64,000 nucleotides of DNA, taken from positions 124,001 through 188,000 of the forward strand of contig JAJFKP010000055.1 in NCBI GenBank assembly GCA_021773135.1, written 5' to 3'. The translations under genes were made by a program, and so were the position numbers. This DNA comes from Woeseiaceae bacterium. Its GTDB lineage: Bacteria; Pseudomonadota; Gammaproteobacteria; Steroidobacterales; Woeseiaceae. A model generated the notes under the pieces. It was not told where the DNA came from, searched no databases, and saw nothing but the letters and a program-made list of their open reading frames with translations. Below, one piece after another: positions 1 to 64,000 of the stretch (positions are counted from its first letter, which is position 1; every line of letters begins with the position of its first letter).

Positions 1-1106
1 TGGATCGCCTGCGCCGGCGTCATACCAAATCGAACGGCGCGCGCAAATTGTTTGCCGTTATCCCCGTGCGGGTAAACGCCCGAGTCTGTCGCGAAGACAA
101 CTTTTGCACCCATCTCGACAGCTAGCGTAAAGCTTTGGCGCTGACGAGTTCCTACTTCACGTTCCTTATTAATGTTTTCCTCCGGAACGCCGTTTGCCGC
201 GCCCATCTCAAGCGTGTACTCGGTGTTGTAAATATCAATCGCAAAATAGGTGCCGCGATCAATACCCATTTGAATAGCCTCCCTGTCCAGGAAACTCGCA
301 TGTTCTATCGAGTCGACTCCCGCCGTAATCGCGCGCTTGATGCCCTCATTGCCATGCGCATGTGCCGCCACTTTACGATCGTGCGTGTGCGACTCATCGA
401 CAATCGCCTGCATTTCCTCGAGCGTGTACTGCGTCATGCCGACTTTCGTCCCCTTTGAAAAGACGCCACCTGTTGCGCAAAACTTGGTGAGATCGGCACC
501 ATATTTAACGTTCTTACGTACTTTCTCGCGCACAGCCCAGGGGCCGTCCGCAACTCCGTCACTGCGTTCCTCGAAAGAAGAATTAAGACTATTGTTGTCG
601 CAGTGCCCGCCAGTAATGCCCAGGCTGGGACCGGAAACCGCCATACGTGGGCCGGGTATTTCGCCGGCGTCAATCGCGTTACGCAACGCGATATCTGCGT
701 AGTCTGAAGCGCCGACGTTACGAATGGTTGTAAATCCGGCCATAAGGGTCTTCCTGGCATTGACCACACCGCCGATGGTAGCTCTGTGCGGGGACTGGAA
801 ATACCCGGCAAAAAAGTAGTTGTCCAGGTTGCCAACCACATGAGTATGCATGTCCATTACGCCAGGAAGCACAAATGAAGACGACAAATCGACCACTTCA
901 GCATCAACCGGGATGTCGATGCCTGAATCGCCTACTGCGGTAATCCTGTCATCCTCGACGACGATCACAGCATCTCGACTGACCCTGCCAGTACGGGAAT
1001 CAAACAATGAACCCGCTTTTATATAGGTTGTCTCGGCCAGTGCCGAACTGATCAGCAATGCAGCGACAGCAGCCGCGCCCCCGATACGTCTTATCCAGTT
1101 GTGCAT
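1..1106 (-). CDS. Secreted amidohydrolase (imidazolonepropionase/Xaa-Pro dipeptidase-like), 3' end outside window
   Basis: The visible 368 codons start at an ATG preceded by a good AAGGAG site. They run off the left edge, so the C-terminus is missing. Residues 1-24 form a Sec signal peptide ending SALA. The metal-dependent amidohydrolase ligands are present: HxH at H87/H89 (MDMHTH), a probable bridging lysine K208 in DLTKFCATGG, H249-x-H251, H269 in EHAS, and the catalytic aspartate D341 in FATDSG. The family (COG1228) covers imidazolonepropionase and prolidase-like peptidases that cleave Xaa-Pro-type or N-acyl amino-acid bonds. Export to the periplasm favours peptide or amide scavenging over histidine degradation. 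It is divergent from the broken MFS gene across about 250 nt. The substrate is unknown, but the family call is secure. Confidence 0.88.
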   Translation of the reverse strand, partial: MHNWIRRIGGAAAVAALLISSALAETTYIKAGSLFDSRTGRVSRDAVIVVEDDRITAVGDSGIDIPVDAEVVDLSSSFVLPGVMDMHTHVVGNLDNYFFAGYFQSPHRATIGGVVNARKTLMAGFTTIRNVGASDYADIALRNAIDAGEIPGPRMAVSGPSLGITGGHCDNNSLNSSFEERSDGVADGPWAVREKVRKNVKYGADLTKFCATGGVFSKGTKVGMTQYTLEEMQAIVDESHTHDRKVAAHAHGNEGIKRAITAGVDSIEHASFLDREAIQMGIDRGTYFAIDIYNTEYTLEMGAANGVPEENINKEREVGTRQRQSFTLAVEMGAKVVFATDSGVYPHGDNGKQFARAVRFGMTPAQAI

Positions 1107-1355
1107 TGAAATCTCCTTCGCGTAATGTCGCTCCGCTGGTCACCTTCGCTGTGCGAATCGGGGCAGCGCAACTGTACCAGAATGGTAATGGTTAAGTTTG
1201 CAGTCCGGCTTTCTGCGACTGCAGAGAAGCACAGTCTCGCCGCTAACGGGAACGTTTCGAAGTGACTGTTTCCGTCGTCCCCAACAGTTCTTCAGAGACA
1301 TTCCATCAAATTGCCGGATCGTCGACAATGGCCAATTACTGTGGCGGAATCTCGC

Positions 1356-2603
1356 ATGTTCGATCAACGCTCGGCGATCCTCGCCAGCATCGCCGCAGCC
1401 ATTGTTGGCTGGGCGATATTCATGGGGCTTCCGATACGGGTTGGCGCATTTGTCGACTTTCGTAGCTTCACTGAAGAACAGGTCGGCTACCTCGCTTCGG
1501 CGGACCTTGGAACAGGTCGGCTACCTCGCTTCGGCGGACCTTGGCGGCATGTTTGTCTCATCCATCATTGTCTCAATGAATATTGCGAAGATGGACCGTC
1601 GTTTTTGGGTCACAGCGGGCATTGGTGTAGCGATCGTTGCTGACATCTTTTCTATCTATAGCGACGACTTCTGGTCGATGATGGGGATTCGCCTACTCGC
1701 TGGAACTGGGACCGGATTCTGTTGCAGCATCGCACTGGCAAACCTCGCGGCAACAACTGAAACAGCTCGCAATTTTTCTTTGCTCGTATTCGCATTTGTT
1801 TTCGTCAACTTTCTCGAACTGTATTCACTCGAAGTCATCAGTGATCTTTGGGGGGTCAGCGGCATTTTTGGAACATTTATCAGTATCAACCTGATTTGCC
1901 TGCTGGCGTGGCCATTTTTACCCCGCGGTAAAGTCGCGACCAATAACGCCCTTGGCAGGAGCGAGGTCGAAATGGCGGTGAGGACCGGCACGCCCGCCAT
2001 TGAAGTTCATGGGCAACAACATGCTTATAACCTGGTGTTGCTCGGTTCGCTTTGCCTCGCCACGATTGCCTGTTTTTAGTCATGATTGGCGCATTCTGGG
2101 CGTATTTCGAGCGCGTGGGCGTAACTGCTGGATTTAATGACAATTTCATAGCGGCCGCACTATCCATCACAACCCTTCTTAGCATTGTCAGTTGTTTGGT
2201 TGCGTACAGAATAAGCCGCAAACAGGGCCAGTCCAGGCCACTGTTGGCCGCACCCCTTTTAATTGCAGTGGTGCTCGTATGGTTAGTAACAAACACCGTT
2301 GCGGTTACGTTCGTCGCGGTACTGATCATTTACCAGTTTCTCTGGAACGGTGTTGACATCTTCCAGCCTGGTACACTTTCTAATATTGATAACAGCGGCC
2401 GTCTTTGCGCGCTTGTGCCCGCAGCACAAGGGCTGGGACAGACCATTGGACCATCGCTGGCCGGCTACATGGTCGGACTTGGTTTCGGCTACGACGCGAT
2501 CATGAATCTTTGCGCGGCCGCCGCTATCTGCACCTCGCTTATCTACGCATACGTATATCACGACCTGAAACAGAAGGCGCCGGACCTTGCAGATGCCGGT
2601 TAG
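1356..2603 (+). pseudogene. MFS transporter, broken by a 34-bp tandem duplication and a 1-nt frameshift
   Basis: Three consecutive reading frames together give one major-facilitator protein of about 12 membrane helices. The first, from ATG 1356 (MFDQRSAILA), reads to the end of the first repeat unit at 1510. The second reads from the repeat to a stop in the T5 run near 2076-2080. The third continues to 2603. The 34-nt unit at 1477-1510 is repeated perfectly at 1511-1544. Since 34 is not a multiple of three, it shifts the frame, and removing one unit joins EEQVGYLASADLG to GMFVSS without a break. One extra T in the T5 run would likewise join ATIACF to LVMIGAF. MFS proteins carry small molecules, and the cargo here is not readable. 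Either the gene is dead, or one or both lesions are recent or assembly-derived. Confidence 0.85.
1477..1544. repeat. Perfect 34-bp tandem duplication (2 copies) inside the MFS gene
   Basis: Positions 1477-1510 and 1511-1544 are identical over 34 nt, beginning AACAGGTCGG and ending CGGACCTTGG. The copies abut directly, as expected from replication slippage or unequal crossover. The second copy encodes the same peptide as the first but in a frame shifted by one. The identity of the copies indicates a recent event. Confidence 0.97.
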
Positions 2604-2664
2604 AATATTACTTCGCCAATGATGTCGTTTGATTTAGTGACCATAATGAGAAAGTCGTGTCGAG

Positions 2665-4401
2665 ATGAACCTGGCAGGAAGTGCCACAACCACTGTGGGT
2701 AAAGATCAAATCAGAATTCTGTCGGCGGCTGTCGTGATCAACCAGGTTGCCGCCTGCAGCGACCCCGTAATCGCGGGCGCTGAGCAGGTCTTTATCAATG
2801 GCGCGGTCTACACTGCAGATGAAGAGCGTTCCTGGGCAGAGGCAGTTGCCGTCAGCAACGGCGAGATTGTATTTGTGGGTACCAATCAGTCTGCCGAAGC
2901 ATTGATTGGCGCCAATACAGAGGTCGTAGACCTGGACGGCAAGATGCTCCTGCCGGGATTCCATGACGGGCATGCCCATATCCGCTACGGCGGCGCGGCT
3001 ACCTTGCGTTGCTCACTGCATAGCGAGCAGGATCTCACTGTAATTCGCAGCCTGCTCGTCGACTGTGTCAGCTCGCAAGCTTATGCCAGCGACGAATGGG
3101 TAGTGGGCGGCGGCTGGCCAATTTCCGCGTTTCCGGACGGCAGTCCGTCCTCTGCAATGCTGGACGAGGTATTTACCGATCGACCCGCCTATTTCAGTGA
3201 TGATTTCGGCCACAACGCATGGGTCAGTTCTCGCGCACTGGAAATTGCCGGCATTGATGCGGAGACTCCGGATCCGCCTCAGGGCGTCATCGTTCGCGAT
3301 CTTGAGACAGGACAACCAAACGGCACATTGCGGGATTCCGCAATGGCGCTTGTCGAGAAGTTCATACCGGAAGCGACTTTCGAACAGCGGTACTCAGGAC
3401 TACTCGCTGGCCTCGAGCAAGCGCGAAAATTTGGCATCACTGCATTTAGTGAGCCCGGCGTCAGCGGCGACAATATCGCACTTTATAAGGCTGCGGACGA
3501 TCGTGGCGACCTGACTGCGAGGGTCGTAGCACCGCTGTCACCTTTGGACGAAATTGCCGCCAGGTTCGGCCCTGAGATTTTCGAATTGCTGGCAAAGCGC
3601 GATCAATTCCGGGGAGCCTATCTCAATGTCGATTCCGTTAAGGTCTATATCGATGGCGTCATCGAAACGCGCACGTCAACAATGCTCGAGCCGTACCTCG
3701 ACGGCAGCAATTTTCCGCCGTTCTATGAGCAGGATGAGCTCAACACACTGTACGAAGCATTCGACAAAATGGGGATCCAGATTCATACGCACGCAATCGG
3801 TGATGGTGCGATCCGAATTGCGCTTGACGCCTACGAGCACGCTCTGCTGGTCAACGGCCCCAACGACAATCGTCACCAGATCGTCCATTTGCAGCTCATC
3901 GACAAGGAAGACATACCGCGTTTTGCCGAATTGGATGTCGCTGCCAACTTTCAGTGCTTCTGGTGCTACCCGGACGTGTATGTTGATCTCGCCGTCGACA
4001 TCGTCGGTGCCGATCGTGTGAACCGGTTTTATCCGGTCCGCAGTGTTAAGGACACCGGCGCGCTTCTCGTTGGGGGCAGCGACTGGGACGTGACTTCCTT
4101 AAACCCTCTCGACGCAATTGAAGCCGCCGTCCGTCGGCAAGACCCTTACGCGGACAGCGGCAGAGTCCTGGGAGTCAACCAGGAAATCGACCTGGTTACT
4201 GCTCTGGATATGTACACCCGGAACGCAGCCCGTATCATGCGCCTCGAGGATAAGACGGGCTCTATCGAGGTCGGTAAGCGTGCTGACCTGATCGTTCTCG
4301 ACCGTAACCTGTTCGACATCCCGGTAACCGAAATTAACGAAGCCCAGGTACTGTTGACGATTATGGATGGCGAGACCGTGTACACGGCGGGTAGTGATTA
4401 A
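2665..4401 (+). CDS. YtcJ-type amidohydrolase (Amidohydro_3), probably exported lipoprotein
   Basis: A 578-residue metal-dependent hydrolase of the YtcJ/N-substituted formamide deformylase group. Visible features are HxH at H103/H105 (GFHDGHAH), the SVKVYIDG strand that carries a ligand in this family, the HTHAIGD histidine motif, and the GGSDWDVTSLNPLDAI segment with the catalytic aspartate. Length matches the family (530-600). The N-terminus is odd. A hydrophobic run (residues 18-30) ends in QVAAC31-SDP, which looks like a lipobox, but it sits behind an unusual hydrophilic leader and the ATG at 2665 lacks a strong ribosome site, so the true start may differ. These enzymes act on N-formyl or amide bonds of small molecules. 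The gene is followed after 29 nt by an orphan binding protein, possibly co-transcribed. Confidence 0.85.
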   Translation: MNLAGSATTTVGKDQIRILSAAVVINQVAACSDPVIAGAEQVFINGAVYTADEERSWAEAVAVSNGEIVFVGTNQSAEALIGANTEVVDLDGKMLLPGFHDGHAHIRYGGAATLRCSLHSEQDLTVIRSLLVDCVSSQAYASDEWVVGGGWPISAFPDGSPSSAMLDEVFTDRPAYFSDDFGHNAWVSSRALEIAGIDAETPDPPQGVIVRDLETGQPNGTLRDSAMALVEKFIPEATFEQRYSGLLAGLEQARKFGITAFSEPGVSGDNIALYKAADDRGDLTARVVAPLSPLDEIAARFGPEIFELLAKRDQFRGAYLNVDSVKVYIDGVIETRTSTMLEPYLDGSNFPPFYEQDELNTLYEAFDKMGIQIHTHAIGDGAIRIALDAYEHALLVNGPNDNRHQIVHLQLIDKEDIPRFAELDVAANFQCFWCYPDVYVDLAVDIVGADRVNRFYPVRSVKDTGALLVGGSDWDVTSLNPLDAIEAAVRRQDPYADSGRVLGVNQEIDLVTALDMYTRNAARIMRLEDKTGSIEVGKRADLIVLDRNLFDIPVTEINEAQVLLTIMDGETVYTAGSD

Positions 4402-4430
4402 GCCGCGGCTGCAAAACATGAGGAAAATCT

Positions 4431-5483
4431 TTGACTAATATTCAGCGCCTGGCAATGCTCGCCTGTGTTTCAGCAATTTTGGCAGGTCTCTTATCCTGCA
4501 GTGAGGCTGACCTCAAACCGGTCAAAGTCGAATTGGGCACGCGCTCTATCAGCAAACTGCCATTCGTGATCGCCCTGGATCAGGGTCTATACGAAAAGTA
4601 TGGTCTGGCGATCGACATAAGGCTTCCTCCACCAGCATTCGACGGCGGCATTCACTGGCAGCCGGACCTACTCACTCGAATTGCCCGGCGCATCGAGCGT
4701 GCACGTGGAAGAGACGCATGGGTGCCGGACATCTACATCGATGGCCACACGCCGAATATCGTCAAAAGGATCGACAGGGCCCGCTGGCCGCACCGCATCG
4801 CCATTGCCGGAACCGACTGCCTGGTCAGAACGCATGTCATCGGCGCCAAGCAAATAAAGCGCCTCGATGAACTCAAGGGAAAACGCCTGGGCATATCCTC
4901 GCGGCGTGATACCACGCTAGGGTTTGCTGCGCTGAGCCTGGCGAAACGGATGGGCTGGGATGCGACGCAGGACATCTCTATTAAACTGGAAGGCCGCGAC
5001 GTCGGCGCATTGCGCGAAGGACTCGTCGATGCCATCGTCGCCAATGAAATACGTGGTGCGCAGGCGATGCAGGAAGGCTTCCCGGTTCTCGAGGATATGC
5101 AGAAATGGAACATTGCGGTTGCCGGCAACAGCGTGATGGTCGAAAAAGGCTGGCTGGACAGCGAAGCAAATCGTGACACCGCATTACGCTTCCTGCGGGC
5201 GACGGTCGAGGGCCTGGCCCTTTTTCACAACGATCGGGAACTCGCGCTTGACGTCATGGCGAGGTGGAATGGCATTACCGACAGTGACATTGCCACGCAC
5301 GCCTACCAGCGTGGTCAATGGATGCTGAGAAAACCCTACCCCTGCTACGACGGCATCAAGAACACGTTTGCGATGTACGATTCGAACGAGATGCGCAAAT
5401 GGCAGCCAACCGATTTCTACGACGACAGTTTAATTGGTGAATTGGATCAGAACGGTTTTATTGATTCCTTTTATGATAAATAA
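4431..5483 (+). CDS. Orphan ABC-type substrate-binding lipoprotein (SsuA/NMT1-like)
   Basis: Begins at TTG 4431 behind AGGAAAATC. Signal peptide with lipobox LLSC and cysteine 23, so a periplasmic lipoprotein. The fold reads as a type II periplasmic binding protein of the SsuA/TauA/ThiY group: ISKLPFVIALDQGLYEKYGL near the N-terminus is the typical first strand-helix of the family. The hinge-region element LDELKGKRLGIS and the later GDVGALREGLVDAIVA-type segment also fit. Length 350 is normal. No permease or ATPase gene is nearby, so it either feeds a transporter encoded elsewhere or acts as a sensor or enzyme-like protein. It lies 29 nt after the YtcJ amidohydrolase, so the two may handle the same compound. 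Ligand unknown. Confidence 0.8.
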   Translation: MTNIQRLAMLACVSAILAGLLSCSEADLKPVKVELGTRSISKLPFVIALDQGLYEKYGLAIDIRLPPPAFDGGIHWQPDLLTRIARRIERARGRDAWVPDIYIDGHTPNIVKRIDRARWPHRIAIAGTDCLVRTHVIGAKQIKRLDELKGKRLGISSRRDTTLGFAALSLAKRMGWDATQDISIKLEGRDVGALREGLVDAIVANEIRGAQAMQEGFPVLEDMQKWNIAVAGNSVMVEKGWLDSEANRDTALRFLRATVEGLALFHNDRELALDVMARWNGITDSDIATHAYQRGQWMLRKPYPCYDGIKNTFAMYDSNEMRKWQPTDFYDDSLIGELDQNGFIDSFYDK

Positions 5484-5517
5484 TTATATATTTATCAACA
5501 ATATATAAATTTTTTTT
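5482..5517. terminator. AT-rich hairpin with T8 tract between convergent genes
   Basis: Arms 5482-5492 and 5500-5511 are complementary with one bulge and consist almost entirely of A/T. A T8 run (5510-5517) follows on the plus strand. It lies directly after the stop of the binding-protein gene and before the convergent M13 peptidase gene. The A/T-only stem is weak, so this is a plausible rather than strong intrinsic terminator. Confidence 0.45.
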
Positions 5518-5530
5518 AATGTCGATTTTT

Positions 5531-5553
5531 ACTTCAATGCAAGCCACCGAGCC
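5531..5553. repeat. Intergenic 23-nt element, copy A
   Basis: Matches 30388-30410 at 21 of 23 positions (consensus ACTTsAATGCAAGC followed by mACCGAGCC). Both copies lie in intergenic DNA about 50-60 nt downstream of a plus-strand gene. Function unknown. It could be a degraded repeat family member or a protein-binding site. Confidence 0.5.
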
Positions 5554-5648
5554 GGCATTTTGCGATAGCAGCAACGCGCTTGATTTTGTGTCCGGCATAA
5601 AGAAAAAGGGCGTTCAACTGGCGCCATGCTGCTGCGAGCTATCGTCTG

Positions 5649-7703
5649 CTACCAGATCTTGACGCGTTCATCCGGTGGCAGGTACAGGCTGTCGCCAACT
5701 TGTACGTCAAACGCCTCGTACCACTCCGGCACGTTACGAACCGGGCCATTGGCTCGATATCTGGCCGGCGCATGCGGATCGGTAGCAATTTGCTGGCGCA
5801 AAGCCTCATCGCGAATCTTGCTGCGCCACACTTGTGAAAAGCCAAGGAAAACCCTTTGCACACCGGTGAAGCCATCTATGACGGGCGGCTCTTTGCCGTC
5901 CAAAGACATTTGGTACGCGAGCAGACCGATGGTGATCCCGCCCAAATCGCCGATATTCTCACCCTGCGTGAATTCACCATTCACGTTCAAATCATCAAAT
6001 GGCGCATATGCGTCATACTGTGCGACGAGCGCAGCCGTGCGATTCTCAAACTCAGCCCGGTCAGCATCGGTCCACCAGTTGCGCAGCGCCCCATCCCCGT
6101 CGAATGTACTGCCCTGGTCATCGAATCCGTGACCGATTTCGTGACCGATAACGGCGCCGATAGCACCATAGTTGACCGCATCGTCGGCCGTGAGATCGAA
6201 GAATGGCGGCTGTAGGATTGCAGCGGGAAACACGATCTGGTTTAACGCCGGGCTGTAGTAAGCATTAACTGTCTGCGGCGTCATCCCCCATTCACCTCGA
6301 TCAACCGGACCATCGTGACGGTCGATCTGCCGCTGGTGCTCCGCCAGTGCTGCGCGGCGCAGATTTCCGAACAAATCTCCGGCCTCAATTTCGAGCGCTG
6401 AATAATCCCGCCACTCGTCCGGGTAACCGATTTTCGGTGAAAACTTTGACAGTTTTCTGAGCGCTTCAACCTTGGTTTCCTCGCCCATCCAATCGAGTTC
6501 CTTAATGCTTTTCTCGTAAGCCCTGACCAGGTTGGCCACAAGCATTTCCATGCGTTTCTTGGCCTCCGGAGGAAAGTGCTTGCTTACGTAGACCTTGCCG
6601 ACGACCTCGCCAAGAGAGCCGTTTACCGCGTTGACGCCGCGGCGCCACATGGGTTGCTGCTCCTCCGTGCCTGAAAGCGTCTTGCCATAAAATTCGAAAT
6701 TTTGCTTGTCGAGTTCTTCGTTGAGGACGCTGGCATTTGTGTTGATCAAATTCCAGGTCAGGTACGTTTTCCAGGTCTCCATTTCCGTGTCCTGAATAAT
6801 CTCGTCGAGCGCGCGCAGGTAATCGACCATGTAAAGCACGAGGCTATCGAGGTCACCGACGCCAACCTCTGCCAGCCACACATCCCAGTTAAACGCCGGC
6901 ATTACATCGGTCCAGTTCTCTCTCGCAAAGGTCTGGTAGTTCTGCGCCCTGTTGCGCGCAGCTTCCTTGGTCATGTTCTTCTCAGCCAGGCGAGTCTCGA
7001 ATGCCAGAACAGTTTGCGCAGCGGTCTCACCGTCTGGCAGGCCGACCAGGTCAAACATTTTCTCTATGTGCTCGACATAGGCTGCACGAAGCGCCACGGA
7101 TTTCTCATCTGCAAGCGTGTAGTACTCGCGATCCGGTAATCCGAGCCCTCCTTGGGTGACGATCATCGAGTACTTATCGGCATCGTTCCAGTCGACCAAT
7201 TGGCCAATATCGATCGGCATGCTAACGCCCTGCTTGTTGGCGGCAGCCATGAACACCGCAAGGTCATCGTAATTTTCGATCGCGTTTATTTGCTCCAGGT
7301 GGCCAGCCAAAGGCGTGACGCCCAGGTCATTGCGGGTCTGCATATCCATGAACGATTTGTAGAGATCGCCCACTTTCTGCTCGTCGGAGCCTTTCGCAAA
7401 ATCACCGCTCGCCGCCTCATCAACAATCGCTTTGACGTCTTCCTGGGCTTCATCACGAAGAACAATAAAGCCGCCGTAGTTGGACTTGTCTGCAGGAATT
7501 TCCGTCTCTTTGAGCCAGGTTCCGTTCATGTAGGCAAAAAAGTCGTCACCTGGCCTGACACTGGTGTCCATCGCGTCCAAATCCAGTCCTGAACCAAGGA
7601 CCACAGGGGGCGCCGTCGTCTCTTCAAACACAGGCGGTGCTTCCTGCTGCCCACAGGCAGCCAGTGCCAGCAACGCGGCAGCACTTGTCACGAATTGCTT
7701 CAT
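5649..7703 (-). CDS. M13 family metallopeptidase (neprilysin/PepO-like), lipoprotein
   Basis: A 684-residue zinc endopeptidase. The N-terminus is a lipoprotein signal (LALAAC, Cys17). The order is then the large M13 N-terminal domain, beginning DLDAMDTSVRPGDDFFAYMNGTW, and the C-terminal catalytic domain. The zinc site is intact: HEIGH at H521-H525 and the third ligand E582 in GENIGDLGG, with D586 stabilising. The substrate-binding NAYY motif is present. Members cleave oligopeptides, usually under about 40 residues, on the amino side of hydrophobic residues. Here the protein would be anchored in the envelope facing the periplasm or outside. It is transcribed in the same direction as the aldolase/amidohydrolase pair but 222 nt away, so probably a separate unit. 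The family call is very firm. Confidence 0.95.
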   Translation of the reverse strand: MKQFVTSAAALLALAACGQQEAPPVFEETTAPPVVLGSGLDLDAMDTSVRPGDDFFAYMNGTWLKETEIPADKSNYGGFIVLRDEAQEDVKAIVDEAASGDFAKGSDEQKVGDLYKSFMDMQTRNDLGVTPLAGHLEQINAIENYDDLAVFMAAANKQGVSMPIDIGQLVDWNDADKYSMIVTQGGLGLPDREYYTLADEKSVALRAAYVEHIEKMFDLVGLPDGETAAQTVLAFETRLAEKNMTKEAARNRAQNYQTFARENWTDVMPAFNWDVWLAEVGVGDLDSLVLYMVDYLRALDEIIQDTEMETWKTYLTWNLINTNASVLNEELDKQNFEFYGKTLSGTEEQQPMWRRGVNAVNGSLGEVVGKVYVSKHFPPEAKKRMEMLVANLVRAYEKSIKELDWMGEETKVEALRKLSKFSPKIGYPDEWRDYSALEIEAGDLFGNLRRAALAEHQRQIDRHDGPVDRGEWGMTPQTVNAYYSPALNQIVFPAAILQPPFFDLTADDAVNYGAIGAVIGHEIGHGFDDQGSTFDGDGALRNWWTDADRAEFENRTAALVAQYDAYAPFDDLNVNGEFTQGENIGDLGGITIGLLAYQMSLDGKEPPVIDGFTGVQRVFLGFSQVWRSKIRDEALRQQIATDPHAPARYRANGPVRNVPEWYEAFDVQVGDSLYLPPDERVKIW

Positions 7704-7925
7704 TTGCTTTCTCCTGCCGTGACCAGGATGTACTCGGTCACGCTCGTTTCGTTTGGCATGAGTACGGTTGGCCGGCCATCGTGCATTGCTGACGGCAGCC
7801 GATGCTTAATGGACCGCAACGATACACGTTTGTTTCACCGTCTGCCGCCCCCTCCCGGGCACTGGCACCGACCTGGCCAGGGGTCGAGGGTACGTCACTA
7901 CTGTGACTGCATAACTGATTGACGC

Positions 7926-8675
7926 TTACGTTTTTAGTCCTGCGATGATTTGCCGTGCGCCGCGGGTCACGAAATCGGCATCGGTGCCGGCGCAAATGAG
8001 GCTATAGCCCTGGCTGACTGACGGCATAACGCTTTCAGCCGTGACGCCGAAATAGCCCAATGGCAGGTCACGCTGCTTGCAGGCCTGTGTGACCCTGTCA
8101 ATCGCCGCAATAACCTCGGCGTCTTCAAGTTGGCCGGTCTTGCCCAGGCTGGCGGACAGATCATAGGGTCCGACGAAAATCGCGTCGATGCCCTCCACCT
8201 CTGCAATTGCCTGGATGTTGTTAGCCGCATCGACGTGCTCGGCCTGCAGGACAAGCGCAATCTCACCGTTGGCCCGTTCCAGGTATGCGGAAAAATCCAG
8301 TCCGTAACCCTGCGCGCGGGCAAGGCCGATGCCGCGCTTGCCAAGCGGCGGGTAGCGAGTCCATTTGACTGCATCACGAGCCTGCTTGGCCGTATTAATC
8401 ATTGGCACGATGATGCCGTCCGCGCCTATATCCAGCGCCTTCTTGATGCATGCTTCACTGCAGGTTGGCACGCGCAGAATACAGGCGCAGCGCCCCCCCA
8501 CCGCCTGCAATACGCGCTGCCAATCAACGCTGGACGCCGCGCCATGTTCACCATCGAGAAACAGCCAGTCGAAGCCGCACTTCGATAGCATCTCTGCTAT
8601 CTCGGGTGAGGGTAACGTCAACATCGTACCCAGCAGGAGTTCCCGTTGTTTCAGACGAGTGATGAAATTGTTCAT
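7926..8675 (-). CDS. HpcH/HpaI family aldolase (class II, pyruvate-type)
   Basis: A 249-residue TIM-barrel aldolase/citrate-lyase family protein. The conserved active-site set is visible: H44 in DGEHG, R68 in LRVP, the metal ligand E146 in LQAEH, and metal ligand D172 in GPYDLSASLG. Family members cleave or form 4-hydroxy-2-oxo acids, such as 2,4-dihydroxyhept-2-enedioate or 2-keto-3-deoxy sugar acids, giving pyruvate plus an aldehyde. It lies 23 nt downstream of the secreted amidohydrolase and is very likely co-transcribed. The HpcH name reflects fold only. No homoprotocatechuate genes are nearby, so another hydroxy-oxo acid substrate is more likely. It could process the aldol product of the neighbouring plus-strand catabolic operon, but that is speculation. 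Confidence 0.88.
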   Translation of the reverse strand: MNNFITRLKQRELLLGTMLTLPSPEIAEMLSKCGFDWLFLDGEHGAASSVDWQRVLQAVGGRCACILRVPTCSEACIKKALDIGADGIIVPMINTAKQARDAVKWTRYPPLGKRGIGLARAQGYGLDFSAYLERANGEIALVLQAEHVDAANNIQAIAEVEGIDAIFVGPYDLSASLGKTGQLEDAEVIAAIDRVTQACKQRDLPLGYFGVTAESVMPSVSQGYSLICAGTDADFVTRGARQIIAGLKT

Positions 8676-8698
8676 GAGATTCTCAACAGCCTGGATAT

Positions 8699-10018
8699 CT
8701 AGTGGTTAGGGAGAATCCTCGATTCGCCCACAAGCCGATTTAGCCCTACCCTGCCGTTACTCATGACCATCAGCGGATTGTGCAACACCGAGGGTTGCTG
8801 CAACGGATTTCTGTCAAAGACCAACAGGTCGGCCTCCATACCCGCTTCAATGACTCCTGTCTGGTCTCCAAGGCCATAGGCTTCAGCAGACTTAATGGTT
8901 GCCGCCTGCAACGCTTCGAGCGGCGTCATACCGAATTCAATGAAGGCATTAATCTCACCGGCAACCCGGTAAACACTTTCCGGGCCATACCCTGAATCCA
9001 CCGCTGTCAAAATGGGTATGCCCATTGCATGTCCCTTACGAATCATGCGGCCGAGGTTTTCAACCAGGTGGGGCCAACGCTGCCGCGCGATTGGCGTATT
9101 GTAGTCATCGTGCGGCAGCTGAAATCCGGTTACTGATATGTAGGTCGGCACCCATAATGTACCCGCCTCTTTCATCAGGCGAAGGCCCTCATCATCAACA
9201 TAGGAAGCGTGTTCGAGACTTGCACAACCTGCTTTGATTGCGGCGATAACCACTTCCACACCATGAGCATGACAGGAGACCGGTATGTCATATTTCGCTG
9301 CTTCATCGACAATGGCAGACAGTTCGTCATGATCGTAAACCAGTGTTAGTGCATCAGGTCCGCCGGTACGAGATGACAATCCACTGGAGCGTGTTTTGAT
9401 CCAGTCAACGCCACGATCAGCGTTGATGCGGACAACCTCTCGCAGTGCAGCCTCACCATGCAGAACCTTGTTCGCATACTTGTAGAGTCGAGCGTCAGCC
9501 AGGATTGCATCAGAATTGCCCAGTTCGGGGGTCACATAGACACCGGCCGCCAGAATGTCGGGCCCAACCAAGAGTCCGGACCTGACCATTTGCTTGAGCG
9601 CTACGTCGGGATAGCCGTTAACGCTTGCGCCTTTTGCCGTCGTGACTCCCGAAACCAGCGCACGCTGGGCCGCCGCCATCGTACCGCCGTGATAATGTCC
9701 CTCGAAAAATCCGGGCGTCAGGTACAGTCCGCGCATATCGACAACGTCGGCACCCGCCGGTTGTCGATCGTTGTCGACCGACACGATCAGCCCGTTCTCG
9801 ACGGTTACCGTGACAGCTCGCAGTATTTCCCCATTGCGCACATTGACCACATTGGCATTGGTCATCGCAACATGCGGCTGGGGAATAACGCCCTGATCGT
9901 CCGACTGTGATTGCCGTGTGTCGAGTGCCGGCCGCAGGTAGGGATCCTGAGCCAGCGCCATGCCGGCGCAAAACAAACTGGTGAAAATGATCGATCGGAC
10001 TTTATTGCGGGACATCAT
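8699..10018 (-). CDS. Secreted amidohydrolase (Xaa-Pro dipeptidase-like, COG1228)
   Basis: A 439-residue protein from the ATG at 10018, chosen because CAGGAGAGC lies just before it. A longer frame to 10045 lacks such a site. The signal peptide ends near MALAQ. Metal-site motifs are HxH at H108/H110 (FEGHYH), the CHAHG histidines, EHAS, and the aspartate in TAVDSGYG. It resembles the partial protein at 1-1106 in plan, so the window carries two paralogue-like exported amidohydrolases. The known relatives (Sgx9260/Cc2672 group) hydrolyse N-acyl-L-amino acids and Xaa-Pro or Xaa-Arg/Lys dipeptides. It is the first gene of an apparent two-gene operon with the HpcH aldolase and is divergent from the TRAP operon across 299 nt. 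Confidence 0.88.
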   Translation of the reverse strand: MMSRNKVRSIIFTSLFCAGMALAQDPYLRPALDTRQSQSDDQGVIPQPHVAMTNANVVNVRNGEILRAVTVTVENGLIVSVDNDRQPAGADVVDMRGLYLTPGFFEGHYHGGTMAAAQRALVSGVTTAKGASVNGYPDVALKQMVRSGLLVGPDILAAGVYVTPELGNSDAILADARLYKYANKVLHGEAALREVVRINADRGVDWIKTRSSGLSSRTGGPDALTLVYDHDELSAIVDEAAKYDIPVSCHAHGVEVVIAAIKAGCASLEHASYVDDEGLRLMKEAGTLWVPTYISVTGFQLPHDDYNTPIARQRWPHLVENLGRMIRKGHAMGIPILTAVDSGYGPESVYRVAGEINAFIEFGMTPLEALQAATIKSAEAYGLGDQTGVIEAGMEADLLVFDRNPLQQPSVLHNPLMVMSNGRVGLNRLVGESRILPNH

Positions 10019-10317
10019 GCTCTCCTGAAACGCTGCGAAAAACATCCGGTCAGCCGGACCTCCTTATAATGCATGGTAACCATTCGGTAGTGCCGTTGAC
10101 CGATTCTCAATCATTCGCCTGTAGCAGACAATGGCGAACGGAGTAAAAGGCGCCGGTCGATATTTCTGTCCGAAAAACACCCCACACCCGCCTGAGTTGA
10201 TTAGCGGCGAGCACGCAACATCATTAATGAGTCCTCCAACAGCGTAACTACTTAGCCGCTGGTACGCAGGCATCGTCCGCGTATAGTACGGTCAGTAATC
10301 GCCGCACCCGAACTGCC
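10019..10317. other. Divergent intergenic region between amidohydrolase and TRAP operon
   Basis: These 299 nt separate two divergently transcribed catabolic units and must hold their promoters. A perfect TATAAT lies at 10335-10340, just inside the longest dctP frame, which hints that the annotated dctP start may be too early. No clear -35 partner or strong inverted-repeat operator was recognised. Confidence 0.5.
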
Positions 10318-11400
10318 ATGGACGACGGAAATCCTATAATCATGCTCATTTTAATGCATCGATGCATCACCAGTTGCTTGCGCACGTTTCGGACAACCCA
10401 TCTGCGAGATTCCAAGTGCAATATTGCTGTGCAATTTTCGCTCGCTGCCTGCCTGTGCCTTAGCGCCTGCAGTTCGGACTCCGGGCTTGTGTCCGACGAT
10501 ACAATTATTCTTCGTGCCGGCCACACGACCAATGTCAACGAACCCTATCACCTTGGGCTAATGGAAATGGCGCGCATCGTCGACGAGGAGACCGGGGGGC
10601 GGGTCGAGATCCGCATTTATCCTTCCATGCAACTCGGTGGCGAGAAGGCCATGATCGAGGGACTCCTGCTTGGCGCGCTGGACATCGTCGTCACGGCAAA
10701 TGGCTCGGTAACCAATTTCGTGCCCGGCATGGGTGTGCTTGATCTGCCATTTCTGTTTCGCAGTCGAGAGCACATGTATTCGGTACTCGACGGCGACGTC
10801 GGCGACCAACTTGCGCAGCGGCTCGAGGCGCGCGGATTCCGTCTCCTCGCATTCTACGAAGCCGGCGTTCGCCACATCATGACAGCCGATAAGCCGGTAC
10901 ACTCGATAGAGGACCTCAAGGGTCTGAAGATGCGGACGATGCCGGTGCCGGCACACATTGCATCTTTCAATGCATACGGCGCGAATGCGGTGGCGGTTGA
11001 CTACGGCGAACTTTACGGCGGTCTGCAGACAGGGCTCGTCGACGGTGCCGAAGCAGCAAACACCAACTACAGCAACAAGAAGTTCTACGAAGTCGCGCCG
11101 CACTGGGCACAGTTGGGCTGGGTCATGCTGACGGCTGACCTGCTCATGTCGGACAAGCGGTTCAAATCGCTGCCGCCCGATGTGCAGATGGTCATCGCGG
11201 ATGCGGCGCGGCGCTCTGCGCATTTTGAACGACGACTTTATGCTGACAGCGATAACAGTTTGCTTGAGACCCTCAAAAACCAGGGCGTATCAGTAACCTA
11301 TCCTGATCCGGCGCCATTTCGCGAGGCGTCCAAAGCCGTCTACGAGGAATTCGTGACCAGCGAAGCCGACCGTGCGCTACTTGAAGATATCCTGAAATGA
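10318..11400 (+). CDS. dctP: TRAP transporter substrate-binding protein (DctP family)
   Basis: A 360-residue lipoprotein-type TRAP binding protein. The mature part starts after LSAC-SSD and proceeds ILRAGHTTNVNEPYHLGLMEMA, the usual first strand and helix of DctP proteins. The SVEDLKGLKMRTM-like segment (SIEDLKGLKMRTM) contains the arginine that pairs with the ligand carboxylate in the family, so an organic acid or amino acid is expected. The signal peptide sits unusually far in. Starts at 10318, 10354 or the GTG near 10432 are all possible, and a TATAAT at 10335-10340 favours a later one. Its stop overlaps the dctQ start by 4 nt. It is the first gene of the six-gene operon ending at 18470. 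Confidence 0.9.
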   Translation: MDDGNPIIMLILMHRCITSCLRTFRTTHLRDSKCNIAVQFSLAACLCLSACSSDSGLVSDDTIILRAGHTTNVNEPYHLGLMEMARIVDEETGGRVEIRIYPSMQLGGEKAMIEGLLLGALDIVVTANGSVTNFVPGMGVLDLPFLFRSREHMYSVLDGDVGDQLAQRLEARGFRLLAFYEAGVRHIMTADKPVHSIEDLKGLKMRTMPVPAHIASFNAYGANAVAVDYGELYGGLQTGLVDGAEAANTNYSNKKFYEVAPHWAQLGWVMLTADLLMSDKRFKSLPPDVQMVIADAARRSAHFERRLYADSDNSLLETLKNQGVSVTYPDPAPFREASKAVYEEFVTSEADRALLEDILK

Positions 11401-11906
11401 GCGACGCTATGTTCCGCGTTGGCACTGTTTTCGTAACCGCGTTGCGCAAATTGGTAACCGGACTCGTTGTCCTCTTTTTTAGCTATATGGCCATCGCAGT
11501 GCTGGTGCAAATTGCGGGGCGTTACGTATTCAACTATTCCATCGACTGGACCGCAGAGACCGCAACCTTTGCCCAGATCTGGATGATACTTCTCGCGGCC
11601 GGCCTTGCGATGCGGGACAAACTGCACGTCAGTGTTGATGCACTTGCACACGTGCTGCCATTGCCAGCGCAGCGCTTCCTGACAGTCGTCATTGCCCTGC
11701 CCTGCATCTGGTTCCTGTCGCAAGCGGTCTATGGCAGCTTCGCGCTGATCGAGATTGGCCGCATCCAGTCCTCTCCGGTTCTGCAATTGCCGATGTGGAT
11801 ACCCTATCTGTCTCTGCCTGTCGGACTGATCTATTTCGGTTTTGAGTTACTGCTTGCCATGGCCGCCCGGTGGCGCAATCCGACGGCTGGTAGCTTACCA
11901 ACGTGA
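11397..11906 (+). CDS. dctQ: TRAP transporter small permease (DctQ family)
   Basis: A 169-residue membrane protein with four predicted helices. It shows the family pattern RYVFNYSIDWTAETATFAQIW, in which W and E around residue 50-55 are typical of DctQ, and the GLAMRDKLHVSVD segment between helices 2 and 3. It overlaps dctP by ATGA and dctM by GTGA, indicating translational coupling. Together with DctM and the binding protein it forms a sodium-driven secondary importer in the inner membrane. Confidence 0.92.
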   Translation: MSDAMFRVGTVFVTALRKLVTGLVVLFFSYMAIAVLVQIAGRYVFNYSIDWTAETATFAQIWMILLAAGLAMRDKLHVSVDALAHVLPLPAQRFLTVVIALPCIWFLSQAVYGSFALIEIGRIQSSPVLQLPMWIPYLSLPVGLIYFGFELLLAMAARWRNPTAGSLPT

Positions 11907-13195
11907 CATTCACGCTGATCGCCTTCCTGGTCCTGATCGTAATCGGCACCCCTATCATCCTGGCCCTGGGTGTTTCAGCCGCATTGACTATTTACATCGC
12001 TGACATTCCGGTCGGCATCATCGCTCAGCGCATGTACGGTGGGCTGGATTCGTTCACCGTGATGGCCATACCGTTCTTCGTGCTGGCGGGAATCATCATG
12101 GAACGTGGCGGCATCGCCCGGCGCATAATCGATTTTTCAGTGGCACTCGTCGGCTGGATTACCGGCAGTCTGCTGCTCGTCGCCACGGTTGCGGGAATCG
12201 GCATGGCGGCTGTTTCGGGCTCCGGTGCCGCCTCGACCGCCGCCATATCTTCTATCATGCTGAAAGAGATGCGACAGCGCGGCTACGACATCGATTTCTC
12301 TGCCGGTCTGATGGCAGCCGCCGGAACCTTGGGCCCGATCATCCCACCGAGCATCATGATGGTTGTTCTGGCAACGACGGCAAACCTTTCGATTGGTCGC
12401 GCCTTCCTGGGCGGCATCGTGCCGGGCCTTCTAATGGGCGTGGTGATCATGATCGCCTGTTACTTCTATGCAAAACGCGGCGGCGATGCCTATCGCGACG
12501 CCGAGCCGTTTTCTCTGCACCGGCTCGGGCGTGCGTTCGTTGCCGCCGTGCCGGCATTCCTTCTTCCGTTAATCATAGTCGGCGGAATTATCGGCGGCGT
12601 ATTCACACCGACCGAGGCGGCAGCCGTCGCAGCATTCTGTGGTCTTGTGATCTCGCTGTTTGTCTACAAGGAAATCCGTATCGGAGACCTATCGGGAATT
12701 ATTGTCCGGGCGGCGTCTGTATCCGCGTCGATCATGATGATAATCGCTACTGCCAGCATTTTTTCCTGGCTTATCGCCGTGCAGAACATGCCTGAAACCA
12801 TCGCTGCGCTGCTGCACGGCGCAACTCAGAACCCGATTGTGTTCTTACTATTGATGAACCTGCTGCTGATCATGGTCGGCATGTTCATGGAGGGCATTTC
12901 CGCAATACTCGTGTTGGTGCCTGTGCTTCTCCCGGTGGCGATTAGTTTCGGTATCGACCCACTGCACTTCGGCGTTATCGTGATCCTCAATCTGTCAATC
13001 GGTATGATTACGCCACCGTATGGAATCACGCTGTATGTGGCAAGCAGCGTTGCTAACCGCACGGTATTGCAAGTATCGCGAAAAATTGGTCTGCCGTTCC
13101 TGTTGATGATCGCTATTCTGCTTCTGGCAACACTACTACCGGAAACGGTAACCTTTCTTCCTGATTTACTCATGCCACCCATCACGTCGAGTTAG
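11903..13195 (+). CDS. dctM: TRAP transporter large permease (DctM family)
   Basis: A 430-residue, roughly 12-helix transport subunit starting at GTG 11903, which overlaps the dctQ stop. Hallmarks are GGLDSFTVMAIPFFVLAG near the N-terminus, VSGSGAASTAAISSIMLKEM, the LGPIIPPSIMMV hairpin loop and the C-terminal GMITPPYGITLYV loop. All are standard DctM signatures that line the Na+/substrate site. Length is normal. The next gene (lyase) begins 4 nt after its stop, so transport and catabolism are coupled in one transcript. Confidence 0.95.
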   Translation: MTFTLIAFLVLIVIGTPIILALGVSAALTIYIADIPVGIIAQRMYGGLDSFTVMAIPFFVLAGIIMERGGIARRIIDFSVALVGWITGSLLLVATVAGIGMAAVSGSGAASTAAISSIMLKEMRQRGYDIDFSAGLMAAAGTLGPIIPPSIMMVVLATTANLSIGRAFLGGIVPGLLMGVVIMIACYFYAKRGGDAYRDAEPFSLHRLGRAFVAAVPAFLLPLIIVGGIIGGVFTPTEAAAVAAFCGLVISLFVYKEIRIGDLSGIIVRAASVSASIMMIIATASIFSWLIAVQNMPETIAALLHGATQNPIVFLLLMNLLLIMVGMFMEGISAILVLVPVLLPVAISFGIDPLHFGVIVILNLSIGMITPPYGITLYVASSVANRTVLQVSRKIGLPFLLMIAILLLATLLPETVTFLPDLLMPPITSS

Positions 13196-13199
13196 ATGT

Positions 13200-14105
13200 A
13201 TGACCGAGTTCAAGGGCACGTTTACGGTGACCGTCACACCTTTTTCCGCAGATGGTCGTCACATTGACGAAGAAGTTCTGCGACGCTTCGTAGACTGGCA
13301 GATCAGCAATGGTGTGCACGGACTGATCCCGGTAGCCAGCACCGGTGAATTTCTCTCGCTAAGTGATGTGGAGCGCCGACGGGTCGCGGAAATCGTAATC
13401 GAGCAGGCCAACGGCCGTGTACCGGTGCTGGTTGGTACAGGCGCAGAAAACACCTGGGACGTCGTCCGCTATAGCCGCGAGGCGGAACGCCTCGGGGCCG
13501 ACGGCGTGCTGATAATTCCGCCGTTTTACAGCACACCCACTGAAGACGAGCTGTTTGAACATTACCAGATAATAGGCGCATCGATCAGTGTACCGATCAT
13601 GTTGTACAACAATCCCGCCACCTCGAACGTAGACATGCTGCCGCCGTTCGTTGCCCGCCTCTCCGAAATTGACAACGTGTCCTATATTAAAGAGTCAACA
13701 CTGGATGCGACCCGGATTCGCGACATCATTCGGCTGAGCGACGGACGTATGTCCGTGTTTGGCGGCATCATGGGCTACGAGTCCTTCATGAATGGCGCCG
13801 TGGGATGGACTGCGGTGGGCTGTAACCTGATGCCCCGGGAGTTTGCCGATATGTACCGTTTGTGCATAGAGGTCCGGGACATCGGGGCTGCATCGATTCT
13901 CTACGAGAGAATAAAACCCGTGATCGACCTGGTCGGACAGGATCGCTATGTCGGCGCGACCAAGGCCGCGCTGGCATTGATGGGACTGCCGGTCGGATCG
14001 CCACGACCACCGCGACTCCCGGCGAATGGAGAAACGCTGGCATGGGTGCAGCGTGTGGTTGAAAGTCTCGAATTGGTATTCGATGGCCCCGCAACAACGG
14101 ACTGA
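13200..14105 (+). CDS. DHDPS/NAL-family lyase, candidate pyrroline-4-hydroxy-2-carboxylate deaminase or 4-hydroxy-2-oxoglutarate aldolase
   Basis: A 301-residue TIM-barrel Schiff-base enzyme. The family residues are present: STGEF (GTTGE-type motif), the tyrosine in IMLYNNPA and the Schiff-base lysine in VSYIKEST. Such proteins include dihydrodipicolinate synthase, N-acetylneuraminate lyase, hydroxyproline-pathway deaminase (LhpC) and mitochondrial-type 4-hydroxy-2-oxoglutarate aldolase. A biosynthetic DapA role is unlikely because the gene is wedged between a TRAP importer (4 nt) and an amino-acid dehydrogenase fusion (23 nt overlap). In known bacterial D-hydroxyproline operons an enzyme of this family deaminates the product of an LhpBEF-type dehydrogenase, which is the arrangement seen here. 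No epimerase or semialdehyde dehydrogenase is in the window, so the substrate stays unproven. Confidence 0.85.
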   Translation: MTEFKGTFTVTVTPFSADGRHIDEEVLRRFVDWQISNGVHGLIPVASTGEFLSLSDVERRRVAEIVIEQANGRVPVLVGTGAENTWDVVRYSREAERLGADGVLIIPPFYSTPTEDELFEHYQIIGASISVPIMLYNNPATSNVDMLPPFVARLSEIDNVSYIKESTLDATRIRDIIRLSDGRMSVFGGIMGYESFMNGAVGWTAVGCNLMPREFADMYRLCIEVRDIGAASILYERIKPVIDLVGQDRYVGATKAALALMGLPVGSPRPPRLPANGETLAWVQRVVESLELVFDGPATTD

Positions 14106-17013
14106 TTGCTTGCACGACAGCAAAGGCATCCGCCTCGTCGACAATGCGGTTGAAGCGACAACGACGTCGATTACTGTTGACGGCGAGAGACTGGCCGCCG
14201 TCCCGGGAGAAAGCGTCGCCGCAACGCTGATCGCGGCGGGAAAACTAAGGCTGCGTGACGACAGTCGCGGCAAACCGCGGGGACTGCTGTGTGGCATGGG
14301 CGCCTGTTTCGAATGCCGTATATCCGTGCATGACGGCGTGCCGCAGCGCGCCTGCCTGACGACGGTCACGTCCTTGATGGATGTGAAAACGCTGCAGTAC
14401 CATGAGGCACTGCCACGACAGGTGCCGGCGAATCAAGCGATTGAACGGTTATCAATTGACTGCGATGTGGTGATCATTGGCGCCGGCCCGGCAGGCGCGT
14501 CCGCCGCGATAAAACTTGCCAATGCCGGCAAGTCCGTTGTCGTCGTGGATGAGCGGCACGAAGGCGGTGGCCAATTCTTCAAACAGAAAATTGCGGCTGC
14601 AAAAGCGGCCGGGGTCGACGATCGCCAGTACCGCGCCGGCAGAGTGTTGCTCGAGCGCCTCCGGAACTCGCCTGCTCAACTGCTACTCCGCACGACGGTG
14701 TGGGGCGCGTTTCGAGATCATTCAGGACAGATCGAAGTCGGAGCGACGAACGCAACCCACACTTATATTATCAAGCCGGCCAAATTGATTGTCGCGACCG
14801 GCGCCTGCGAATCCGTGCCGCCGTTCCCCGGCTGGACACTGCCCGGCGTTATGACGACGGGTGCTGCACAGAGTCTCTTACGTGCCTATCGCGTCGGCCC
14901 GGGTCAGCGAGTGTTAATTGCTGGCAACGGGCCGCTGAACCTGCAGCTCGCCTGTGAACTGAAGCAAGCCGGCATTGACGTAGTAGCCGTTGCGGAGTCC
15001 GCGCAGCGCCCGTTTCCACGACATGCGCTGGCGTCCGTAGGCGCGATATTCGCGTCGCCGACACTTTGTCTGCAGGGGCTCGGGTATCTGCATACCCTGC
15101 GAAAATTCGGGATTCCCGTGCAGTACCAACACCAAATCTATCGCGCCGAAGGTAACGGCGCCGTGCGCAGCGCGACAATTGCTGCACTCGGTCCGGACGG
15201 ATATCCGCTCGCGAAGTCGGCCAAAACATTCGACGTCGACGCCGTATGCCTTGGCTATCGTCAATATTCTTCATCTGAAATTCTGCACGCGCTGGGCTGT
15301 GAGCAAGCTTTGGCTGACGCAGCAATCGCGCGTGATGATTCCGGACAAACCAGTGTGCCTGGTGTATTCGCCATCGGTGATGGCGCAACACCGCGCGGCG
15401 CACAGGTAGCGATTGCAGAAGGCAACCTGGTCGCGAACGCAATCCTTGGCCTGAGCAGCAGTCGCCGCGATATTGGACGCCTTCGCAGACAGCGTCGTTT
15501 TCAACGCAATCTATGGTCGATGTTTCAGGCACCGGAACCTACGGTTGCCAAATCCGACGTAATTGTGTGTCGCTGTGAGGCGGTCGGCGCCGCTTCGCTG
15601 CGTACGCTGCTGCGAAAAGGCGTGCGGGATATTGGTAGCTTGAAACGACGGAGTCGTGCGGGAATGGGGCTGTGCCAGGGCCGCTACTGCCAAAAATCAA
15701 TTCTCAGTCTGATGCGCGAGACCGACGCAATCAATTGCGCATCGTACCCGGCATTCACCACGCAAAACCCGGTCAAACCCGTGACGATCGCGAACATCGC
15801 AGAAGAAAAAGCTGAATGGCAGGGCTACCGGACGACAGACCTGCCAACGCCGGCGAAGCAACCAGACCAGCCGCAGACGTCGCTTGCCAAAACAGACGTC
15901 TTGATTATCGGTGCAGGCATTATCGGTACGACGGCTGCTCTCTATCTAAGCCGCGCGGGAGCTGACGTCATGCTGGCCGAACGTGGCGTGCCAAATGGCG
16001 AGTCTTCAGGCAGCAACGCCGGAAGCCTGCACCTGCAACTACTGCCATTCGATTACCACGAGGATCAGGGCACGTCGCCAGCCGCGTCGACGCTAATGCT
16101 GCAGAAACTCGGCATCGATTTATGGCGGGAGCTGGAGAAAGATTTGCGGGCAGATTTCGAGCTGAGCATCGAGGGTGGGTTGATGCTTGCCGACAACCAG
16201 GACGACTTGAGGTGGTTGACAAAGAAGGCCGTCCTGGAACAAGCGTTTGGCGTGGAAACCCGGATACTGTCAGCAAGCGAGACCCGTGATCTCTTCCCCG
16301 GCGTGGCTGACCACATTGCCGGCGCGGCGTATTGCGATGGCGAGGGGAAAATTAACCCGCTGATCACGACGCCGCTGTTACTGACAGCTGCCCTGCAGGA
16401 CGGCGCACGACTGATCGAGCGAACGACGATTATTGATATCGAGCACACGCACAATCGTTATCGCGTCTCGACAGACCGTGGTGTAATTACCTGCCACACA
16501 ATCATCAATGCGGCGGGCGGCTGGTCGGCCGGAATTGCCAGACTCATCGGCGCTGCACTGCCCGTCAGATCTGCACCGCAGCAAATGCTGGTGACGCAAC
16601 CCGTACAGGCGCAGTTGCCATACCTGCTATCGCTGGCACGCCGCCACCTCACAATGAAACAGACCAAGAACGGTAATATTCTGATTGGTGGCGGCTGGCC
16701 CGGCAGCTACGACAGGCGTAACAAGCGTGTCATCACATTGCGCGACAGCATCGAGGGAAACCTTTGGGTTGCCCAGCGTATCTCCCCGCAAATCGGGAGT
16801 CTCCAATTGATTCGCAGCTGGGCCACGACTGGCGTAATGATTGACGGCGCACCCATTATCGGCGAGTTGCCGGGACATCCTGGCTTCTATAACGTGGTTG
16901 GTGCCAATGGGTACACAATGGGGCCGATGCTCGGGCGCATAGTGGCAGACCTGATTGTAACCGGCCACGCGCCGCTCGACATCGCACCATACTCGATCGA
17001 ACGGTTTAACTAG
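14083..17013 (+). CDS. Fused Fer2/FAD-NAD/BFD-FeS/DAO oxidoreductase (HcnABC or LhpF-E-B in one chain)
   Basis: A 976-residue protein from ATG 14083, which overlaps the lyase by 23 nt. The open frame reaches upstream to 14026. Domains in order: (1) residues ~20-105, a [2Fe-2S] ferredoxin fold with C70-x4-C75-x2-C78-x12-C91, as in sarcosine oxidase alpha and HcnA/LhpF; (2) ~125-485, a pyridine-nucleotide-disulfide-type flavoprotein with FAD motif G133-x-G135-x-x-G138 and a second nucleotide motif at G281-x-G283, where N286 replaces the last Gly, ending in FAIGDGA; (3) ~490-545, a BFD-like [2Fe-2S] domain with C496-x-C498 and C531-x4-C536; (4) ~600-976, a DAO-fold FAD amine oxidase with G610-x-G612-x-x-G615. 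In HcnABC, opine oxidases and D-hydroxyproline dehydrogenase these are two or three separate subunits. The DAO part oxidises a secondary amine or amino acid and passes electrons through the flavin/FeS parts to the respiratory chain. No export signal, so it acts in the cytoplasm or at the inner membrane face. Confidence 0.9.
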   Translation: MAPQQRTDCLHDSKGIRLVDNAVEATTTSITVDGERLAAVPGESVAATLIAAGKLRLRDDSRGKPRGLLCGMGACFECRISVHDGVPQRACLTTVTSLMDVKTLQYHEALPRQVPANQAIERLSIDCDVVIIGAGPAGASAAIKLANAGKSVVVVDERHEGGGQFFKQKIAAAKAAGVDDRQYRAGRVLLERLRNSPAQLLLRTTVWGAFRDHSGQIEVGATNATHTYIIKPAKLIVATGACESVPPFPGWTLPGVMTTGAAQSLLRAYRVGPGQRVLIAGNGPLNLQLACELKQAGIDVVAVAESAQRPFPRHALASVGAIFASPTLCLQGLGYLHTLRKFGIPVQYQHQIYRAEGNGAVRSATIAALGPDGYPLAKSAKTFDVDAVCLGYRQYSSSEILHALGCEQALADAAIARDDSGQTSVPGVFAIGDGATPRGAQVAIAEGNLVANAILGLSSSRRDIGRLRRQRRFQRNLWSMFQAPEPTVAKSDVIVCRCEAVGAASLRTLLRKGVRDIGSLKRRSRAGMGLCQGRYCQKSILSLMRETDAINCASYPAFTTQNPVKPVTIANIAEEKAEWQGYRTTDLPTPAKQPDQPQTSLAKTDVLIIGAGIIGTTAALYLSRAGADVMLAERGVPNGESSGSNAGSLHLQLLPFDYHEDQGTSPAASTLMLQKLGIDLWRELEKDLRADFELSIEGGLMLADNQDDLRWLTKKAVLEQAFGVETRILSASETRDLFPGVADHIAGAAYCDGEGKINPLITTPLLLTAALQDGARLIERTTIIDIEHTHNRYRVSTDRGVITCHTIINAAGGWSAGIARLIGAALPVRSAPQQMLVTQPVQAQLPYLLSLARRHLTMKQTKNGNILIGGGWPGSYDRRNKRVITLRDSIEGNLWVAQRISPQIGSLQLIRSWATTGVMIDGAPIIGELPGHPGFYNVVGANGYTMGPMLGRIVADLIVTGHAPLDIAPYSIERFN

Positions 17014-17069
17014 CCAGCAAATGCGGACTCAATGTCCGGCAACAGCAATTCCTTACAAGGCTATTACTA

Positions 17070-18470
17070 ATGCACAACATTTTGTTTCTCCAGCGCACCG
17101 TAGTTTGCATCGTCGCAATATTGATTCTCATTTCAACCGGGCAACCGATTTACGCCGACGACACCTTCGCTATACCCGGCTCGAAAGAGCGCTTCGAACT
17201 GCGTCGAAAGATTGTTGCCGACAAACTGGATCGGGCGCTGCTACCGGCAATGCGCAAACACAGTGTGGATATGTGGATAGTTCTGGACCGCGAGAACAAC
17301 AGCGACCCGTTACATGCAGAACTCGGGGGTGGCTTTTCCGGGGTGCGCGCTGCGTTCGTATTCTTCGACAATGGCGGAGATACGCCCGAAAAAATCTACT
17401 ACGGCTCGCATTCTCAACCCGCCAATTCGGTTGTCGCCCAGGTCTACGATGAAACGATCTACTACGGCTATAGCCCGGACGGTTTGACTCCACATCTGCG
17501 TAAACTTGTGCATGACCGCGAGCCACAGACGATTGGCGTCAACACTTCCGCTACCCTGCCCGATGCCGACGGCCTGACCGTAGGCCTGAGTAATTTTCTG
17601 AACGAGACGATTGGCGTTGACTACGCGAAGCGCATCGTTTCGGCGGAACTGGTCGTTCGCGATTTTCGCCTGAACCGAACGGCGCTAGAGAGCAAGGCCT
17701 ACACCGATGCACTGAACTGGACTGCCAGTTGGATGGAAGAGGCACTGAGCACGGCGAATATCCGCACCGGGGAGACAACGTCCGAAGACATCGCCTGGTG
17801 GCTGGAAGATCGTGCACTGGAACTCGGTCTGACCAGCTCAGCCACAACGCGTGTCGTGCGTGGCGGTGAAATGATGCCGGTACACGATCCAAACATTGCG
17901 CTGCAACCCGGCGACATCATCAACATTGACGGTGGCCTGCACTACCTCGGGTTCGAGGTGGATATCAAACGCACCGCTTACATACTGGAGCCCGGCGAGA
18001 CGTCGCTGCCGGAAGGGCTTCTGTCGGCATGGCGTGACGCGCAAAGAATGGGGGCACTGTACGCCAGCAAGATGGTGCCTGGCGCAGTTGGTCACGAGAT
18101 CTGGTCAGCCATCAATGCTGACGCGGCGCGGCGCGGCTACAAGGCGGTCGGACCGGATAGCGGCGGTGTTGGTGAGGAGTCCCTGCGTGCCGAGATCGGC
18201 GTTTACGGCCATTCCGTTGGCAACGTAGCACATGACATAGGTGCGAGAATTGCGGCAGATTTGCCGTTTGCGTACGGAGACCGCGTGCGCTTCCCGCTGC
18301 AGACCAATGAATGGGTTTCGATCGAATTACATGTCAACACGCCCATCCCTGAATGGGACAACAATACCTGGTATGCGCGTTTTGAAGAAACGGCACAGGT
18401 AACAGACGACGGCGTCCGCTGGATGATCGAAAACCAGGAGAATGTATTTCTGATCGCGCCAAGCGAATGA
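17070..18470 (+). CDS. Exported M24 family metallopeptidase (Xaa-Pro aminopeptidase/prolidase-like)
   Basis: A 466-residue pita-bread-fold peptidase with a Sec signal (residues 1-30, ending IYADD). The five metal ligands are readable: D287 and D298 (NIDGG and EVDIKR), H381 (GVYGHSVG), E419 (SIELHV) and E439/440 (RFEETAQV). The N-terminal creatinase-like domain precedes them. Members remove residues next to proline or split Xaa-Pro dipeptides, and some relatives act on creatine-like or opine-like amides. It follows the fused dehydrogenase by 56 nt with AAGG upstream and is probably the last gene of the operon. A periplasmic enzyme releasing proline or hydroxyproline would feed the TRAP importer at the head of the operon, which is the main contextual argument for that substrate class. 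Confidence 0.88.
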   Translation: MHNILFLQRTVVCIVAILILISTGQPIYADDTFAIPGSKERFELRRKIVADKLDRALLPAMRKHSVDMWIVLDRENNSDPLHAELGGGFSGVRAAFVFFDNGGDTPEKIYYGSHSQPANSVVAQVYDETIYYGYSPDGLTPHLRKLVHDREPQTIGVNTSATLPDADGLTVGLSNFLNETIGVDYAKRIVSAELVVRDFRLNRTALESKAYTDALNWTASWMEEALSTANIRTGETTSEDIAWWLEDRALELGLTSSATTRVVRGGEMMPVHDPNIALQPGDIINIDGGLHYLGFEVDIKRTAYILEPGETSLPEGLLSAWRDAQRMGALYASKMVPGAVGHEIWSAINADAARRGYKAVGPDSGGVGEESLRAEIGVYGHSVGNVAHDIGARIAADLPFAYGDRVRFPLQTNEWVSIELHVNTPIPEWDNNTWYARFEETAQVTDDGVRWMIENQENVFLIAPSE

Positions 18471-18498
18471 GGTTAGTACGACGCGGCCAGGCCATTTT

Positions 18499-19707
18499 TC
18501 ACGAGCGACGGCGCAATGACAATGATGCGAGGGTCACTGCGACGGTCCCTACAAGACAGTAGGCACCGAAAAACTTCATTTGTGTTGGCAGGTCTATGCC
18601 TGAGTCGATCAAAGTTCCGGTCAGACCGGGGCCTGCAGCCGTCGCGAGAACCACCGCGGCAACCGTCACCGAGCGAATCGCACCAAGATTGTCGAGACCG
18701 TAAATCTCTGGCCACAGCGACCCGAACAGCGTGGATGATATGCCGTAGCTAATCCCCAAAAGCACCATCGCAATGAAAAGCGTTGCTTCCGGTCCGCTGC
18801 TTGCCAAAACGAAACAGGCTGCCGATATCGGCAGCAGGAAAAATGGCAGCACCGCAGTCGCCCTGAATCGATCAATCGCGGCACCGGTAAGCAGAGCGCA
18901 GCTTATCGTGGTGAGCGCCATGACAATCAGTGAGACCGCAAAAATCTGCGGTGGCCAGCCTTGTAGCGCCGTCAGGTAATTCTGATGGTAGAAAATCGTT
19001 GTGCCAATGAACGGCGGTGCAAGCACGCCTGTGAGCAACACCCAGAAAACAGGGTCGCCCATGACCTCGCGCCGCGACCAGCTGCGCACGACAGGCCCGG
19101 TACTTTGTTCAGTCGATGCCCGACCATGGGGGACTCGCGGCCGTCGGTAGCACGCGTAAGCAACCGGAAGTCCGATCGCAACCAGCAGCACTGCTGCGGC
19201 GGTCCAGCCAGCACGAAATCCAAGCGGAATGGTCAACGCCGCGAATCCAAGCAGGAGCGTTGCCTCACTGCCCTGGTGACCGAGCACTACCAGGGAAATC
19301 GCCCGGCCGCGCTCGGCAACAAACCACCGCGCGGTCGTGGTAAGCGCTATATGAGTCAGCATACCCTGACCAAAAAGGCGCAACAGGAATACAGCAAAGA
19401 CCAGCAGTGGCAGCGAGGATGCGTAACCAGCCATGAGTGCTGCACCAGCCAATACCGGAATTACGCCCAGTATGATGCGGTGGGGCGGTACAAGATCGAC
19501 CAGCCTGCCAATAAATGGCAGGCACAGGGCACTGGCCAGCGTCGCAAACATGTACAGCCGACCGAATTCGCCATGGCTCAGGTCAAACGCAGATTGCCAC
19601 TCAGCAACCGACGCCGAAATGAAAAACGTCTGGCCGAAGCCGGAAAGGTACGTGAGCATAAAACCGCCGGCGACCCAGCGGAAATTGCGCCTCAAAAACT
19701 CAAGCAT
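18499..19707 (-). CDS. MFS transporter
   Basis: About 402 residues from ATG 19707 (MLEFLRRNFRWVAGGF). A TTG-initiated frame extends to 19767 but has no better ribosome site. Twelve hydrophobic segments are visible, and the cytosolic loop FIGRLVDLVPPHR between helices 2 and 3 is the MFS signature region. It resembles oxalate/formate-antiporter-like or monocarboxylate MFS proteins. It is convergent with the M24 peptidase gene, with only 28 nt between the stops. The cargo cannot be read from sequence. Confidence 0.85.
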   Translation of the reverse strand: MLEFLRRNFRWVAGGFMLTYLSGFGQTFFISASVAEWQSAFDLSHGEFGRLYMFATLASALCLPFIGRLVDLVPPHRIILGVIPVLAGAALMAGYASSLPLLVFAVFLLRLFGQGMLTHIALTTTARWFVAERGRAISLVVLGHQGSEATLLLGFAALTIPLGFRAGWTAAAVLLVAIGLPVAYACYRRPRVPHGRASTEQSTGPVVRSWSRREVMGDPVFWVLLTGVLAPPFIGTTIFYHQNYLTALQGWPPQIFAVSLIVMALTTISCALLTGAAIDRFRATAVLPFFLLPISAACFVLASSGPEATLFIAMVLLGISYGISSTLFGSLWPEIYGLDNLGAIRSVTVAAVVLATAAGPGLTGTLIDSGIDLPTQMKFFGAYCLVGTVAVTLASLSLRRRS

Positions 19708-19959
19708 GAAGTTCTGGATTGATAAACAGAAAGAAACGACTGCGATTTGAACATGATTCAGCGACAATTGCGCCCTGCAATGAGGCGCGTCTTACCGCGC
19801 AGATCGGCATGCACTTGATTCTGCCCGGCAGCCAGATGACTTATCGCCTAATACCGTTAGCCCGGTCGCCGGTCGCTCAGGTCAGCAAATAATAAAGGGC
19901 GACTCCCGGTTCGGCCCAAATGCGATACTCTATGTGATCGCAAGGTGTTAGGAGGTTTC

Positions 19960-21219
19960 ATGTATATCTTTGTCGCGGCCGTGACTACGGCGCTTGTCGT
20001 TTCATTTCTATGTTCTATATTCGAATCTGTGCTGCTGTCCATCAGTCCCGCGCGAGTTGAAGCATTGGCAAACGACGGCAAACGCTCGGGCAGGCTGCTA
20101 CGCGACTTCAAGTCGAACATAGACGTTCCAATCGCAGCAATCCTAATTGCCAATACAATTGCGCATACCATTGGTGCTACCGTTGCCGGCGCGAGTTATG
20201 TCGATGTGTTCAACGAGCAAAGCCTGTGGATTTTTACGGTGGTTTTCACTCTCGCGGTTCTGTTGTTTACCGAGATCATCCCGAAGACGCTTGGCGTTAC
20301 CTTCGCCGCGCAGCTCGCATCGCCGGTCGCTCACGCTATTCGTTATCTTACGCTTGCGCTCAACCCGCTGGTCTGGGTGGCCAGCAAACTTTCGCGTGCC
20401 TTGCGTGGTAATCGCGAAGCATCGGTCACGTCAATTGAGGAAATTCGCCTGCTCACAGCGATTGGGCGTAACGAGGGTGTCGTTGGCAAAAAAACGGCCG
20501 GCATAATTGACAGTGCGACACGCCTCCATCAGCTGGATGCCGCGGACATACTATTGCCGCGATCGAAAGTAGTAATGCTGTCGGCACAGCAAAGCCTCGA
20601 TGACGCACTCAGGATCATGCGTGAGTCAGGTCACAGTCGTTTTCCGTTTTCACCTTCCGGACGGGCCGACGACATTACTGGAGTGGTGCTGGCAAAGGAG
20701 TTGCTGTTTGCCGTTTACGACAACCCTGAGAAGATCCCCTGGCCAGACATTGTTCGTGAGACCCTGTTCGTTCCGGAAACCATCCGTCTCAATATTCTGC
20801 TGCAGTCCTTTCGTAGTTCACGGAAACATATCGCGATTGCAGTTGACGAATACGGCGGCACGCAGGGAATTGTGACGCTCGAGGACGTTCTGGAAGAGCT
20901 GGTTGGGGAAATCGTTGATGAAAGCGACCAGCCAATAGAAGAAATTACGGCGCAACCTGACGGCAGCCTCAAGGTGATTGCGACAGTGGAGATCCGCAAG
21001 CTTGCGATGCATTTGGACGAACTCGATACCATTGAAGAGGATGTCGTGACCTTAACCGGACTGTTAGCCAATAAACTTGAGCGTGTACCGGTATCCGGCG
21101 ATGTCGTCGAGTGGAACGGCTACGCGTTCGAAGTGCTAACAGCCATCGAAACACGGGCTGACCTCGTGCGTATCGCACCGCTTCGTGAGGCGGCATCAAA
21201 AGACCCGCTTAGTGCATGA
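19960..21219 (+). CDS. CNNM/CorC-HlyC family membrane protein (DUF21, CBS pair, CorC domain)
   Basis: 419 residues from ATG 19960, chosen because AGGAGG ends 4 nt before it. A GTG at 19945 is upstream of that site. Layout: DUF21/CNNM transmembrane domain (residues 1-~170, with FTEIIPKTLG, the family's conserved acidic-basic-proline motif), two CBS motifs (~200-320, including the IAIAVDEYGGTQGIVTLEDVLEELVGEI-type segment) and a C-terminal CorC/HlyC domain (~335-419). Homologues (YfjD, YtfL, CorB) export Mg2+/Co2+ or other ions and were once called hemolysins. It appears monocistronic and is divergent from the MFS gene. Confidence 0.9.
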   Translation: MYIFVAAVTTALVVSFLCSIFESVLLSISPARVEALANDGKRSGRLLRDFKSNIDVPIAAILIANTIAHTIGATVAGASYVDVFNEQSLWIFTVVFTLAVLLFTEIIPKTLGVTFAAQLASPVAHAIRYLTLALNPLVWVASKLSRALRGNREASVTSIEEIRLLTAIGRNEGVVGKKTAGIIDSATRLHQLDAADILLPRSKVVMLSAQQSLDDALRIMRESGHSRFPFSPSGRADDITGVVLAKELLFAVYDNPEKIPWPDIVRETLFVPETIRLNILLQSFRSSRKHIAIAVDEYGGTQGIVTLEDVLEELVGEIVDESDQPIEEITAQPDGSLKVIATVEIRKLAMHLDELDTIEEDVVTLTGLLANKLERVPVSGDVVEWNGYAFEVLTAIETRADLVRIAPLREAASKDPLSA

Positions 21220-21365
21220 ACGTTAAGCCACGCCAACAATGATTATGACAAACTAGTTTCCCGGCGATAGCACGTCGCCACTCGTTGCTGCAATAACCGT
21301 GTTGCAAATTCGGGTCTGGTGATACAGTCACGTTTTCAACCTAAGGACGGGATGAAATCGGCGCT

Positions 21366-22673
21366 GTGACCAGACAAATTAAATCACGCACTACAATTTG
21401 GCCACATGCCGCATTGGCGACACTGCTAACCATCCAGCAGGTGGTCGTGCCCCCGACGGCTGTGGCAGGAACAACATTCGGTATTTACGATGCCCGAACT
21501 CTCGCGATGGGAAGCACTTCGGTGGCATCAGCGACCAATGGCAATGCCCAGTTCTACAACCCTGCCCTGCTGGCTTTTAACACCGAGATTGAAGAGCACA
21601 CACAGGATGCACGGTTTTACTTTCCGCTTCTGATTTCGCACCTGTCTGAATCCGCACTCACGATCGAAGACGTTTCCCGGGACGACCCGGAGCAGGTGAT
21701 TTCGCGTTCGATCGACGATTTCAATGCGAACCCCGATGCGTTGACAGCTCGACGGGTAGCTGACGCGGCGGCCAGTTTCGATTCCTCACTCGCCAGCCTT
21801 GAAGACGAGGACCTTTTCGCGGACATCTATATTGGTACCGGCGGCGGCGAAGCCGGCCTGTTCAAAGGCGCCGGATTTTTCTTCGGCGCCCGCGTTCTGG
21901 CCGGTGGCGAATCAGACGTCACTGCAGAAGATCGGGCCCTCCTTGCAAACTATCAGGAAGCACTGACCTTCATCGCAACAAACGGCGCCCAAGGCGTCGC
22001 TCATCCGGAATTGTTCGATGCAAACGGGGCACTTCTCGATCCGAATGATGACTTCGACTCGACGGCCAGCGCGTCAGGTGCAATCGTGAAAGAGGCCGGT
22101 GTCGCCATGTCACGGCAGATTCAGCTATTCGGCAATTCGATCGCAGCAGGTATCACGATCAAGGCGCAAACTATCGAAGCCTTCGAAGACGTCGAGCGTA
22201 TCGTTGACGACCGCATTCATGTCGATGCCAACAGCAAATTTCACGCAGGCCTGAATCTCGATCTCGGTTTCGCCAAAGCTTACGGTGAAAACCTGCGTAT
22301 TGGTCTGTCGATCAAAGATGTCGTGCCGAGGGACTATCGAACTTCACAAAACGCCGTCGTGCGCTTTCGCCCCAGGGCACGACTGGGTGCCGCCTATCAA
22401 CTTGCCCGCCTGCAGCTGTCCGGCGACATTGACGTTACCCGCAACAAGCCGATCGGAACCGAAAAACCGACCCAGGAGGCAGCCATTGGCGCGGAGTGGG
22501 GGTTTGACGCAGTCAAACTGCGCGCCGGCTACCGGTACGACATTCTTGGTAATCGAGACGGCGTGGCGTCCGCGGGCGCTGGAGTTGCCTGGAAACGGCT
22601 TGTGTTTGACCTCGCGATCGCGGGAAGCGGGGACGCCAAATCAGCGGCCATGCAATTTGGCATCGCCTTCTAG
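21366..22673 (+). CDS. TraF-like outer-membrane barrel protein (PF13729 type)
   Basis: 435 residues starting at GTG 21366, with a long signal peptide ending near AVAG. The mature protein begins TTFGIYDARTLAMGSTSVA, followed by NAQFYNPALL. That pattern is shared by FadL/OmpP1-like barrels and by proteins named conjugal transfer TraF in databases. Alternating strands follow and the chain ends LAIAGSGDAKSAAMQFGIAF with a C-terminal Phe, as in outer-membrane barrels. No other conjugation gene is nearby, so the name says nothing about transfer. A role in outer-membrane uptake or assembly is possible but unproven. Confidence 0.78.
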   Translation: MTRQIKSRTTIWPHAALATLLTIQQVVVPPTAVAGTTFGIYDARTLAMGSTSVASATNGNAQFYNPALLAFNTEIEEHTQDARFYFPLLISHLSESALTIEDVSRDDPEQVISRSIDDFNANPDALTARRVADAAASFDSSLASLEDEDLFADIYIGTGGGEAGLFKGAGFFFGARVLAGGESDVTAEDRALLANYQEALTFIATNGAQGVAHPELFDANGALLDPNDDFDSTASASGAIVKEAGVAMSRQIQLFGNSIAAGITIKAQTIEAFEDVERIVDDRIHVDANSKFHAGLNLDLGFAKAYGENLRIGLSIKDVVPRDYRTSQNAVVRFRPRARLGAAYQLARLQLSGDIDVTRNKPIGTEKPTQEAAIGAEWGFDAVKLRAGYRYDILGNRDGVASAGAGVAWKRLVFDLAIAGSGDAKSAAMQFGIAF

Positions 22674-22721
22674 GCACCAGTGAGCCAGCCAAAGTAGCCT
22701 GGATAACGGCGTTTCGGCTGG

Positions 22722-23021
22722 TTACTCATCGAGCATATAACTGAGTCCCAACGCATGCACGACAGCAGTAACCACCCGCAGGTCGTCCTCGAATCCGCCC
22801 AGGGAATGATTGTCTTGGCAAGCATCTTCAGCAATCACGAAATAAGTTCCAGCCAGCTGCGTTAGTCGATGTTGTCGTTTGTCCGGATCTGGCGGTAACG
22901 CATCCAGCAGCTGCTGGCACAGCCACGCTATTCGCGCGGCAGGGTCATGATTAATGTGCGCCTGATGCGCCGATTGGCGGTCCACTGCTGCAACATACTG
23001 TCGTAGCTCATCGGCAAGCAC
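22722..23021 (-). CDS. Small hypothetical protein, 5' end uncertain
   Basis: 99 codons from GTG 23021, with GAGG about 10 nt before it. The frame stays open for 26 further codons upstream to a TAA at 23100-23102. That stretch reads like protein (FSQFDPETRRITEQLSAEAL), yet it contains no ATG, GTG or TTG. Either translation starts at the GTG, or a point change has created the stop and cut off the real start. The product is helical, acidic and cytosolic, rich in Asp/His/Gln (AGTYFVIAEDACQDNH). No family recognised. It is convergent with the TraF-like gene, 48 nt between stops. Confidence 0.55.
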   Translation of the reverse strand: MLADELRQYVAAVDRQSAHQAHINHDPAARIAWLCQQLLDALPPDPDKRQHRLTQLAGTYFVIAEDACQDNHSLGGFEDDLRVVTAVVHALGLSYMLDE

Positions 23022-23330
23022 CGGTAACAGCGCCTCGGCGGACAGTTGCTCCGTGATGCGCCGGGTCTCCGGGTCAAACTGTGAAAATTGCGTATCGATT
23101 TAGCTGTCGCAGCCTGCATTGTTAAACGATGGCGCGGCAGATCATAACGCACTCTATAGGGCACAAGATGCTCGTTACCGCACGATTGAGGGTGCACAGG
23201 TATAGCGTCGGATCAGCAGGCAAGTCTGAATAGTCGGACGTCGGTACTCATTCTTTTGACTCAAATCAATGGTGACATTGGCGAAACAAATACGGATACT
23301 GCTGCGCCCGTAGAATGTGATCAGTCAACA
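23022..23330. other. Divergent intergenic region upstream of rdgC
   Basis: 309 nt. The first 80 nt probably belong to the coding stretch discussed for the small hypothetical gene on the minus strand. The rest should hold the rdgC promoter and leader. An ATG-led minus frame at 23197 overlaps here but has no coding character. No operator or RNA gene was recognised. Confidence 0.45.
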
Positions 23331-24218
23331 ATGTTTCGAAATCTGCGCTATTACCGGCTGGATTGCGCCTGGCCGGCGAGTGAAAAAAAACTGTCAGAGA
23401 ACCTGGAGCAAGCCGCATTCGAACCCTGCGGGCCGCTGACGGAACGTAGTTCCGGCTGGGAACCGATCGATCCAGATACCAGCGCGATGCTCGCTCGCCG
23501 GGTAAGCGGAGCGGATCTGGTCAGATTGCGCAGCCAATCTCGCGTATTGCCGCCTGCCGTAATCAAGGAGGAGCTCGAGGCGCGCATCGAGCAGTTCAGG
23601 CAACGCATGCAGGAAGCGCCGAACCCGCGCGAGAAACGCCGCCTTAAAGCTGAAGCTCGTGATGAGCTGCTGCCCAAAGCATTGCTCAAATCAGACAGAA
23701 TCTGGGGTTATATTGATCTCAAAGAGAAAGTTCTCGGTATTGACGCCGCACAGGACGCCGCAGCGGAGCGATTTATTCGACGCCTGCAGGCGTCAATTGA
23801 CGGCTTCAATTTTGCGCCACTCCGTTACGGCAAACCGGTTGACGAGTTGCTGACCCGGATATTCTTCGAGGATGCGCCGAGTCAGTTTGTATTGGGTCGC
23901 GAATGCCGCATGAAAGACCCCGGGGATTCGGCGTCAGTAGTGCGTTGGAGCGACTTCGACCTGAGCGATCAGGCGATTCGCGCACATATTACCAACGGCA
24001 TGCAGCTGACCCACCTGGCCATTGAATACGACAATGTTATGAGCTGCGTGTTGGACGAAAACGGCCTGATCTCGAAGCTCAGGTTTTTGGGTATGGACGA
24101 CGCTATTGGTGATAACAATAATCCACTCGCCCGACTGGACGCGGAATTCGTGCTGCTCGCAGGCACACTGCGCAATTTTCTCGGCGACTTGAGAAAAATG
24201 CTGGGTGGATTTGCCTGA
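23331..24218 (+). CDS. rdgC: Recombination-associated protein RdgC
   Basis: 295 residues from ATG 23331, whose product begins MFRNLRYYRLD and matches the MWFKNLxxYRL start of RdgC. The upstream in-frame extension to TTG 23256 is ignored. The RdgC landmarks include CGPLTERSSGWEPI, LPPAVIKEELEARI, the basic ARDELLPKALLKSDRIWGYID segment, and the DPGDSASVVRWSDFDLSDQAIRAHI-type region before the gate domain. E. coli RdgC is 303 residues and forms a ring-shaped dimer that binds double-stranded DNA and restrains RecA filament formation. The family is essentially confined to beta- and gammaproteobacteria, a useful taxonomic marker here. It is convergent with the gene at 24233, only 14 nt between stops. 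Confidence 0.94.
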   Translation: MFRNLRYYRLDCAWPASEKKLSENLEQAAFEPCGPLTERSSGWEPIDPDTSAMLARRVSGADLVRLRSQSRVLPPAVIKEELEARIEQFRQRMQEAPNPREKRRLKAEARDELLPKALLKSDRIWGYIDLKEKVLGIDAAQDAAAERFIRRLQASIDGFNFAPLRYGKPVDELLTRIFFEDAPSQFVLGRECRMKDPGDSASVVRWSDFDLSDQAIRAHITNGMQLTHLAIEYDNVMSCVLDENGLISKLRFLGMDDAIGDNNNPLARLDAEFVLLAGTLRNFLGDLRKMLGGFA

Positions 24219-24232
24219 GGCAGCATTGCCAG

Positions 24233-25261
24233 TCAGACCGAAGGCATCTGATTGCGATAGATATCGGCTTCGACCGGGGTCGAAACTGACCCTACCAGGA
24301 TCAGGCGTTGCGCCTGCGATAGCTCGGCGTTTACCAGCGCCACTCGCTCACGCGCCAGGCCACGGCCTTCCTCCAGCGAATCGACGGCCGACTCGAGTTC
24401 CACGGGCACGGCGACATGATTGTAGAAGACCGCTGATACATATTCGCTCGGCATGTCGTCCCAAACAGCCACCAGGCACTCACGTAGATCGTCCCATTGC
24501 GCGGCGGTGAAATCACCGCTCTTCGCCAGGCTCTTAATACAGTCATTTTCTGTCTGCATGACAAGCTCGGCCGCGCGTTCCGAATTGATTTGTGCGGCCT
24601 CTTCGCCGGTGAGCTCAATTCCGGCATCGTCGGCAATAGAAGTGAGCCAATCCTGGTCGATTACCTGCGTCCGTATGTACCGACTGGATTTTTCAGCCGC
24701 TTCTTCGAAGTAGCTTTTAAACCGGTCAGGCTTCGCCGGCAACGTCGCGTGGCCTTGGGCCCGTTCGGCTGCGGCCTGCACCAGTACGCCGATCTTCGTT
24801 CCCGTTGCGAAAAATGTAATCTCGTCGTCCGGGTGGCGCGGTGCGCCCCTGGCGATCTCCGGCACCGTCGATGCAGTGAACGAACGCTCTGCGTCGAATC
24901 GGAGCACAACGTCCGTCCAGGGATCAACCTGATCGTGGTCGTAGTTGACGACATAAACCGGCGGTGTCTCAAGCGTATAGGCAAATAGCCGCGAACCGGC
25001 AGCGGGTGCAGCGTAGTTACCACAACTCGCACCGCCCAGAGCGATCACCTGTTCCTCAAGGTCGGCAACCACATCAGGTTGCGCCAACTCCGGGCATTCT
25101 GACGATTCAAGTACAATTGTCGGTGTGTGCATGCCCTGCTCTATGGCCGTGATACGTGCCTGTTGTTGCATGCTTCCTCTGAACTTGAAGAATAGCCAGG
25201 TGAAGAAGGCGACGCCCGAACCAATAAGAATCAGGAATACAACACCGAGGATCTTGAGCAT
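24233..25261 (-). CDS. Hypothetical membrane-anchored protein
   Basis: 342 residues with one N-terminal transmembrane helix (about residues 4-27, ILGVVFLILIGSGVAFFTWL) and a large acidic soluble part, predicted periplasmic or cytosolic depending on topology. No catalytic motif or family is recognised. Two cysteines (SSECPEL and GASCGNY) lie in the N-terminal part and a second pair (ENDCIKSL, LRECLVAV) in the C-terminal helical region, where disulfides could form if exported. The last third is strongly helical. It is divergent from the lipoprotein gene at 25522 across 260 nt. Confidence 0.7.
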   Translation of the reverse strand: MLKILGVVFLILIGSGVAFFTWLFFKFRGSMQQQARITAIEQGMHTPTIVLESSECPELAQPDVVADLEEQVIALGGASCGNYAAPAAGSRLFAYTLETPPVYVVNYDHDQVDPWTDVVLRFDAERSFTASTVPEIARGAPRHPDDEITFFATGTKIGVLVQAAAERAQGHATLPAKPDRFKSYFEEAAEKSSRYIRTQVIDQDWLTSIADDAGIELTGEEAAQINSERAAELVMQTENDCIKSLAKSGDFTAAQWDDLRECLVAVWDDMPSEYVSAVFYNHVAVPVELESAVDSLEEGRGLARERVALVNAELSQAQRLILVGSVSTPVEADIYRNQMPSV

Positions 25262-25521
25262 GTTGCTGGCTCCGGCACGGTCTGGCGTGCGGGTTCAGAT
25301 AGTTGGATATTTTAAATAATCTGCGAATTTCGACATTGACAGTCGTCACATTGCTGGCACCAATAGCCGCCACAGGGCAGGCAGTCACGGGCACGGCGCA
25401 TGTGGGATATTTACGGCTGCGGGGCTGGCCGATTGCCGGCCACCTCGACAGAACAATCTTGACAGATCAGGACACGGGAACGCGGTAAACTTCGCTGACT
25501 CGCTTTTTAAGACTGCCGATC

Positions 25522-26232
25522 TTGACTACACCGCACCATTCCAGTTGCCCGGTTCTTCGCCGCACATTCCTGCTGTTGCTGGCGAGTTATCTGTGCCTGG
25601 CCGGCTGCGGCCACCAGCAGGAGCGATTGGTGCCGGGCACCAAATATTTCGACGGTGAGATGCCGGCTGACTTCAGCGGATCCTGGGCGCGGGATTACGC
25701 GCGCGGCGACAACGTCAACGAAGTATTTCAAAAAGCCATCTGGGAGCTGGGCAAGAGACGAGAGCGTGCCGGCCAGGGTCTTGCAATGCCGTCGGACAGA
25801 GACATGTCGACATTGATTCCGATCGCACGGCTTGCCGAAATCATTACGCGACCCGACGAATTGACCATCGCGCAATCAGAGCATGAGATTCTCGTCGAAC
25901 GAAGAGATGACTTCTCATTGCAGTGTGCGTTTTACGATGGCGTGGCGAAACCCGTGGAAAGCGTATTTGGCAAGGAGCACTGCGGCTGGAACGGCAACCG
26001 GCTCATATCAGTTCACGACATGCCGGATGGCCTGCAGGTAATGCATCGATTCCATGTATCGGACAACCGGCGCGAACTGCGCGTCATTACCACCGTCTCA
26101 TCCAGTACTGCACCGATGCCTATCACCATAAGCCACTATTACTGGCGATACGAAAAGCCGCCACGCAAGTTCGCCTGCATCGAGACTCTCAGCATGAAAC
26201 GCGTCTGCAGCACGGGCGACCTGGAGCTTTAA
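25522..26232 (+). CDS. Hypothetical lipoprotein
   Basis: 236 residues starting at TTG 25522. Signal peptide FLLLLASYLCLAG with lipobox LAGC marks an envelope lipoprotein. The mature part contains FSGSWARDYARGDNV and a beta-rich C-terminal half with YYWRYEKPP and paired cysteines (CAFYDG, EHCGWNG, FACIETL, KRVCSTG) that could form disulfides. The opening SGSWxxDYxxGDN suggests a lipocalin-like start, but no family is recognised. It is separated by 2 nt from the next secreted protein, whose ribosome site lies within its last codons, so the two are almost certainly co-expressed. Confidence 0.75.
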   Translation: MTTPHHSSCPVLRRTFLLLLASYLCLAGCGHQQERLVPGTKYFDGEMPADFSGSWARDYARGDNVNEVFQKAIWELGKRRERAGQGLAMPSDRDMSTLIPIARLAEIITRPDELTIAQSEHEILVERRDDFSLQCAFYDGVAKPVESVFGKEHCGWNGNRLISVHDMPDGLQVMHRFHVSDNRRELRVITTVSSSTAPMPITISHYYWRYEKPPRKFACIETLSMKRVCSTGDLEL

Positions 26233-26234
26233 CA

Positions 26235-27338
26235 GTGCACTTCGAACATCGCTTTTCTGCAGCGGCACTGCTGGTTTTCATCGTTGCGACAGCCTCCTCC
26301 ACCGCATTCGCCCAATCCGGCGCAACGCTGGTACCGGCCACCAACGACGGTACCGATCTGAACGTGACGATCCCGGTGTTTGATCCGGGTATACCGGACG
26401 ATCCTTCGGCGTATCGTGACCTGCAGGTATTCCCCCGTATTCGCCAGATCGAAGCAAAGCTGCTGCCGTTCCTGTTACGCCAGACCCTGGTCGAGTCAGA
26501 CCAGTGGGGCGCAGTCCGGATCGTGACAGAACCCGATGACGCGGCAGAACTGCAACTCTTCGGCACCATTGTTCGATCGGACGGCGACTGGCTTGATCTG
26601 AGAATTCGTGTGGTGGATGCGACAGGGACTACCTGGCTCGACAAGGTCTTTTCCGGCCAGGCGCATGACCAACCTGATGCGCACGAAGGTGGCAAGAGAC
26701 CACCGGAGTTTCAGGCAATTTATGCTGCTATCGCTATCGAGCTTGCAGCGATACGCGATCAAATCGGCGACCCGGCGGTATCCAGAATCAAGGGCACGTC
26801 GCTCGTACTTTACGCCAGCGAACTTGCGCCGAGCGCGTTCAGCGGATTTCTCGGACAAAACGACGACGGGACGTTGCAGTTGCTGCGATTACCAGCGCGC
26901 AATGATCCGATGCTCCGTCGCATCGAAACGATTCGTAACACTGAATACCTGATTACAGACACAGTTGACACCAAGTTCAGGGAATTCTATGCCGACTTAA
27001 CGTACACCTATCGGGTGTGGCGGGAGTATCGTCGCAAGTTTGTCGAGTACCAGAAAGACGATGTCAGGTTCGCCGAATCCAGAACGGGTGAATACCAACG
27101 CGGCAGCTGGGAGTCAGTCAAGCATCAGTACGACGCCTACAAGTTTCATCGGTATACCGCCCAGGAACAGGATCGTCTTGCAGTCGCCTTCAACACCGAG
27201 GTTGCTGCTACGGTTGAAAGGATGGAAGCCCGGGTCGAGGAACTCGAAGGTTGGGTCGAACAGGGATACCTCGAATGGCGCGGCCTGTTGGAAGAATTAT
27301 TCGAGTTAGAGACGCATTCCCGTCAGCAGGTCGACTAG
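26235..27338 (+). CDS. Hypothetical secreted protein, partner of upstream lipoprotein
   Basis: 367 residues from GTG 26235. This start fits because GGAG lies 8 nt upstream and the product begins with a Sec signal (HFEHRFSAAALLVFIVA, cut after AFAQ). The mature N-terminus (VPVFDPGIPDDPSAYRDLQVFPRIRQIEAKLLPFLL) and the following AELQLFGTIVRSDGDWLDLRIRV resemble the GNA1162/LpoB-like pattern, in which a periplasmic domain measures its own distinctive variables, but no firm family applies. The C-terminal third is a long charged helix rich in Arg/Glu (FTYTYRVWREYRRKFVEYQ-like and VAATVERMEARVEELEGW), a likely coiled coil. Coexpressed with the lipoprotein at 25522. Confidence 0.72.
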   Translation: MHFEHRFSAAALLVFIVATASSTAFAQSGATLVPATNDGTDLNVTIPVFDPGIPDDPSAYRDLQVFPRIRQIEAKLLPFLLRQTLVESDQWGAVRIVTEPDDAAELQLFGTIVRSDGDWLDLRIRVVDATGTTWLDKVFSGQAHDQPDAHEGGKRPPEFQAIYAAIAIELAAIRDQIGDPAVSRIKGTSLVLYASELAPSAFSGFLGQNDDGTLQLLRLPARNDPMLRRIETIRNTEYLITDTVDTKFREFYADLTYTYRVWREYRRKFVEYQKDDVRFAESRTGEYQRGSWESVKHQYDAYKFHRYTAQEQDRLAVAFNTEVAATVERMEARVEELEGWVEQGYLEWRGLLEELFELETHSRQQVD

Positions 27339-27660
27339 TTGCTGCTGCGCCGCAAGCAAGCCACCCGGGCGGCGAGATGTCGGGTTTGTTTTCCTTCTCG
27401 ACTGAGTCAGGAACGAATCTGACACCGGCGATACAGAATCGCTGCAAGAGCGGCTCCCGCGGTGGTGGCGATAAAGGAAACCTCGGGGACAACCAACCTG
27501 ATCGACGCCCTTCACAGAATGAATCAAAACTTTGCAAACAGTTGCCGGAACTCCTAAGGAATCCAGGCGTGCGGCCGACACAGATTTTGAGGCGAGTCAC
27601 ACAAATTAGATGCTGCTGCGCCTTGCAATGCGCGCCATTCCTGGGATGCGGGGAGCATCG
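27339..27660. other. 322-nt gap with no convincing gene
   Basis: Long frames cross this region on both strands but lack coding character. Two 12-nt direct repeats (TGCTGCTGCGCC at 27340-27351 and 27611-27622) bracket it. On the minus strand, 27407-27493 reads VVPEVSFIATTAG followed by a hydrophobic run and two arginines, similar to a PEP-CTERM-type sorting tail but with no gene in front of it. The ribosome site of the next gene (GGGGAG) lies near the end. Confidence 0.4.
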
Positions 27661-28260
27661 ATGCCAAAATTCAATCAGTGGAAGAAAATTCTCGGGCATA
27701 CCGAAAAGCCGAAAGTCCGGGTGCAAGTGTCCGGGAAGGCCGAAGTGATGACGGACACGCAGTCGATCCGCTTCGACGAACTGACGAAAAGAAGGGACAC
27801 CGGAAAACCGGCGGTTGATCGAAATCCACTGGAAGAATCTACCTACGGCCTGGAAGATGCAGCATTTCGCTTGATGATTACGGAAGATCAGCTCTTGCAC
27901 GAGGCTGCCGCCGGCTCAATCTGTCTATATACCGATGCCGCTGGTTTACAGGGCGATTGGCAAAACGGCGATGCAGCTGGTGAAATCCTGCAGACCACCG
28001 CAAAGATGTTGAAATCCGGCCTCCTCGCGCTTGATCAGAAGGACTGCCAGGAACTGGCGGTTTCCGGCAGCGCACTGGTTGCGACACTCTACTATCACGC
28101 TGGATCCGACCAAACAGCGCTAAATATCGATGCCGGGACCCGCGCAACATTGCTGAACTCGGAACGCGAAAGCCGCCAATTCTGTCTCCGGCAGCCGCTG
28201 CGGATTGGCCGTAGCGACGTTCTGCTGTTACCTCCCCTCGTGTTCTCTCAGCTTGACTAA
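27661..28260 (+). CDS. Hypothetical cytosolic protein
   Basis: 199 residues from ATG 27661, 5 nt after GGGGAGCATCG. An in-frame extension to 27610 is less likely. No signal peptide or membrane segment. The N-terminal third is basic (MPKFNQWKKILGHTEKPKVR) and the rest is acidic with mixed structure. No family recognised. It might be part of the preceding secreted-protein group, but the 322-nt gap argues for its own promoter. Confidence 0.6.
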   Translation: MPKFNQWKKILGHTEKPKVRVQVSGKAEVMTDTQSIRFDELTKRRDTGKPAVDRNPLEESTYGLEDAAFRLMITEDQLLHEAAAGSICLYTDAAGLQGDWQNGDAAGEILQTTAKMLKSGLLALDQKDCQELAVSGSALVATLYYHAGSDQTALNIDAGTRATLLNSERESRQFCLRQPLRIGRSDVLLLPPLVFSQLD

Positions 28261-28412
28261 TCACCGTTACCGGGCAAACAACGTGCGCACAGGCTAACTA
28301 ACAGGCATTCGTTGGTTCTTTAATTCTTTACAAGCCTGAATGCTTGGTAAGTAACTACTCCGGCTCGAATTTCGCTATTATCCTATTAGATAGTGCGATT
28401 TCGGGACGCAGA

Positions 28413-30326
28413 ATGACATACAGCGACATTAGATCGGATTCGAAGAAGGTGCGATCAATTTTTTACCTGGCGCTTATTGTCCTGGCCGCCTGCACTACCA
28501 CTCACTCGCCCAAAGTAACCCAGCAGGCCACCCCTGAAATCAGCGGCACCCCGATCGCGCCGCTCCGCCCACCCATCATCGGCAGAAATGCCGGTGTGTC
28601 AGCCGGGCACCCGTTAACAACGGCCGCCGCGCTCGAAATTCTGCAACAAGGCGGCAATGCCTTCGATGCAGGAGTCGCTGCATTGCTGGTTGGCGGTGTT
28701 GTGGAACAGGATCTCTACGGCATCGGCGGCGAGGCATTAATTCTTGTTTATCCACAGAGTGAAAAACAGGTTACCTCGATTACCGGGCAGGGCTGGGCGC
28801 CGGCAGCTGCAAATGTGGATGATTGGCTTGCAGCGGGCAAAACCCTCAAGGGACAGGGGCTCGACGCATCGGTCGTGCCAGGCGCTGTTCACGGAGCGCT
28901 TACCGTGCTCGAGCGCTGGGGCACCATGTCTTTCGAAGAGGTGTCGATGCGTGCCATCGAATATGCGGATCTGGGCTTTCCGCTGCGTAATCGTACGGCG
29001 GCAGCTATCGAGCGAGAAGCTGAGTTTATAAAAGCCTGGCCGCACAATTATCTCTTCTGGCTTAAGCCTGACGGCAGTTTTTATAAACCGGGCGAGACCA
29101 TTTCATTTCCCGGCATGGCGCGAACCTTCAAGCGCATGGTTGAAGCTGAGCGTCAGGTTAGCGACGTGCAAGGTCGTGAGGCCGGCGTCATCGCCGCACG
29201 GGATCGCTTCTACAAAGGCGATATCGCTGAGGAGATGGTCGCCTTCCTGCAAGCCAGCGGAGCGCCCTACGAAATTTCCGACTTCGCCGAATTTCATGCG
29301 CGCATTGAAGAACCTGTAGCGACAACCTACAAGGACTACACGGTCTATAAGCAGCCTTTTACGAGCCAGGGGCCGATGCTGCTGCAGACTTTGAATATCC
29401 TCGAGAACTTCAACCTGCAGGAGATGGGACATAACAGCGCGGACTATGTCCACGTACTAATTGAAGCGATGAAACTGGCCTATGCTGATCGGGATACCTA
29501 TTACGCCGATGAAGACTTCGTCGACGTGCCGGCAACTGGCCTGTTATCCAAGGAATATGCACGCACGCGGGCTGCAGAGATTAACTCTGAGCGTGCTTCA
29601 CTTGATTACGTCGCCGGCGATCCCCTGCCCTACGACCCGCAGGTTAACGAATGGAATTTCTGGAAGGCCGGTGAGGACATGGCGACGGCAAACCTGTCGC
29701 CCGGCTTAACAGATTTTCCGGAATCTGCCAAAGACACGTCGCATATCGCCATCATCGACAAAGAAGGTAATGTATTCGACAGCACGCCAAGCGGCGGCTG
29801 GATCGGCGGCGCCGTGATTCTTGGCGACACCGGCATCGGCATGAGCGTTCGCGGCGAGCAGTTCTGGCTGGATAAACGAAAAGCCGCACAGCTGCGGCCA
29901 TGGTCGCGGCCGCGATATACGCTGACGCCGAGCATCGTGTTCAAGGATGGCGAGCCGCTCATGGCGGTTGGCACTCCCGGTGGCGACAACCAGGAACAAA
30001 CCATCCTGCAGACATTCCTGAATGTGACTGAGTTCTGGCCTGACTGGTATCCAAACCTGCACGCGGCAATCGAATGGCCACGTTTGCAGACCCTGCATCT
30101 TTATCAGTCTTTCTGGCCGCATACGACCGGTTTTAATCGGGTGAACCTGGAGGTGGGCATTGGCCAGGAGGTAATCAACGAGACGCGGAATCGCGGCCAT
30201 GACGTGACGGTGGTGCCGCCATTCAGGATTTCGGGTTGTTCGACCGCCGTGCTTTTGGACCCGGCGACAGGCAACCGCATTGCTGCTGCGGATCCAAGGC
30301 GGGATTGCTACGCCATTGCCTATTAG
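28413..30326 (+). CDS. Gamma-glutamyltransferase family protein, lipoprotein
   Basis: 637 residues from ATG 28413. A frame to 28344 exists, but the signal peptide is compact from the later start (SIFYLALIVLAAC lipobox). It is an Ntn-hydrolase. The new N-terminus after self-cleavage should be T442 in KDTSHIAIID, the place of the catalytic threonine, followed by the SGGWIGG oxyanion region. The large subunit shows AAALEILQQGGNAFDAGVA, typical of the family. Such enzymes split or transfer gamma-glutamyl groups from glutathione and gamma-glutamyl peptides, though many members prefer other amides. Its envelope location suits nutrient scavenging. It stands alone between unrelated genes. Confidence 0.92.
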   Translation: MTYSDIRSDSKKVRSIFYLALIVLAACTTTHSPKVTQQATPEISGTPIAPLRPPIIGRNAGVSAGHPLTTAAALEILQQGGNAFDAGVAALLVGGVVEQDLYGIGGEALILVYPQSEKQVTSITGQGWAPAAANVDDWLAAGKTLKGQGLDASVVPGAVHGALTVLERWGTMSFEEVSMRAIEYADLGFPLRNRTAAAIEREAEFIKAWPHNYLFWLKPDGSFYKPGETISFPGMARTFKRMVEAERQVSDVQGREAGVIAARDRFYKGDIAEEMVAFLQASGAPYEISDFAEFHARIEEPVATTYKDYTVYKQPFTSQGPMLLQTLNILENFNLQEMGHNSADYVHVLIEAMKLAYADRDTYYADEDFVDVPATGLLSKEYARTRAAEINSERASLDYVAGDPLPYDPQVNEWNFWKAGEDMATANLSPGLTDFPESAKDTSHIAIIDKEGNVFDSTPSGGWIGGAVILGDTGIGMSVRGEQFWLDKRKAAQLRPWSRPRYTLTPSIVFKDGEPLMAVGTPGGDNQEQTILQTFLNVTEFWPDWYPNLHAAIEWPRLQTLHLYQSFWPHTTGFNRVNLEVGIGQEVINETRNRGHDVTVVPPFRISGCSTAVLLDPATGNRIAAADPRRDCYAIAY

Positions 30327-30387
30327 CAGAAATCCTGGCTAATGCCCCGTTTCGCGTGCCATGGGTCGCCGCATCGGTGTAATTTGA

Positions 30388-30410
30388 ACTTGAATGCAAG
30401 CAACCGAGCC
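30388..30410. repeat. Intergenic 23-nt element, copy B
   Basis: Matches 5531-5553 at 21 of 23 positions, with mismatches at the fifth and fifteenth bases. It lies 61 nt after the gamma-glutamyltransferase stop in otherwise non-coding DNA. Confidence 0.5.
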
Positions 30411-30497
30411 CGCACCGGCCAGCCGAGTTCTTGCTTGGCAGTCAAGTTGGGCTGGAACCGCCGCTATGGTTTGGTTTGACACCTGGGGCAGCGCAGT

Positions 30498-30513
30498 GAA
30501 AGCCGCTCCCACA
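30498..30513. repeat. REP-like motif
   Basis: GAAAGCCGCTCCCACA is the inverse of TGTGGGAGCGGCTTTC, the core of repetitive extragenic palindromes found in pseudomonads and other gammaproteobacteria. Only one clear copy was noticed, and no mirrored partner is present, so this may be a solitary REP remnant or chance. Confidence 0.3.
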
Positions 30514-30584
30514 AGCCACTCACATCACTCCCCGTTACAGGTAGAATCACACTTGGTGTCTTGCGATTACACGGGAATATATTA

Positions 30585-31598
30585 ATGAGTCGAATACGTT
30601 TGGTTGTGGCGTCGCTAATCGCACTGGGTTTGTGTATGCCCGGTTTCCCGGTGGCGGTTGCCGCTGATGACGAGATCAAGCTAACTTTCCTTGGTACCGG
30701 CGCGCCACGGCCCTCGCACGAGCGTTATGGTCCGGCCATTCTTGTTGAAGCCGGCAACTACAAGATCATGGTGGATGCAGGACCCGGCATGCGCGAGCGT
30801 TTGTTTCAGGCCGGCGGCTTCGAGATGCTCACTGACGTCGATCACCTGTTGATCACACATCTTCATTTTGACCACACGATCAGTGCCCCCGGTCTGTGGC
30901 TGACCGGCTGGCTGTTCGGCCGCAAAGTGCCAATGAATGTGTATGGCCCGGAAGGCACTGCCGCAATGATGAAAAACTTTGAAGCAGCCTACGACTGGGA
31001 TATTCGTTATCGCAAAATTGTTGGCGTACATGCGCGTGGCGCCGAGCTGCTCGCCACTGATGTCGGTCCTGGCGTGTTCTTTAATAAGGACGGATTGAAA
31101 ATCACGGCATTCAATGTCGAGCATTTACCGATCGACCTGGATACAGGCGAGGAACTGGGCCTCGAAGGTGCAACGCTGGGTTATCGTATCGACTACGGCG
31201 GTCGTTCGGTGCTGTTTTCCGGTGACACGCGATCGACACCGTCAACCCAGATTATTCCGATGGGCCAGGACCTCGATGTTTTGATTCACGAAACACAGGT
31301 TCCCGCACCGGGCGATTCACCGGAGGCAAAACTCGCGAATGTCAGCCTGTCAGTGCACTCGACACCAGCGCAGGTCGCATACGTTTTCGAAAAAACCAAA
31401 CCCAGGCTTGGCGTCTACTCCCATATCATTCCGCCCGAGATAAAATCCGACGAGCTTCTCGGCATGACCGACTACGACGGCGAAATGCTGGTAGCCGAAG
31501 ACCTGATGACGCTCACCATTGGTGACGTGATCATCGTCGGACGAGCGGAAGGCGCCGGTACGGACATTTTCACTGACGCGGACGTTGTCGACCAATAG
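30585..31598 (+). CDS. Secreted metallo-beta-lactamase-fold hydrolase (RNase Z/arylsulfatase-like)
   Basis: 337 residues from ATG 30585, with a signal peptide ending VAVAADD. It has the metal-binding H92-x-H94-x-D96-H97 of the fold (THLHFDH), a C-terminal GYRIDYGGRSVLFSGDTR strand carrying the bridging aspartate, and SHIIPPE with the last histidine. The FLGTGAPRP opening matches the RNase Z/elaC-like and alkylsulfatase-like subgroup, but export excludes tRNA processing. Substrate unknown, probably a small ester or phosphodiester. The PhoD gene follows after 11 nt, so these two exported hydrolases are likely co-transcribed. Confidence 0.85.
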   Translation: MSRIRLVVASLIALGLCMPGFPVAVAADDEIKLTFLGTGAPRPSHERYGPAILVEAGNYKIMVDAGPGMRERLFQAGGFEMLTDVDHLLITHLHFDHTISAPGLWLTGWLFGRKVPMNVYGPEGTAAMMKNFEAAYDWDIRYRKIVGVHARGAELLATDVGPGVFFNKDGLKITAFNVEHLPIDLDTGEELGLEGATLGYRIDYGGRSVLFSGDTRSTPSTQIIPMGQDLDVLIHETQVPAPGDSPEAKLANVSLSVHSTPAQVAYVFEKTKPRLGVYSHIIPPEIKSDELLGMTDYDGEMLVAEDLMTLTIGDVIIVGRAEGAGTDIFTDADVVDQ

Positions 31599-31609
31599 CG
31601 AGTACAAAA

Positions 31610-33274
31610 ATGCCAAAAACAATTACACGGCGGCAGGCGCTGCTAGGTGCCTCATCGGCTCTGCTCCTGCAGGCTGCCTGCAGTACGACATCCGGTCGGC
31701 GCCGAGATTCCAAAGAAGTGTTTGCGCACGGTATTGCCAGTGGCGATCCGAACACGACAAGCGTCGTACTGTGGACCCGTGTCAGCGGCTTCACCGCTTC
31801 GGCACAGGTCAACTGGACTATTGCGGCGGATGAAAGATTTCGTAACGTTGTCGGAGGCGGTCAATTTGAGACCCACAGCGGACGCGACTACACGGTCAAG
31901 GTAATCGCCCGCAGTCTGGAACCGGGCCGCAGCTATTACTACCGTTTTTCAGTCGACAACGTGATGTCGGAGACAGGAAGGACGAAAACCGTGCCGGTGG
32001 GACACCTCGACAGGCTCGTCATCGCTGTCGCCTCGTGTTCGAATTATCCGTTTGGCTACTTCAATGCCTACGACGATATCGCCACTGATCCGGACATCGA
32101 CCTCGTCGCGCATCTCGGTGATTACATCTACGAATACGATGAAAATGGCTATGGCGCAGACGCCGGCCGACGCCTCGGCCGCATTCACGAGCCGCGACAT
32201 GAAACCGTCACCCTGGCCGATTACCGTACCCGGCACGCACAGTATAAATCGGACGCCGGCTCCCGGGCGATGCATGCACGGCATCCGCTTATTACAATTT
32301 GGGACGATCACGAGTCGGCGAACAACCCGTGGATGGGGGGCGCGCAGAACCATCAACCCGAAGAAGGCATTTGGCGTGAGCGGCGTCTTGCGTCGCTGAC
32401 TGCCTACTATGAATGGATGCCAATTCGTCCGCCCGCCCCTGGCCAGCCAATGCAGAACTATTGGCGTCACTACAAGTACGGCGATCTCGTCAGCCTGATC
32501 ACGCTGGAAAGTCGTCACACCGGCCGTGATGTGCAGATTGAATACGGCGACCTGGAACGCTTTGACAGCCCCGCAGAGGCGCAGGCGTTCTATGCCGGAG
32601 TCGTCGGTGCACCCGGGAGAAACTACCTGTCACGCAACATGGAGCGATTTCTGGCAACCGAGCTGCGCGAATCGGTTCAATCGGCTCGCCGCTGGCGAGT
32701 GATAGGCAACCAGTCCGTCATAGCCAAGATGGTCGAGCCCGATATTGACACACCCTACTTTGCAGACATAGCCAGGCAACTGCCTGAATCCGATCGCCGT
32801 TACTTGCAATTCCTCACCCGTGCCGGAAAGCTCGGACTGACCGGTGACCTCGACTCCTGGAGCGGCTACCCTGCGGCCCGCGAACGGTTTTACCAGGTCG
32901 CAAAGGACGCCGGCGCCGATGATCTCCTTGTCATTTCCGGCGACAGCCACAGCTCCTGGCAAAACGCGCTCTATGACAACACGGGTCAGAGTATGGGCGT
33001 CGAGCTCGGCACGGCCGGCATCACATCGCCGCGCGGCCTGATGTCATTGGGTGCCCAGGGCCTGGAGCGATATGACGCCATGATCGCCGCGAGAAACGAG
33101 GAAATTGTCTGGGCCCACGGGCGCAACAATGGCTATATTCGCCTCGCAATCGATCACGACGGCGCCCAGGCTGACTATGTCGCAATGAGCACTATCGAGA
33201 GCCGCAACTACGACACCCGCATCCTGCGCACCGCCAATATCGCCAACACTGACGGCGAGCTGCACTACGTGTGA
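31610..33274 (+). CDS. phoD: Alkaline phosphatase D family phosphodiesterase, Tat lipoprotein
   Basis: 554 residues. The N-terminus has the twin-arginine motif TRRQALLGASSALLLQAAC, whose final cysteine may also act as a lipobox. PhoD family signatures follow: SGDPNTTSVVLWTRV, VASCSNYPFGYFNAY, HLGDYIYEY, TIWDDHESANN, and ISGDSHSSWQN near the end, which supply the Fe/Ca centre in Bacillus PhoD. It hydrolyses phosphomonoesters and diesters in the periplasm. It follows the MBL-fold hydrolase by 11 nt. No Pho box was recognised upstream. Confidence 0.92.
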   Translation: MPKTITRRQALLGASSALLLQAACSTTSGRRRDSKEVFAHGIASGDPNTTSVVLWTRVSGFTASAQVNWTIAADERFRNVVGGGQFETHSGRDYTVKVIARSLEPGRSYYYRFSVDNVMSETGRTKTVPVGHLDRLVIAVASCSNYPFGYFNAYDDIATDPDIDLVAHLGDYIYEYDENGYGADAGRRLGRIHEPRHETVTLADYRTRHAQYKSDAGSRAMHARHPLITIWDDHESANNPWMGGAQNHQPEEGIWRERRLASLTAYYEWMPIRPPAPGQPMQNYWRHYKYGDLVSLITLESRHTGRDVQIEYGDLERFDSPAEAQAFYAGVVGAPGRNYLSRNMERFLATELRESVQSARRWRVIGNQSVIAKMVEPDIDTPYFADIARQLPESDRRYLQFLTRAGKLGLTGDLDSWSGYPAARERFYQVAKDAGADDLLVISGDSHSSWQNALYDNTGQSMGVELGTAGITSPRGLMSLGAQGLERYDAMIAARNEEIVWAHGRNNGYIRLAIDHDGAQADYVAMSTIESRNYDTRILRTANIANTDGELHYV

Positions 33275-33335
33275 CACCCACTCTGTAGGATTGTCCGGTC
33301 AGGCGTGATCTAATTGCGCCCTAAGGGGAATACCG

Positions 33336-34118
33336 TTGAAAACACTATTCATCACTACCGTACTTTGTACGCTTTCGCTCACTTACACGGCAACCGCGGC
33401 CGAGCTGGTCGTTGGCGCAAACATCGGCAATGTGCCCTGGGAATTTCAGGACGCCAGGGGTGACTTTGTCGGTTTCGAGATCGACCTCGTCAAGGAAATC
33501 GGCAAGCGTCTGGGCCGGGAGGTCGAAATCGTAAACATCCCTTTCAATGGACTGTTTTCGGCAGTTCAGTCCGGTCGTATCGATATCGCGCTGTCGTCGA
33601 TCACGATCACCGACAAGCGACTCGGTTCCGTTTCGTTTACGCAGCCCTATTATGACAGCGCTCAGTCTCTGACCGTTTCATCGCGGAGCAAGGCGACCGG
33701 ACTTGAGGATATGGACGGCAAAGTCATCGGCGTCGATACCGGATCAACCGGCGACATGTGGACCACTGGTAACAGCGACACCTACGGCTTCGACAACATT
33801 CGTCGTTTCGAGGGACTCGCACCTGCAATGCTCGATTTGCAAAGCGGGCGCATCGACGGTTATATCTCGGACATTCCATCTCTCGAGTACTACATAAAAG
33901 ACAAACCGTTCTTCAAAGTCATCGAACGCATAGAGACCGGCGAAAGCTATTCTATGATGCTCGCCAAGTCGACACCGCTGACCGATGAAGTAAACGACAT
34001 AATCAGCACCCTGAAGCAGGAAGGCTACGTGGCCAGATTACACGAACAGTGGTTCGGCACGGTGCCGGCGGCAAACAGTGCAACGGTTATGGTTGTCGAA
34101 AAACCGCTCACGCATTGA
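33336..34118 (+). CDS. Amino-acid ABC transporter substrate-binding protein (GlnH/FliY-type)
   Basis: 260 residues starting at TTG 33336 behind AAGGGGAATACCG, with a signal peptide ending in TATAAE. SBP_bac_3 motifs: LVVGANIGNVPWEFQDARG, GFEIDLVKEIGKRLG, SGRIDIALSSITITDKR and VSFTQPYYDSAQ. The last, followed by GKVIGVDTGSTGD, is typical of polar amino-acid or cystine binding proteins. First gene of a transporter operon that continues with permease, ATPase and a PLP enzyme. Confidence 0.92.
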   Translation: MKTLFITTVLCTLSLTYTATAAELVVGANIGNVPWEFQDARGDFVGFEIDLVKEIGKRLGREVEIVNIPFNGLFSAVQSGRIDIALSSITITDKRLGSVSFTQPYYDSAQSLTVSSRSKATGLEDMDGKVIGVDTGSTGDMWTTGNSDTYGFDNIRRFEGLAPAMLDLQSGRIDGYISDIPSLEYYIKDKPFFKVIERIETGESYSMMLAKSTPLTDEVNDIISTLKQEGYVARLHEQWFGTVPAANSATVMVVEKPLTH

Positions 34119-34134
34119 GCCTGACTTCCACTAA

Positions 34135-34809
34135 ATGAGTTTTGCTGAAACATTCTTTAACTGGGATGTCCTGGTTAATTCATTCCCGCTGCTGCTCTCG
34201 GGACTGAAGATAACGCTATTCCTGGGTGTGGTTGCAATCATTGCGGGCCTCGTGCTTGGACTGATCGTTGCACTCGTTCGCCTTTATGGCGTCAAACCGG
34301 CGCGCATCATCGCAAAAATTTACATCGACATCTTTCGCTCGATTCCTATACTTGTACTGCTCATCGTCGTTTATTACGCATTGCCTTTTGTCGGCCTACG
34401 GCTGTCACCCTTCATGTCGGCGGCGCTTGCACTCACGCTGGTGTCAGGCGCCTACACCGCCGAAATATTTCGTGCCGGCATCGAAGCCATTCCCAGGGGG
34501 CAGTTTGAGGCATCTCAGGCATTGGGTTTGAGTTACAGACACATGATGGCCGACATCGTTCTGCCACAGGCCATTCGCATCGTCATTCCACCACTGACCA
34601 ACAACTGTATTAATGTCATGAAGGATACGGCACTGGCATCTGTTGTCGCGATGCCGGATCTATTGAAGCAGGCCACCCAGGCACAGGCACTGGAAGCGAA
34701 TCCAACGCCTTTGATCGTGGCTGCTTTGATGTATATAGCAATCCTCTGGCCACTCGTGTACCTCGTAGGCAGGTTGGAAAAGAAATACCGGAACGAGGTC
34801 GCCCGATGA
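34135..34809 (+). CDS. Amino-acid ABC transporter permease (HisM/GlnP family)
   Basis: 224 residues with about five membrane helices. The EAA loop that docks with the ATPase is [20 protein letters not shown], followed by GLSYRHMM and [19 protein letters not shown], all characteristic of polar amino-acid permeases. It starts 17 nt after the binding-protein stop, and its stop overlaps the ATPase start by 4 nt. No second permease gene is present, so it likely works as a homodimer. Confidence 0.94.
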
Positions 34810-35543
34810 CTGACATCGTTTCGATCAGCAAACTGAGCAAAAAATTCGGCAGTTTCACCGCCCTGGACGGGATTGATCTCAATGTTGCTGAAGGCGAAGT
34901 CGTCTGCATCATAGGCCCGTCCGGTTCGGGCAAATCCACCTTGATCCGTTGCATCAACCTGCTCGAACAATTCGATAGTCCGGGCAGAATCGTCGTCGAT
35001 GGTACGACTGTGAAGCGTGGCAAGGAGCTCGCCCGGGTCAGGGCTGAGGTCGGCATGGTGTTCCAGTCCTTCAACCTGTTTCCGCACATGACCATCCGAC
35101 AGAACATAAAGCTTGCACCGATGCGAGTAAGAAAAACCGGCGACCAGGCCGCCGACAAACTGGCGCAGCAGCTAATGCAGCAGGTTGGTATCGAGGCACA
35201 GGCCGACAAGTATCCGGATCAGCTTTCAGGCGGACAACAACAGCGTGTGGCGATCGCACGAGCGCTCGCGATGAAGCCCAGGATTCTTCTTTTTGACGAA
35301 CCTACTTCTTCGCTCGATCCGGAAATGGTTGGCGAAGTGCTCGACGTGATGAAACGGCTGGCAGAATCCGGCGTAACCATGCTTGTCGTAACCCATGAAA
35401 TGGGCTTTGCGCGCCAGGTCGCAGACCGGGTCGTCTTCATGGACGGTGGGAAGATAGTCGAGACCGGCAAGCCGGATGCGATCTTTGACGACCCACGTGA
35501 AGCGCGAACCCGGAATTTTTTGAATGCCATCTTGGCTCACTGA
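34806..35543 (+). CDS. Amino-acid ABC transporter ATPase (GlnQ/HisP family)
   Basis: 245 residues. Walker [11 protein letters not shown]-loop [12 protein letters not shown], signature LSGGQQQR, Walker [15 protein letters not shown] and the H-loop VVTHEMGFA are all intact. The domain order and length are those of polar amino-acid importers. Overlaps the permease by ATGA. The next gene starts 15 nt after its stop. Confidence 0.96.
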
Positions 35544-35557
35544 CACAGGATAATGAA

Positions 35558-36799
35558 TTGAGTAAATACCCAGCGCTCGATATCGACTTTGTACGCGAAC
35601 AGTTTCCAGGCCTGCAGCAAGGCTGGGTACTATTTGACAATGCCGGGGGCACGCAAATTCTGTCGCGCAGCGTCGAACGTATGAACGAGTTCCTGTTTAA
35701 TATGAATGTTCAGACTGGCGGTAGTTACGAACTGTCATTGAAAGCCGCAGCAGCCATGCAAGCGGGGCGCGAAGCCATGATGCAGTTCGTGAACGCCGCA
35801 CGCCCGGAAGAAATCGCCTTCGCCGCATCGACCACGGTCGCCCTGCAAAACCTTGCTCGAAGCATGCAAAGCCAGATCGAGCCTGGGGACGAAATAATCG
35901 TCACGGTATCGGATCATGAGTCAAATATTGGGCCATGGGTTGGACTGGAAGATGCCGGAGCCACAATTAAGACTTGGCTGATCGACAAGCATACGCTTGA
36001 GTTGAATTTAGACGATCTCGCTGCCCTGATGACAGATCGTACCAAGTTGGTCGCTGTTACCTATGTTTCAAATATTCTCGGTACAATTAATCCAATTGCC
36101 GACATCGCAAGAGTCGTCCATGACCACGAGGCGAAAATTTGTGTCGATGCAGTTGCATTTGCGCCGCACCGGGCCATCGATGTTGCCGCCCTGGACGTCG
36201 ACTTCCTGGCATTCAGTCTGTACAAAGTATTCGGCCCGCATCACGCGGTACTGTATGGAAAATATGATCTTTTCGCTGAGCTCGACAATCTTTATCATTA
36301 TTTCTACGGTAAGGACAAGGTGCCGGCAAAGCTCGAACCCGGCAACGCCAGCTACGAGCTCTCGTATTCCACCACCGGTATCGTCGATTACTTTGCGGAG
36401 CTAGCAACTCGGGCAGGTGCGACCGGCTCATTGCGAAATAAAATCGAATTCGCTTTCGAACAAATCACACGCCATGAAAACGAACTAGCAGAGCGCCTAC
36501 TTGGGTACCTGCGCAAACGGGACGACTGCCGTGTAATTGGCTTTGATCACGGCGACGATCCTCGACGAGTGCCCACCGTCAGCTTCGTCATCGATGGTCA
36601 GGATGCCGGTGCAATTGCAAAGAAAATTGACGCATACAAGATTGCCGTACGATTCGGCGATTTTCATGCACGCCGGCTTGTTGAGTACCTGGACATCGCC
36701 GCAAACGGGGGCTGCCTGCGAGTATCGATGACCCACTACAATACCCTTGGCGAGGTCGATGCGTTAATTGCGGCGCTGGACGAGGTCCTGCCAACCTGA
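35558..36799 (+). CDS. Cysteine desulfurase-like PLP enzyme (class V aminotransferase, VC1184/TIGR01976 type)
   Basis: 413 residues, TTG start at 35558 (MSKYPALDIDFVREQFPGL) behind AGGA. The PLP lysine is K223 in FSLYKVFGPH, with the aspartate of CVDAVAFAPHRAIDV and histidine of VSDHESN typical of the SufS/Csd-like group. The family lacks a proven housekeeping role in Fe-S assembly. Sitting 15 nt behind a complete amino-acid ABC importer, it may act on the imported amino acid, for example releasing sulfur from cysteine or a selenium/sulfur analogue. The enzyme call is firm, the substrate is inference. Confidence 0.85.
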   Translation: MSKYPALDIDFVREQFPGLQQGWVLFDNAGGTQILSRSVERMNEFLFNMNVQTGGSYELSLKAAAAMQAGREAMMQFVNAARPEEIAFAASTTVALQNLARSMQSQIEPGDEIIVTVSDHESNIGPWVGLEDAGATIKTWLIDKHTLELNLDDLAALMTDRTKLVAVTYVSNILGTINPIADIARVVHDHEAKICVDAVAFAPHRAIDVAALDVDFLAFSLYKVFGPHHAVLYGKYDLFAELDNLYHYFYGKDKVPAKLEPGNASYELSYSTTGIVDYFAELATRAGATGSLRNKIEFAFEQITRHENELAERLLGYLRKRDDCRVIGFDHGDDPRRVPTVSFVIDGQDAGAIAKKIDAYKIAVRFGDFHARRLVEYLDIAANGGCLRVSMTHYNTLGEVDALIAALDEVLPT

Positions 36800-36872
36800 A
36801 TTTACTACCAGCACGAAGAGTCCGGAATGATTCAAAATCAGCCCGTTACCTAATTGTTGTTCGATTTATCCT

Positions 36873-37145
36873 TTACTCGAACGGTCTGGCGCCGCGCAGC
36901 ACATCGACGTCGGCCTGAATGTCGCACCTGCAGTTATTGTCCGGATCGTTGCGCTCGGCAATTCGACGGGGTCCCAGCCTGCGATATCCCCTGGACTGAC
37001 AGACCATTGTCCTGCCCGGTGGGCACTGGCGGTCGTTACTGACCAATCGTGCATCCCGTTCTTCCTGCGAAGCGCAGGCCTGTAAAAATAAAAGCGCAAA
37101 AAGCGCTGTTCCGATCGTCGCTCCCATTGCCCCGTATCGTCGCAT
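36873..37145 (-). CDS. Small lipoprotein
   Basis: 90 residues from the ATG at 37145, with GGAA 6 nt upstream. The longer frame to 37208 lacks support. Signal peptide ending LQAC, then a short hydrophilic chain with Arg/Asp/Cys (CPPGRTMVCQSRG, NNCRCDIQADVD). Four mature cysteines in 60 residues suggest disulfide bonds. The CPPGRTMVC pattern occurs in many small proteobacterial lipoproteins of unknown role. Confidence 0.65.
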   Translation of the reverse strand: MRRYGAMGATIGTALFALLFLQACASQEERDARLVSNDRQCPPGRTMVCQSRGYRRLGPRRIAERNDPDNNCRCDIQADVDVLRGARPFE

Positions 37146-37394
37146 CTTGAGTTCCGTTGGCGTGCTCAGCCTGTATTGATATGAGTGTTGCAGATAGGTT
37201 TCGTGCAATTATACCAAATTGAAACGCCTGAAATCCTCACGGGCGAAAATTGCCCAATACGGTCCCGATTCTGCCAAAGATCGCCTTTCTATAATGAAAT
37301 ACGCTTGTGATAGCATCGGCGACTGCGCGGATTATGTTGATCGCTTCTCGAAAGACGTGCCGGGCCAGGACAACATTGAACGAACCAGGGGGAA

Positions 37395-38480
37395 ATGATG
37401 ATCAACAGACGCGAATTTACTTTAAGCGCCACCGCCGGTGCTGCCGGCATTGCCGCCACGGGTTTGGGGCTCAACGCGCTTGCCGCGGGCACACCAACCC
37501 AGAATGCGCTGGTCATCGACGCCATGGGCGAAGTTCGCGAAGTTTACACTGACGAGCTGTGCCGAGAAATGATCGAGTCCGGCATGAATTCGATAACGGT
37601 AACGCTCTGCGATCCAAAGTCATACGAAGCCGAAGCCTATGCCTGGGCCATTGACGGTGTCCTCGAGTATGACGCTCTTATCAAGCGGGAATCACAGTTC
37701 TGGATGAAAGCGACTTCCATTGGCGATGTGCAAACGGCCCGTGATCAGGGCAAAATTGCGCTCTTTTATCTTTTTCAAAACTCCACACAGTTTGGCAAGG
37801 ATCTCGATAACGTCGACGTGTTCTATGGCTTGGGCGTGCGCTCCAGCCAGATCACGTATAACTATCAAAACTGGGCTGGAGCCGGTTGCAACGAAATCAA
37901 CGGCTCCGGGCTAACCGCTTTTGGTCATCAGCTTGTAGAGAAAATGAACGATGTCGGCATGCTGTTAGACCTGTCGCACGCCAATATGAGAACCATGGCA
38001 GACACCATCGCCGCATCGACAGCGCCCGTCATAACGTCGCATTCCTGCTGTAAGGCGCTCTTTGACCATAACCGCAATACGACCGACGAGAATATCCGCG
38101 CGATAGCCGATAAAGGCGGACTTTTTGGCGTAACGCAGATGCGTCCGTTCATGACGCGACAAATCGATGACGCGGTACACTTTTATTACGAGCACATCGA
38201 GCATGCGATAAACGTTGCTGGCATAGATCACGTCTGCATTGGCAGCGACCGCGATCATCGCCGACTGGTGCTGACGCAGGAATACCTGGACGAATTGAAG
38301 CGCGAGGAAGGCGAAAACTTCGATCGCTCGCAGTGGCCACTCTATTTTGAAGAGCTGAATGGACCGCGGCGCATGGAGACAATATGGGACGGTCTCACGA
38401 AGCGCGGCATGAGCGAGGGCAACCTGGAAAAACTGTTTGGCCTGAATCTGCAGCGCCTGTACACCGAAGTCATCGGCTAA
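37395..38480 (+). CDS. M19 (renal dipeptidase-like) protein with an incomplete metal site, Tat-exported
   Basis: 361 residues starting MMINRREF behind AGGGGGAA. The leader (NRREFTLSATAGAAG, then a hydrophobic run to ALAAG) is a Tat signal. The fold landmarks are H195 in LDLSHAN, H216 in ITSHSCC and D285 in IGSDRDH. Their spacing of 21 and 69 residues is exactly that of human DPEP1 (H214, H235, D304). But the first metal-binding motif HxD is absent (DAMGE at 42-46) and the glutamate between metals appears replaced by Phe/Gln near 127. It may therefore bind one metal or be an inactive or repurposed relative. The lower-confidence part is function. A DUF3465 gene follows after 11 nt. Confidence 0.8.
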   Translation: MMINRREFTLSATAGAAGIAATGLGLNALAAGTPTQNALVIDAMGEVREVYTDELCREMIESGMNSITVTLCDPKSYEAEAYAWAIDGVLEYDALIKRESQFWMKATSIGDVQTARDQGKIALFYLFQNSTQFGKDLDNVDVFYGLGVRSSQITYNYQNWAGAGCNEINGSGLTAFGHQLVEKMNDVGMLLDLSHANMRTMADTIAASTAPVITSHSCCKALFDHNRNTTDENIRAIADKGGLFGVTQMRPFMTRQIDDAVHFYYEHIEHAINVAGIDHVCIGSDRDHRRLVLTQEYLDELKREEGENFDRSQWPLYFEELNGPRRMETIWDGLTKRGMSEGNLEKLFGLNLQRLYTEVIG

Positions 38481-38491
38481 CGAAAACAAGC

Positions 38492-38947
38492 ATGCACGTT
38501 ACCAAAGGCCGGATCAGGAATCTGCTTGCCGGTCTCCTGGCTCTGGCGGTCATTTTCCTTGGTCTGGATGAAACCAGGTCTGTCGATGAATCGGCTGCAG
38601 GCTCGACATCCTCCCCAGCGGCGCAGCAGGGTGAACAACTGCCTGATCTTGTTGCTGGCACGCAGGTACGTGGCAGTGGCATTGTCGAGCGCATCCTGTC
38701 TGACGACAACGATGGCAGCAGGCATCAACGCTTCATCCTGCGCCTTGCATCAGGACAAACGCTTCTGGTCGCCCACAACATCGACCTCGCAGCCAGAGTT
38801 GCCCGCCTGAAGATCGGCGATACAATCGAATTCAATGGCGAATTTGAAACGAATTCCCAGGGTGGCGTCATTCACTGGACCCATCACGATCCCCGCGGTC
38901 AACATGTCGATGGGTGGTTAAAACATGCGGGCCGTACCTACCAATAA
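38492..38947 (+). CDS. DUF3465 domain protein
   Basis: 151 residues from ATG 38492, 11 nt after the dipeptidase stop. Single N-terminal hydrophobic helix (LLAGLLALAVIFLGL), so exported or membrane-anchored. The core GSGIVERILSDDNDGSRHQR, FILRLASGQTLLVAHNID and the ending FNGEFETNSQGGVIHWTHHD match DUF3465, a small OB-like domain of unknown role common in marine gammaproteobacteria. Confidence 0.83.
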   Translation: MHVTKGRIRNLLAGLLALAVIFLGLDETRSVDESAAGSTSSPAAQQGEQLPDLVAGTQVRGSGIVERILSDDNDGSRHQRFILRLASGQTLLVAHNIDLAARVARLKIGDTIEFNGEFETNSQGGVIHWTHHDPRGQHVDGWLKHAGRTYQ

Positions 38948-39066
38948 CGCCACATGTAGAGCCGGCACGGTAGGAATTCGCTCTAATTATTACTACTAAA
39001 CGACATTAATAATACTAAATAAGCTATTGTTTAATAACTATAATTATCAGCATACAACACACCGTG
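38948..39066. other. AT-rich convergent intergenic region
   Basis: About 119 nt between convergent stops. Positions 38980-39058 are nearly pure A/T (ATTATTACTACTAAACGACA and onward), in sharp contrast with the GC-richer genes around. It may serve transcription ending for both sides. No stable hairpin with T tract was seen. Confidence 0.5.
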
Positions 39067-39579
39067 TTACTGCTTCGGCGGCGTGTAGGCGAATTCCAGC
39101 CTGTTGCCGCTGGGCTCCCTGATCATCATGTGAATAGTGGGCCCGCCACCGTTGGGCTCCGGTGCGAACTCGATGACCACGCCCTCGTAGTCGAGAAAAC
39201 GTTTGTACAGCACATCAAGCGCCTCGAGGCTTTTCACCGTGAGCGCAAGATGATGCAGGCCGACATTATTTTTGCGATCAAACTGAACTGAATTGTCCGG
39301 GTCGGTGGCTTGCCAAAGCGTCAGAAATATTTCGCCGTCCGTAACGAACGTTGATGGGTAATCCGGATAGCCGCCAACCACTTGCCAGTCCAGTGCGTCA
39401 GTGAAGAACGCCGTCGATCGTTCCAGGTTACTGACGGTCAGTCCAACATGATTCATGCCCAGGGTCAGCACTTCCCGTGAATCATCTTGGCTGGTCACGG
39501 AATCCTGCCCGAATACGGGTGTAGTAGCGACAAACGTGGCAACGATAATTACTACGGCCTCTGCAGTGTTTCTTCGCAT
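39067..39579 (-). CDS. Secreted VOC superfamily (glyoxalase-like) protein
   Basis: 170 residues from ATG 39579 (GGAG 12 nt before; the longer frame to 39606 is less likely). Signal peptide ends TPVFGQ. The chain contains two betaalphabetabetabeta VOC units: MNHVGLTVSNLERSTAFFTD, where H and E would be metal ligands, and VGLHHLALTVKSLEALDV, then PNGGGPTIHMMIREPSGNRLEF with the last E. Metal-dependent dioxygenases, glyoxalases and epimerases share this fold. Its export is unusual since most VOC enzymes are cytosolic. Substrate unknown. Confidence 0.8.
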   Translation of the reverse strand: MRRNTAEAVVIIVATFVATTPVFGQDSVTSQDDSREVLTLGMNHVGLTVSNLERSTAFFTDALDWQVVGGYPDYPSTFVTDGEIFLTLWQATDPDNSVQFDRKNNVGLHHLALTVKSLEALDVLYKRFLDYEGVVIEFAPEPNGGGPTIHMMIREPSGNRLEFAYTPPKQ

Positions 39580-39661
39580 ATCTCTTTTTCTCCAGCAGCT
39601 TTTCATATGTCCGCAAAGAGCTTTCGACCAGTCGGCCCGATCAAAGTTTTATACAAAACAT

Positions 39662-40957
39662 CTATGCACCCAGCCTGTCTATAATGCGATGCCAGCGGAT
39701 GATAGCGGGCAAAAACCAGGGATTTCCGTTATACAGCGGTTTCGTATTAAACGGCAGATCGTCAAACGCCGTCGCGCCGTCCGCATCATTGCCGAGCATT
39801 TTGTGACCAAGTTTTGTTCCAAAGAAACTCGATCGGGCCACACCTGAACCGCAATATCCCATGGCATAGAACAATCCGTTGTGTTCGCCGAGATGTGGCA
39901 CATGATCGAATGCGTAAGCAACCAGCCCCGACCAGGAATGTGTAATCTTCACATCGTCTAACTCGGGGAAGATATCGACCATCGACTCGCGCAGCAGTTT
40001 CGCGTTTAGCGGCCCGTCGTCCTTCGAACTGGCACGACCACCAAACAATATACGTTTTCCGTCGGGCGACGGACGGTAATAAGCCATAATACGCCGGCTG
40101 TCGCCATAGCATCGACGCATCGGCATTAGCCTGTCCATGAGCTCTGCTTGCAACGGTTCGGTGGCAATCATTGCGCTCCTGATCGGCAGCAGTCTGCGAC
40201 GCAACCACTGCGTAACTTTCTTCGTATACCCGTTCGTACATACCGCGATCTGTTGTGCATCGACTGTACCCCGCGAGGTCGTTACCCGAAATCCGCTCGA
40301 CTTTCTTTCAATCTCGAGCACTTCAGTCGCTGCGGCAATTAGGCCCCCGGCCTTTCGCACGACGCGCACAAGTCCGTCATGGTATTTCGCCGGATGCAGC
40401 ATTGCATCGATCTTGTAACGGACCCCGCCATAAAAGCTCGCGGATCCGATCTCCTCCTGAACGCTTTCCCTCGGTACCAACTCGGCATCGATTCCGGTTG
40501 CCAATTTCTGCTGCTCGAGCGTACGCGCCATCTCGTCGTAATGAGACGGACGAGATGCGCAGCGAAATCGTCCTACCTGCGCAAACTCGCATTCAATTTG
40601 TTCTTCGTTCAACAAGTCTTTCAGGAAATCGACGAAGCCTATGCTCTCGCGCACGATTGCAAGCGACCGCGCCTGCCCGTAACGAGCGCTCAGCCCGTCC
40701 ATGCCCAGTTTGTGAAAACTGGGCCCCAGCATGCCGCCGTTGCGCGTGCTTGCACCGCTTCCCAGAAAGCCTGCTTCGCACACAAGCACGGATTTTCCAG
40801 CGTTAGCGAGTGTGCGTGCCGTCGTCAGGCCGCTGAAGCCGGCGCCAACGATCAGTACCTCGACCTGCGACGGCAACGGTGGCGGCACTTCCGCGATCCG
40901 TGGCGCCTCCTCCCACCAGTAGGGTTCTGATTTCAAGTTTGCAAAAACGTTTGCCAT
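39662..40957 (-). CDS. FAD-dependent amine/amino-acid oxidoreductase (DAO family, PuuB-like)
   Basis: 431 residues, start supported by AGGAAGAAAGC. FAD Rossmann motif VLIVGAGFSGLTTA, then GSGASTRNGGML, the second conserved patch of the DAO group, and a C-terminal NGLFYAMGYCGSGVA segment that closes on the flavin. The long N-terminal leader ending PYWWEEAP is typical of gamma-glutamylputrescine oxidase-like and related enzymes. It would oxidise an amine or secondary amino acid in the cytosol. Divergent from the NhaC-type antiporter across 127 nt. Confidence 0.88.
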   Translation of the reverse strand: MANVFANLKSEPYWWEEAPRIAEVPPPLPSQVEVLIVGAGFSGLTTARTLANAGKSVLVCEAGFLGSGASTRNGGMLGPSFHKLGMDGLSARYGQARSLAIVRESIGFVDFLKDLLNEEQIECEFAQVGRFRCASRPSHYDEMARTLEQQKLATGIDAELVPRESVQEEIGSASFYGGVRYKIDAMLHPAKYHDGLVRVVRKAGGLIAAATEVLEIERKSSGFRVTTSRGTVDAQQIAVCTNGYTKKVTQWLRRRLLPIRSAMIATEPLQAELMDRLMPMRRCYGDSRRIMAYYRPSPDGKRILFGGRASSKDDGPLNAKLLRESMVDIFPELDDVKITHSWSGLVAYAFDHVPHLGEHNGLFYAMGYCGSGVARSSFFGTKLGHKMLGNDADGATAFDDLPFNTKPLYNGNPWFLPAIIRWHRIIDRLGA

Positions 40958-41084
40958 GCTTTCTTCCTGTGCCCGACTTGCGCATTATGAGCGGAACCGC
41001 GATAAATATCCCCATGCCCCGCTGCGGCCGCAAGCCGCGTGCGTGCTATGCTCAGGCCCGTCTTCAGGACCTGCAAGAACAATA

Positions 41085-42596
41085 ATGTCCGACTACGGTT
41101 TTCTCTCAATTGTGCCGCCATTGCTAACCATCGCGGTCGCGCTATACAGCAAGAATGTCCTTGTCGCCCTGATTGTCGGCATCGCAAGCGGATCATTCAT
41201 TATTGTCAACTTCGATCCATTTGACATGATGCTGAACGCCATCGAGGAACAGGTGCTGACCGAGTTTACGTCAGGGACGCAATCCCAGGTCATCATCACC
41301 ATGATGGTCATTGGCGGGTTCGTTAAACTGCTCGAGGTATCGGGCGGCGCCAAGGCATTTGCAATAAAGATGCTGACCATAGTTTCCACGCGTGCCCGCG
41401 CACAATTGCTTGCCTGGATGTCAGGACTCGCTATCTTCTTCACCGATTCGGGCAATTCCCTGATCATCGGGCCACTGTACCGATCGGTTTTCGATGAATT
41501 CAAACTTGCCAGGGAGAAACTGGCGTACATTCTCGACACAACATCGTCCCCGATCAGTATCCTGATTCCGTTTATTGGCTGGGGCGCATACATCATGTCC
41601 CTGATCGAAAAGTCATACATGGAAATCGGGCTGGCGGAGAACGAATTTACGGTTCTCATCAAGGTCATTCCGTATAACTTTTATGCCTTTCTCGCATTGC
41701 TGACTGTGCCAATCGTGATCTACACAGGCAAGGATTACGGACCGATGAAGCGGGTTCAGCGGGACTATCTCGCCGCTCGCGAAATGCAGGAAGTGGCGCA
41801 GGAATCGGCATCGACCGAGGACGGTCACGAAAACACACCTGTCGGCATGTTCCTCTATCCCCTGGGAGTCATGCTGGTGTTGGTCATCGGCCTGATCACC
41901 TGGCATGCGACCCACGGCGGCATCACCGGTGCCCATATCCGGTCGACGCTTATTTTGTCGTACCTGACGGCATCCTTTACCTGTATGGAAATGATGCGGC
42001 GACACCAGTCGCGTACGTATACGGAAATGATCGGACTGTTTATTAAGGGCGCAGAGAGCCTGGTCTATGTCTCGATCATCCTGGTGCTCGCCTGGGGCTT
42101 GAGTTCGGTAACAACGGACCTGCGCACCGCCGACTATCTCGCATCACTGATTGGCGACTCGGTTGCGCCGATGTATTTTCCAATGATCGTGTTCGTCCTC
42201 GGCGCATTGATCTCGCTTTCCACGGGATCATCGTATGGCACCTTCGCGATCCTGATGGCCATTGCCGTTCCTGTAGGTTTCGAACTCGGCGCATCGATGT
42301 ATCTCACGATTGCAGCTGTCTTGAGCGGCGGTCTGTTCGGCGACCACTGCTCGCCGATATCCGACACGACGGTGCTTGCATCGGTGGGAGCCAACTGCAA
42401 TCACCTGAGCCATGTAGTGACACAAGCAGCGTATGCTGGCCTGACCGGTTTCGTGACAATTCTCGCTTTTTGGATGGCGGGCATATTTGAAACGCCATTC
42501 GTATTGGGCGTCGCGATTGTCATCCTGGTGCTTGCCATGACCACGGCGATGCGTTTATTTGGCGCGGAGATCGTACCAGGTTCCAGCCAAAAGTAA
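41085..42596 (+). CDS. NhaC/TetA-type Na+/H+ antiporter family transporter
   Basis: 503 residues from ATG 41085, roughly 12 helices. The Na+/H+ antiporter NhaC-family signatures are GGFVKLLEVSGGAKAFA, FFTDSGNSLIIGPLYR, SSPISILIPFIGWGAYI and the C-terminal GDHCSPISDTTVLASVGANCNHLSHV, which is diagnostic. Family members exchange Na+ for protons, and some exchange organic acids such as malate/lactate or transport amino acids. It is divergent from the DAO oxidase, so it may import that enzyme's substrate, but this is guesswork. Confidence 0.92.
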   Translation: MSDYGFLSIVPPLLTIAVALYSKNVLVALIVGIASGSFIIVNFDPFDMMLNAIEEQVLTEFTSGTQSQVIITMMVIGGFVKLLEVSGGAKAFAIKMLTIVSTRARAQLLAWMSGLAIFFTDSGNSLIIGPLYRSVFDEFKLAREKLAYILDTTSSPISILIPFIGWGAYIMSLIEKSYMEIGLAENEFTVLIKVIPYNFYAFLALLTVPIVIYTGKDYGPMKRVQRDYLAAREMQEVAQESASTEDGHENTPVGMFLYPLGVMLVLVIGLITWHATHGGITGAHIRSTLILSYLTASFTCMEMMRRHQSRTYTEMIGLFIKGAESLVYVSIILVLAWGLSSVTTDLRTADYLASLIGDSVAPMYFPMIVFVLGALISLSTGSSYGTFAILMAIAVPVGFELGASMYLTIAAVLSGGLFGDHCSPISDTTVLASVGANCNHLSHVVTQAAYAGLTGFVTILAFWMAGIFETPFVLGVAIVILVLAMTTAMRLFGAEIVPGSSQK

Positions 42597-42606
42597 GGGG
42601 TCACCG

Positions 42607-44385
42607 TTAGTCGGCAGTCAGAATATTATACTGTTTGGCCGCAGGAGCGACGTTGGCTCTTAATTCCGGTCTGACAGTGAGTCCGAACTCGCGCGCGATA
42701 AACTCCGCCGCAGCATCGGCCTGGCTGACGCCGGTGAAACCCTCTGCAACAACCATGCGCTGGTCGTTTCTATCGACCAAAGAGACTGCGTATTTGACTA
42801 CATGTTTGCTGCCAGACTGAGTCTTGGACGTCGCCCGTTTACTGAACCGGGAAAAATCCGCGATGCGCATTTGCCGTGTTTTGATCGGTATGCCGAAAAA
42901 CCTGCGGATTGTACGTATCTCACTGCCTTCTTTGATAACCTCCAGCGAGTTGAGAACGAAATAGAAAGCAGAAATAAGGATGAGAACCCCAACCAGGCCA
43001 AAAATGCCGCCCATGAAATAGTGACCTTCCCGGAAAAACAGGAACCACCCTATTCCCGAAAAAACGGATCCGAACATTAGTGCACCCAGCCCGGCCGCCA
43101 GGTTGCGTCCCATTGGAAAGAACAGGGTCTTGCCGTTGATGCCCTGCTCGATGATAAACAGCTTTTCAATTTCAACTGCGTCAATTTTTCTTTGTTCCTG
43201 CCGGGCCCGCTCGATTGAGAAATTCGACAACTGCACAGACTCCTGGGCGGTCTGATAAACTGGAATATCATAATCCCTGTCGATGTCGATGCCCGGGATA
43301 TCAGCCTTTAGATTTAGTCGCCAAAGGTTATAGCTACCGGTGCTTCGATCGGCATCCGATTCGGCAAGATCTGCAGGCACATCGAAGCGGAAACTCAGGC
43401 GCGAACCATGTGCGGCCGATGCAGCATGCGCTACCTGCGTGTCCTGCCAGCGCGGATCTTCTTTGCGACTCCGGTTTTTACCTGAGCCTGATATGTAACT
43501 GCGCAAGCTGGTCAGCGTAAGACTGAAGTGATAGCCGGAATCGAATGGCAGGTTCAGATCTATCGTGCCACCCACGTGACCACCGATAGAACCCGGGAAC
43601 GGATCCAGCGTAACAGGCGCCGGTCCAAATCGTTTCCATTCGAGGGTTCTGCGAATTGCCCAGATCACTAGAAAAAACCCTATTACGGGGAACAGCAGTC
43701 CCAGAAGGGCTGGCAGGTTATTCTTGCTGGTAACTTCCTCATAGATAAGAAAAGGCAATGGTGCCGAAATGAGGTTCCAGAACACCGTAAAGCCCCAGGC
43801 AGTATACATTGTCGACTTTGAGCCCGATTTCATTTGCGGGGATTGCCAGTCATCGTTGACCAACCATGGCTTATCAACATATTTTATTGCTGCAGGATCT
43901 TTCTCTTTCGGCGCGCGAAGAACGAATATAATGATCCCGAGACCGACGCCGCCGAACACGAAAAGAAAGATGGACTTAAAGCCAATCAGTCCCCAGCGGA
44001 TGGACCGATCAAGGACTGCGCGCGACGGCTCAGCTGGATCGACATAAGCAGTCACGCTGTCACCGCGTGACATGGATTGTGCGAGGCGATTGCCCAGGTT
44101 GGTCTGGAAACTGCCAATGTTGTCCGCACCACCTGCAATTGCAACGCGCTGGGCTGTGTATTGTCTGCCACCGTAGTGGTAGGTGTAGCTGGCATACGCT
44201 TCGTAGGTATTTGAATCATCACCGCGATGGCTTTCGACGCCGGCCCGCTGCAGAGTCGCTGGCACCGGTTCCCAGCCGCCCATCCGACTCGCGTCAATGA
44301 GATTGCTGCCAACCGACCAGGTCATGAAGACCCCGATAGCGAAGAACGGAAGCGCAAAAAGCAGAGCGAAGATCTTGCCTTTCAT
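42607..44385 (-). CDS. DUF3592 domain membrane protein
   Basis: 592 residues with six or so membrane helices: one at the N-terminus, one near residue 135-155, a pair near 200-245, and a pair near 410-460. The N-terminal domain GGWEPVPATLQRAGVESHRG, TYHYGGRQYTAQRVA and SVTAYVDPAEPSRAVLDR is DUF3592. The middle part carries a beta-rich soluble domain. Function unknown; the family often sits in inner membranes of gammaproteobacteria. It converges with the NhaC gene, 10 nt between stops. Confidence 0.85.
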   Translation of the reverse strand: MKGKIFALLFALPFFAIGVFMTWSVGSNLIDASRMGGWEPVPATLQRAGVESHRGDDSNTYEAYASYTYHYGGRQYTAQRVAIAGGADNIGSFQTNLGNRLAQSMSRGDSVTAYVDPAEPSRAVLDRSIRWGLIGFKSIFLFVFGGVGLGIIIFVLRAPKEKDPAAIKYVDKPWLVNDDWQSPQMKSGSKSTMYTAWGFTVFWNLISAPLPFLIYEEVTSKNNLPALLGLLFPVIGFFLVIWAIRRTLEWKRFGPAPVTLDPFPGSIGGHVGGTIDLNLPFDSGYHFSLTLTSLRSYISGSGKNRSRKEDPRWQDTQVAHAASAAHGSRLSFRFDVPADLAESDADRSTGSYNLWRLNLKADIPGIDIDRDYDIPVYQTAQESVQLSNFSIERARQEQRKIDAVEIEKLFIIEQGINGKTLFFPMGRNLAAGLGALMFGSVFSGIGWFLFFREGHYFMGGIFGLVGVLILISAFYFVLNSLEVIKEGSEIRTIRRFFGIPIKTRQMRIADFSRFSKRATSKTQSGSKHVVKYAVSLVDRNDQRMVVAEGFTGVSQADAAAEFIAREFGLTVRPELRANVAPAAKQYNILTAD

Positions 44386-44556
44386 CCTTGGTGGCTCCCG
44401 AACAGCGTGACGACAGGAAATAACGGTATCAATCCAACGTTAATATGGCTGTGAGAACAGTCTCAATAGGCGAATCTTTGGAAAAACCCTGCAAAACGAG
44501 GAATTTCCGCGCTGAGGCGGGTCACAATAAGCTCTATCAAGAAAGGGAGCGTTCCG

Positions 44557-45105
44557 ATGCGTATTAATCTATTCATGGGTTGCCTGGCCCTCATCGCCAT
44601 AGATCAGGCCGAAGCACAAAGCGATTCCATTCCCATCGGGACGCAGGATGCCTGCATGGCCGGCCCGCTCGCTGAGTTCGGCCAGTACATTGGCAACTGG
44701 GATATCGAAGATTCCCGGCTCAGCCAGGACGGTTCCGGATGGCAGCCGGGAGCTGGCGCACGCTGGAATTTTGTTTGCCTGGGTGATGGCACCGCGATAC
44801 AGGATTTCTGGTTGCCCAACGGTGGGCCAGTCGGCACCAATCTGCGCACTTATAACGCGGCTACCACATCCTGGGACATCGCCTGGGCGATAAAGGGCCA
44901 GCCAGGATTCGCCCACATCCAGGCCAAATCAGGGGACGACGGGAACATCGTCATGACGTATAAATCGCCGATTCCTGACCCTTTGCGCAAGATCACCTTT
45001 TTCCCGGCGACTGCCGACGGGTGGAACTGGACGTTGGAAATATCAGCCGATGGCGGTGAGAAATGGACCGAAGTCTACCGAATCAAAGCGTCCCGTAGCC
45101 GATAG
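44557..45105 (+). CDS. Hypothetical secreted calycin-like protein
   Basis: 182 residues from ATG 44557, with AAAGGGAGC upstream. Short signal peptide ending in DQAEA. The mature chain contains EFGQYIGNWDIEDSRLS, FVCLGDGTAIQDFW and a repeated up-and-down strand pattern, matching DUF1579-like or nitrobindin-like beta barrels that in general have no assigned enzyme activity. Two cysteines (DACMAG, FVCLG) may form a disulfide. Role unknown. Confidence 0.7.
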   Translation: MRINLFMGCLALIAIDQAEAQSDSIPIGTQDACMAGPLAEFGQYIGNWDIEDSRLSQDGSGWQPGAGARWNFVCLGDGTAIQDFWLPNGGPVGTNLRTYNAATTSWDIAWAIKGQPGFAHIQAKSGDDGNIVMTYKSPIPDPLRKITFFPATADGWNWTLEISADGGEKWTEVYRIKASRSR

Positions 45106-45163
45106 AACCAGCTCAGTATCGACGGCTTGCCAGTCAGGTGGTTGAAATACATGAGAAAATCCC

Positions 45164-45191
45164 TTGACACCTGCCACACAGCCTATATCAT
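45164..45191 (+). promoter_or_regulatory. Sigma70-type promoter of the cold-shock gene
   Basis: TTGACA at 45164-45169 and TATCAT at 45186-45191 with a 16-nt spacer. Transcription would begin near 45198, giving a leader of about 145 nt before the ATG at 45344. Long structured leaders are typical of cold-induced cspA-type genes, where mRNA folding controls translation at low temperature. Confidence 0.65.
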
Positions 45192-45343
45192 TTGGGTTGC
45201 TTGTAAGTCAGCATAGTATTTATGGCCCAGCCCGAAGTCTCTTTAGTAGTTCCTCGTCCTGTTTTTCATAAGTAGCAGCAAACTTCTAGCGCAACCGCCC
45301 TTTTACGAGGGTTAATAAACTTTTGATTTAATAGGTATTAATC

Positions 45344-45550
45344 ATGGCAACAACTACCGGAACCGTTAAATGGTTCAACGAAGCCAAAGGCTTTGGCTTC
45401 ATCGAGCAGGAATCAGGCCCTGACGTATTCGCCCACTTCAGCAATATAACTGGAGATGGCTTCAAGACCCTGGCCGAAGGCCAGAAGGTCGAGTTCACTG
45501 TTACGCAAGGCCAGAAAGGCCCGCAGGCAGAGAACATCGTCGCAGTCTAA
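45344..45550 (+). CDS. Cold-shock domain protein (CspA family)
   Basis: 68 residues, one cold-shock OB-fold domain. RNA-binding motifs RNP1 (KGFGFIE) and RNP2 (VFAHF) are intact and the start is [15 protein letters not shown]. It is an RNA chaperone that melts secondary structure, in cold adaptation or growth-phase control. It has its own promoter with a long leader and its own terminator downstream, and is followed by the NYN gene. Confidence 0.96.
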
Positions 45551-45574
45551 CTGCCGGCAAGCTTGATAAGAGGA

Positions 45575-45606
45575 AGGGCGGGACCAATCGGTCCCGCCCT
45601 TTTTTT
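45575..45606 (+). terminator. Intrinsic terminator of the cold-shock gene
   Basis: Perfect 11-bp stem AGGGCGGGACC / GGTCCCGCCCT around an AATC tetraloop (45575-45600), followed by T6 (45601-45606). It is a strong Rho-independent terminator between the cold-shock gene and the NYN gene, whose TTG start is 20 nt further on. Confidence 0.93.
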
Positions 45607-45626
45607 ATACCCGTAAGAGACACGTA

Positions 45627-46100
45627 TTGAAGAAAATCGCTGTATTTGCCGATGTACAAAACATTTACTACACCTGCCGCCAGGCATATGGCCGCCAGTT
45701 CAGCTACAAATCATTGCTGGAACGTGTCAGCGCAGGTGGTGACATTGTCCAGGCCAACGCTTACGCAATTGCTCGCGACGACGATGGTCAGCGACGATTC
45801 CAGGATGCACTCCGGCATATGGGCTTCGAGGTGAAGCTCAAGCCCTACATTCAGCGCAGTGACGGATCCGCCAAAGGGGACTGGGACGTTGGCATCACTA
45901 TTGACGTGCTCGATGCGGCGCCGCATGTCGACGTCGTGGTACTGCTGTCCGGTGACGGTGACTTTGACCTGTTGCTGAAGAAGATACGCGAGGATTACAA
46001 GACCAGGACAGAAGTCTATGGCGTGCCTTCGTTAACGGCAAACTCGCTAATTGACTCTGCCAGCCTTTACCACCGAATAGCAGACGACCTGCTGCAGTGA
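45627..46100 (+). CDS. NYN domain protein (LabA/DUF88 family)
   Basis: 157 residues, TTG start at 45627 (MKKIAVFADVQNIYY). PIN-like nuclease fold with acidic residues D9 of FADVQN, the aspartates in KGDWDVGITIDVL and VVVLLSGDGDFDLLL. Such proteins (LabA, YaiI-like, NYN family) are metal-dependent RNases or RNA-binding proteins. Starting only 20 nt after the cold-shock terminator, it may be read through at low efficiency, giving a linked RNA-metabolism pair. Confidence 0.88.
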   Translation: MKKIAVFADVQNIYYTCRQAYGRQFSYKSLLERVSAGGDIVQANAYAIARDDDGQRRFQDALRHMGFEVKLKPYIQRSDGSAKGDWDVGITIDVLDAAPHVDVVVLLSGDGDFDLLLKKIREDYKTRTEVYGVPSLTANSLIDSASLYHRIADDLLQ

Positions 46101-46109
46101 ACTGTGGGG

Positions 46110-47165
46110 CTAAAAGCGCTGCTCAGTTCTGTCGATGTACATATCCAGTTCACCGTCTTCGTACATTTTCAGATAGAAAGAATCCGGGTCGCAAGTATAG
46201 GGAAATATCGCAGCTTCGTTATTGCGGACCCACTGACGACGCCGAATCGGCGGTCGTGAGTAGTACTCCGGATCATGCACCGTGATGACTGCTGTCAGCG
46301 TATCGCCGTCATCGCTAAGCGCGTAACGCTCTTCTATGCGTGCATTCTCCGAAATCAATTCGCCGCGGAAATCCCGAACCGTCTTGTCGAGATTGGTAGT
46401 CTCAATGACGAGTGTACTGCCCTCCCATCTTCCGTTCGAATGCCCCATTCTTGATGGCGGCACGAATTCACCGGGACCCCGATCATCAAGCCAGATACGG
46501 CGTACCTTCGACTGGTATTCGTAGATCATCGTCAACCGATTATCAGAAGAAATCACTTCGAAAGGAAACGAGTAGGTCGCCAGCGCCGGCAAACCAATGG
46601 ACGTGCAGCGCACATCGGGCTGGTCGTAATACGGCAGGTACGATTCAAGCCACGCATCTCCAGCCGCGGTGAGCGACATTGTGTACTTGCGAAAATCAAG
46701 TTCCTGGGTCGCGGTCCAGGTTCCTGACAAGTCGACCGGTCGCGGCTCGCCGGTCGCTGCAGCCTCTGCTGTCTCGCGCTGTGCACTCCACGGTCCCGGC
46801 GCTTCTTTCTGCGCCGCAGCCCCAACCTGCGCATAGGTTCCTGCCATCGAATCGCCATCGACGCTGCCGACCATTCTCCGGTCAAAAACGAAGCCGCGTA
46901 CATCGCGACTGTCCGCGACGATCACGATATTGTCACCGTCCGTTTGCACGCTCGCCGGACCGCCCTCGAGGTATGCCACCCAACCGGATTCGTCCTTCTC
47001 AATTTCAAGCAAACCAACCAGCGTGCGATTTTTATCCTGCAAGGACAGTGTCCACCGTCCTTCAATATCGGCAAATGCAATGCCCGGCAGCATGAAAACG
47101 GGCACCATGTAAATTAATGGCGCTGCGAGCCCGATCGTCAGGCACTTCCGTAGTAATCGATACAT
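46110..47165 (-). CDS. Hypothetical secreted protein next to DUF6152
   Basis: 351 residues, signal peptide ending GIAFAD, then a beta-rich N-terminal part (IEGRWTLSLQDKNRTLVGLLEI, a lipocalin-like start) and a longer region with DLSGTWTATQELDFRKY and WVRNNEAAIFPYTCD. The latter resembles the exported proteins that commonly accompany DUF6152 genes. No catalytic motif recognised. It follows the DUF6152 gene by 7 nt, so the two are one transcript. Confidence 0.75.
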   Translation of the reverse strand: MYRLLRKCLTIGLAAPLIYMVPVFMLPGIAFADIEGRWTLSLQDKNRTLVGLLEIEKDESGWVAYLEGGPASVQTDGDNIVIVADSRDVRGFVFDRRMVGSVDGDSMAGTYAQVGAAAQKEAPGPWSAQRETAEAAATGEPRPVDLSGTWTATQELDFRKYTMSLTAAGDAWLESYLPYYDQPDVRCTSIGLPALATYSFPFEVISSDNRLTMIYEYQSKVRRIWLDDRGPGEFVPPSRMGHSNGRWEGSTLVIETTNLDKTVRDFRGELISENARIEERYALSDDGDTLTAVITVHDPEYYSRPPIRRRQWVRNNEAAIFPYTCDPDSFYLKMYEDGELDMYIDRTEQRF

Positions 47166-47172
47166 AGGCAGT

Positions 47173-47577
47173 TTACTCCGGCGCTTTGTCGATCAGTACG
47201 GTTCCATCGGCCAGCGTGATGGTCATGATTGACAGCATCTTAATGCCGTCACGGCCCAGGTAACCGTACATCTCCACCTGATCACCGACCTTGATCGTAT
47301 CCCGGGTCCAGCCTTTGCGGGCCAGCCAAACGACTGGTGAACCACGCGCATCCCAGGTTTCTGCCTCCCCGTTGTCATTCTCAACCTCAATCAGGTAACG
47401 CACGTGCGGGTTCTTGAACCACACCTGCGAAATCGTGCCGCTGAGCGTTGCCGTCTTGTCGGCCACAAATTCGGCGGTAAAGGAATGATGGGCATTCGCA
47501 AGTGCTGCAAATAGGAAGATTATTAACGCACTTAGTCTGCTTGGCCATGCGACGTGAGAATTCTGCTGACCGGTCAT
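47173..47577 (-). CDS. DUF6152 family periplasmic protein
   Basis: 134 residues, signal peptide through ALANA, with mature start HHSFTAEFVADKTATLSGTI. The sequence VWFKNPHVRYLIEVENDNG and TIKVGDQVEMYGYLGRDGIKML follow, the DUF6152 pattern (OB-like, HH near the N-terminus possibly binding metal). Function unknown; family members occur in clusters of exported proteins in marine Gammaproteobacteria. It is the first of the two-gene operon, divergent from the NHL-type gene. Confidence 0.85.
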   Translation of the reverse strand: MTGQQNSHVAWPSRLSALIIFLFAALANAHHSFTAEFVADKTATLSGTISQVWFKNPHVRYLIEVENDNGEAETWDARGSPVVWLARKGWTRDTIKVGDQVEMYGYLGRDGIKMLSIMTITLADGTVLIDKAPE

Positions 47578-47774
47578 TTGGTGGTGATTTCCCTTTAATA
47601 AAAAACGTGACTTCGTATCGGGATATTACACTATTTGCCCGATCGACAGTCGCGCCCTCGACAAGCGGTGGAATAATACTTTTCTATAAAAAACAGTGAA
47701 CTGGGGGATAAGTCTCAGCTATATTCTATTACATCAGTTAGCGTCAGATCCCTCGTTGCCGCCCGCTCGCCACT

Positions 47775-48899
47775 ATGAACGCCAACGTTAACCCGGCTAT
47801 TGCCGCACTCGTTATTGCACTCACCGTCGTGGGCATTGGAATCTGGACCTGGGCCAGTGGCCAGGCGAAAGAAATCGGCGGACCGTCGGAAATACGTGTC
47901 GCTCCCAACGGACACCTGTTCATCCAGATGCAAAACCAGCTGCTTGAGCATGACGGGGCCGGGCAGTTTGTCCGACGCCACGATTTGCGCGAATTGGGCG
48001 TTGTACGGGCAATCGGCGCGCTGGATTTCTTTTCAGACGGGGACGTCCTGTTGCGCCGCGGACCGGACACGCGCACGCTTAAGCAGAATATTCGCGCTTT
48101 GCTGCGCAAGACAAACAGGCAAAGCATAACGCCGACGACACCCGACACAGGTCTTGCGCGCTGCGATCTCGTTGCGATGTCCTGTGACACTTTTGGCGAG
48201 TCCCCCATCGACTTCAAGACGGCCTTTGGCGTCGTCATCGATCGCAGCAGCGACGATGTATATGTGTCTGACACCTCACGACACCTGTTGCGGAAATATT
48301 CGTCCGACGGAGCGTCGATTGGCGGCCCGGTTGCTGGATTTCGGTTTCCCAACGATCTCGTTCTCCTCGACGAACAACTGTTCGTCACGGATACCAACCA
48401 TCATCGTGTCGCAATCATCGATCCGCATACGCAGGGGTTTGGAAGCACATTTGGCGAAGCCGACGTTGTGCCGGCGCAGGCAAAAAATTCCCGTCAGATC
48501 TGGCCCAGTGATCTTGCCCGCATAGGCGACTCCTGGTGGGTCAATAACATGCGCTCAAGCATGCGTGACGGGGGCATCTACGTCTTTGATGCAGCATGGG
48601 GTTTCAAGTACAAGCTGGCGCTGCCCGACGACGCCGACCCAATCGACATACGCGAATTTGACGAGGAAGTGCTCGTCAGCGATTGGCGAAACGACCGCAT
48701 CCATCGCTTTTCGCCGGACGGTCAGGCACTGGCGCCTTTTTCATCGGCAGGATTGCGGGCCTTGGTCGCCGAATCGTCACAGGCGAGAATGAAATTTTAC
48801 CTGTTGGCCACTGTCGGCATGGGCATGATCGTCATTCTTATCGTCGGTCTGCTGATCAAGGGCCTCACTCCAGCAGGGCCGAGCGACGCCCGGCGTTAG
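47775..48899 (+). CDS. NHL/SMP30-like beta-propeller protein, membrane-anchored at both ends
   Basis: 374 residues with an N-terminal helix (NPAIAALVIALTVVGIGIW), a beta-propeller with NHL-type repeats such as GVVIDRSSDDVYVSDTSRHL, LVLLDEQLFVTDTNHHRVAI and LVSDWRNDRIHRFSPDGQAL, and a second C-terminal helix (YLLATVGMGMIVILIVGLLI). Tethering at both ends is unusual for this fold. It may bind a partner in the envelope or sense a ligand. No enzyme residues recognised. Confidence 0.75.
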   Translation: MNANVNPAIAALVIALTVVGIGIWTWASGQAKEIGGPSEIRVAPNGHLFIQMQNQLLEHDGAGQFVRRHDLRELGVVRAIGALDFFSDGDVLLRRGPDTRTLKQNIRALLRKTNRQSITPTTPDTGLARCDLVAMSCDTFGESPIDFKTAFGVVIDRSSDDVYVSDTSRHLLRKYSSDGASIGGPVAGFRFPNDLVLLDEQLFVTDTNHHRVAIIDPHTQGFGSTFGEADVVPAQAKNSRQIWPSDLARIGDSWWVNNMRSSMRDGGIYVFDAAWGFKYKLALPDDADPIDIREFDEEVLVSDWRNDRIHRFSPDGQALAPFSSAGLRALVAESSQARMKFYLLATVGMGMIVILIVGLLIKGLTPAGPSDARR

Positions 48900-49102
48900 C
48901 CTGACTGATCAATCCCGCTCAAACACAGACCCGGCAGTCATGCAGGACAAACCCGTGCAATTGAGATCAGAATTCAAGCCTGACTCAGTCGCGCAGGATA
49001 GTCGAATAGGTCGATCGACAATCACCGCATTGCGATGGGACCAGCTTGTTTGACCAGGGATTAGCGAGTCTGCAAAGACCGCACGGCCAGAATTAGAGCA
49101 GC

Positions 49103-50386
49103 CTAGCTTGCACGGCGTTGTCTACCTGACGAGCGGCGACGAGGTTTCCCGCCGGTGTTCTTGGGCGCACCACCGCGCCGACTGCGCGGCTTATTGTTGC
49201 GATTGCCTGTCGCGCGGTTGCCGCGGCCCTGTGTAAGAGGTTCCGCTTTGACCCGTTGGTCAGGCGCATAGCCCGGAATGATTTCCGAGGGAATTTTGGT
49301 CTGCAGAAGCTTTTCAATGTCCGCAAGAAGCCTTACCTCGTCGACACAAACCAGCGACACGGCATGGCCTTCATGACCGGCCCTAGCGGTGCGACCTATT
49401 CGGTGCACATAGTCCTCTGCCACGAACGGCAGTTCGTAGTTGACGACGTGCGGCAGTTTATCGATATCCAAACCGCGCGCTGCAATATCTGTCGCCACTA
49501 AAACCCGAACCTTGTTTTCCTTGAAGTCACTCAGTGCCCGGGTACGGGCAGTTTGCGACTTGTTGCCGTGAATCGCGGCCGCCGTCAGACCATCATCAGT
49601 CAATTGCTTCGCCAGCCGGTTCGCACCATGCTTGGTGCGGGTAAACACGAGCACCTGCTTCCAGTTCTCCGTACCGATGCGGTGTGACAGCAGCTCGCGT
49701 TTGCGCGCTTTGTCCACGGGGTGCACGATCTGTTTGACGAGTTCTGCCGGCTTGTTTCGAGCCGCAACTTCAATTTCAACCGGCGCGTCCAGGAGATTCG
49801 CCGCGAGGGCCCGAATATCGTTGGAGAAAGTCGCCGAGAACAATAAATTCTGGCGCTCGGCTGGCAGGATCTTCAGGACCTTGCGGATATCGCGAATGAA
49901 TCCCATGTCCAGCATGCGATCAGCTTCGTCCAGCACCAGCATTTCGACTTTCGACAGATCGATTGTCCCCTGCTGCATATGATCCAGCAGGCGACCAGGC
50001 GTGGCTACAACAACGTCGACTCCCTTCCTGAGCTTGGCGATTTGCGTATTGATGCTAACGCCGCCAAAGATTACGGCGGTTCTGAACGGCAGGTGGGTGC
50101 CATAACTGCGCACACTTTCCGCCACCTGGGCCGCCAGTTCGCGAGTCGGCGTTAGAATCAGTGCACGTATGCTGCGTCGATTCTTGTCCGAGGTTTGCAG
50201 GTGCTGCAATAGTGGCAGCGTGAAACCGGCGGTTTTGCCGGTACCCGTCTGGGCGGCGGCAAGGATATCGCGGCCTTCGAGAATCAGGGGTATTGCTCGC
50301 TGCTGGATCGGCGTGGCTTTCGAATAGCCCTGTTCGTCGACCGCACGCAGCAGTTCGGCCGTCAGGCCGAGTTCATTAAATAACAT
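49103..50386 (-). CDS. rhlE: DEAD-box RNA helicase (RhlE type)
   Basis: 427 residues from ATG 50386 ([21 protein letters not shown]). The frame extends 13 codons further but without support. All core motifs present: Q ([10 protein letters not shown]), I (AAQTGTGKT), Ia (PTRELAAQ), II (VLDEADRML), III (SAT), V ([10 protein letters not shown]), VI ([10 protein letters not shown]). A basic, Arg-rich tail ([10 protein letters not shown] through [12 protein letters not shown]) for nonspecific RNA binding is the RhlE pattern. Family members help ribosome assembly, RNA decay and cold adaptation. Upstream is a 433-nt leader. Confidence 0.93.
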
Positions 50387-50819
50387 TGGATTGTGTACTC
50401 CGGGTCGCCTGACTCGAGGGGGCATAAACCACCTAAGGTTCGGTCCAGGCTTTGAATTCTTTAAGAGCTCCGGCAGCCGCGGATTTGCGGGCTCGGAGTG
50501 TGCGGCGCCGACCGATGGGCGCCAAGACGGAACGGACTATAGCAGCCTCGCAGATAAAAGATAGGAATTATCAGTGTTTTGTGGGAATCACGGCAAAAGT
50601 CCAATGCGCCCGCATTCGATAATTTGGGATTTGGCTGGACGCGAATTGATCTCTGGCCAAAAAAAATACAGTTGCGACAGATCACTCGTGCCGAAGCTAA
50701 CCCGGCAGTTCAGGGTGAATCCTGGCAGTCGCGGCCAAAGCCGCTCGCACGTCCCTGTAAAGCGCGAGCGGCCGCAGTCGCGATCTGTCCGATCTCCTGT
50801 TTCGACGGCAGGATCAGAT
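50387..50819. other. 433-nt region between rhlE and the DUF6065 gene
   Basis: No convincing gene on either strand. Longer frames here are short and overlap each other without ribosome sites. The stretch is expected to hold the rhlE promoter and a long leader; helicases of this type often have long leaders. No riboswitch or ncRNA class was recognised. Confidence 0.45.
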
Positions 50820-51560
50820 TCACCGCCGCTTGAAATCCTTCATCTGAACCTTGGTCTCGTGGCCTGCAAAGGTGTTGCCCGACTGGTCCTGGCCTTTCAT
50901 ATACGTTCGCTGCCAGCCCTGCTTGTTCGCCTCAGTGCCTGTTTGCTGCAACTCCTCGTTGAACTTCATGCGATCATCGCGCCAATCCACATATTGCTGG
51001 TAGAGCTTTGGGTTCTCGTTTAGGTTCCTCAGCACAGGGTCGAATTTTCGCGCGTAGTGGCGGGGATACGGCATGACGGTCGCGATCGGCTCGTCCTTCT
51101 CGAAAGTCACTTTATGGCGCTTACGTGTGAACTGCCAGTTCATCGTGAACGTGAAAGGCGCCCAGTCCGTTTCTATCAGACCTTCTAGTGCCGCGATACC
51201 ATCTTTCGGCCGATTCGCCGGCCCCCTGACCCAGAGATTGTGCGATTTGGTCGTACGAAACAGGTAGCCGAGCGAAAACGTGAGTACACCATGACCGAAA
51301 TGCGAGCCGACCAACGGGCACGACTCACCATGAAACTTGATGGTTATCGCGTCGAGTCCATCCTTGCCGTTCCATTTCGCCGTAAACGGCAACGGATTCA
51401 GGATCTCCCACCCGACCTGGTTAGCAACCGCCAGCGGCAGACAGCGATAGCCAAATCGTTCCGGCAGCGCGTCAATCCAGTCACGTGACCGTTGTGCCGT
51501 GCGCAGCGGCATAGGCTCCTCGACGACCTCAAAGGCGGTGATGTTTAGTTTGTCCTTCAT
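50820..51560 (-). CDS. DUF6065 family protein
   Basis: 246 residues, cytosolic, no signal. DUF6065-like features include ALPERFGYRCLPLAVANQVGW, FGHGVLTFSLGYLFRTTKSH, LWVRGPANRPKDGIAALEGL and WAPFTFTMNWQFTRKRHKVTF. Family role unknown. It lies 79 nt after the end of the TRAP operon on the same strand and could be its last gene. Confidence 0.7.
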   Translation of the reverse strand: MKDKLNITAFEVVEEPMPLRTAQRSRDWIDALPERFGYRCLPLAVANQVGWEILNPLPFTAKWNGKDGLDAITIKFHGESCPLVGSHFGHGVLTFSLGYLFRTTKSHNLWVRGPANRPKDGIAALEGLIETDWAPFTFTMNWQFTRKRHKVTFEKDEPIATVMPYPRHYARKFDPVLRNLNENPKLYQQYVDWRDDRMKFNEELQQTGTEANKQGWQRTYMKGQDQSGNTFAGHETKVQMKDFKRR

Positions 51561-51639
51561 TTATCCTATCCGGTTGAGCATGTTGTACGACACCCCCTGC
51601 GAGCATATGCAGTCTGTGGTTGCGCCTGTGTGCAATCAT

Positions 51640-52992
51640 TCAATCATATGCCATCGCGGGCAACCAGGTGACCAAGGGATCCCAGACAAAGATGAGCGCC
51701 AGGGCGAGCAACTGCAGGAGAATAAAGGGAACCACACCACGATAAATCGTGCGCACGTCGATTTCTGCAGGCGCCACGCCCTTTAGATAAAAAATAGCGA
51801 ATCCGACCGGCGGCGTCAGGAACGAGGTTTGCAGACATACTGCAAACAGAACGGTAAACCAGACCAGGTCAAAGCCCAGGTTTTGCACCACCGGGGCGAC
51901 CAGCGGCAGGATGATGAGCGAGATTTCAATCCAGTCCAGGAAAAATCCGAGCAGGAAGGTCACGAACAGGATAGTGATTACTATGCCCGTTGGTCCGAAC
52001 GGCAGATTCAGCAGTGCGCCCTCAATCAACTCGTCACCACCGAGCCCGCGCAGCACGACAGAAAAAGCCGTTGCCCCGACGAAGATTGCAAAGATGAAGG
52101 CCGTCGTCGTCGTGGTTTGACCGAGTACCTCGTCCAGTACCGGTTTCGACAGCTGTTTGCGGAAGAACGCCAGCAACAGCGCGCCGAAGGCGCCAACGCC
52201 TGCTGCCTCTGTTGGCGTCGCGATGCCGAAGAAGATCGTTCCGAGCACCGCGAGGATTAACCCGAAAGGCGCAAGTATGGCTTTGAAGACACCGAGAACC
52301 GCTCCCAAAGAGACGGCCTCTACCTCTTCAGGTAATGGTGCAACTTCTTTACGTATATTGCTGATAAGTAACAGGTAAACTATATACATGAAACCAAGCA
52401 GCAAGCCCGGAATCAGCGCGCCCATAAAAAGATCGCCGACTGGCATGGCGAGACGGTCGGCCATCAGCACCAGCATGATGCTGGGCGGAATCAATATGCC
52501 CAGGGTGCCGACCGCGCAAACTGTTCCCGACGCCAGGTCCTTCTGATAGCCGTGCTCCAACATCACGGGCAGACCCAGCATAGCGAGCAGCACGACAGAT
52601 GCGCCGATAATGCCTGTGGTCGCTGCGAGCAAAACGCCAATAATCGTGACGGCGATTGCGAGCCCCCCACGGATCCTGCCGAAAATTCGGGTCAGATTCA
52701 CCATCAGGTCGCTGGCGATTCCTGACCGCTCCAGCATCAGACCCATGAAGATAAACAGCGGGAGTGCTACCAGGACCCAGTTCTTCATGACGTCCCAGAT
52801 TCGATTTACGCTCAGTGAGGCGTAAGCCCAATCGACACCAATCGTAAAGCCGAGATCAACATCGAGGACGATCGCCAGCGCAGTGAAAGCGATTGATAAA
52901 CCGCCCAGCACCCAGGCCACCGGGAATCCCGTCAGGATAAGTCCAATGAACGAGGCGAACATCAGGATTGACAGCACATCGTTAATTGACAT
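51640..52992 (-). CDS. dctM: TRAP transporter large permease (DctM family), second system
   Basis: 450 residues from ATG 52992 (MSINDVLSILMFASF, GGGA 7 nt before). A second ATG at 52998 is equally possible. Overlaps the end of the DctQ gene. DctM motifs include LPLFIFMGLMLERSG, GIIGASVVLLAMLGLPVML, GTLGILIPPSIMLVLMAD, TPTEAAGVGAFGALLL, and TSFLTPPVGFAIFYLKGVAP near the end. The last is typical of mannitol/chloroaromatic-type TRAP systems. Co-transcribed with DctQ and DctP upstream. Confidence 0.93.
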   Translation of the reverse strand: MSINDVLSILMFASFIGLILTGFPVAWVLGGLSIAFTALAIVLDVDLGFTIGVDWAYASLSVNRIWDVMKNWVLVALPLFIFMGLMLERSGIASDLMVNLTRIFGRIRGGLAIAVTIIGVLLAATTGIIGASVVLLAMLGLPVMLEHGYQKDLASGTVCAVGTLGILIPPSIMLVLMADRLAMPVGDLFMGALIPGLLLGFMYIVYLLLISNIRKEVAPLPEEVEAVSLGAVLGVFKAILAPFGLILAVLGTIFFGIATPTEAAGVGAFGALLLAFFRKQLSKPVLDEVLGQTTTTTAFIFAIFVGATAFSVVLRGLGGDELIEGALLNLPFGPTGIVITILFVTFLLGFFLDWIEISLIILPLVAPVVQNLGFDLVWFTVLFAVCLQTSFLTPPVGFAIFYLKGVAPAEIDVRTIYRGVVPFILLQLLALALIFVWDPLVTWLPAMAYD

Positions 52993-53632
52993 GAGCATTC
53001 CCGTAATGCTTCTCGGCTTTCGGCCAGCCGAACAAACAGGCACCAACCCTCGACAAGCGACTTAGGCCTGCCAAAAACAGCAGCAGCATACTCAGCGGCA
53101 AAACACTTTTTATCATCCAGCGAAATGAAAGCCCGCCCGGTGCATCGGAGACCTCGCCACTGTCGATGGCATACTCGACGAATGGTATCGAAAACAGGAA
53201 AACTGACGCGATAAACGGCAGGAAAAGTAACAACAGGCCGTATAGTTCAATCCAGCATTTTGTTCGGAGTGGCATACGATCGTGGAAAATGTCCACACGG
53301 ACATGGTGATCCGAATCCATACAGGTCGCCATGCCGATCAGGAAGCCGATGGCATACAGATGCCATTGAATCTCTTCGAATTCGATACGACCTTCGCCAA
53401 ACAGGTAACGCATCGTCACGTTCAGAACGACAACCCCGATCAGCAACAGCCAGACCCAGGACAGGGAACGCGCCAGTGCCTCAAACCAACGCCGGGTGAA
53501 ACTGGAAAACGCGGTGTGCGGCAGGCGGTCGCTGTGTGGCAGTACTTCGCTTAGTTTTGAAGTATCGACGCTCAATTTTGCAGAATTACCAGCGCTCAGA
53601 AACTGCGTGGCAAATAGCCCTTTTGTTGCCAA
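52982..53632 (-). CDS. dctQ: TRAP transporter small permease (DctQ family), second system
   Basis: 216 residues, longer than usual for DctQ because of an N-terminal extension of about 45 residues. The core begins SLSWVWLLLIGVVVLNVTMRY and continues with FEEIQWHLYAIGFLIGMATCMD, DHHVRVDIFHDRM and membrane helices. Its start overlaps the end of the DctP gene by 37 nt, and its end overlaps DctM by 11 nt, so all three are translationally coupled. Confidence 0.9.
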   Translation of the reverse strand: MATKGLFATQFLSAGNSAKLSVDTSKLSEVLPHSDRLPHTAFSSFTRRWFEALARSLSWVWLLLIGVVVLNVTMRYLFGEGRIEFEEIQWHLYAIGFLIGMATCMDSDHHVRVDIFHDRMPLRTKCWIELYGLLLLFLPFIASVFLFSIPFVEYAIDSGEVSDAPGGLSFRWMIKSVLPLSMLLLFLAGLSRLSRVGACLFGWPKAEKHYGNAHVN

Positions 53633-54717
53633 TAGTCATAGGCTTCTGAAAATTTCCGCTGCGAGTCCAGGATGCGGGCGAAGTCAGCATCCTTCGCCGC
53701 CTCCTCGTCCAGGACTTCGATCGACACACGGCGCAGCTCTTCCAGAATCTCCGTAGGCAGCGTTTCAGCGGACACGCCCTGCGCGGCGAAATCCCTGATT
53801 ATCGGTCCTTGCAGTGACTCGGCCTGCACCATCGTGTCCGTCACCATGGCCTTGCACCCGAGGCGAAACAGTGCCTGAGTCTCCGCGCTCAATGCACTCC
53901 ATGTCGACAGGTTAATGAGCAGATGCCCGGTAGAGAACGGTTGATGCCACCCCGGAAAATAATTGTATTTGGCAACACGACCGAACCCGAGCATCTCATC
54001 GACGACGGGCAACGAAAATTCTGACGCATCGATTGCGCCCTTCTCGAGTGCCTGGAATATCTCGCCGCCGGGAATCATCGTGACCGATGCGCCGAGTCGC
54101 TGCAGTATTTTGCCGCCCAGCCCGGCAAAGCGAATTTTCAGGCCTACCAGGTCATCCAGTGACTCCACGGGTTGTCGAAACCAACCGGCTGTTTCAGGTC
54201 CGGTGATAGAACACAGCAAAGGCAACACATTGTGTGTTGCATACAATGCCTCGCCCAGTTCGCGGCCTTCGCCGTAATACCACCAGGCTGAAAACTCCAT
54301 CGGCTCCATGCCGAATGGAACGGCGGCAATCAGTGTCGAAGCAGGTATGCGACCCTGGTCGTAGCCGATCCACATAAAACCGGCTTCGATCTTGCCCTCC
54401 TTTACACTCTCTGTGATTTCCAGCGCGGGCACCACTTCACCGGGTTCGTACAGCTGCAGATCGATCGACCCGGAAGATATAGCGCGCAGCTCGGCCGCCA
54501 GCCTGCCCGGCGCCTCACCGATAATCGGCATGCTGCTCGTGAAAGATGAAGTTACCCGCCAGCGAACGCGGTCAATGCCAGAGCCCCGGGTCTCCGCCTG
54601 CCGCGTGCTAATCTGGCCGGGCGCCCTTATCGCAAGCGATGCCACGACACCGACAAGGAGCGCAACAATAACGGCCGTTCCGAGCGCTCGTGGCGAGATA
54701 TTTTTGTCAACCGTCAC
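53596..54717 (-). CDS. dctP: TRAP transporter substrate-binding protein (DctP family), second system
   Basis: 373 residues. N-terminal single helix (LGTAVIVALLVGVVASLAI) probably a signal anchor or signal peptide. Mature start WRVTSSFTSSMPIIGEAPGRLAAEL and later GLKIRFAGLGGKILQRLGAS, where the arginine should grip a carboxylate ligand. The pattern GYDQGRIPASTLIAAVPFGM is typical of the TRAP mannitol/chloroaromatic subfamily. Ligand unknown. Confidence 0.9.
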   Translation of the reverse strand: MTVDKNISPRALGTAVIVALLVGVVASLAIRAPGQISTRQAETRGSGIDRVRWRVTSSFTSSMPIIGEAPGRLAAELRAISSGSIDLQLYEPGEVVPALEITESVKEGKIEAGFMWIGYDQGRIPASTLIAAVPFGMEPMEFSAWWYYGEGRELGEALYATHNVLPLLCSITGPETAGWFRQPVESLDDLVGLKIRFAGLGGKILQRLGASVTMIPGGEIFQALEKGAIDASEFSLPVVDEMLGFGRVAKYNYFPGWHQPFSTGHLLINLSTWSALSAETQALFRLGCKAMVTDTMVQAESLQGPIIRDFAAQGVSAETLPTEILEELRRVSIEVLDEEAAKDADFARILDSQRKFSEAYDYWQQKGYLPRSF

Positions 54718-54776
54718 GACTTATGGCGCCTGACGCTATGACCGATCATTCGAGACGCTCGAGTGCGCACCTGGAA

Positions 54777-55313
54777 TCAGGGTAACAACGCGTAGCCGTC
54801 AGACTGCAGCGTGACCAGCATTGTCATGGCGGACAGACCGACCTGTACCGGAGCCGCGAGATCACTCTTGTCCCACTGACGAAATCCCAGCGACTGGCCG
54901 CAGGCATAAAACTTGACGCCGGCATCCGCGAGATCGTTAAGAAGTTGCAGGTTCGGGTTTTTGATGCCATTGATCTTTTCGTAAGCGTCGTCATTTAACG
55001 CCGCCATCAGTGTTTTCCCATGGATAACAACCGCAATATCCATGTCTTCCAGTGGTATCCCGTTCTTGCCATGCATGTTGAGAAATCGCGCAACGATCGT
55101 GAATTCGCGATTTGCATCGGTCACTTCTCCTGGATACTCGGTTGCTTCAAAAACGACGCGATACTTGTGGCCTTTACGAAGCGGCACATCCCTGTCCGCA
55201 ACCTCAAACGCGGGTCCACCGCTGTCAACGTACGGTCCGGTAGCTGGCGCCTGCGCGAGAACGCTGCTGGCAAAAAAGGCAAAAAAAAGTGTACAGGCTG
55301 TGCGGACAAACAT
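54777..55313 (-). CDS. Exported DsrE-family protein
   Basis: 178 residues with a Sec signal ending VLAQ. Mature core KYRVVFEATEYPGEV, MDIAVVIHGKTLMAAL and DAGVKFYACGQSLGFRQW match DsrE/DsrF-like folds, including the single cysteine that carries sulfur or acts in redox chemistry in cytosolic relatives. Periplasmic DsrE forms are common but poorly known. It lies 59 nt upstream of the TRAP operon on the same strand and may be co-transcribed, so the pair could handle a sulfur compound. Confidence 0.8.
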   Translation of the reverse strand: MFVRTACTLFFAFFASSVLAQAPATGPYVDSGGPAFEVADRDVPLRKGHKYRVVFEATEYPGEVTDANREFTIVARFLNMHGKNGIPLEDMDIAVVIHGKTLMAALNDDAYEKINGIKNPNLQLLNDLADAGVKFYACGQSLGFRQWDKSDLAAPVQVGLSAMTMLVTLQSDGYALLP

Positions 55314-55402
55314 TGGGCATGCTCCGTTTAATGATTGGGTGGCACCGATTATATGTCCCCCGGCCTGCCGCTGTCCTGTTCGGATCGGTCACGAGCAACC
55401 CG

Positions 55403-57106
55403 TTACTCTTCCTCAAGCGGCCGCAGTAGTAAATTGCCCAGCCTGACTTTGCCAAACCGATGCCGCACGATCTCAATGTCCGCATTGGCGATCGAATCAC
55501 TGACATCGCCAGAGTTCGGAAATCCACTGATCGACAGATTCTGCCAGCCACCGTTTGCCGAATAGAAAAGCTGCCCGTTATGGAAGTAATTTTCATTTGC
55601 CATCAGGTGCAGATACTCGTCAACACCGTCATTGTCCAGGTCGGCCCGTATCAGCACGGTTTTTACCTGAGGTGGAAAACCTGCGCCATACCGGTCTATT
55701 TTTTCACGCACCGCTTCGGGCACGTCAAAACGTTCCGGTCGATACTGCATGTTTGCCCACAAGCTTTCTGTTGATTGCAGCGTCTGCGGTCGATACGCCG
55801 GCACCGGGTTCTGGATTTTGTCAACGAGGTCCGGGTCACTGTCCCCCAGTTCGGCAATCTGTTGCTCCATGAACAGATGACCTGGCCGTGCCAGAGACTG
55901 CCGCGCATACCAAAAATCAAAATCTGCCAATGCGACCTGACCTGATGCCATCCTGCTGAGCTGGCTGTTGAGCGATAGCTTGCGTAAATCCAGGACCGGG
56001 CTATTCACAATTATCATCAGGAATAGCACGACCAGACCCATACCGGTGTTCACTCTAGCGAGGTCTGTCGTCCAGTCATCTCGTTTTCGCACAATGCCAA
56101 CCGCATAGCCGACGACGAACAGCGTCAGTATGAGCCATGTAATAAATGCCCAGCCGCGAATGACCGTCCAGCCATATTCGTCAAGGCGCAAATAAAGGCC
56201 GTAGAAGCTCAGCGCGGATATGATCGGTGTGGTGAGCAATGCCGCGTAGACGATTCTGTGTATGACAAGCGGGTACGGTCGCTCACCACGGCCATCCTGG
56301 TAGACGGCGTTGGTGAAGAACAAAATCACGGCCAGCAGCCAGAGCAGCAGCGACGTGCCGCGACCCGTTGACCACAAAGCGTCCAGACCAACGACGGGCA
56401 GCGCTCCGAGGAAAACTACCGCAACGACGACGGCCAGCGGCAAAAGAATTTTTATCAGGCCCTCGAACAATCGCGTAATGCTGTCAATTACTCGGGTCAG
56501 GTTTCGGAAAATGATCACGCCGACGCCATGTGCAACGCTCAGCACCGGAAACAAAAACCAGTCCTCACGAAAAAGGTCATAGAAGAAATCCACTTCGATT
56601 GCGCGAAATAACTGCGCCCAGAGCATCAGAATCAGCCAAAACACGAAGGTAAGAATGAGCGACAGCGCGATGGTTAATGCATTTCGCCAGGAGTAGGTAA
56701 ACAAGACCTCGTAGGCCATCGGTTTTTCCGCAACGCGTTGCTGCAGATACATGAGTGCCTTGAAGCATGCCAGGCCGAGACTCAGGGCAAATATCCAGCT
56801 CAGGTTGTAGACCGGAAATGCATCGTAGGGCGTCGCCTGCCACCCGGTGTAAATACCCAGCGCGATGAGAATAAGCGCAAATAATCCGATCAAACTTGCG
56901 GCGCGTTGCGCCTTGCCCCGTTCAAGAGACAGTAGCAGCAACACGGGAACCGCAACGGCGACAAGCCACAATGGAAAATTCCACAACGGTGATGCGCTGG
57001 GCCAGGTCCCGGACTCCATGGCGTCATACAAAAACAGCAGCGCTATTCCCTGGACAGCAGCGATCAGGAGCATTAGTTTGCGGGGCAATTCGGTTGCGTC
57101 TGTCAT
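55403..57106 (-). CDS. DUF4153 multi-pass membrane protein
   Basis: 567 residues with about 12 membrane helices in the first 400 residues, then a soluble C-terminal region that is probably periplasmic (HLFMEQQIAELGDSDPDLVDK and the beta-rich VKTVLIRADLDNDGVDEYLHLM, an EF-hand-like or VCBS-like DNDGVDEY segment). The helical part YSWRNALTIALSLILTFVFWL and LLPLAVVVAVVFLG fits DUF4153. Function unknown. Confidence 0.8.
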   Translation of the reverse strand: MTDATELPRKLMLLIAAVQGIALLFLYDAMESGTWPSASPLWNFPLWLVAVAVPVLLLLSLERGKAQRAASLIGLFALILIALGIYTGWQATPYDAFPVYNLSWIFALSLGLACFKALMYLQQRVAEKPMAYEVLFTYSWRNALTIALSLILTFVFWLILMLWAQLFRAIEVDFFYDLFREDWFLFPVLSVAHGVGVIIFRNLTRVIDSITRLFEGLIKILLPLAVVVAVVFLGALPVVGLDALWSTGRGTSLLLWLLAVILFFTNAVYQDGRGERPYPLVIHRIVYAALLTTPIISALSFYGLYLRLDEYGWTVIRGWAFITWLILTLFVVGYAVGIVRKRDDWTTDLARVNTGMGLVVLFLMIIVNSPVLDLRKLSLNSQLSRMASGQVALADFDFWYARQSLARPGHLFMEQQIAELGDSDPDLVDKIQNPVPAYRPQTLQSTESLWANMQYRPERFDVPEAVREKIDRYGAGFPPQVKTVLIRADLDNDGVDEYLHLMANENYFHNGQLFYSANGGWQNLSISGFPNSGDVSDSIANADIEIVRHRFGKVRLGNLLLRPLEEE

Positions 57107-57278
57107 GCTTTACTCTCCGGTGCCTGGCTTAAGTATATCGCCGCACCGGCTCCTGAAGGTGGCAAACCTGTGGCAATTGGTGGCGGAGGCAAAGAATCCC
57201 AGCCGACCACTTGCACCTGGCAAACAACCTTGTGCAAGTGAGCCATGAGGCCTGCCTGGCAGCGGTTAATGCGGACAA

Positions 57279-57977
57279 TCAGGCCATGTCGAACAACAGG
57301 AACTCGGTTTCAGACAATGCACTCATCTGCAATTCACCCGAACGCTCGATAGCAGCACCATCTCCATCCTCGAGCGAAGTGCCGTTAATGTCCAGCCGAC
57401 CTGTGACTACCTGGATCCAGCCGCGATGATTGTGCTGCATTTTATAGGTAAGCACTTCACCCTGGTCGAGTACCGTTGCGAATAAATCCAGCGACTGATG
57501 TATCTGCAGCGATCCTTCACGAGCGTCCCGTGATGCGATTAGCCGCAGACGATTGTGCTTGTCGTCTTTTGAAAACAGCTTTTCCTCCCACTCGGGAGCG
57601 ATGCCGGAACGTTCCGGCAAAATCCAGATCTGCAGCAGGTGCGCCCGTTCATGTCCGGAATGATTGAATTCGCTGTGCATAACACCGGTTCCCGCGGACA
57701 TGCGCTGCACTTCACCCTTTCTGATTACGGAGCCATTACCCATACTATCCTTGTGCTCAAGTGCTCCTTCGATCATATAGGTCACAATTTCCATATCCTT
57801 GTGCCCATGCGTGCCGAATCCCTTTGCCGGCTCGATGCGATCCTCATTGATAACTCTCAGGTTGCCGAATCCCATGTGCTCGGGATCGTAATAATCGCCG
57901 AATGAAAAACTGTGCCGTGCTTTAAGCCAACCCATGTCGACTGCACCGCGATCGAGCGAACGTCTAACCCTAATCAT
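57279..57977 (-). CDS. Pirin family protein (YhhW/quercetinase-like)
   Basis: 232 residues, bicupin. The N-terminal cupin has the metal ligands of GFGTHGHKDMEIVTYMIEGAL (His-x-His and Glu) and MHSEFNHS (His). The order and the start MIRVRRSLDRGAVDMGWLKARHSFSF are those of YhhW. Members oxidise quercetin-like flavonols or regulate redox processes. It overlaps the azoreductase gene upstream by 4 nt (ATGA), so both are made from one mRNA under LysR control. Confidence 0.93.
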   Translation of the reverse strand: MIRVRRSLDRGAVDMGWLKARHSFSFGDYYDPEHMGFGNLRVINEDRIEPAKGFGTHGHKDMEIVTYMIEGALEHKDSMGNGSVIRKGEVQRMSAGTGVMHSEFNHSGHERAHLLQIWILPERSGIAPEWEEKLFSKDDKHNRLRLIASRDAREGSLQIHQSLDLFATVLDQGEVLTYKMQHNHRGWIQVVTGRLDINGTSLEDGDGAAIERSGELQMSALSETEFLLFDMA

Positions 57978-58624
57978 CTGGATCCCCCTCTGCCTGACAC
58001 CGCCACCGGGGTGTCAGCATTGAAAAATTCTGCGTTCTGAATAATCTCGTCGATCGCTGCCCGTGCGGTGCTGACCGCATCTGCGCCGCGTTTGACTTGT
58101 TGGTCGGCGGCAACGACGACGATGTCCGTTATGCCCAGAAAACGCAAAGCCTGGCGCATATAAGGTGTTGCAAAATCGCTATTGCTGTCGACTGCCACGC
58201 CGCCACTTGATACCACCAGGATTGCCATCCTGCCCTGTAACAATCCAATCGGTCCCTGCTCCGAATAGCGGAAGGTCAGGTGCGCCCGGGCGATCATGTC
58301 GACCCAGGCTTTCAAAGCAGCCGGGACGCCAATAGCAATAACGTCAGAATTCTGTACCTCGTCAATTAACAGGTCGGAAAACGCGAGCGTCGCGCGCTGC
58401 GCCGCCGACCGGTCCTCGGCGGGCGTCAGGTTCGAGTTGATCCAGTCTTCATCGACATGCGGAATACCCTCCGTAAGCTCGCGATTCTGCAAGTCCGGGT
58501 GGCCAAATCGATCCTCGATTGCAGCGAGCAGATAATCGAGCAGCGCGCGCGTACTTGAAGCATGTAATTGGCCACTCGAATCGACTCGCAATACGCGTAA
58601 CGGTCTATCCACTGTCATTTTCAT
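57974..58624 (-). CDS. AzoR-like flavodoxin-fold protein with shortened flavin loop
   Basis: 216 residues from ATG 58624. Fold_2 flavodoxin-type quinone/azo reductase family. The N-terminal strand and loop LRVLRVDSSGQLHASSTRAL is standard (VDSSxR-type phosphate-binding loop). The central SDVIAIGVPAALKAWVDMI segment (residues 94-112) runs directly from the strand to the helix. In AzoR proteins a PMYNF-type loop that packs on FMN lies at this place, so about six or seven residues seem missing. RGPIGLLQGRMAILVVSSGG-type and FLGITDIVVVAADQ segments otherwise match. Probably weakened or altered flavin binding. Overlaps pirin by 4 nt and is divergent from the LysR gene. Confidence 0.78.
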   Translation of the reverse strand: MKMTVDRPLRVLRVDSSGQLHASSTRALLDYLLAAIEDRFGHPDLQNRELTEGIPHVDEDWINSNLTPAEDRSAAQRATLAFSDLLIDEVQNSDVIAIGVPAALKAWVDMIARAHLTFRYSEQGPIGLLQGRMAILVVSSGGVAVDSNSDFATPYMRQALRFLGITDIVVVAADQQVKRGADAVSTARAAIDEIIQNAEFFNADTPVAVSGRGGSR

Positions 58625-58727
58625 CGTGATTATCTCTGTCTGGCCGGCGCCGCCGGTCGTTGCTGAAACTGTGGTGTTCAGTTTCCATGTTGCATATTGA
58701 TTAATAAACAGTACTTTCGGTACCAGT

Positions 58728-58745
58728 TTGTTGCCTGTATAACAA
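58728..58745. promoter_or_regulatory. Candidate LysR-type operator in the divergent region
   Basis: TTGTT-N8-AACAA inverted repeat ending 4 nt before the LysR gene ATG at 58750. The 125-nt divergent region between azoR-like and LysR genes should bind the regulator, but this repeat also overlaps the ribosome-site area, so its role is a guess. Confidence 0.35.
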
Positions 58746-58749
58746 CAAT

Positions 58750-59670
58750 ATGGATAGATTCGAGGACATGCAGGCATTCACTGCCGTTGTGGAAACGGGC
58801 AGTTTCACGGCAGCAGCGGAAAGGCTAAACGCCAACAAGTCAGCCGTCAGTCGCCGCGTTGCGGCTCTCGAGGAGCGACTCGGCGCCCAATTGCTGAAAA
58901 GGACGACCCGCACAGTTAACCTGACGGCAACCGGCCGCAGTTTTTATGAACGCGCAGCGCGTTTGCTTGCCGATCTGGATGAAGCAGAGTCGGCGGTCGC
59001 TCAGGAACACGGTGAGCTGCGGGGCCGCCTTAGAATTGCACTGCCGCTATCGTTCGGCCTCATGCACATGACTGCGCCAATCAACGAATTTGCGAGATTG
59101 CATCCACGCGTAGCGTTCGACCTCGACCTGAGCGATCGTTTTGTTGATCTTGTACAGGAGGACATCGACGTCGCGGTACGTATCGGACGATTGACAGATT
59201 CGTCGTTGATCGCACGTCGGTTGTTCAGTTCACGGATTATCGCCGCTGCAAGCCCTGACTACCTGGAGGCAAATGGCACACCGGACACACCGCAAGATCT
59301 TGCGGAACATCGTTGCCTCTCCTACAGTAATCTTGCTGATTACAGCCAATGGAGCTGGATTGACGAAAACGCGCAGCAACAACCGGTCGAAGTGCATACC
59401 GCCCTGGCCGCAAACAACGGCGAGATGCTGAGCAAACTCGCCGCAAACGGACAGGGCGTTGTCATGCAACCCACGTTTATCGCGCATAAATTCATACGGG
59501 ATGGCGCCCTCGTACAGGTATTGCCAAACGTGAACTGGCCCGAGACAACCGCCTACGCTGTTTATCCTCCGACCCGTCACCTGAGCTATCGCGTGCGCGC
59601 ATTCATCGATTTCCTCGCCGACTATTTCAAGGGCACACCCTACTGGGACGAAGACTGCGCCAACTATTGA
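58750..59670 (+). CDS. LysR-type transcriptional regulator
   Basis: 306 residues. N-terminal winged helix-turn-helix: FEDMQAFTAVVETGSFTAAA, ERLNANKSAVSRRVAALEERL and LLKRTTRTVNLTATG, then a LysR effector-binding domain containing LRIALPLSFGLMHMTAPINEF and EDIDVAVRIGRLTDSSLIAR. It belongs to the CrgA/aaeR-like subgroup (short linker, DSSL signature). Divergent from the azoreductase-like/pirin pair, which it presumably controls in response to quinone or aromatic electrophile stress, as in related systems. Confidence 0.94.
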   Translation: MDRFEDMQAFTAVVETGSFTAAAERLNANKSAVSRRVAALEERLGAQLLKRTTRTVNLTATGRSFYERAARLLADLDEAESAVAQEHGELRGRLRIALPLSFGLMHMTAPINEFARLHPRVAFDLDLSDRFVDLVQEDIDVAVRIGRLTDSSLIARRLFSSRIIAAASPDYLEANGTPDTPQDLAEHRCLSYSNLADYSQWSWIDENAQQQPVEVHTALAANNGEMLSKLAANGQGVVMQPTFIAHKFIRDGALVQVLPNVNWPETTAYAVYPPTRHLSYRVRAFIDFLADYFKGTPYWDEDCANY

Positions 59671-59677
59671 CGACACA

Positions 59678-59702
59678 GCCTGCCGGAATTTTTTCCGCAG
59701 GC
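59678..59702 (+). terminator. Hairpin after the LysR gene
   Basis: GCCTGCCGGAA and TTCCGCAGGC pair with one bulged C around a TTTT loop, starting 8 nt after the LysR stop. No T tract follows, so it may be an incomplete terminator or an mRNA-stabilising stem. Confidence 0.4.
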
Positions 59703-59757
59703 GGCGGTCGCATTAGAATGCATCACGCTTAGGACGCCACGACAAGTGAGGTTAGCA

Positions 59758-60696
59758 ATGAAATTCCCACCAAACGGTTGCTCGAATTCGGGAAAGATCT
59801 CGCTTATCGCGCTGGCAACACTCGTTCTGCAGGCTGTCTTGCCGACCGCGTCGGCGGCGGGCGTGGATTGCCTGGATACGAGCGAGGCGCTGGCCTACTG
59901 GCGACCAATTCGCAAGGCACCGGCCTCGTCTTCGGCATCCGCCGATGACCTGGCACTGGAACTGATTTCCTGTCTCGGCTCCCCTGACCCGGAATTACGT
60001 GACCAGATTGGTTATGAGCTGTATGTCGACTGGCTCCGTAATGATCACCTCGCAGACGCTACCCGAATTCGGCTTTTTGACGAACTCAGTTCGCGCATTC
60101 AGGAATCAACCAGTGACCGCGCCCTGTCCCGATCTTTCTCCGCACTGGTGCTTGCAGAGCTGATGCGTTCCGATGCCAAGCGGACTTTCCTGTCGGCCGA
60201 CCAACGCCAGCGTTTGCTGACTGATGCGACCGAAGCATTGCAGCGCGAAACGGACTATCGCGGACTCATCGCCGACATCGGCTGGGTGCACCCGATTGCA
60301 CACCTGGGTGACCTGTTGTGGCGATTCGCTCTACACCCACAAACGACACCGGCGCAGGGCATCACGCTGCTCCGCGCAGTAAGGAGCAAAGTCGCTCCGA
60401 CGCAGACCACATTTGCGTTCAATGAAAGTGACCGGTTAGCGCGTGTGGTCAGCGCTCTAATCAGGCGACAGCTACTTGAAGAACAGGAAACGGCAATGTG
60501 GATTGAATCGTTTGCGGTGCCGACGACCATGGAAAAATGGTCAGATGCGTTTCGTAGTCCGCAGGGTATGGCAGAGTTACACAATACAAAGCTGTTTCTG
60601 CGGGCGCTTTCCGATCAACTCGCCGGGGATGATGTCGCCGCTGCAATCCGAGAGCCTCTCGAAGCACTAATACAGGGATTTACGCAGTTAATTTAG
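59758..60696 (+). CDS. Hypothetical secreted helical protein
   Basis: 312 residues from ATG 59758, behind GTGAGG. Signal peptide through TASAAG. The mature chain has two cysteines early (VDCLDTS, LISCLGS) and is mostly alpha-helical, with a regular pattern of about 40 residues (ELRDQIGYELYVDWLRN, ALSRSFSALVLAELMRS, GLIADIGWVHPIAHLGDLLW), reminiscent of HEAT-like repeats. The segment RETDYRGLIADIGWVHPIAH resembles DUF2785. DUF2785 is the best name guess; role unknown. Confidence 0.7.
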   Translation: MKFPPNGCSNSGKISLIALATLVLQAVLPTASAAGVDCLDTSEALAYWRPIRKAPASSSASADDLALELISCLGSPDPELRDQIGYELYVDWLRNDHLADATRIRLFDELSSRIQESTSDRALSRSFSALVLAELMRSDAKRTFLSADQRQRLLTDATEALQRETDYRGLIADIGWVHPIAHLGDLLWRFALHPQTTPAQGITLLRAVRSKVAPTQTTFAFNESDRLARVVSALIRRQLLEEQETAMWIESFAVPTTMEKWSDAFRSPQGMAELHNTKLFLRALSDQLAGDDVAAAIREPLEALIQGFTQLI

Positions 60697-60730
60697 AGAC
60701 AAAGAGGGACCGCGTCGTCGGCAGTGCACA

Positions 60731-62350
60731 TCACCCGAAGATCTTTTTCATCAACGGCGAGATGTTTCGCATACCTACCAGCGCCGTGGCCGTCAGAACG
60801 CCTGACATCATGGCGCCCGTCACTCCGCATGTCAGGATGTCCTGTCCGGTCAACCACAGCCCGCCAATTTTTGTCTTCGGTGTCAACCAGTCCTGCTGAA
60901 GGCGTTCCGTTGTATGATCGAGACCATACAACTCACCGCGCTGGTACCCACTGAACCATTGGGTCGACAACGGGGTTGAAAGCTCGCTGTAGTCGATCTT
61001 GCCTTTGAGCTGCGGCAGTTTCTCAAACAGGTGCGGCATGATTCGATCCATCAGTTTCTGTTTAAATGCCGCGTAGTCGTCACCGCGTTTGCCCCAAGTA
61101 CTACCCTGCCACTTTTCGAACCACGCATAGGGTGCTGGCACGACAATTTCGATGGTTGCCGTTCCCGGATGACGGTTCAGGTAGTCGGGGTCTTTGGCAG
61201 AAGGGAACGATATGTAGACGACCGGAAACTCTGCTGAGTCGTCCTTCAAGAATTCGTTTACCGCCGCATCGAAGTCATTGTGCGGATAAATCCAGAAATT
61301 TGTTTTTGGCAGACCGAGATCTTCCGCGGTTTCCTGCAGTCCGATATAAACACCCAGGTGGCCTAGGCTGGGCCGGACATGTTTCATTTTCGCGGCATAT
61401 CCGTAGCGCTGCGACACCCTGTCTTCAATCAGGCTGTTAAATGTATTGTTAACGCCGACAGAAGAAATTACACAGTCACAACCAATACGATGTCCGTCCG
61501 ACATTCTAACGCCCACTACCCGACCCTCCTCTACCAGGATCTGGTCTACACGTGCATACGTAAAAACGTCACCCCCCGTTTTATTAACAGCCGGAATAAT
61601 GGCTTCAGCAATTTTCCAACTTCCGCCGACAGGGTAGTAGCCGCCATACAGGTAGTGCCGGGCAATCATGGCATGCACGACAAACGCCGATTGTTTCGGC
61701 GGCAATCCCATATCGCCCCACTGACCGCATATGGTTGCAATCAGATCCTGGTTGGCTGTTAGTTCGCGTAAGACAGCGTAAGTATTGCGCAGCATGACCT
61801 TCGGCATCTTCCACTTCAGGAAAGGTGCCGCGAGCGAACGCTGCCAGGGTTTCAAAACCCGTTCCATACCCAACATTGACAGTGCCCCTCCGACCTGTGC
61901 CAGCAACTGCATATACAGGTCAATCGCGGCTATCTCGTCAGGGAACTGTTGTACCAGGTTATCCCGAAACTCCTGCTTTCCTGCACGGGCGTTGAATACT
62001 TTGTCGCCAATGTAAAAGCGGTCGTACTCGTCGTCCATAGCGGCCCATTTGAGCCGGCTATTCGTGAGGAAGTCGAACATTTTGCGCGTTCGGGTGGCCG
62101 CACCGACATCACCGATATAGTGCACACCGACATCCCATTCGTAGCCGTTTCTTTCGTAGGAATGCGTATATCCGCCAGCGGTATAGTGCTGCTCCAGAAC
62201 GCAAACCTTCCAATCAAGCGCGCTTAAGAGCGCAGCAGTGGTCAGCCCCCCCATGCCGGAACCGATAATAACGGCGTCATATTTTTCGGCGAGGCGGTTC
62301 GATCGGTACCGGCGACCAATCCGGAGCGTGCTGGCTTTCATCAACGGCAT
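60731..62350 (-). CDS. Phytoene-desaturase/retinol-saturase-like FAD oxidoreductase
   Basis: 539 residues. FAD motif YDAVIIGSGMGGLTTAALLSAL, then WKVCVLEQHYTAGGYTHSYERNGYEWDVGVHYIG, the region characteristic of the RetSat/CrtO-like group. The C-terminal GLWLTGQDILTCGVTGAMMSGVLTA closes the flavin site. Members desaturate or saturate polyene chains, with carotenoid-related or lipid substrates. No carotenoid genes nearby. It converges with the upstream secreted-protein gene and is divergent from GST. Confidence 0.88.
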   Translation of the reverse strand: MPLMKASTLRIGRRYRSNRLAEKYDAVIIGSGMGGLTTAALLSALDWKVCVLEQHYTAGGYTHSYERNGYEWDVGVHYIGDVGAATRTRKMFDFLTNSRLKWAAMDDEYDRFYIGDKVFNARAGKQEFRDNLVQQFPDEIAAIDLYMQLLAQVGGALSMLGMERVLKPWQRSLAAPFLKWKMPKVMLRNTYAVLRELTANQDLIATICGQWGDMGLPPKQSAFVVHAMIARHYLYGGYYPVGGSWKIAEAIIPAVNKTGGDVFTYARVDQILVEEGRVVGVRMSDGHRIGCDCVISSVGVNNTFNSLIEDRVSQRYGYAAKMKHVRPSLGHLGVYIGLQETAEDLGLPKTNFWIYPHNDFDAAVNEFLKDDSAEFPVVYISFPSAKDPDYLNRHPGTATIEIVVPAPYAWFEKWQGSTWGKRGDDYAAFKQKLMDRIMPHLFEKLPQLKGKIDYSELSTPLSTQWFSGYQRGELYGLDHTTERLQQDWLTPKTKIGGLWLTGQDILTCGVTGAMMSGVLTATALVGMRNISPLMKKIFG

Positions 62351-62437
62351 CGCGTCAATGCTACCGGATGCGCGGCGGCGCTGCAGAGAGATAAGGCGAC
62401 ATTACGCCGGACCGGATAGCCCTGTTATGATGACGCG

Positions 62438-63040
62438 ATGAGCATCACACTCTACGACACTACCGTTTCCGGCCACTCCCACCGGGTCCGCCTCTTCCTT
62501 TCCCTGCTCGACGTCGAATTCAAGACTATCGACGTTGACATGCGAAAGGGCGAACACAAGACACCTGATTACCTCAAACTGAGTCCGCTCGGACAGGTTC
62601 CAACGCTGGTGGATGGCAATGATGTAATTACCGACTCCACCGCGGCCCTGGTTTATCTGGCTAAAAAATACGGTGACGAGAGCTGGCTGCCAGAAGATCC
62701 CGCAGGCGCCGCGAGAATTCAGCGCTGGCTTTCCACGGCTTCGGGGGAATTATTTCGTGGCCCGGTCATTGCCAGAGCAATCAAGCTGTTTAATCGTGAC
62801 TACCATTACGATGATGCGAGCATGTGGACAGACAGGCTACTGACCTGGATGCAATCGGAACTCGAGCAACGAACCTGGCTTGCCGAAGATCGCGTTACGA
62901 TTGCCGATGTTGCGATGTACAGCTATTTGCGAGTCGCCAATGAAGGTGAGATTGATATGGAGCCCTACCCCGCCATACTGCGGTGGCTGGCCGATGTCGA
63001 GAAACTGCCAGGATTTCTCCCGATGACCAAATCAATCTGA
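62438..63040 (+). CDS. Glutathione S-transferase
   Basis: 200 residues. N-terminal thioredoxin-like domain with the active-site region TTVSGHSHRVRLFLSLLDVEF, the cis-proline loop GQVPTLVDG, and the glutathione-binding ITDSTAALVYLAKKYG. The C-terminal all-helical domain contains TIADVAMYSYL, the N-capping box typical of GSTs. Conjugates glutathione to electrophiles or removes peroxides. Separated from the OMP gene by 118 nt. Confidence 0.94.
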   Translation: MSITLYDTTVSGHSHRVRLFLSLLDVEFKTIDVDMRKGEHKTPDYLKLSPLGQVPTLVDGNDVITDSTAALVYLAKKYGDESWLPEDPAGAARIQRWLSTASGELFRGPVIARAIKLFNRDYHYDDASMWTDRLLTWMQSELEQRTWLAEDRVTIADVAMYSYLRVANEGEIDMEPYPAILRWLADVEKLPGFLPMTKSI

Positions 63041-63158
63041 GCACATTCCCTTTTTGCACAAGCCGCTATTCAGCAAGCGTTAATAAAGCATCGACTATCT
63101 TTGCATCCTGCCGGGCGCTTTCCCGGCCTGAATCCAAATTCGCAAAGGTATTCCAATC

Positions 63159-63695
63159 ATGAAGAATTTCACAGGTGCACTTCTTGGGCTCACACTTCTT
63201 GCAGCAACGATCGTCCATGCGAACGAACGTCTTACGCTTGGCGCCTCGATCGGGTACGTCAATATCGAAGAAGACGAACCCGGTTTTGAATTTGATGCAA
63301 ACGATACGGGTTACAAGTTTTTCGCGAACTACACGTTCAACAGTAACCTCGCTATCGAGGGCGGGTATATTGACTTCGGCTCGCCCGAGGACATCGTCGC
63401 GGGCCTGCCGGGAGAAATTGACGCTTCCGGCTGGAATGTATATGGCGTCGGCAATCTACCACTATCTGACTCCGTCAACCTGTTTGCCAAAGCAGGAGTC
63501 GTTGCCTGGGAGGCCGACTCAATCATCGACGGTCTGCTGGTCGATACGGATGACGGTACCGATCTTGCTCTCGGCTTTGGTGCGGGATGGAACACGAACG
63601 AAGCCTTCGGCATTCGAGCTGAGGTCGACTGGTACGACATCGATGAGGCGGACAGTGTCTGGATGGCCTCTGTCGGTTTTGAGTTCCGCTTCTAG
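63159..63695 (+). CDS. Outer-membrane beta-barrel protein (OmpA-like transmembrane domain)
   Basis: 178 residues, signal peptide ending TIVHANE. Eight-stranded barrel pattern with LTLGASIGYVNIEEDE, YKFFANYTFNSNLAIEGGYIDFG, WNVYGVGNLPLSDSVNLFAKAG, ALGFGAGWNTNEAFGIRAEVDW and final WMASVGFEFRF, ending in Phe as needed for outer-membrane insertion. No periplasmic domain. Probably an adhesin- or stability-type small barrel. Confidence 0.9.
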   Translation: MKNFTGALLGLTLLAATIVHANERLTLGASIGYVNIEEDEPGFEFDANDTGYKFFANYTFNSNLAIEGGYIDFGSPEDIVAGLPGEIDASGWNVYGVGNLPLSDSVNLFAKAGVVAWEADSIIDGLLVDTDDGTDLALGFGAGWNTNEAFGIRAEVDWYDIDEADSVWMASVGFEFRF

Positions 63696-63725
63696 AGCAT
63701 GAGTTTTTTCAGGGCACACTGGAGC

Positions 63726-63758
63726 TCGACCGCTGCTAGCCGCGGTCGACGTTTTTTT
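63726..63758 (+). terminator. Intrinsic terminator after the OMP gene
   Basis: Perfect 8-bp stem TCGACCGC / GCGGTCGA (63726-63733 and 63742-63749) around an 8-nt loop, followed by CG and T7 (63752-63758). It ends transcription of the barrel-protein gene, 31 nt after its stop. Confidence 0.85.
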
Positions 63759-63772
63759 GCAGTGAGTCGACG

Positions 63773-64000
63773 CTAGTTTTTTGGCAACTCTGCAATGAGC
63801 TGCAGTAGTTTGTCGATGGTGCGATAGTTCCTTGCCGTGCTCGCGACGCCAAGCTTTTTTTCCGCATTAGCGGCGAGCCTGGATCGACCAATCCCATCAG
63901 GTGCCAGCAGGTAAAAGACCGTGCCGACCAGTCGAAAACGCTCGTTCGGGGCACACAAGCTGTGCATCACAGAATCGTCGTAGTCGGCAGATATGTCAGA
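63773..64000 (-). CDS. DUF1697 domain protein, 5' end outside window
   Basis: The last 75 or so codons of a gene that runs off the right edge. The sequence LVGTVFYLLAPDGIGRSRL, AANAEKKLGV, ASTARNYRTIDKLLQLIAEL at the end is the C-terminal signature of DUF1697 (GRSxL...LGVxxTxRNxxTxxKL). DUF1697 proteins are small, cytosolic and of unknown role. Convergent with the OMP gene, with the terminator between them. Confidence 0.82.
   Translation of the reverse strand, partial: SDISADYDDSVMHSLCAPNERFRLVGTVFYLLAPDGIGRSRLAANAEKKLGVASTARNYRTIDKLLQLIAELPKN

Follow-up and report, generated by a model that had tools for sequence, protein, structure and literature searches.

A single gene in the window (the whole 64,000-nucleotide stretch of DNA analysed here) encodes a 976-residue chain that, judged by its sequence, is a member of the LhpBEF/OpnDH/L-ProDH group of flavin-containing dehydrogenases, save that one polypeptide stands in place of separate subunits. 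The fused form recurs in about 35 bacterial records, with a partner gene of one kind near each of them, and is therefore genuine and shared. With a probability of roughly 0.6, the chain would serve as a one-chain amino-acid/opine-group dehydrogenase acting before the adjacent DHDPS-fold lyase.

Domain organization

Translation of the gene yields 976 residues and a single, terminal stop. The start at 14083 is assumed, as in the earlier note; the longest open reading frame begins at 14026, within the upstream DHDPS gene.

14083..17013, forward: fused dehydrogenase gene, 976 aa
14161..14394, forward: Fer2_4 [2Fe-2S] domain, residues 27-104 (Pfam E 3e-15)
14464..15423, forward: Pyr_redox_2 flavoprotein domain, residues 128-447, alpha-like, predicted to bind the first FAD (Pfam E 6e-37)
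15562..15717, forward: Fer2_BFD cluster domain, residues 494-545 (Pfam E 2e-7)
15838..15888, forward: variable linker from the alpha-like to the DAO half, residues 586-602 (low identity, low pLDDT)
15895..16953, forward: DAO half, residues 605-957, beta-like, predicted to bind the second FAD (Pfam E 6e-70)

The four Pfam domains follow one another in a single frame in the order Fer2_4, Pyr_redox_2, Fer2_BFD and DAO, and all matches exceed the curated cut-offs. Translation and Pfam agree with the ferredoxin, flavoprotein, BFD-like and DAO parts that the earlier note had read, in this order, from one 976-residue frame. The Fer2_4 cysteines C70, C75, C78 and C91 (14290-14355) form a C-x4-C-x2-C-x12-C motif, and those of Fer2_BFD are spaced as C496-x-C498-x32-C531-x4-C536. 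Among 28 aligned fusions, all eight cluster cysteines are kept (28/28) and both FAD glycine motifs are invariant (28/28), including G133-x-G135-x2-G138 of Pyr_redox_2. The DAO half contains an FMN-type motif, R911-S-W913 (16813-16821), whose R-x-W is likewise found in 28/28. The C-x-C-xn-C-x4-C motif is also invariant, with n = 32 here versus 15~20 as written in PMC4575208.

The stretch between the BFD and DAO domains is nearly constant in length in these 28 fusions (64-71 residues). Mean pairwise identity is 0.24 in the linker, 0.50 in the alpha half and 0.59 in the DAO half. In 98.7% of pairs the DAO half is better conserved than the alpha half, as one would expect for the part that binds the substrate. 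The AlphaFold2 model, built from 21 rows (the alignment of 28 fusions is a separate one), has a mean pLDDT of 81 and a pTM of 0.82, with linker residues 590-597 falling below a pLDDT of 50. We take the pTM value to mean that the two halves would hold a defined mutual placement, because halves of ~580 and ~380 residues placed randomly should not reach 0.8.

Relatives and cofactors

By both sequence and fold, the PDB relatives of the chain are L-proline dehydrogenase (1y56 A/B) and heterotetrameric sarcosine oxidase (2gag/1vrq). Together with the Pfam domains, these matches uphold the proposed kinship with flavin-containing amino-acid dehydrogenases and oxidases. Among the features of the LhpBEF/OpnDH/L-ProDH group, a DAO fold with an FAD glycine motif, C-x4-C-x2-C-x11~12-C and Arg-x-Trp are present, but one 976-residue frame is found where the group has separate subunits.

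The top fold match is 1y56_A from P. horikoshii, the alpha chain of L-proline dehydrogenase, which likewise combines a Fer2-like part, an FAD domain and a BFD cluster in one polypeptide; the beta chain is a DAO protein with R-x-W in the alignment. Unlike the fusion, the P. horikoshii enzyme has two chains, and where 1y56_A aligns with the Fer2 part it has no cysteines. LhpBEF and OdhABC (alpha4beta4gamma4) share the domain set, both types of cysteine motif, the FAD glycine motifs and the FMN motif (PMC4575208), but are built from three chains, and the epimerase-linked loci carry a different DHDPS clade. SoxA (Fer2, FAD domain and A3 domain) and SoxB (DAO) are also similar in composition, and an SO_alpha_A3 match at residues 501-573 scores 22.7 bits versus a cut-off of 23.1. 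The Sox proteins are separate chains, however, and identification as sarcosine oxidase alpha (TIGR01372) was rejected, with 136 bits versus a cut-off of 1164 and no GCV_T match in Pfam.

The earlier note had counted two flavins and two [2Fe-2S] clusters. Both cysteine motifs are indeed present, and so is the R911-x-W913 motif for FMN. PMC4575208 concludes that each alpha-beta-gamma unit of its enzyme carries 2 FAD, 1 FMN and a single [2Fe-2S] cluster, so that three flavins are expected in the fusion and the second cluster is uncertain.

Occurrence and origin

The same fusion is found in a single frame in 34 distinct alpha-, beta- and gammaproteobacterial records, and 24 of these loci are confirmed in genome contigs, the others being plasmid and other genome records. 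Duplicate loci (L004, L058, L059 and L060) were removed before this count, which also leaves out L046 (at a contig end) and L047 (broken frames); L107 appears to be the same locus as L035 and is uncounted, and L109 is counted separately. The 34 records are not independent, since 12 come from Azospirillum and two of these have identical DAO halves. Several carriers are derived from plants or the rhizosphere.

The fusion occurs in 0.3-0.8% of the genomes sampled, excluding the window's genome and the centre genome. Rarity of the all-in-one form, stated in the earlier note, holds at this frequency, but the form is recurrent and only part of it is out of the ordinary. The N-terminal ~120 residues of L-ProDH alpha correspond to gamma (PMC4575208), and separate alpha chains matching query residues 14-604 are encoded in nine genomes from the order to which the window belongs. 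The gamma-alpha fusion is therefore ordinary, and the unusual part is the join to the DAO half only. In the literature searched, mostly outside subscription journals, we found no description of the all-in-one form and recognised no pathway matching the one proposed below.

A single change accounts for the fused rows in the alpha tree (support 64/18; one origin in 60% of 200 bootstrap trees) and in the DAO tree (88/93), and the same holds for the fusion-linked DHDPS genes in theirs (79/91). The alpha and DAO trees contain 33 fused rows, with L036 omitted; also excluded were separate rows that fell below set limits of score and length, and short copies of loci available as longer stretches. Both halves would thus fit a single fusion event, for which support in the alpha tree is weak. 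Alpha and DAO distances correlate with r 0.94 (0/2000 permutations as high), which indicates joint inheritance and nothing beyond, since the rows share ancestry.

Genomic neighbourhood

In the window, the fusion lies downstream of TRAP transporter and DHDPS-family genes.

8699..10045, reverse: amidohydrolase, divergent from the TRAP genes (domain and NCBIfam models)
10318..11400, forward: TRAP transporter substrate-binding protein, DctP (domain and NCBIfam models)
11397..11906, forward: TRAP transporter small membrane subunit, DctQ (Pfam)
11903..13195, forward: TRAP transporter large membrane subunit, DctM (Pfam)
13200..14105, forward: DHDPS-family protein (class I aldolase fold), 301 aa, overlapping the fusion start (domain and NCBIfam models, alignment, tree)
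17070..18470, forward: M24 metallopeptidase-family protein, 57 bases 3' of the fusion (Pfam)

The DHDPS-family protein is probably not a DapA, as its sequence suggests. Its best NCBIfam model is dapA, at 184 bits versus a cut-off of 206, and the PGR of the matches 6xgs and 4nq1 aligns with PAT; the arginine after the second tyrosine motif is what we take to be the mark of a DapA. For the amidohydrolase, the best NCBIfam model is Xaa-Pro dipeptidase (204 bits versus a cut-off of 500). The M24 protein has a BLAST relative near the fusion in one of the 34 records, the window's. No hydrolase of the dihydropyrimidinase/hydantoinase or M20 type was found in the window's operon. The window's genome does encode a HydA belonging to the same NCBIfam family, but elsewhere and accompanied by a hydantoin-racemase-family gene and a DHDPS-like gene of its own, so that a link to the fusion operon is a guess.

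Within 10 kb of the fusion, a DHDPS-family gene is present in all 34 records (labelled dapA in two from Azospirillum), a dihydropyrimidinase in 22, DUF3830 in 16 and M20 in seven. Importers are of the PAAT type in 27/34 and of the TRAP type in 7/34; L026 has both and L035 neither. The flanks of 12/34 records, the window included, yielded no dihydropyrimidinase; two of these (L035 and L036) are short, and M20 takes its place in L024, L027, L033 and L085. TRAP, DHDPS, HydA, M20 and fusion genes form one run in L025 (Rhodospirillaceae), which clusters with the window in the alpha and DAO trees and whose DHDPS is 73% identical to the window's. For L024, the DHDPS-like gene closest to the fusion, at a distance of 1.2 kb, is only 25% identical to the window's, and a second, ~5.6 kb upstream, is 51% identical and forms the long row (1.98) of the DHDPS tree.

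Proposed function and alternatives

On the best reading of the sequences, the chain would be an amino-acid dehydrogenase of a pathway not yet described, in which cyclic amide-type compounds are opened and a DHDPS-fold lyase performs the last step. The amino acid would, in most relatives, first be freed from a cyclic amide-type precursor by the dihydropyrimidinase/hydantoinase, by M20 or by both; the window's genome keeps the TRAP importer, with the M24 protein and the amidohydrolase alongside. The imported compound, probably a D-amino acid or a secondary one, would be oxidised at a C-N bond by the DAO half. Electrons would pass from the DAO FAD to the interface FMN, and on through the flavoprotein half and one or two [2Fe-2S] centres to an acceptor, usually guessed to be a respiratory quinone. 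The neighbouring DHDPS-fold lyase would then split or deaminate the resulting imine or 2-oxo compound. Cofactor content, electron path and reaction order are all inferred. More tentatively, and with the odds somewhat against it, the genes may define a so far undescribed catabolic route common to soil, plant-associated and halophilic Proteobacteria. A PAAT or TRAP system would import a cyclic compound resembling a ureide or imide, a dihydropyrimidinase of the PRK13404 type (helped by M20, DUF3830 or AH_C proteins) would open its ring, the one-chain dehydrogenase would oxidise the freed amino acid, and a DHDPS-fold lyase dedicated to the route would cleave or deaminate the product.

It is unlikely that the fusion is instead a flavin-containing opine dehydrogenase, which would cleave secondary-amine dicarboxylates to yield an amino acid plus a 2-oxo acid. 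Oox, Nox and OpnDH are relatives that share this cofactor set (PMC4575208), several carriers are plant- or rhizosphere-derived as noted above, and polar-amino-acid ABC importers are usual; the DHDPS-fold lyase, however, would lack a clear role. The four fusion neighbourhoods that carry annotation list neither an ornithine cyclodeaminase nor an opine synthase (0/4), and L094, the sole locus annotated with octopine/nopaline-dehydrogenase-family genes, falls outside the fused group in the DAO tree.

We consider it improbable that the chain is a one-piece LhpBEF, that is, a cis-4-hydroxy-D-proline dehydrogenase, with the DHDPS protein as Pyr4H2C deaminase and the M24 protein and amidohydrolase supplying hydroxyproline from peptides. 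The hydroxyproline pathway does include a c4Hyp oxidase (DAAO) and a DHDPS deaminase of the same protein families (PMC4113996), a peptidase-family gene and an amidohydrolase adjoin the fusion in the window, and 12 of 13 other fusion genomes have a PF05544 gene somewhere. But PF05544 is absent from the window's genome (completeness 99.67%), and in one A. brasilense genome (G1142) it lies ~260 kb from the fusion on the same contig. A BLAST for racemase-like ORFs gave no match in the flanks read for any of the 34 fusion records (in 32, these span 5 kb and 4.5 kb or more), whereas the same search detects one in seven non-fused loci (L050-L054, L056 and L057). The DHDPS genes of four epimerase-linked loci belong to a different clade from the fusion-linked ones, and A. 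brasilense has a heteromeric D-HypDH (PMC4575208). An aldehyde dehydrogenase for the next step matched in 5/34 fusion records (L026, L044, L048, L065 and L086) and in the broken L047, not in the window; this BLAST is a weak test, because the query was of the succinate-semialdehyde type and among the epimerase-linked loci matched L054 only, and faintly. The absence of an epimerase-like gene from the 34 flanks and the window's genome, and the differing DHDPS clade, thus disfavour this function, and the LhpB-E-F analogy drawn in the earlier note is not supported.

Nothing was found to suggest that the single chain stems from a sequencing error, a false assembly join or accidental read-through from one gene into another, and this reading can be dismissed: residues 545-600, where a join had been envisaged, show no stop or frame break, and the one-frame fusion recurs in 34 distinct records, with a 64-71-residue linker and invariant cofactor residues in the 28 aligned.

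Significance

Members of this dehydrogenase family are multi-subunit and hard to purify, and their subunits have been exchanged (PMC4575208). As a single polypeptide, probably with three flavins and either one or two [2Fe-2S] clusters, the chain would offer a convenient one-gene system for the study of electron transfer. The fusion would freeze an architecture whose subunits otherwise swap, and fix the ratio of electron-transfer to catalytic parts. Its recurrent pairing with a probable non-DapA DHDPS-fold protein and, mostly, a hydantoinase-type hydrolase would mark a pathway, one that may be approachable through growth of culturable Azospirillum or Halomonas.

The fused gene and its distribution

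The gene at 14083-17013 (+) translates as 976 open codons with a single terminal stop, and its reading frame extends back to 14026, within the preceding gene. Translation and Pfam confirm that four domains, all over the curated cut-offs, lie in one frame in the order that the earlier note had claimed:

Residues 27-104 (+): Fer2_4
Residues 128-447 (+): Pyr_redox_2
Residues 494-545 (+): Fer2_BFD
Residues 605-957 (+): DAO

The genome (4.55 Mb, 64 contigs) is 99.67% complete. A sequencing or assembly join between separate genes, named in that note as one way the claim could fail, is contradicted by the recurrence of the one-ORF fusion in 24 scanned loci and 34 distinct records overall. The 24 come from a scan of genome contigs with the window's protein (P0001), in which they are those of 34 confirmed loci that carry the alpha-like and DAO-like halves in a single ORF; among the other ten, L046 is cut by a contig end, L047 lies in broken frames, and eight (L049-L054, L056, L057) have no single-frame fusion. 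The operon of L047 (Halomonas olivaria TYRC17 record, ~6104-15495) is fragmented: its fusion, TRAP and dihydropyrimidinase (HydA) genes are spread over several frames, and a single operon with so many breaks suggests decay or sequencing errors. The 14 best rows from the plasmid collection match in a single piece over 97-100% of the query and, wherever the gene is listed, bear the name 'FAD-dependent oxidoreductase'. Pooling all sources, with four duplicates removed and the window counted, yields the 34 distinct records, including 12 from Azospirillum and five from Halomonas/Vreelandella or grouping with them. A more divergent fusion (L108/L109, 38%) is also present.

Rarity was gauged from strong full-length matches in whole-genome samples. 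These occur in 4/398 genomes of the phylum (E 1e-120) and 2/369 of the class (E 1e-100), the window's genome being among them in both samples, and in 3/385 of the class of genome G451, which supplies one of these three matches (E 1e-140). Ten of 396 genomes in the order match at E 1e-100, nine of them, all but the window's, only over query residues 14-604, the alpha-like part. With the window's genome and G451 excluded, the frequency is 0.3-0.8% of sampled genomes, a count that more divergent fusions would escape. The fusion is therefore uncommon and patchy, yet not unique: the earlier note's view that such an all-in-one chain is rare holds as a frequency, but 34 distinct records exist. Searches of the open-access literature, judged by their listings, brought up no recognised description of the fusion or its operon. 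Our verdict is that the fusion is real, uncommon and apparently uncharacterised.

Conservation and origin

The eight cluster cysteines, the six glycines of the FAD sites and R911-x-W913 do not vary across 28 aligned fusions, in all of which 64-71 residues separate the last BFD cysteine from the DAO half. Mean pairwise identity is lowest in the linker (residues 586-602, 0.24), 0.50 in the alpha part and highest in the DAO half (0.59). The AlphaFold2 model has a mean pLDDT of 81 and a pTM of 0.82. Its seven best Foldseek matches are chains from 1y56, 1vrq, 2gag and 4ysh, their kinds being L-proline dehydrogenase, heterotetrameric sarcosine oxidase and glycine oxidase.

The 33 fused rows of the alpha-like tree (55 rows) need one label change, on a weakly supported branch (64/18, 60% of 200 bootstrap trees), as do those of the DAO tree (58 rows; 88/93, 88%), in which several long rows are flagged by the program. 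A single fusion event is the simplest reading, short of proof. In both trees the window groups with L024 and L025, which are Rhodospirillales records; the fusions of G109 and G438, genomes of the window's class, group with Halomonas and Variovorax, respectively, from which the window's bacterium is probably a gammaproteobacterium as GTDB defines that class. None of 11 same-genus genomes searched (71-95% complete) has a full-length match, and a separate alpha chain is found in one of the 11 and in four genomes of the same family. We infer that the fusion was likely gained by transfer.

Gene neighbourhood

The following genes lie beside the fusion in the window:

8699-10045, divergent: amidohydrolase
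10318-13195: TRAP genes
13200-14105: DHDPS-family gene
17070-18470: M24-family gene

An HpcH/HpaI aldolase-family gene (7926-8675, -) adjoins the divergent amidohydrolase. Within 10 kb of the fusion, the 34 records contain DHDPS-family genes (34), PAAT importer genes (27), a GntR-type regulator (25), HydA (22), DUF3830 (16), TRAP (7), M20 (7), AH_C (5), EamA-like (5) and class IV aminotransferase (5) genes; labels derive from BLAST against a fixed reference-protein set partly drawn from these same loci, so the shares are descriptive and constitute no test. Flanks are at least 5 kb and 4.5 kb in 32 of the 34. The Rhodospirillaceae locus L025 runs GntR, TRAP, DHDPS (73% identical to the window's), HydA, M20 and fusion, and the plasmid loci of Aureimonas, A. 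brasilense, A. argentinense and Agrobacterium vitis agree with the pattern in their own annotation. The divergent fusion L109 adjoins a DHDPS-like gene (33%); close to it are genes for an amidase and for a member of the HpcH/HpaI aldolase family.

In L045 (12979-14285) and its Halomonas/Vreelandella relatives, a stand-alone AH_C (allophanate-hydrolase C-terminal domain, PF21986) and a transporter called EamA-like on a weak TIGR00950 match lie between fusion and HydA. Separate alpha and DAO genes occur near DHDPS genes of their own clade in L068, L069, L080, L082 and L092 (the five in the DHDPS tree). For L091, which the tree does not include, the annotation lists GcvPA/GcvPB, SDRs, a DHDPS-family gene and one resembling 3-hydroxyacyl-CoA dehydrogenase. 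Such loci point to a further, likewise unexplained pathway of this type.

Elsewhere in the window, 33336-36799 is a second amino-acid uptake cluster: an SBP_bac_3 protein, amino-acid ABC permease- and ATPase-like genes (by BLAST), then a class V aminotransferase. A separate DAO-family gene (39662-40957, -; 212 bits) has no alpha-like partner seen beside it. Elsewhere in the genome (G000:C30:80313-81713; L104:8272-9771), a HydA from the NCBIfam family of the operon-linked ones (PRK13404-type, 735.7 bits against a cut-off of 647) adjoins an Asp/Glu/hydantoin-racemase-family gene, with a distant DHDPS-like gene and a putative SDR-like ORF near. This locus is possibly a separate hydantoin pathway.

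Relation to hydroxyproline metabolism

The fusion could be read as the three-chain D-hydroxyproline dehydrogenase LhpBEF in one chain, one of the analogies drawn in the earlier note. The published hydroxyproline route (PMC4113996) proceeds from an epimerase through a c4Hyp oxidase (DAAO) and a DHDPS-type deaminase to an aldehyde dehydrogenase. PF05544, the epimerase-type family, does occur somewhere in 12 of 13 other fusion genomes, but is absent from the window's genome. By BLAST, seven non-fused loci have racemase-like ORFs, but the flanks read around the fusions of the 34 records, up to 10 kb, have none. The fusion-linked DHDPS proteins cluster together (79/91; 78% of 200 bootstrap trees), separate from four epimerase-linked proteins (100/100), in a tree whose flagged long rows include L024. 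On these grounds we do not class the fusion as LhpBEF. The fusion resembles the LhpBEF group in its expected manner of working and in the group's sequence features; it differs in that its subunits are not separate and in a second cysteine motif whose spacing is unlike the published one.

Proposed function

The DHDPS neighbour retains the lysine of the KEST/KEAT motif, which we take to be the Schiff-base lysine, and has PAT at the position of PGR in entries named synthases (6xgs, 4nq1). This replacement makes a different 2-oxo or imino acid its likely substrate. By family analogy (PMC4575208), the fusion is expected to act as a dehydrogenase, not an oxidase, and to bind 2 FAD, 1 FMN and one or more [2Fe-2S] clusters; the two flavins and two [2Fe-2S] clusters proposed earlier would thus become three flavins, with the cluster count at least one. 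The presence of hydrolases in most fusion operons suggests that the amino acid for the fusion is released from a cyclic amide-type precursor.
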